Assembly: GCA_943704415.1 (NCBI GenBank)
Contig: CALSCO010001546.1
Location: 1 to 25,398, forward strand
Origin: Parvularia atlantis
Taxonomy: Eukaryota; Opisthokonta; Rotosphaerida
Reading direction: 5' to 3'
DNA length: 25,398 bases
In this document: piece by piece, positions 1 through 25,398 of the stretch
Layout: every line of letters begins with the position of its first letter
Numbering within the stretch: the stretch's first letter is position 1
Translations under genes and position numbers: made by a program
Notes under the pieces: model-generated
Told to the model about the DNA's origin: nothing
The model's database searches: none
The model's input: only the letters and a program-made list of their open reading frames with translations

Positions 1-29
1 CCCCCCCCGCGCGCGCGCGCGCGCGCGAC
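1..29. repeat. C8 run plus (CG)n dinucleotide tract
   Basis: Eight C are followed by alternating GC to about position 28. Alternating CG of this length can adopt Z-DNA and is also a common place for assemblies to break. It lies within the presumed second intron or downstream region of the PX gene. Confidence 0.75.
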
Positions 30-303
30 AACGAGCGTCACACGTCAAGCGGGCGCGCGCACGGCCGCAACGGCGCGCCACCGTCTCGTGCAGCGCGACA
101 AACTCGTTGTAGCGCCGGAAGACGGTCCAGACGCGGCTCCGGGTCGAGGCCTCGATCACGTAGACCTGCGGCCGCGGCACGGCAGCGGGTCGGCTGCTGT
201 GCGCCACCACGACGCCAGGCCACGACGCCAGGCCACGCACCACGTGCTTGTCCGGGTGCGCGCGCGTCTCCGTGCCGCGGATGACCACGTTGTCGACCTT
301 CAT
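1..303 (-). CDS. PX-domain protein, N-terminal part, runs off left edge
   Basis: Phosphoinositide-binding PX proteins act on endosomal or other membranes; only the start is visible. ATG is at 303-301. Exon 1 (303-241, 21 codons) reads MKVDNVVIRG... and a 75-bp intron (240-166, GTGCGT...GCCGCAG) follows. Exon 2 starts at 165 and joins as DKHV^VYVIEA. It continues to the PX signature VWTVFRRYNEFVALHE, whose RRY..F is the classic PX core that contacts PI3P. The next donor is probably at 81 (GTGGCG) or 62 (GTGCGC), so residues after about 49 are uncertain. The intron is 3n long and stop-free, so the reading frame stays open with or without splicing, and it holds a 13-bp direct repeat. The start lies 32 bp from the RPS26 ATG on the other strand. 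It could be a sorting nexin or any other PX protein; the class cannot be told from this piece. Confidence 0.72.
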   Translation of the reverse strand, partial: MKVDNVVIRGTETRAHPDKHVVRGLASWPGVVVAHSSRPAAVPRPQVYVIEASTRSRVWTVFRRYNEFVALHETVARRCGRARARLTCDARCRARARARGG

Positions 304-335
304 GTTTCGGTCCTTTTTAATCAGCCGAGTCCCAC
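304..335. promoter_or_regulatory. Shared divergent promoter/leader, PX gene and RPS26
   Basis: Only 32 bp separate the two start codons. The stretch is AT-richer than its surroundings and contains a TTTTTAA run at 314-320. Both 5' leaders and any core promoter must fit here or lie inside the opposite gene. The function is inferred from geometry alone. Confidence 0.45.
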
Positions 336-1108
336 GATGGTGAGCTGTCAGGAAACTCAGTCCCCGCTCTCCGACGCGCCCGCTGCGCTGCGCCCCCACC
401 CGGCCACGCCCGCGCACCGCACGCACCGCGCATACGCACGGGTGGATGGATGGACGGATGGATGGGTATTGGGGAGGGGAGGCCGCGCAAAGTGGCACGC
501 TGAGGCCGTCGCTGAACACACGCGCGCGCGCTCGCGCCCGAATTCGGCAGACGCAGAAGCGCCGCAACGCGGGTCGCGCAAAGCACGGCCGCGGACACGT
601 CAAGCCCGTGCGCTGCTCGAACTGCGCGCGCTGCGTGCCCAAGGACAAGGCCGTGAAGCGGTGCGGCGGGCGGCGCGCTGGCTGCCGCGCGGCGCGCTGA
701 CGCAGCGCGCAGCTTCCTGGTGCGCAACATGGTCGAGCAGGCGGCCATCCGCGACATTGCCGAGGCGTCGGTGCGCGGCCGCTGCACGCAGGGTTCCTGC
801 GCACGCAGCGCTGACGTACGCACGCGCGTTCAGGCGTACGAGTCGTACGCGCTGCCGAAGCTCTACATCAAGATGCAGTACTGCATCTCGTGCGCGATCC
901 ACTCGCACATCGTGCGCGTCCGGTCGGCCGCCGACCGCCGCAACCGCGACCCGCCACCACGCTTCCGCATCAACAAGGTGCGCGCTTGCGTGCGCGTGAC
1001 AACGATGGCCATTGACGAAGCTGCTTCGTGCTCCAGGACGGCAAGAAGGTCAACCCGGCCGCGCAGGCCGGCGGCGCCGGGGCCGCTGCCGCTGCTGCCA
1101 AGAAGTGA
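336..1108 (+). CDS. RPS26: 40S ribosomal protein S26 (eS26)
   Basis: Structural component of the small cytosolic ribosomal subunit near the mRNA exit channel. Five exons: 336-338, 551-660, 713-770, 834-977 and 1037-1108, all phases closing to 128 codons before the stop. Exon 1 is just the ATG, followed at once by a 212-bp intron (GTGAGC...CAG), an arrangement common in ribosomal protein genes. The protein begins [17 protein letters not shown] and carries [14 protein letters not shown]. Zinc-ligand cysteines fall at residues 23, 26, 74 and 77, matching the family numbering. Then come the YCISCAIHS segment, PPPRFR and an Ala/Gly-rich tail ending AAAKK. Introns 2-4 are 51-63 bp with GTGCG donors and CTGAC/GTGAC branch-like motifs. 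Alignment to known S26 is nearly continuous, so identity is very secure; only the ATG-only first exon is inferred. Confidence 0.95.
443..466. repeat. (GGAT)n tetranucleotide tract in RPS26 intron 1
   Basis: About five units of GGAT with one GGAC interruption lie inside the first RPS26 intron. It is ordinary low-complexity sequence with no function visible. Confidence 0.7.
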
Positions 1109-1726
1109 GTGGGGGAGGGGGGCGGGTGGACCGGCTGGGCCCGTGTGGCGTGTGTGTGTGCGCTCTGTGCCCGCGCCCGATGCGACGACCGTGCGCTCCG
1201 TGCCATCGTCGCTCGTTCCCGTTTGTTCAGTTGCGTGCTCGACGAGCGGGGCAATGTGCACCTGCCATGAAGCAGAGCCGCCGACCCCCGGCGCGACCGG
1301 ATTCCCGTCCGACCGGCCGGGCACGGCGCCCTGTGATTTGATCAGGTGCTGGGGTTTGGTCGCCGCAGAGAAGCTCCACCGCGAATGCGGCGGCGGGCGG
1401 CCGGGCGCGCGCGAGATGCACGTCGCGTGCCCTGCCCTCTCGCGTTCGCCGCCCGTCCCGTTACCCTGTGCCGCAGCGGACCGCCGGCAGTGGGCGCGGG
1501 CGCGGCCCTTGTGGGACCCCATCGCGCGCGAGCCATGAGTTACGCGCTGTGCCACACCCACAAAGCGCACGCCAGCACCGCTCACACACGGCGCGCGCAA
1601 GCACACGGCACGCGCAAGCGAGACACCGGCAAAGTCAGAAGCGCGCCGAGAGCGAAGCGAAGCGACTCGGCCGGCGCGTACCAGTCACGTGCCGGGTGCC
1701 TGTGATGGGCGAGTGAGGCCAGAAGC
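1109..1726. other. 618-bp stretch without a recognisable gene
   Basis: The stretch holds RPS26 3' sequence and the 5' region of the next gene. Several open frames exist on both strands but have no family resemblance, no ATG in a good context and no splice pattern. I looked for a tRNA B box, U1/U2/U4/U5/U6 snRNA cores, SRP RNA and C/D boxes and saw none. A G-rich run at 1110-1127 and an AC/GC-rich segment at 1555-1620 are the only notable compositional features. Confidence 0.5.
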
Positions 1727-2536
1727 ATGGCGGCGGTGTGGCGGCGAGTGGCCCGCGCCCTGCGCCGTCTGCCCGCGCCACTCGCGCGGCACCTGCGCCC
1801 GCGGCTGCGCGCGGCTGTTCGCGCGGGCCGCCCCGACGACGCCGACGCGCCCGAGACGCACGCGGCGCTGCGGCTGCTCGAGGCCGCCGGCAGCACCGGC
1901 CCGGCGCGACAGCTGCTGCGCAACGCGACGTGGCTCGAGCTGTCGGCGCGCGAGCCGCCCGGGTCCGCGCGGCCCACGTGCGGGGGGTGCGCGCGCGCTC
2001 ATGGCGGCTGAACGGCGCGATGCAGGCGGCGGCCGCGCACGGACCGCGCGCACCTCGAGAACACGGCCTACGAGGACGTGGACGAGCTGCTGGCGGCGTA
2101 CCGCGCCGCGACGGGCGTGCCGTTCGTGGCGCTGTCGCCGCAACGCGTCGCGATGATGGAGACGTACCTCGCGCGGCCGCCCGGGGCGCCGCTGACCGAG
2201 CCACTTTGCAATGAGGACGACGAGGACAAAGCCGATGTGCGGCCGCGGCAGGGGCAGCGCGCGCGGCAGCAGGTCGAGGGGGCGGGCGGGCGGCAGCGGC
2301 AGGCTTCGGACGGGCGTGGGCGGCACAAGCACGCGCATGATCCGGGGCGGCGGCACGCGCATGATCCGGGGCGGCAGCAGCACGGGCACGGGCGGCCACA
2401 GCAGCAGCAGCAGCAGCAAGCACGACCACAAGAACAGCGGCATCCGCACAAGCAAGCACGAACAGAACAACAGCAGCAGCAGCAGCAGCAAGCACGACCA
2501 CAAGAACAGCGCAGGCCGCCAGCGCCGCAGCGGTGA
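1727..2536 (+). CDS. Small basic protein, possibly LYR-like, with Gln-rich tail
   Basis: Two exons fit: 1727-1977 and 2026-2536 (intron GTGCGG...GATGCAG, 48 bp; a donor at 1987 is also in phase), giving 253 residues. Residues 1-65 (start MAAVWRRVARALRRLP) form an arginine-rich amphipathic helix pair followed by HAALRLLEAAG. This resembles the LYR/complex1-LYR fold of small mitochondrial assembly factors, but the canonical L-Y-R triplet is not intact, so the call is weak. A second segment (YEDVDELLAAYRAATG) is unrecognised. After an acidic patch (NEDDEDKAD) the tail is low-complexity His/Gln/Arg, built from 24-bp and 72-bp duplications with two runs of 7-8 Gln. The tail frame was chosen because it ends cleanly at 2536, 47 bp before the convergent gene. 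A different 3' exon structure remains possible. Confidence 0.45.
2326..2511. repeat. 24-bp and 72-bp internal duplications (polyQ region)
   Basis: A 24-bp unit containing CACGCGCATGATCCGG occurs at about 2330 and 2354. A CAG run followed by CAAGCACGACCACAAGAACA occurs at about 2399-2439 and again 72 bp (3 x 24) later at 2471-2511. Both preserve frame, consistent with slippage inside a coding tail. Confidence 0.8.
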
Positions 2537-2583
2537 AGCAAAGCAACAGCATTCATCGTGTTCTCCACACAAGCAGATTACAC

Positions 2584-3074
2584 TCACGGCACGGGCAGCA
2601 CAACGTCGCCGTCGCCCGGCTACTTCTACTCGCGCCCCGCCCACCGTGAGCGCCAGCGGCCGCGTCGTCACCCGCGCACGCACCTTGCCGGCGCGCTCGA
2701 GCAGCAGGTTCTGCTCCTGGATCTTGAGCATGACTGCGCGCCGCGAGCGCTCGAACTCAGCGCCGCGCACGCTGCCACGTGGTGTCGACGGCCAACGCAC
2801 CGCGTTGCCCGTTGCGGCAGCTGTCGTAGACGACGTAGACGACGCCGAGCACGAACATGGTGAAGAAGACGCCGCCGAGGATCAGGTTCTGCTTCTTCTG
2901 CTCTGGGGTGACTGGCGACGCCGCCGTGGTGAGCCGGCGCACCCAGCGGTGCAGTGCAGCGCGCGGCGCACAGGTCGGCGTGGCCGTGGCCGTCGGCGTG
3001 GGCGTGGCCGCGGCGGCCAGCTCGGCGAGCGCGGCGAACGCGGCGAGGACGGCGAGGGCGGCGGCGCTGGGCAT
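2584..3074 (-). CDS. Small membrane protein of unknown function
   Basis: Three exons on the minus strand, 3074-2801, 2733-2684 and 2619-2584, give 119 residues with all phases closing. Introns are 67 and 64 bp, both with GTGCGT donors; the second has a GCTCAC branch motif and a TAG acceptor. The N-terminus (MPSAAALAVLAAFAALAEL) looks like a signal peptide or anchor. A Thr/Pro linker follows, then a clear transmembrane helix LILGGVFFTMFVLGVVYVVY at about residues 68-87. The short tail includes LKIQEQNLLLERAGK, an amphipathic helix, and ends VVLPVP. No family was recognised; a secreted-then-anchored or two-pass small protein is equally possible. It lies 132 bp downstream of the kinase gene on the same strand and converges on the Gln-rich gene. 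Confidence 0.55.
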
Positions 3075-3206
3075 CGTCTGGGCACGAAGGCGCGCGAATG
3101 GAGCACGACTCGTGACTGTCGGCGATCACGCAATCTGAACCCAAAGCGGAGTCCGTACGACACACGAAAAGAGCAAAAGCATTGCTAGTCCGTACATACA
3201 AGCAAT

Positions 3207-6200
3207 TCAAGAAGGTGCGTCGTCCGGCGCCACGGGCATCGGCAGCGCCACGCCGGCCGCCGCGGGCATCGCCCCGTTCGACGAAGACCGGTGCCCGTCG
3301 CGCACGCGCTTGATGACGGCCGACGCGGGCCGCGACGACGACGACGACGGCGAGCCCGCGCCAGACTCGCGCCACGCGGTCACCGTCTCCGGATCCGAGC
3401 TGAAGCGCTGCACGGGCATGAGCTGCTTGCCGGCGCTGCCGCCGCTGCTGCCGGCCGCTCCGCTGCCGCTGGCGCTGGCGCTGGCGCTGGCGCTGCCGCT
3501 GCCGCTCAGCCGCGCGGTCGATGCCGAGCGCCGCCGCGTTGTTGCCGCAGCCGTCACCCGTCCCGAGCTCGTCGCGTCTGGCGTCACGCTCCCGAGCCCG
3601 CTGTCCGGCACGGGCGACACGCGCGCCGTGCCCGAAGGCGTGCCGGGCTGCTGCCGCGTCTTGGACACCTTGCGCGACGGTGGCGGCGTGACCGAGGGCG
3701 ACGCGTCGGGTTGCGCCTGCACGCCCGCGGTCGCGTCGAGGACCGGCATCGAGCTCACGGGCGCCGGCAGGGCCAGCGCGACCGGGAGCGACGGCAACGG
3801 CGACGCCACGACAGGTAGCGAGTTGTGCCGCTCGCGGAAGGTCTTCTTGCCGCTGCTCGTGCGCTTGACCATGCCGCCCTCGCTCGCCTCGGCCGTCTCC
3901 ACGGGCGCCGCACCGGCCTCGTCCGCCGCCGGCCCGAGCTCGGTCGACAGCCGGCTCACGCGCGACTTGCTCGGCGCACGCAGCCGCCCGCGCGGCGACA
4001 GCACGGCGCTGCCCGGCTCGGACGTGTTCGCAGGGGGCGCGGCCACAGCGAGCTCGCCGCTGCTGCTCTCGCTCGTCACGGCGGCAGTAGCCGCGGCCAC
4101 GGCGGCACTCACGCTCGGAGGCGGCGCCGTCGACCGCTTGCTGCGCCGGCGCGCCAGAAGCGTCTGCGGCGGGCCGGTTGCCGCGCCGCTCTCGCCCTCG
4201 CCCGCGGTCACCGGCGGCACGAGCGGCAGCTTGAGCTCGGTCGGGACGGTCGGGATCGACGCGGCCGCCAGCATGCCCTTGGAAATGCGCTTGGTCAGCC
4301 GGCGCGGCGACGCCTCGACGGCCAGCGGCTCGAGCGACGCGGGCAGGCTCCCAAGCGGCGAGGGCCGGGTCGTGCGCGAGCTCCACGACGGCGCGCGCTC
4401 CATCGGCGCCACCTCGCCGCCGCTCGCCGACCGGTCGTGCGACGGCGACGTGAGCGCGGGCGAGGCCGAGCGCGGCGAGGCGGACCGCACGAGGGGGCTG
4501 CTGCTCGACGACGACGACGAGCGCTGAAGTGGCCGCTCAAAGCTGCTCCCCTCCGGCACCGACGCGAGCGCGCCCTCGCCGCCGGGAGACGCCGGCACCG
4601 TGATCAGCACGCTCTTGGACGACCGCCGCGTGAGCGTCATCCGGCCGCGCGGCGAAGTGAGTGGGGCCGCGCCCAGCGGTGTCAGCGGCTGCACCGCCAG
4701 CACCGCGCCCGTGCCCTCGCCGTCCTCGCGCTCTTCAAAAACCACCGTCTCCTCGGTGCGTCGGCTGCGGCTCTCGGTCGTGCGTGTGAGCATCATGCCG
4801 ACCTCAGCTTGCGCCGCCGCGTCGCCCGACGCCGGCGTGCGGAACTCGACCAAGGGCATCGACACCGACTTGGCGTGCATCGGCAGCGCCGTCGACAGCC
4901 GCTTGCTCGCGAGCGACTGCGACCGCTCCGACACACCCAACGACGGCAGCACGCTTGCGGAGAAGTCGCCCGACACACGCGCCATTGCGCCGCCCTGCCG
5001 ACGCTGCATCGCAGGCGACTGCCGCTTGCCACGCCCCAGCGGCGACGGCGGCACAGGGGACCCGCCCGTAAACGGCGTCTCGAGCGCGTCGCTGCTGCTC
5101 CGGCTGCTGCCGACGCTCGCGGGCGCCGCCACGGCCGCCGGCGCGGTGACCATCGGCGCGGTGCGGCGTTGCACCTCGAGCTCTGCCTCTGACGGGTCCA
5201 ACTCCGGCAGCGCATGCAGCGAGCTCGGCAGCGGCGTGCCCGAGGGCGATTTGTCCTTGGCGGCCGTGTCCAACGTCCGGCTCCCGCGCGACAGCTGGCC
5301 CGTGTGTAGCACGAGGTCGCTCAGGCCGATGCCGTCCGGGCTGGGCTCGCCCCCGCCGCCGTTCTCGGCGCGGCGCATTGGGCTCATCGCGGCAGCCCCG
5401 GGCGGCGCGAGCTTGCCGCCGATGGTCGTGTGGCCGAGCGCGGCCGTCGGCTTCGACCCACTGCTGCCGCTGCTCATGCTGTCCTGCGACGACGACGCCT
5501 GCAGCACGCGCGTGGCTGCCACGGCCGCAGCCATCGGGCCCTCGGCGCGGACCGAGTCGTGGCGCGCGAGCGACGGCACACCCCTGCGGCGCGCATGAAC
5601 TTCAGCCGCCCTGCGCCGCCGGAACACGCGCAAGCGGCACGCACGAGCGCTCGTCGGCCTCGCTCAGCTCGACGAACGGGTGCTTGAGCAGCACTTCGAC
5701 GTCAGGGCGGTCAGACGGGTTGCTGCGCGGCGCGAGACGCGCGTCAGCTCGCTTAGCACTTCACAGTGAACGCGCACATGAACAGGCATAGCTTGAGAAA
5801 GTCCTGCGCCGCACTCGACAGCCACGACGGCGCCTTGGGCGGCTCGCGCGCGTTGGCGATGTGAAAGATGGCCGCGATCTCCTGCGAGAAGTGGTTCCAT
5901 GGCGGCTTGCCCGTGGCCATCTCAATGATGGTGCAGCCCACGGACCAGATGTCGGCCGACCTGCGAGCCACGCGCGCGTGTGAGTGAGCCTCGTGCTCTG
6001 CCCGCTGCCCGCACGCCGCAACGCACTTGCCAAAGCTCAGCCGCTTGATCACCTCCGGCGCCATCCAGTACGGCGTCCCGGCCATCTCGACGCGGTTGCC
6101 GTCGCCCGAGTGGTGGTTGACGCCTGCTCGCGCGCGCGTCAGCTCACGCATCGCACTCGCACGCACGCTCGCGCACGCACCCGCCAGGATCTTGGACGCC

Positions 6201-9200
6201 ATGCCAAAGTCGGCCAGCTTGACCACGCCGGTCGTGTCCACGAGGATGTTGGCGCCCTTGATGTCTCGGTGGATCAGGCCGTTCGCGTGCAGGTAGCGCA
6301 GGCCCGCGAGCACTTGGCGGATGTAGACGCGGATCAGTTTCTGCGCAGCGCGCATGGGCCGCGCCGCCGCTGCGGGTCAGCATGTGCGTCCGTGGCGTGG
6401 GGCATTTTTTTTTCCGTCCTGCGCGCGCACCTCATCAAAGCTGCCAAACTTGGTGAGGAGCGCGTGGATCGAGCCGCCCGGCACAAACCTGAGCAAGCGC
6501 GCGCACGCGTGAGCAAAAAGGGCAAGCGGCAGCGCGGTGAACGCACTCGAGGAACACGTTCGTTACGTCGCCTTCGTGTTCCATGCCAATGTACTCGACG
6601 ATGTTGGGGTGGTGCAGCCCGCGCAGGACCTCCATCTCCTTCATCAGCGCGAGCACGCGCCCCTTGATGTTGCTGTCGCTCCCGCGCTCGTGCTCGACCT
6701 GCTTCACCGCCATGAGCCGGCCCGTGTCCACGTTCAGTCCCAGGTAGACGTGGCCGGTCGAGCCGGCGCCGATGAGCTCGCCCTGGATCCATTTGATCTT
6801 GGTAACGATCATGCTGTTGCGCGCCGTTGACGCGCGCTTGTCGCCCGAGCCCACGCGCGTCTTGGCTGTGGCCGTGCTCGCCTGCTCGGTGATGTACATG
6901 CGCAGGTTGGCCTTCTGGTCGTACTGCTCGGCGCCGCGCATGAGACCGTTCGCCTGTGTGCGCGTGTGCAGACACCGCACCGTCAGGAACGCCTCCTCGA
7001 GGTCGCGCTGGTGCCGCAGGAAGATCAGGTCGAGCTCCTCGCTGTCGACGTCTGCGCGGCGGCAGGTGCGAGCGTCAGCGTCGTGTCGGCCGCGCAATGC
7101 CGCCCTGCACCACGCACACGACACGACGCAGGGGTCCTTGATGTCAAACTCGGCCATGAGAAAGTCCTGGCGTGGCGCGTTGTCAGCATACGCACGGTGA
7201 TCGTCGCTCGCACGCAGCGCCGCACCGTGAGCGCCTGCAGCGAGATGTTGCGCGTCACGCACAGGCGCTTGGACACGTTCTTGTGGCTGCACTTGAAGTG
7301 GATCTGCGCGCGCGTGCTCTGTGATCAGGCCCGCACGCCGCACAGGCACGCGGCGCACCTTGCCGTCCGGGCGGTACTTGGCCAGCTCCTCGCCCACGTG
7401 TTTGATGCCCTGGAGCCACGTCTTCATCTGCGACTCTGTCTGGGCCTGCAGCACGATCGTCCTGACGCGCGGCCGCGTGTCAGCCGCGGACCAGCGCCAC
7501 ACGCTGCCCGCAACGTACTTGTACGCGCCGACGACCTCGAAACACCACAGCTTCTCCGGCACGTTGAGCACACTGACCTTGACGTTGGACAGGTTGGCGG
7601 CAAACTCGAGCGGGCCCTCCTGCCGGGTGCGCACACGGGTCAGGCCCGCACGGCCAGCGCGCGCGCGCGCGGCTGCTGCGCGCACCGCCTGCTTGTGCCG
7701 ATACATGAGCAGGCCGTCCTTGATCACAAAGTAGCGCTTGGCCCACTGCACCCGCCCGAACGCGGCCGTGATGCGCTTGTTCAGGAACCCGCTCAGGCCC
7801 TCCGACACGATCCCGCGCACGCCCGTCAGACGCAGCGCCGGCCGCGCCGTCCCGAAGCTGTTGGAGCTGTCGGAGCGGTCGCTGCGCGATAGCTGCGCCG
7901 GGTCGTCGACCACGGGCGACAGCGACTTCTCAAAGTCGCGGCTCTGCGCGATCGAGCTGGCGGCGCTGTCGGCCGAGTTGCGGCGCTGCGAAACGCGACT
8001 GCCCGCCGCCACGTGCGCGGTCGACCCGACCTTGAAGTCGTTTGCGTACAGCTCCTCGATTTGGCGCTTGATCGACTCACGGCGCTTCTTTAGTGGAGTG
8101 CGGTGAGGCGCGGCGTGCGTCAGACGATGCCGGCGTGGCGGCGCAACCGCGTCAGCACGGCACCGCGTTGCCGTCGTCCGAGCGAGAGCGCTCGTGCGAG
8201 TCCAAGTCCTTGCTTGTCGAGCCGGGCGGGCGCGGCGGTGCCGCTCGCTGGTCGTCGCGCCGGGACTGCACACGGCCGAGCAGGTCCAGCAGCTTGCGGT
8301 CCTCGCCGATCGACGACGACGCCTGGTGCGCCGAGTGCATGACCGAGTAGTGGCCCTCGGGCGCGCTGCGGCGTTGGCGCGGCGTCTGCGGCCGCAGTGG
8401 GCGCTGTCAGCGTCGCTGTTCACGCATGCATGCATGCATGCAGCCACGCACGGGCGCGGTGCTGTCGCTGTCTTCGTCCACACGCTGCAGCGGCGGCGAG
8501 AGGCGGTTGGCGGCCGTGGTGGAGCGCGGCGTGATTGGGCTTGTGCCGACGTCGCGCGGCGTGACGGGCGGGCGAAGCGTGGCGCTGGCCGAGGCCTCAC
8601 GCGGCGTGATCGCGGGCGTGGCCGTGCTGGGCGTGACGGGCCGCTCAAACATGGAGGCGACGTGCACGCGTGACGTCGGCGCTGCGACTGTGTTGCCGCG
8701 GCCGAGCCGCGCGAGCTTGGACATGAACGAGCTCTGCTGCTGATGATGATGTTGGTGCAGCTGCGCCTGCGTGCGGTGGTCCTCGAGGCCACCACGCAGC
8801 TGCGTGCAGCGCGCGGCTCAGAGGAGCACGCCAGCGATGCGGCAGCCATACCGAGTTGTTGGATAGCATCGTGAGCATAAACATGTCGCGGCGCTGCTCC
8901 GGCGTGAGCTCAACGTCGTCAAAGCCGTCATCGGACGCGCCCGCGCCGTGCACCTGGCGGGCGCCGATCGTGAGGCGGGTGCGCAGGGCACACGTGCGCG
9001 AGACACGCACGCGGGACGGGTCGCTCGGCGTGCGGCGGAACTGGCGCGCCTCTACAAACTCGTCGTACTTCTCGAGCAGCTCACTTGCAAACTCGAGGTT
9101 GTTGCGCGTCGCGTCCAGCGATGTCGACGTGATCTTTTTCTTGGGCGTGTTCTTGGGCGTGCTCGTGTCGGAACGCGAGCGCGAGCGGGCTGGACTAGGT

Positions 9201-10446
9201 TTGAGCACTTCTCGGCTTTGTAAAGCGCGAGCGAGCACGCACCAGAACTGAGCTGCAGCGAGCGCTTGCGGTCCTTCTCGGACGGGCTGCGCGTGAGCAG
9301 CGTCGCAAAGCGCGAGAACGCCGACGGGCTGCTGGGCGAGCGCGAGATGTCGGTCGACCCGGGCGGCGAGAGCGACTGCGGGCCCTGCAGCTGCGCCGTG
9401 GGCTCTGCGGATGCAGGCGGGTTGTGAACGCGCGAGCGTGCCGCGCAACGCGAGCGGCCCAACGCACCAGACGACAGGTCGCTGCTGCGCCGCCGCGTCT
9501 CGGCCAGCGGCGGCATGTCGCTCAGCTCGAGCGACGCGCTGTGCCTGTGCGCGGCCGCGGGCAGCCGGTCGTTGAGGTGTAGGTGGTCGACGAGGTCGCG
9601 CAGGCTCTCGTCCGAGGGCCCTGCCTCGTGCGTGTTGAGCCGCATGGGCGCCGACGAGACGCGCTCGGCGTAGACCGAGCCCGGGCGGTCGACGTAGATT
9701 GACGCGGGCCGCTCGGTGTACGCAGACACAGGACGGCTCGAACTCGCGGCGGCCTGGCGCGGCGCCACAGGTGCGTGTGTCAGCAGCCGCGCACCCGGCG
9801 ACAGCGCACGCCACCGACTGCGGGTGCAGCTCGTACGCGGCCTTGCGGATGACGTCGATCCAGGCCTGGCGGGCGGCGGCGTCGGCCGCGCGGAGCACAA
9901 GCGAGGGGCGTCCGACGAAGCTGAGGTAGAAGACGTGGTCGGCGCCGGGGGCGACGGCGATGGACGGGAAGCGCTGCTGCAGGTCGATCTGGTCCTGTGT
10001 GCGCGGTGCAGCACGTTTGTGCGTGTGTGAGCCGCACGTGTGCGTCGCGTCGTGGAGGCGACAGTGGCGCGGCGCACGTTCACGGACGACACCGAGCCCG
10101 ACGAGTCCAGCGCCCAGACGGTCAGGTCTGCGCGCAGCACGACCCACTCGCGCGCGTCCGTGTCGAACTCCTCCTCGGTGACGATGTCGACCGAGACGTT
10201 CTGCGTCGTCGTGCGGCATCGGCGTCGGGCACGTCCCCCCCCTTTCCGCGCGCCGCACCTCCCACACGAGCTCGCCCGACGACACCAGGTTGCCCAGCTC
10301 GTCGTACGCCGCGCCCGCCGGCGCCTGCTGCTGCAGCACGCCCTCCTTGAGCGTGCGCGTGCGCGTCGGGCTGGGCCTGCCGACACGCGGGAATTGAGCC
10401 GCCCGGCTGCTGCGCGCTGCCCACGCGCCGCCGCGCACCCGTCCAT
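3207..10446 (-). CDS. MAPKKK-type Ser/Thr kinase with two PH domains and PB1-like domain
   Basis: Twenty-three exons close in phase to 1954 residues: 10446-10439, 10376-10259, 10200-10078, 9994-9815, 9753-9468, 9404-9243, 9189-9011, 8953-8852, 8799-8452, 8385-8164, 8087-7686, 7619-7519, 7461-7359, 7303-7226, 7166-7118, 7051-6981, 6926-6547, 6488-6431, 6340-6181, 6123-6027, 5960-5778, 5722-5645, 5583-3207. PH-like 1 is about residues 10-143 ([21 protein letters not shown]). A Ser/Pro/Thr linker follows. PH 2 is about 670-775 ([22 protein letters not shown]). A PB1/ubiquitin-like fold is about 779-844. The kinase is about 890-1160: GAGSTG loop, Lys919 in MAVKQV, HRD 1014-1016 in [12 protein letters not shown] 1034-1036, [11 protein letters not shown] and DIWSVGC. 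All catalytic residues are present, matching Ste11/Bck1/MEKK. The 791-residue tail is Ser/Pro-rich. By family, it should phosphorylate a MAPKK at a membrane. The 54-bp intron 6980-6927 is the least certain. Confidence 0.88.
3470..3510. repeat. Hexanucleotide repeat coding Ser-Ala/Ser-Gly
   Basis: Repeats of GCGCTG/GCCGCT on the plus strand encode alternating Gly/Ala and Ser in the kinase C-terminal tail. It is low complexity and probably length-variable. Confidence 0.75.
8423..8443. repeat. Self-complementary (ATGC)n tract in kinase intron
   Basis: Four and a half GCAT units form a perfect palindrome inside the 66-bp intron 8451-8386 of the kinase gene, near its donor. It could form a hairpin over the 5' part of the intron. 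Confidence 0.75.
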
Positions 10447-10615
10447 CGTGCGCGCGGGCGAGGGCTGGCCGCGGGCACGGCGCGGGGGGGCGGACGGTGC
10501 AGACGCGTTAACTAAGGCGGGGGCCGCCGCGTCCAAGCCAGAATGTGCGTGCTGCGGGAGAGTGCCGGCCGCACAACAGACGTGGCGACTTGCGCCTGGC
10601 TGGCACCGCGAACAG
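10447..10615. promoter_or_regulatory. Divergent promoter region, kinase and corepressor genes
   Basis: 169 bp lie between the minus-strand ATG (10446) and the plus-strand ATG (10616). An AT-richer patch, GTTAACTAAG at about 10507-10516, is the only compositional dip. Another ATG at 10542 lies in a frame that soon fails. Promoter function is inferred from gene geometry. Confidence 0.4.
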
Positions 10616-13600
10616 ATGTGGGGACGGTGCGGTCGCCGCCTCCGACTGCGCTCTCGGCCGGCCTCACGCGACGACGGCGGCACGCCCAGGCGCGACACCG
10701 CCGGGCTCGACGACGACGACGAGCGGCGCTCCCAGATGGCGCAGCGCGAGCGCGAGTTTGAGCAGCAGCGCCGGATGCGCGAGCGCGAGGTGTGATGCGA
10801 TGTTGGCTCGATGCGGCGGCTCAATGACGCGCGGCGCCAGGCGGATGTGCGCCCGCAGTGGCGTAGCGGGCCGCCCGTGCCGGCGCTGTACGCCGGCGGA
10901 TCACCGCAGCGCGCGCGCTTCAACGTGCCACCTGGCGGGCCGCCGTTCGGCATCGCGCGCCCGGGCTTTGGACGGCCGGTACACGCGCGCCAATGCCTTC
11001 CGGTCGCGCGAGGGCACTGACTGACGCGCGGCCCGCGCCACAGCCGCCGCCGTATGACCGCCGCGACGAGCCGCCGTGGCGTGGTGACTACGGCCTGCCG
11101 CCGGCGGGTCGTGCGCGCGACTTTGCATACGACCGCCGCGACCTGCCGCCCGCGCCGTACGACCGCCGTGAGCCCGGGCCGTCGATGCCGCACTTGCTGC
11201 GCCCGGCCGACATCGACCGCCGCGACCACGCCGGCTACGACCGCCGCGAAACGCTGCCGCCGCCGCCCGGGCCAGACGAGCGCCGGCGCGAGGGGATGGG
11301 CGCGATGCGCGAGGGCGACCGCGGGCGCTCGCTGTTTGACCGCGACCGTGAACGCGACCGTGAACGCGACCGTGACCGTGACCGTGACCGTGACCGTGAC
11401 CGCCTGCGCGAGGTGCCGGACATGGACGTGCCGCACGAACGCCCCAGGTGCGCGTGGTCACAGCAGCATACTGCACACGGCTCATGCGGCTGCGGCGCAG
11501 CCCCTCCAGACTGCCACTGTGGGACCGCAGCCGCCCGGCCGGCCCGCCGATGGGTCGAGCGCGCACGTACGACACCGACTGGGATCGTCCGCCGGAGCGG
11601 CAGGTGCGCTTGTGCACGAGCAGAGAACTGACGGCTGAAGACTCATCGCGACCCACAGGGCATGCCGGAGTACATGTGGCGGCCGTCACTGGGCATGTCG
11701 GAGCCGCACCCGGGCCGCACGTCGCTGCGCGCCAACTTTGCTGACGTGCATGGGCGCGAGCGCTCGCCCTACGCCGAGGTGCCGTCGCGCGACCGTCGCA
11801 GCGCCTCACCGGACGGCGAGCCTGGTGCGCGCGACCAGTGTCTGCGACTGCACGCAGCCTGACCGCTGCGACGCGCAGAGTACCGCCGCGGATCGGCCTA
11901 CAACCCGGACGCCGACTCGCCGCCGAACGAGACGCGCGACCGGAGCTTCTCGCCCGAGCAGGCGCAACGGTCGTACTCGGGTGCGTCACGCCGGCCCATT
12001 GCAGGCCAGCGCAGCCTGACACGCCCGTGGCAGACATCGACGCGCCGCGCGCGATTGTGCAGATCGCGATGCAACCACAGTCGTCCACGCCCGACCGCGA
12101 GGCGTCTTCGCCGCAGCGACCGAGTGCCTTCGCCTCGGCGGGCTCACTCAAGCCGCGCGACCGCTACGACGGTGTGCACGCCGGTTGGAGGGGGGGGGCC
12201 TGCTTAGCATCGCGGCAGCAGAGGGCTCGGACGACGAGCGCCCGACGCCGCCCATGAGCGACAAGCCGGAGGAGGACGTCGGACCGTCCGCGCTGAGCGA
12301 GCGTACGTCGCGGTCGGCGCATGTCCTGCCTCTGACGTCTCGCCGTCGCTGCGCGCAGCTGCGCCAAAGGCCGACAGCTCGCCCACGCACCCGCCCGAGC
12401 CGACGCGACGGGTGCGCACGGCACACATGACGCGACCTGACGATCGGCTGACCTCGCGGTCGCTCGCAGTTCCCCACGCGCGAGGAGGTGTTGGACGGCA
12501 TCCGCAAGCTCGACGCCGAGATCGCGCGCATCCGCCGCCTCGTGGAGATGGTGCAGGCGAAGCGGCAGGCGGCCCTGGACGCGTGCGTCGCTGTGCTTGT
12601 GTGCGCCCGAGCGTGTCGCCAAGGTCTAACGCGCGCGCGTCGGCCGCAGCGAGAGCGCCGACGTCGAGCCGCAGGCCGGCGATGGCGGCGTGCCGCAGAG
12701 CGACGCGCAGCGCATCGTCAAAGAGAACATGCAGAAGGCCGTGCGGCTCAACAAGGCGATCGTGCGCGCGGGCGGCGTGCCCAAGGGCATGACCGAGACG
12801 CAGCTGAAGGAGCAGACGCCGCTGTGCGTCGTCGGTTACTCGCCGTCGCTGCTCGGCATGCTCACCCCCCGCGTGCGCTGCAGGTACCACAGCTGCGAGG
12901 AGATTCCGACGTACCAGGCCACGATCGACAACGACGACGGCATGCGCCCGCACGTCTTTGGCCTGCTGCAGGAGAAGCGCCAGCGCGTGGCCGAGAAGGC
13001 GCGCGAGCTCACGACCGTGTACAACGAGCTGGCTGAGGCTTGGAAACGCAAGCTCAAGCGGACCGAGGTGCGACACACCCGCTGTTGCACGCGCGCCCGC
13101 TCACCCGCTGCCGCCCCACAGCGCCGCCGACTAAACACCGAGACGCCGGCCGTGGCGGCGTCCGCAGCGGCGGCAGAGGCATCGCCCGTGATGGCGAGCG
13201 CGAGCATCAGTGCCGGGACTGCCTCCGAGGCCCTGTTGGTCTCGGTCTCACGGCGCTCGGGCCGGAGCCGCGGCGCTCCTAGCGACGCCGTGCGGTCCGA
13301 GGAGGAGATGCAGCAGATCCTGCTCAACCTGCTCGAGCAGGAGCGGTGTGCGCTCTTCTGCTTGGAGCGCGCGTGTGTGCTCACGTGTGCTGCAGCGAGA
13401 ACCCGGCCATGCGCTACGTGCGCACTCTCGCGACCGTCGCGCCGATGATCCTCGACGAGGCCGACCGCAACAAGCACTTTCTCAACGACAACGGTGCGAC
13501 CCGTGCCAAACGCGTGGCGCTCGCGGACGGCCAACGCGTGCCGCGCAGGGCTCGTCGAGGATCCGATGCAGGTGCACAAGGAGCAGGCTTTCGTCAACCC

Positions 13601-15289
13601 GTGGACGCAGGCCGAGAAGGTGCGCGCACGGCTGCGCAGACGGGAAACATGTAGCACTGACGGCCCTGACGCGTTACAGGATATCTTCTTGGACAAGTAC
13701 GTCAGCTTCCCCAAGAACTTCCGCCGGATCGCGTCATACCTCGAGAACAAGAGCACGGGCGACTGCGTGCTCTACTACTACCTCAACAAGTCGACGCTCA
13801 AGGTAAGCGCGCTGCACGCAGCAGGCGCCGTCCAGTGCTGACTCTCTCTCTCTCGCGCGCGCGCGCAGCTCAAGAAGCTCGTGCGCCAGGCCGGGCTGCG
13901 TCGGCGGCGCATCCGGCACATGGGCGTGATGCAGCGGCACGACGTCAGCGGCGGCGAGGGCGCGGCGGCGGCGACGATGGTCAGTGAGTCGTTCGCTGGC
14001 GGCGTGCAGATGGACGGCATCGCGCCACAGAACGCCTTCACGCCTGCCTCGTCCACGGCCGCAGCCTTGACCGCGTCGTCCGGGGCGGGCTCGGCGGGCT
14101 TCCATGCGCCGGAGCAAACCGACGCGCCGACGCGCTGGACGGGCGCAGAGCGCGAGGCTGTGCTCAAACTCATGTCGCGCTTCGGGATGGACTTTGTGCG
14201 CATCGCGGACGAGCTCGGGACCAAGACGCCTGCGCAGTGCCGCGCATTCTACACGTCGTACCGCCGGCGCATGCAGGCCGACAAGGTGCGCATCTCGCCC
14301 GCGCGCGCGTGCCGCAGCGCTTTGACGGTGCGTGCGCTCAACAGGACAAGAAGACCGCGTTGCAGGCGGGCGGTGCGGACGGGTCGACACCGACGCGTCC
14401 CGGTGAAGCTTCGTTGAGCGGCACGCCGATGCGCGTTTCGGTCAAGCCGCGCCGGCAGCCGTCCGTCTGGAGCGTGAACGAGAAGGACACGTTCATGAAG
14501 AACTTTGGGGCGGTCGGCAAGGACTGGGCGCGCATGTCGCGCCTCATGCCGACCAAGACGCCCAACCAGATCAAAAACTACTACCAGAACTACAAGACGC
14601 GGCTCAAGCTGGATCAGTTGCTGAGCGAGGCGCAGCGCAACGAGGCACCCGGCTCGGCCGACAGCACGACCGCCGCGCCCAGCAGCGCGACGGGCGACGC
14701 TGCGACGACTGCCGCTCCCGATGCTGCTGTTGCAGCCGACGGCGCGTCTTCCGGTCCCGACGACGCGGCTGTGCCGATGGAGACCGACGCGGGCAGTGCG
14801 ACCGACGCGCCTATGGCCGAGCACGCGCCCGCGGGTCGTCGACGCCGCTCCGAGGCTGGGCTGGAGGGCGAGGCCGGCGCCAAGCGCGTGCGTCGTGCTT
14901 CGCTCAAGCCGGTGTCGGGCGATGCGACGATTGAGGAGACCGCCCCGATGGCCGACACGGCCCCTGCTTCGACGGACCCCGCGCAGCCACTGCAGCCTGC
15001 GCAGCCGGACGGGGACGAGTCCGCGCGGCCGGCGGACGACGTCGAGGAGGGCAACGTGGATGTGGGCGACGACTCTCAGCCGCCCCCGGCCGTCTGGAAC
15101 GCAGCGCTCGCGCCGCCGACTAAGGTGGTTGAGGACGAGGACGGCGAGTCGGACGTGGACGTCGAGGACGGCAGCGAGCCGAGCCTCACCGGCAGCGAGC
15201 CGCCTGCGGCGCTCGCAGCCATCGACGCGGCACCGGCCGCTGCGACGACACCGGCTGCGCCGCAGGACGAAGCGACAGCACGCACATAG
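10616..15289 (+). CDS. N-CoR/SMRT-type corepressor with three SANT domains
   Basis: Nineteen exons close in phase to 1215 residues: 10616-10626, 10690-10789, 10841-10978, 11044-11447, 11501-11603, 11659-11824, 11879-11980, 12034-12171, 12219-12302, 12359-12411, 12470-12582, 12650-12823, 12884-13067, 13122-13345, 13396-13493, 13549-13619, 13680-13802, 13869-14285, 14345-15289. Family role: nuclear scaffold that activates a class I HDAC (HDAC3/Hos2) for repression. The N-terminus is disordered, with six DRR(D/E) motifs and an Arg-Asp run. A coiled coil starts at about 434 (FPTREEVLDGIRKLD). TPLYHSC...LTTVYNELAEAWKRKL matches the N-CoR segment before the DAD. DAD/SANT1 is about 666-762 (LVEDPMQVHKEQAFVNPWTQAEK; PKNFRRIASYLENKS; DCVLYYYL). 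SANT2 is about 849-901 and SANT3 about 941-992, followed by a 220-residue acidic tail. The most uncertain piece is the 11-nt first exon. Confidence 0.87.
11338..11401. repeat. 6-bp tandem repeat (GACCGT/GAACGC) coding Arg-Asp/Glu
   Basis: About ten 6-bp units in the corepressor gene encode alternating Asp-Arg and Glu-Arg dipeptides. Such RD/RE runs occur in RNA-binding and nuclear-speckle proteins; here the run lies in the disordered N-terminal half. Confidence 0.8.
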
Positions 15290-15334
15290 AAAGACACGGC
15301 GTCTGTTTCGGGGGGGGCCGGGCTAGACAGCACA

Positions 15335-16116
15335 TCAGGAGAAAAACAGCGCCTCCAGCTGCTCGTAGCGGGTCGGCGCGGCCTTGGTCGTGCACTGGCG
15401 CCGTGCGATCTCGCGCTGCGCCTCGTCGATCTGTCGACGCGTCTCGTCGAGCGCGCGGCGCACTGGACGGCGAGTTAGCTCCACTAGCGCTGACGCACGG
15501 CGGCACAACGCACTTTCCGCCAGCCGCGCGGTGTAGAAGCGCTGGCGCGCGCCGTCGTCGTCCGCCGCGGCCGCGAGGTTGTTGGAGACGTCTGCGGGCG
15601 TGCGGCTGAGCCACAACAGCGCAAAGCGCAGCGACAGCGCCGCACCGGCCAGCGCGACATTGGTTTGCGCCACGACCTCGCCCTGCCGCGCGCGTAGCAG
15701 CTCGCACTCGGCGAGCGCGCGGTCGATGTCGCGCTGCATCGCCGAGAGATCGCTTCGCACGCGCGTGCGACCATCAGCTGCCGCTCTGCCGCTGTTCGTG
15801 CGCACACCGCTCATGCTCGGCCGCGCGGTCACGAGCCGCGCCCGCGTCCTGCTCGCCCTGCCGCAGCGCCGCCTGCAGCGCGCGCAGCTGCTCGAGTAGC
15901 GGCTGCAGCTGCGCGGCCGCTTGGCGCACTAAATCGAAGCCCTGCAGCGCGCGGTACCTGCGCCCCGCACGCCTCAGCCAGCGCTTCCCACAGGACATGC
16001 GTTCGCACAACGCACTTGCTCTCCAGCACCAGCTCGAGCTCGCGCACGCGCTGCTGCGCCGCGGCGGCCTCGGCACGTCGCGCGGCCTCGGCCGTAACGG
16101 TCGAGGTCGCCGCCAT
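15335..16116 (-). CDS. Coiled-coil protein of unknown function
   Basis: Three exons, 16116-16016, 15957-15808 and 15752-15335, close in phase to 222 residues. Intron 1 is 58 bp (GTGCGT...GCGCAG). Intron 2 is 55 bp with a GTGTGC donor, a CTGATG branch-like motif and an unusual CGAAG acceptor, the least certain junction. The protein is Ala/Arg/Glu/Leu-rich with heptad-like stretches (RVRELELVLESK; LQPLLEQLRALQAALRQGE; RDIDRALAECELLRARQGEVV; RRALDETRRQIDEAQREIA). A short hydrophobic segment, LSLRFALLWLS, is too short and polar for a sure membrane span. No signal peptide was seen, and the protein ends EQLEALFFS. The size and coiled coils would suit a structural subunit of a larger complex, but no family was recognised. 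The stop is 45 bp from the convergent corepressor stop, and the start is 30 bp from the uL24m start. Confidence 0.6.
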
Positions 16117-16146
16117 GCGCTGTCACACTATCGACGCTCGACGCGA
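16117..16146. promoter_or_regulatory. 30-bp divergent spacer between coiled-coil gene and uL24m gene
   Basis: The two ATGs are 30 bp apart on opposite strands, around TCACACTATCGACG. No recognisable element fits. Promoters or transcription starts must lie within the neighbouring first exons, or the two genes share one nucleosome-free site. Confidence 0.45.
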
Positions 16147-16818
16147 ATGTCGTTCGCGCAGGCTGTGCAGCGGCGCCTGCGCAAGGGCCTGCCCGAGGCG
16201 CTGCGCCTGCCGCACTGGAACATCGTCCGCGGCGACAAGGTGCAGGTGATGAGCGGGCGCGACAAGGGCAAGCAAGGCGAGGTCGTCAAGGTCCAGCGCA
16301 AGCTCAACCGCGTCTTTGTCACCGGCGTCAAGCTCGTCAAGAAACACGTGCCCAGCACCGACGCGCGCAAGGGCGGCATCTTCCAGATCGAGTCGTCTGT
16401 GCACGTCTCGCGCCTCGCGCTGCTGGACCCGTCCGACGAGTGCGTTGGCGCGGCGCGCGACCGCCACGTGCCGCTCCAGCACACTCTTTTTCTCCTCGCT
16501 CACGTTGTGCGCCCGCAGCAAGCCGACCAAGGTCACGCGCCGCTACATCCAGATCGGCGACGACATCCAGTCCGTGCGCGTCTCGAAGCGGACGGGGCTC
16601 GTCGTCCCCAAGTCGGCCGAGCTGACCCAGCGAAAGACGCGCAAGGGTGCGGTACCGCTCTTCGCCCGGCCGCCGCGCCTGACGCATCGCGCGCCCGCAC
16701 AGACGGGCCCAAGGACACGCCGCCCGCAAGCGTCTTCGGCACGTACACGCCGAGCATGACACCGGCCGGGACGGTCAAGACCTCGCTCGCAGCCGCACTG
16801 GGAAAGCTTAGCGTTTGA
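16147..16818 (+). CDS. MRPL24: Mitochondrial large-subunit ribosomal protein uL24m
   Basis: Component of the mitochondrial ribosome 50S subunit that binds 23S-type rRNA early in assembly. Three exons, 16147-16439, 16519-16646 and 16703-16818, give 178 residues. Introns are 79 bp (GTGCGT...CGCAG) and 56 bp (GTGCGG...CTGACG...ACAG). Residues 25-60 are a KOW motif (NIVRGDKVQVMSGRDKGKQG). They are followed by VSRLALLDPSD^KPTKVTRRYI, which matches the mitochondrial family's LVDPxDxKPT segment, and RVSKRTGLVVPKS. The third junction recreates DGPKDT, a hallmark of MRPL24 rather than cytosolic uL24 (L26), which confirms the splice. The basic N-terminus (MSFAQAVQRRLRKGLPEALR) fits a mitochondrial presequence-like helix. 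The length is normal for a compact homologue, and the start is the only ATG in a short leader. Confidence 0.9.
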   Translation: MSFAQAVQRRLRKGLPEALRLPHWNIVRGDKVQVMSGRDKGKQGEVVKVQRKLNRVFVTGVKLVKKHVPSTDARKGGIFQIESSVHVSRLALLDPSDECVGAARDRHVPLQHTLFLLAHVVRPQQADQGHAPLHPDRRRHPVRARLEADGARRPQVGRADPAKDAQGCGTALRPAAAPDASRARTDGPKDTPPASVFGTYTPSMTPAGTVKTSLAAALGKLSV

Positions 16819-17367
16819 GTGGTAGCGGCGTGTACAGGGCGCGTGTATGCCAACGTGCATCGCGGCCGCCGAAGCGCCCGGAAGTTCCGTTTTCGTCTCA
16901 TCCGCGGCCTTTTTCCCGTCGCCGTGCGCCTCGTGCGTCGCGCGCGCCGTGCGCCGCCGCGATCCCCGCCGCGTGCCGTCTGCGCCACGCCCACCCGCAC
17001 GCGCCCAGCGGCATCGCGCCGTAATTCGCGCGCGCCAGCAGCCGCCGCGGCGCCTCGGAAAAGAGCCTATTCGGAATATTGGGCGCCTCGTGCGGCACGT
17101 TGCTGGCGGGCGAGCTGAGGCGGCGGCGGCGGCGGCACGGCCGTCACGCGCGCCACATGAGGCAGAGCACGCGCACCTGCGCGCACACGTGCAAGCACGG
17201 CGTGGCGCGGCGCGACGCTTTTTTTTTTCTCCCCACGTTTTTTTCTCGCCTCTTTTTCTGCACCTCGTGGCGGCCTGCCGCTCACGTGCGAACGACGTGC
17301 GGGGCGCCAGACCTAACGCGCGCGCCGTCCGTGCCGCAGGCGGGCCGCAGCGCACGGGATCGCAGCC
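16819..17367. promoter_or_regulatory. Promoter and leader region of the spectrin-type gene
   Basis: 549 bp between the uL24m stop and the spectrin ATG. It contains an AT-rich island at 17058-17082 around TATTCGGAATATTGG, with the inverted repeat TATTC-G-GAATA, and T-rich runs at 17219-17265. A likely 5'-UTR intron follows at 17286-17339: GTGCGA donor, CCTAACG branch motif, GCCGCAG acceptor, 28 nt before the ATG. A minus-strand open frame (17098-16898) containing NIPNRLFSEAPRRLL has no usable ATG and atypical AT-ending codons, so I do not call it a gene. Regulation is inferred. Confidence 0.45.
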
Positions 17368-20300
17368 ATGTCGTCGGCGCAGCTCGTGCGGCAGCAGTCC
17401 ACGCGCTCGTCCGTCATCCTCTCCGAGGCCGACGAGAAGGTCGCGCGCGGCAAGGAGGACCGCGCCGGCGTGCAGAAGAAGACGTTCACCAAGTGGGTCA
17501 ACTCGCACCTCAACAAGGTCGGCTACAAGGTCGAGGAGCTCTACACCGACATGCGCGACGGCCAGAACCTGATCAAGCTGCTCGAGGTCATCTCGGGCGA
17601 GACCCTCGCCAAGCCCGACAAGGGCCGCGGCCGCTTCGTGATGGTCGGCAACGTCAACAAGGGCCTCAAGTTCCTCAGGTGAGAGCGCGCGCGCACGTGC
17701 GCCCGCTCGCGCCCCGTGCTCAGCCCGATCGCCCCGCGCCCGCACCAGCACCAAGGTCACCCTGACCAACATCGGCGCCGAGGACATCACCGACGGCAAC
17801 CCCGTCCTCACGCTCGGCCTCATCTGGACCATCATCCTGCGCTTCCAGATCCAGGACATCTCGGTCGACGAGCTCTCGGCCAAGGACGCACTGCTCCTCT
17901 GGTGCCGCAAGAAGACCAAGGGCTACCACAACGTCAACGTGCGCAACGATCGCACCAAGCCGCAGCCGCGCGATCGCTCACGCTCGCTGCCCACTCGCAC
18001 AGGTCGAGAACTTCCACAAGTCGTTCAACGATGGCCTGGCCTTCGCCGCGCTCATCCACGCGCACCGCCCGGACCTCATCGACTTCCACTCGCTCGACCC
18101 GAGCAAGCCGGTGCGCCCGGCCGCACCCGCGCAACTGCACAGCCGCTCACTCGCGACACGCCGCAGCTTGACAACCTCAAGCTCGCGTTCGACGTTGCCG
18201 AGAACAAGCTCGGCATCACGTCCCTGCTCGACCCCGTCGACGTCGCCGTCGACCGCCCCGACGAGCGCTCGATCATGACCTATGTTGCCGCGCTCTACCA
18301 CTACTTTGCGTCCATGAAGAAGGGCGACGTGGCCGGCCAGCGTGTCGCCAACATCGTCGGCGAGCTCGCCGAGGTGCGATCGAGACAGCCACCCGTCAGC
18401 GGCAGGCGCTCGCTCACGCACACGCTCTGCAGATCACGCGCATGCAGAACGAGTACGAGCGCCTCGCCACCGAGCTCATGCAGTGGATCGAAGCCACAAT
18501 CGTCAAGCTCGACAATCGCAGCCTGCCCAACACCATCGACGGACTGCAGAACGAGCAGAAGGGCTTCCAGAAGTATCGCTCGGAGGAGAAGCCGCCCAAG
18601 TTCAAGGAGAAGGACAACCTCGAGGCCAAGTTCTTCGAGATCCAGGTGCGCACGCCTCGCCTGCGCCCCTCGACGCACTCACGCAATCTTACCAACACGC
18701 ACGTCAGACGCGCCTGCGCGCCCTCAACCGCGCCATGTACCGTCCACCGGAGGGCCGCATGATCGGCGACATCAGCAAGGCGTGGGCCATCCTCGAGACG
18801 GCCGAGCACGACCGCCAACAGGCGCTCGTTGAGGAGCTCAAGCGCCTCACAAAGCTAGAGCAGGTGCTGCTCCACGGCCCAACAGATGCACGCAGCTCAC
18901 GCCACACGCTCCCGCGCAGCTGGCCGGCCGCTTCGACAAGAAGGCCAAGATCCAGGAGGCCTGGCTCAGCAGCATGGAGAGCAACATCGACGCGCTCGAC
19001 GACGTGCGCGAGGTCATCGCGCTTCAGGTGTGCACGCCGCTGCAACCGCCGCACCTAATCTCACCGTCCCGTCTGCCAGGCCGCGCTCAAGAAGCAGGAG
19101 TCGCTTACGACCGACATCGCCGCGCACGAGGACCGCCTGCGCTCGGTGTCAATCATGGCTAAGGAGCTCGAGGCCGAGAACTACCGCGACAAAGACAAGG
19201 TGCGACCACCCTGCGCTGTATTGGGCCGATCTCACCCGCTTCGCACAGATCATCGAGCGCAACAACAAGATCTTCCAGCGCTGGACCGACCTCGAGGGCA
19301 AGGTCAAGCTCAAGCGCACCGAGCTTGAGGAGCTGCTCACTGTGCTCATCTTTGAGGTGCGCATCGCCGTGCCACGCCTGCCGTGCAATTACTCACGCTG
19401 TTGCACGGTGCAGCGCGCTGCTGGCGACCTGGTCGAGTCGCTCAAGGCGCACGACGGCGTGACATCGTCGGCTGAGACGGGCAAGGACGTCGTGAACGCC
19501 GAGGACCTGCTTCGCGAGCAGCGCGTGCGTGCAGACTTAAACGGCTCAGCAAACCGCATTGCTCACACTGCCGCCGCATCACACAGGACAAGAACATCGA
19601 AATCAACCTGCTCGCTGAGCGCGTAAAGCTGCTGCAGGAGCAGGCGGCATCAATCAGCGCGGGCAATGCCAACGGCGCGATCGCTGCTGGCCAGTACGAC
19701 GGCCCTGCGGACAACGCGTCGGCGGTGCTGGGCAAGTCGAAGGAGGTGCGGCGTCGTTGTCGTTGTGCGGCCTCGCATCGGTCCGTCTGACCACTGCGCA
19801 GATCGAGTCGATGTACGCCAAGCTGCGCGACGCGTCCGAGAAGCGCACGCAGGCGCTCGAGGCGGCCGTGCGCGGCCTCAAGACGCGCGAGAACCTCGAC
19901 ACGGAGCTGCAGTGGATCAAGGAGCGCGACGCCGCCGCGCGCTCGAAGGACTTTGGCCGCGACCAGAACGACACGCAACGCATGATCAAGAGCCATGCGA
20001 CGCTGCAGAGCACGATCGCGCTGCACGAGGAGGTGCGCGCCGCAGTGCCGCCCACCCCGTGCTCACGCCGCGCTCGCGCAACGCAGGTCGTCGTTGAGGT
20101 GCTGAGCGAGTCGGACGGCGCGACCGACGCCTCCGTCAAGGACAAGCGCGCGCAGCTCGATGCGGCGTGGAAGGCGCTCAAGGCCGCTGCTGACGAGCGC
20201 TCCAAGGGCCTGGCCGACGCGAGCAAGGCCATCCAGTTCTACGTGAGCGCGGACGAGGCCGAGGCGTTTGTGAAGGAGACCGAGGTGCGCGTGCGCACGC

Positions 20301-23300
20301 TGCCTGCCCGCCCGAGCGCACGCCTTGCTCACAATGTCGGCGTCGTTGTGATTCGATAGCCCGCCGTCGCCCTGACCGACGTCGGCGACAGCGAGGAGGC
20401 GTCGGCCGCGATGCTCAAGCGCCACGACAGCGTCGAGGCCGAGATCGAGTCGTACGAGTTCAACATCAAGGCTCTGCGCTCGCAGGCGCAACAACTGATC
20501 GACAGCAACCACCACGACAAGGCGCGCGTGTCGGCGCGCCTGGCCGAGATCGAGAGCCTGTGGTCGGGCCTGCGCACGCACACGGGCGCGCGCAAGAAGG
20601 CCCTGCGCGCGGCGCTGGACCTGCATCGGTTCATGCGCGAGAGCGCCGAGCTGTCGTCGTGGATCGCCGACCGCGAGCGCGAGGCGCGCGATCGCGACTT
20701 TGCGCTCGACCCCGAGTCGCTCGCGGCGCTCAAGCGCAAGCAGGACGCGCTCGAGCGCGACCTTGAGTCGAACGAGCCGCGGCTGAAGGTGCGCTCGCAC
20801 GTGTTGCCGTGACGATCTTCCGCTTACACACGCTCTCCGTGTGCAGGAGATCAACACGACCGCGGACCGGCTCACGGCCGAGAAGCACCCGCAGTCGGGC
20901 GAGGTGCAGGCGCGCAAGGCCGAGCTGAACGCGCGCTGGGACGCGCTGCAGAAGGAGGTGCGCTCGCTGCCAGCGAGGGTGCAGCGCGTTGACTAATGCA
21001 CGCGCACGGGCCAGGCCGACCTCAAGAGCCAGGCGATCGACGGCGCGGCCGGGGCGCAGGAGCTGACGAAGGAGATGGATGCGCTGATCGCGGCCATCCA
21101 CGACAAGGAGCCGGCGGCACGCAGCGACGACTTTGGCAAGGACCTGCCGTCGGTGCTGGTGCGCGTCGCCTCGCCTCGCCTCGCCTCGCACGCTGGAGAG
21201 GGCGGGCGGGCTGACAGACAGACGGCGCGACCGCTCGCAGGCGCTGCAGAAGAAGCACGAGGGCCTCGAGCGCGACGTCGCGGCGCTGGCCGACAAATCC
21301 AAGCAGCTGACGGCCGAGGTCAAGAAGGCCGCGGCCAACCCGGGCAGGTGCGCCAGGCGCGCCGATGCAGCGATGGTGCCTGACTCGCACGCGCGCTCGC
21401 CCCACCGCCAGCCCCGCCGAGCTGCTCAACAAGAAGAGCGACGACATGAACGGTGCGCTCAAGAACCTGCAGGAGCTGGTCGAGGCGCGCGGGCGCAAGC
21501 TGGACGAGGCCGCGGACCTGCAGAAGTTCAACAACGACCATGCCGACGCGGCGACCTTTGTCGGTGCGCGTGCGCGCTCTCGCGTGCTGCGGTGCAGCGA
21601 GCTGATCTGGCGCGTGCGTGCTCAGGCGACAAGGCGGCCGAGGTCGCGCGCACGGCCGTGCCGAGCGACGCTCTGTCGACGCAGGTGGCGATCAAGAAGC
21701 TCGAGGCTGAGAAGGGCGCGGTGGAGGTGCACGACGCCAAGATCAAGGCCGTGGACGAGTTTGGCAACAAGCTGATCGGGCAGAACCACTACGCCAAGGA
21801 CGATATTGGCCACAAGCTCGCGGCGCTCAAGGACGAGCGCGCGGCGCTGGGCAAGGCGCTGGACGACCGGCGCAAGGAGCTCGAGGACGCGTACGCGCTG
21901 CAAAAGTTCAACGGCGACCAGGCCGAGGTGCTGGCGTGGCTGGGCGACAAGAAGGGTGCGCGCGCTCGTTGTGGCCTCATGCGGTTTGGGCCGTGCTGAC
22001 GTGTTGCGCCGCTCGCGTGCGCGCGTGTGCGTGTGCGTGTGCAGCCACGGTGCAGGCGGGCGAGACGGCGGGCGATCTTGCGGGCGTGAGCAAGCAGCTC
22101 AAGAAGCACCAGGAGCTCAAGGCGGCGGTGGACGTGTACGACGAGCGCGTCAACGCAGTCAAGACGCAGGGCGCCAAGCTGGTGCAGGCGGGCCACCCGG
22201 CCAAGGCCGACATCGAGGGCAAGGTGGCGGCGGTGGTGGCGGAGCGCGTAGCCGTGGCGGCGGCGCTGGCGGCGCGCGAGAAGCAGCTGGAGGAGGCGCG
22301 CGATCTGGCCAAGTTCAACGAGGACGCGGCCGAGGCGTCGGCGTGGATGCACGGGCGCCGTGACGCGGCAGCGGGCGCGGAGCTGCCGGGTGACGTTGCG
22401 GGCGTGCAGGCGGCGCTGAAGAAGCACGCGGACGCGGAGGCGCAGGCGCGCACGCACGACCACAAGGTGGACGAGATCAAGAAGTTTGGCGACAAGCTCG
22501 TGGGCCAGGACCACAGCGCCAAGGATGCGATCGCGGCGCGGGTGGGCGAGCTCGGGGCGGACCAGGCGGCGCTGCACGACGCGCTGGCGGCGCGCAAGCA
22601 GCAGCTGGACGACCAGCTGGATCTGCTCAAGTTCGAGAGCGACCAGAAGGACGCGGTGAGCTGGCTGCACGACAAGAAGGAGCAGGTGGCCGGCGCCGAG
22701 GTGCCGACCGACGCGGCGGCGGTGGAGGCTGCGCAGCGCAAGCTCAAGGACCAGCGCACGGCGACGGCGGCGCACGACGAGCGCGTCAAGGCGGTGCAGG
22801 GCGCGGGCGAGGCGCTTGTGGCGCGCCAGCACCCGGCGTCGGAGCGCGTGCAGGGCAAGCTGGCCGAGCTCAAGGGCGAGCGCGAGGCGGTGGCTGCGGC
22901 GCTGGACGCGCGGCAGAAGCAGCTGGACGACGCGCTTGCGCTGCTGCAGTTCAACGCGGCGCACGGCGAGGCACTCGGGTGGCTGGACGAGATGAAGACG
23001 CTAATGGGGTCGAGCGAGGTGCCGAAGGACGTGGCCGGGGCGCAGGCGCTGCTGCGCGAGCACGCCGACCGCAAGGCCGCGATCGAGGCGTACGACGGGC
23101 AGATCCGCGCGGTGGAGGCGCAGGGCGAGAAGCTGATCGCGGCCGGACATCCCGCGTCGGCCGAGGTGCGCGCCAAGCTGGACCAGCTGGCGCGGCAGCG
23201 CGCCGAGGTGCAGGCGGCGTGGGACGCGCGGCAGGCGCAGCTGGCGGACGCGCTTGCGCTGCTGCGGTTCGAGGAGGCGCATCGCGACGCGGACGCGTTT

Positions 23301-25338
23301 GTGACCGACCGGCGCGAGGAGGTCGCCGCGGTGGAGATCCCGAAGGATGTGGCGGCGGCCGAGGCCGCGCTCAAGCACCTGAACGCGATCGCCGCGGCGG
23401 TGGCTGGACAGGGCCAGCAGCTGGACCAAGTGGGGACGCAGGGCCAGTCACTCGTGCAGGCGGGCCACCCGTCGTCTGACGCGGTCAAGGGCAAGGTCGA
23501 GGGCCTTGCGGCGAGCCGTGCGGCGCTGGACCAGGCGCTGGCCGAGCGGCAGAAGGCCGTGACGGACGCGCGTGACCAGCTCAAGTTCAACAACGACCAC
23601 CAGGAGGCGACCGACTTCCTGGCCGACAAGGCCGAGACGCTCAAGGGCATGGAGCAGCCCAAGGACGAGGCGGCGGCGCGGCTGCAGCTGAAGCAGCTAG
23701 ATGACCTGCGCAACGCGGTGGACGCGCACGACGACAAGATCAAGCAGGTCAAGGGCGAGGGCGAGGCGCTGATCGGCGCGGGCCACCCGAACAAGGGCGA
23801 GATCGAGGACAAGCTGAAGCACCTGGCCGACGACCGCGCCGCTTTTGCCGCGGGTGCGTGCTTCTTGTGCGCGGTGTGCTGTGCGTGTCTGACCGTGTAC
23901 GTCACGACCGCCGCGTGCGCGCGCAGCACTCGCCGCGAAGGAGCGCCAGATCCGCGAGGCGGTGGAGTTGATGGACTTCAACCGGGACGCGCAGGCGGCC
24001 GAGACGTTCCTGAAGGACAAGGAGGGCCAGCTAGCGCACGCACCCGCGACCGACTCTGTCGCGGCGGCCGAGGCGGCGCTGAAGAAGCATCAGCAGCTGC
24101 TGAGCGAGCTGTCGGTGGAGGCGGCGCGGATCAAGGCGCTCGAGGCCGACGCCGACAAGCTGATCAAGGCCGACCACCACGACAAGGCGGCAATCGACGC
24201 GCGGCGGCAGGACATCGTCAAGCGGTACGGCGCGCTCAACGACGCGGCTGCGCAGCGGCAGAAGGTGCGCGTGCGGGCTGTGTTGCTGCGCTTGACGGCT
24301 GACACGGTGCCGGCGGCCTGGGCGCCCCGCAGGAGCTGGAGGGCGCGCTCAAGCTGCAGCAGTTCCTGGCGGACGCGCAGGACTTTGAGGCGACGCTGAA
24401 GCGACAGCAGGGTGAGGTGCAGGACGAGTCGTTCAAGGACCCGTCGGCGTCGATGGAGGACAAGCGGCGCAAGCACGACGAGCTGCTGGCGGAGCTGGCG
24501 GCCAACGCGGTGCAGCTGGACAAGCTGCGCAAGCAAGCCAAGGAGCTGGCCGACACTGGCCACCCTGACGCGGCCAAGGCGCGCGCGCGGCTGGAGGAGC
24601 TCGAGCGGCAGGCCAAGGCGCTCGAGGAGGCTGCCAAGGTGCGTGTGACGGTCGGCCCGCTTCGGCGGCCGGGTGGTGGCTTACGCGTGGCGACATCACG
24701 CAGAACAAGAGCGAGGAGCTCAAGGCGGCGGGCAACATGAACGACTACTTCCGCGGGATTGAGCAGTTTGAGCGGTGGTTCCGCGAGGTCGAGGCCGCGC
24801 TGGCGGTGGAGGACCTGGGCAAGGACGTGGCGTCGGTGCAGACGCTGCGCAAGCGGCAGGCGCTGATCGAGGCGGACATCGCGGCGCACAAGCCGCAGGT
24901 CGAGTCGACGCTCAAGGCGGCGCAGGCGCTGGTGGACGCCAAGGTGCGGCGAGCATGCGCGGCTTGTGGGGTGCACTGACGCGGGTGTGTGGGTAGCACT
25001 TTGCCGCAGCCGAGATCGCGACCAAGAAGGACGCGCTGCGCGCACGGTTCGCCAAGCTGGAGGAGACGTCCAAGGCGCGGCGCGGCAAGCTCGACGCCGC
25101 GCTGAAAGTGCAGGAGTTGTACCGGGACGTGAACGAGGAGGGCAACTACATCGCGTTCAAGCTGGTGCAGGCGTCGTCGAGCGACTACGGCAAGGACCCG
25201 CTGTCGAACGAGAAGCTGGTGGCCAAGCACGCGACGCTGGAGGACGAGCTCGCGTCGCACGAGAAGGACGTGCTGGACGCGGTTGACGCGCGCGGCAAGG
25301 CGCTTGTGGCGGAGGTGACGCTCGTCGGGGGACTTTGA
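17368..25338 (+). CDS. Spectrin/alpha-actinin-type protein: two CH domains plus long 106-residue repeat rod
   Basis: Actin-crosslinking cortical scaffold by family. Twenty-four exons close in phase: 17368-17678, 17749-17938, 18003-18110, 18167-18373, 18433-18645, 18708-18863, 18920-19027, 19080-19199, 19249-19356, 19414-19524, 19587-19745, 19802-20032, 20087-20284, 20360-20788, 20847-20957, 21015-21158, 21241-21347, 21412-21563, 21626-21955, 22045-23853, 23927-24264, 24333-24638, 24704-24943, 24997 on. CH1 is about residues 32-140 (FTKWVNSHL; DLRDG-like MRDGQNLIKLLEVIS), CH2 about 150-270 (DALLLWCRKKT; FNDGLAFAALIHAHRPDLID; RPDERSIMTYVAALYHYF). RPPEGRMIGDISKAW and the following repeat align with alpha-actinin rod repeats 1-2. 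Roughly 18 spectrin repeats follow; those coded by 21780-23800 are exactly 106 residues apart (GHP anchor). In-frame TGA at 25336, but a donor at 25315 falls exactly at a repeat boundary, so the gene probably continues. EF-hands or a PH domain, if any, would lie outside. Confidence 0.9.
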
Positions 25339-25398
25339 ATGCAGCAGCAGAGGCAACATGCTTGGAAATCTTATGTGTGGCTGTACTCTGATTCTCTT
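25339..25398. other. AT-richer right edge
   Basis: The last 60 bp are clearly AT-richer than the rest of the window (for example GGAAATCTTATGTG). They are either 3' UTR/intergenic sequence after the TGA at 25336 or part of an unfinished intron starting at 25315, with CTCTGAT near the end as a possible branch site. Sequence to the right is needed to decide. Confidence 0.5.

Follow-up and report, generated by a model that had tools for sequence, protein, structure and literature searches.

The gene at 17368..25326 of the window (the whole stretch of 25,398 nucleotides analysed here; all features below lie on its + strand) probably codes for much of the N-terminal side of a beta-type spectrin, in which the repeats follow the R1-R12 order of beta-spectrin and the R8-type repeat occurs seven times. 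The source is probably a eukaryote other than an animal, with a fungus as the likeliest candidate. Spectrin is a long, elastic protein of the animal cytoskeleton. Judged from its sequence, the protein is a beta-type spectrin in its N-terminal part rather than an intermediate between alpha-actinin and spectrin. The earlier note had seen in it an alpha-actinin with a rod lengthened by repeat duplication, a proposal that gives way to the pairing of the first two repeats (W1-W2) with beta-spectrin R1-R2 and to the arrangement of W5-W18 in the order of beta R5-R12. The claim that one continuous frame joins an actin-binding head of actinin/spectrin type to a rod of spectrin length is borne out by the splice model from 17368.

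This model, obtained by dynamic programming on the DNA sequence, starts at the ATG at 17368 and divides the gene into 24 exons, separated by 23 introns with GT-AG borders and lengths of 45-89 nt, the splice borders of introns 9, 12, and 21 being uncertain by some residues. The visible product is 2,180 aa long; the frame stays open almost to the end of the window, and the 3' end of the gene is missing. A second, whole-window model has identical introns from 17679 on, with an extra, short and doubtful 5' exon at 17157-17266, and runs on to a stop at 25338; the model with this exon was set aside. Such models are checked only weakly by codon usage, a spurious antisense model having also reached an r of 0.87.

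The domain content was established with Pfam. In aa 1-1061, it finds two stretches of CH (3e-48) and seven of Spectrin (2.7e-86), and aa 1062-2180 contain another 11 of Spectrin (3.1e-172), E-values that exclude chance for both kinds of domain. A purpose-built repeat profile, in which the borders of some divergent repeats were set by hand, also gives 18 spectrin repeats, two at the head and 16 thereafter, in agreement with the earlier estimate of about 16 repeats following those of the head. The same Pfam search, which had been suggested as a check, finds no EF-hand, SH3, GAS2, or plakin region in the visible 2,180 aa and no PH domain inside the window at an E-value of 0.01.

The tandem CH domains of the head (17473..18343, aa 36-262, interrupted by three introns) are 63.7% identical to those of pig beta-spectrin (PDB entry 8iah) and 57.6% identical to those of chicken alpha-actinin, a modest margin. 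The next two repeats behave similarly: the first, W1 (18371..18860), which contains the YRPPEGRMIGDISKAW segment, has 46.3% identity to R1 of beta-spectrin versus 41.5% to alpha-actinin, and the second, W2 (18861..19326), has 38.5% to R2 of beta-spectrin versus 32.4% to alpha-actinin. In a repeat tree (support given as bootstrap/SH-aLRT; actinin repeats absent), W1 joins beta R1 with 100/100 and W2 joins beta R2 with 99/94. The N-terminal half scores 790 bits in five stretches against pig beta-spectrin (611 bits in the best, 26-990 to 46-1017), 450 bits against chicken alpha-actinin (of which the best stretch, 36-499, accounts for 442), and, summed over seven stretches, 436 bits against alpha-spectrin. 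The alpha-actinin match breaks off at residue 499-501, which is the end of repeat 2, and no actinin-type repeats 3-4 follow. The head had been described as actinin-like, and a segment does align with actinin repeats 1-2 up to this point, but beta-spectrin is slightly closer to the head, and W1 and W2 are nearer to its R1 and R2. Among other proteins with such heads, the head fragment of MACF1 scores 236 bits and dystrophin, matching in the head only, scores 189 bits, versus 288 bits for a head fragment of beta-III-spectrin; in both comparisons, the C-terminus lies beyond the window.

The order of the remaining repeats was read against an eight-repeat super-period that human alpha- and beta-spectrin show when compared without the window repeats (shift 8 gives 1.82 and 1.33, and all other shifts from 1 to 12 give at most 0.18), with favoured beta-to-alpha offsets of -12, -4, and +4. 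When the repeats of the rod are compared with the eight types of this period, W5, W6, and W7 (20213..21502), the block W8-W14, and W15-W18 (23953..25326) match types 1-8 in order, which ranks first of 40,320 permutations. This rank is kept with each of W8-W14 standing for type 4 (7/7) and with alpha-only or beta-only references, whereas 60 sets of residue-shuffled repeats rank between 893 and 39,380. The types of W5-W18 being in order, the rod probably follows R1-R12 of beta-spectrin with the R8-type repeat seven times. Animal beta-spectrin (SPTB, SPTBN1) likewise has a tandem CH head, R1, and R2, and then, in an order that the window protein probably shares, types 7, 8, and 1-8 as R3-R12; it has the R8-type repeat once, and the source here is probably fungal. 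The regions that would correspond to its ankyrin-binding R14-R15, its half repeat 17 and tetramer-forming part, and its PH domain lie beyond the window.

Individually, the repeats are placed with varying clarity. W5-W7 correspond to beta R5-R7 (types 1, 2, and 3) by the type-order test; in the tree, W5 falls in the type 1 set (into which alpha R1 was placed by the analyst) and W7 in the type 3 set, while W6 adjoins the latter (86/81), outside the type 2 set, and barely favours type 2 over type 3 (1.09 versus 1.05). W15-W18 are of types 5, 6, 7, and 8, corresponding to beta R9-R12, alpha R5-R8, and alpha R13-R16, W18 being cut after helix B; W17 lies in the type 7 set (96/84), and W15, W16, and W18 have no clear tree placement. 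Only types 3, 4, and 7 form single sets in the tree; types 2, 5, 6, and 8 do not, and neither does type 1. The divergent W3 and W4 (19357..20212) fit beta R3-R4 (types 7 and 8) in order by block scores, yet singly have no clear tree placement. After centring, blocks W3-W7 score 6.7 with beta R11-R15 and 5.6 with alpha R7-R11, versus 5.1 with beta R3-R7; since these other blocks fit slightly better, it is W1-W2 and the order of the repeats that carry the assignment to beta. The earlier note had named clustering with the repeats of beta-spectrin as the case against its own reading: W1 and W2 do pair and W5-W18 are ordered, but several repeats lack a one-to-one placement in the tree. An eight-repeat block tree, built to date the super-unit duplications, has low support, with SH-aLRT/bootstrap values of 66/67 when it contains four rows and of 8/32 and 40/39 when it contains five.

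The seven type-4 copies W8-W14 (21503..23952; the type of beta R8, alpha R4, and alpha R12) have a mean mutual identity of 38.1% versus 23.1% to six other repeats, and together with beta R8, R16 and alpha R4, R12 they form one tree set (88/86). The DNA of the block contains direct repeats at steps of 318 nt, and most of it is borne by exon 20 (22045..23853, aa 1171-1774), which runs for 1,809 nt without an intron, the median exon being 197 nt. An AlphaFold2 model of W10-W12 (22290..23240, short of the final residue) predicts tandem three-helix bundles with a pLDDT of 89.3 and a pTM of 0.72, and its best PDB matches are spectrin repeats. Of the whole rod, only W8-W14 looks like a lineage-specific duplication. 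A search of viral contigs for relatives of exon 20 (22068-23850) gave nine pattern-matched stretches, none confirmed by tblastn.

A function for the protein may be proposed from this anatomy. The CH head would bind F-actin, and W1-W2 may, by analogy with beta-spectrin and alpha-actinin, provide an antiparallel surface for dimer nucleation. At least 18 three-helix repeats linked by continuous helices would then form a long, flexible tether that crosslinks actin, presumably at the cell cortex, and the extra type-4 repeats would lengthen the rod while leaving the actin- and dimer-binding end untouched.

Another possibility, which appears rather unlikely, is that the protein is an unsplit spectrin of ancestral type, in which the beta-type head and rod lead in one chain to alpha-type repeats and EF-hands, the visible part being identical in both readings; as part of this reading, it would pair with itself in antiparallel fashion, like a giant alpha-actinin. 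A published scheme, in the portion of PMC9145010 consulted, has an ancestral CH-SR-EF spectrin that was later split in two, and such a chain agrees with it. The gene probably continues beyond the window, and the C-terminal half reaches a higher score with alpha-spectrin (489 bits) than with beta-spectrin (275 bits). W15-W18 also match alpha R5-R8 (590) and R13-R16 (565) better than beta R9-R12 (374), and after centring the values are 8.0, 8.7, and 5.2. Blocks R1-R8 and R9-R16 of alpha-spectrin (SPTA1, SPTAN1) match W5-W18 with raw scores above those of beta, but alpha-spectrin has neither a CH head nor beta-type R1-R2, and the visible window protein shows no counterpart of its SH3. The scores are explained by the slow evolution of alpha-spectrin: beta R5-R12 itself has 32-33% identity to the alpha blocks but 26% to the window protein, the latter being 33% identical to alpha. 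On this rate effect, an alpha-spectrin identity for the C-terminal half was set aside, and the visible part has no trace of an EF-hand. That a fungus living today should have such a chain, with a beta head and one eight-repeat super-unit leading to alpha-type end repeats and EF-hands beyond the window, is unlikely.

The beta-type spectrin preferred here might also be an ordinary one, from an animal or a choanoflagellate, with a local expansion of repeats, since its repeats have the types of beta-spectrin in the same order and the ribosomal protein gene eS26 on the same contig does not place the source firmly. This is improbable: the window has about 70% GC, the introns are 45-89 nt long, R1 and R2 are just 46% and 38% identical to those of pig, and the best eS26 matches are fungal. 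When eS26 is compared with 71 distinct PDB sequences, the top three come from fungi. The identity of eS26 is 72.2% to S. pombe versus 68.7% to an Arabidopsis sequence, and in a seven-row tree it groups neither with human and Arabidopsis nor inside the set of four ascomycetes (92/48). GTGCG donors occur in all three introns of its gene model and in most of those in the spectrin-like gene. The best matches of uL24m, in entries not known to be fungal, are uninformative for taxonomic placement, and a tRNA scan of the window found none. The eS26 gene points weakly to a fungus, and a non-animal source, on which the earlier note made its argument conditional, is probable. Moreover, the visible part contains no sign of the SH3 reported for choanoflagellate beta-spectrin in the consulted portion of PMC9145010.

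The earlier note also placed the end of the gene at 25338, and it is quite doubtful that the chain ends there, with W18 halting after helix B like the alpha-pairing half repeat 17 of beta-spectrin, and without a PH domain. An in-frame TGA (25336-25338) does lie shortly past helix B of W18; however, it is preceded by a phase-0 GTGACG at 25315, at repeat column 73, and the phase-0 intron of the preceding repeat lies at column 74. This agreement in phase and column indicates that the stop is probably intronic, in an intron (25315..25398) that runs off the window, so that 25338 is probably not the end of the gene. The composition also changes here, the last ~50 nt having 43% GC; the last 84 nt have no match in E. 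coli genomes, which thus do not explain the low-GC tail. Furthermore, W18 is nearest to alpha R8 and R16 (type 8) by raw score, with beta R17 outside the six best, and after centring alpha R9 is first and beta R17 fifth among the six listed.

Finally, it is very improbable that an alpha-actinin expanded its rod independently and became spectrin-like in length by convergence: the CH1-CH2 linker is without the six additional residues that pig beta-spectrin has there, the actinin match is good (442 bits), and W8-W14 show that repeat duplication does occur in the gene, but eight types in the animal order would be unexpected from independent duplication of actinin repeats, and head, R1, and R2 are all nearer to beta-spectrin, by modest margins.

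Alpha-actinin shares with the window protein the tandem CH head and first two repeats, at the identities given above, but has four repeats in animals or, according to a passing remark in the part of PMC8329775 seen, two in fungi, versus at least 18 here. The fungal CH/spectrin-repeat/GAS2 proteins, compared by their description in the excerpts of PMC9145010 used, also combine CH with spectrin repeats, and differ in their GAS2, which is absent from the visible part of the window protein. The same excerpts list two choanoflagellates as the unicellular opisthokonts with both alpha- and beta-spectrin and, outside opisthokonts, no spectrin except for a plant hit. Among the titles and abstract openings inspected in searches of the open-access literature, there is no report of a long-rod spectrin in a fungus.

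If the source is fungal, the long-rod spectrin and its eight-repeat super-unit predate the animal-fungus split, and spectrin would seem to have arisen earlier than animals and the lineages nearest to them; the bearing on when spectrin arose that the earlier note proposed would then stand, although not by way of an actinin-to-spectrin intermediate. The sevenfold R8-type block is a natural experiment in the lengthening of a spectrin rod. Were the unsplit fungal spectrin true, the assembly of the rod would antedate the separation of animals from fungi, and the genes for alpha- and beta-spectrin would be the halves of one ancestral chain; the C-terminus would directly decide whether alpha- and beta-spectrin derive from such a chain.

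The window, which is about 70% GC and eukaryotic in appearance, carries a spectrin-like gene whose splice model begins with the ATG at 17368 and comprises 24 exons and 23 GT-AG introns of 45–89 nt (phase 0 in 18 of 23). Its single open frame of 2,180 codons extends to 25326, close to the end of the window. A second model, of the whole window, has identical introns from 17679 on, adds a doubtful 5' exon, and ends at a stop at 25338. The splice scoring favoured GTGCG donors; the same scoring was used for the neighbouring ribosomal protein eS26 gene (551–1108, forward strand), where all three modelled introns have such donors and the spliced protein matches eS26 entries in the PDB over its full length. 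In RSCU, the spectrin-like gene correlates at r = 0.97 and 0.98 with the two neighbouring models of greatest size, but the check is weak, as even a spurious antisense model reaches r = 0.87. The CH head and the rod are therefore one gene, as far as can be judged from sequence.

Pfam (E 0.01) finds two CH stretches and, for Spectrin, seven stretches in the N half (residues 1–1061) and 11 in the C half (1062–2180); two further CH-like families match weakly, below their cut-offs, and no EF-hand, PH, SH3, or GAS2 domain is found at this threshold in the visible part of the protein. A profile for which 15 human alphaII repeats served as seed points to 18 repeats, W1 to W18 from the N-terminus, of which W1 (score 5.2) and W3 (10.9) score low and have hand-set borders, and W18 is truncated after helix B. 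The spectrin-length rod behind a CH head, proposed in an earlier note, is thus confirmed. A single-sequence AlphaFold2 model of W10–W12 (pLDDT 89.3, pTM 0.72) has predicted helices continuous through the repeat borders and is matched best, in the PDB, by repeats of beta- and alpha-spectrin.

The same note took the head and repeats 1–2 to be of the alpha-actinin type. The tandem CH pair is indeed present, but it is somewhat closer to beta-spectrin (63.7% identity versus 57.6% to actinin). In the PDB search, the N half scores 790 bits in five stretches against the beta-spectrin of 8iah, presumably that of the pig (best stretch 611 bits, 26–990 to 46–1017), compared with 450 bits against chicken alpha-actinin, where the main match ends at residue 499, and 436 bits against alpha-spectrin. 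The R1 and R2 segments are 46.3% and 38.5% identical to beta-spectrin versus 41.5% and 32.4% to actinin, so that CH pair, R1, and R2 are all nearer to beta-spectrin, by margins that are modest and in one direction. However, the CH1–CH2 linker is of actinin-like length, which counts against a beta-type head. In a tree of 55 repeats (106 columns, actinin repeats left out), W1 pairs with beta R1 (bootstrap/SH-aLRT 100/100) and W2 with beta R2 (99/94).

The order of the remaining repeats was compared with the super-period of eight in human spectrins. Without the window, the centred score at shift 8 is 1.82 for alpha and 1.33 for beta, and at most 0.18 at all other shifts from 1 to 12; the preferred beta–alpha offsets are -12, -4, and +4. 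Eight types were derived from this super-period and these offsets, with alpha R1, alpha R17–R20, beta R1–R4, and beta R17 omitted from the lists. W5, W6, W7, W12, W15, W16, W17, and W18 match types 1–8 in order, ranking first among 40,320 permutations, raw or centred, though W6 leans to type 2 over type 3 by only 1.09 versus 1.05. The rank is kept with each of W8–W14 as type 4 (7/7) and with alpha-only or beta-only references, even if the single best type of the last repeat is 1, not 8, with alpha-only references. As controls, 60 residue-shuffled repeat sets ranked 893 to 39,380, and W8–W14 entered as the octad ranked 27,488.

Types 3, 4, and 7, taken together with their window repeats, come out as single sets in the 55-repeat tree (94/88, 88/86, and 96/84), and W5 groups with beta R5, beta R13, and alpha R9 (95/87). 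Types 2, 5, 6, and 8 are not single sets, nor is type 1 if alpha R1 is counted in, and W3, W4, W6, W15, W16, and W18 have no firm placement. The type labels require 10 changes on this tree (minimum possible 7), a value reached in none of 200 shuffles (mean 28.2). As a block, W3–W7 fits beta R11–R15 (6.7), alpha R7–R11 (5.6), and beta R3–R7 (5.1) in identical type phase; hence, the assignment to beta R3–R12 rests on W1–W2 and on the order.

W8–W14, the amplified type-4 block, have a mutual identity of 38.1% (21 pairs, 31–43%), versus 23.1% with W5, W6, W7, W15, W16, and W17 (42 pairs, maximum 33%). Most of the block lies in exon 20, which is intronless over 1,809 nt (median exon 197), and its DNA repeats recur every 318 nt. 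Two 142-nt copies (21813–21954 and 22856–22997, 75% identity) are separated, not counting the intron, by a distance of three repeats, which hints at the duplication of a three-repeat block.

An unsplit chain, with its C-terminus beyond the window, is a less likely alternative. The C half reaches 489 bits against alpha-spectrin, compared with 275 against beta, but an alpha-type identity was set aside because of a rate effect. Over the eight-repeat unit, the window has 33% identity with both alpha blocks and 26% with beta R5–R12, but the latter is itself nearer to the alpha blocks (32–33%; these share 47% with each other), and the window and beta branches of the eight-repeat tree are nearly equal (1.08 and 1.07). 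The higher alpha scores are therefore explained by the slow evolution of alpha-spectrin.

The earlier note ended the gene at the in-frame TGA at 25338. A GTGACG at 25315 is in phase 0 at repeat column 73, paralleling the phase-0 intron at column 74 of the repeat before W18; we therefore interpret the stop as lying within an intron and the gene as continuing beyond the window. The final 50 nt or so fall to 43% GC, and this abrupt low-GC tail (25340–25398), which has no match in E. coli genomes, may be intron or 3' flank. Another possibility is that it may be an assembly artefact.

Among the neighbours, eS26 scores best with three of 71 distinct PDB sequences (183.5, 180, and 178.5 bits), which we take to be from S. 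pombe, Neurospora, and Chaetomium, followed by presumed plant entries from 176.8 bits; its tail, NKDGKKVNP, is nearly identical in those three fungal sequences. In a tree of seven rows, among them three presumed sequences, the window falls outside four ascomycete rows (SH-aLRT/bootstrap 92/48) with no firm partner. A uL24m-like mitochondrial ribosomal protein gene (about 15978–16818, forward; Pfam KOW and ribosomal_L24) is uninformative for placement. Overall, a fungal source is moderately likely. On the reverse strand, a STE11/MEKK-like kinase (about 5600–8100; Pkinase 2e-67) has PH (1.4e-16) and PB1 (6.4e-06) upstream of the kinase domain, to our knowledge an unusual combination, in an automatic model that may fuse neighbouring genes. 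A forward-strand protein (10616–15289; first 890 of 1,068 modelled residues searched) matches Myb/SANT in three stretches and also DUF7952, presumably resembling NCoR/Snt1 co-repressors in style. A PX-domain-like gene start (1–303, reverse; weak Pfam match of 0.00083, under the curated cut-off) runs off the window.

In beta-spectrin, the head binds F-actin, and R1–R2 nucleate the antiparallel dimer; by analogy, the CH head here would bind F-actin, W1–W2 would nucleate such a dimer, and the long rod could be a flexible cortical tether or crosslinker. One study places alpha- and beta-spectrin in two choanoflagellates, reports none outside opisthokonts save a plant hit, describes CH/SR/GAS2 intermediates in fungi, of which its base set included three species, and proposes an ancestral CH-SR-EF spectrin that was split later (PMC9145010). 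Fungal alpha-actinins are described as having two repeats (PMC8329775) or, in an anaerobic fungus, one Pfam spectrin repeat (PMC5042518). In the 55-repeat tree, R1 of the human alphaII-spectrin reference falls with type 6 (100/96), not type 1, an observation relevant to the point at which the alpha chain would have been cut out of an ancestral rod.
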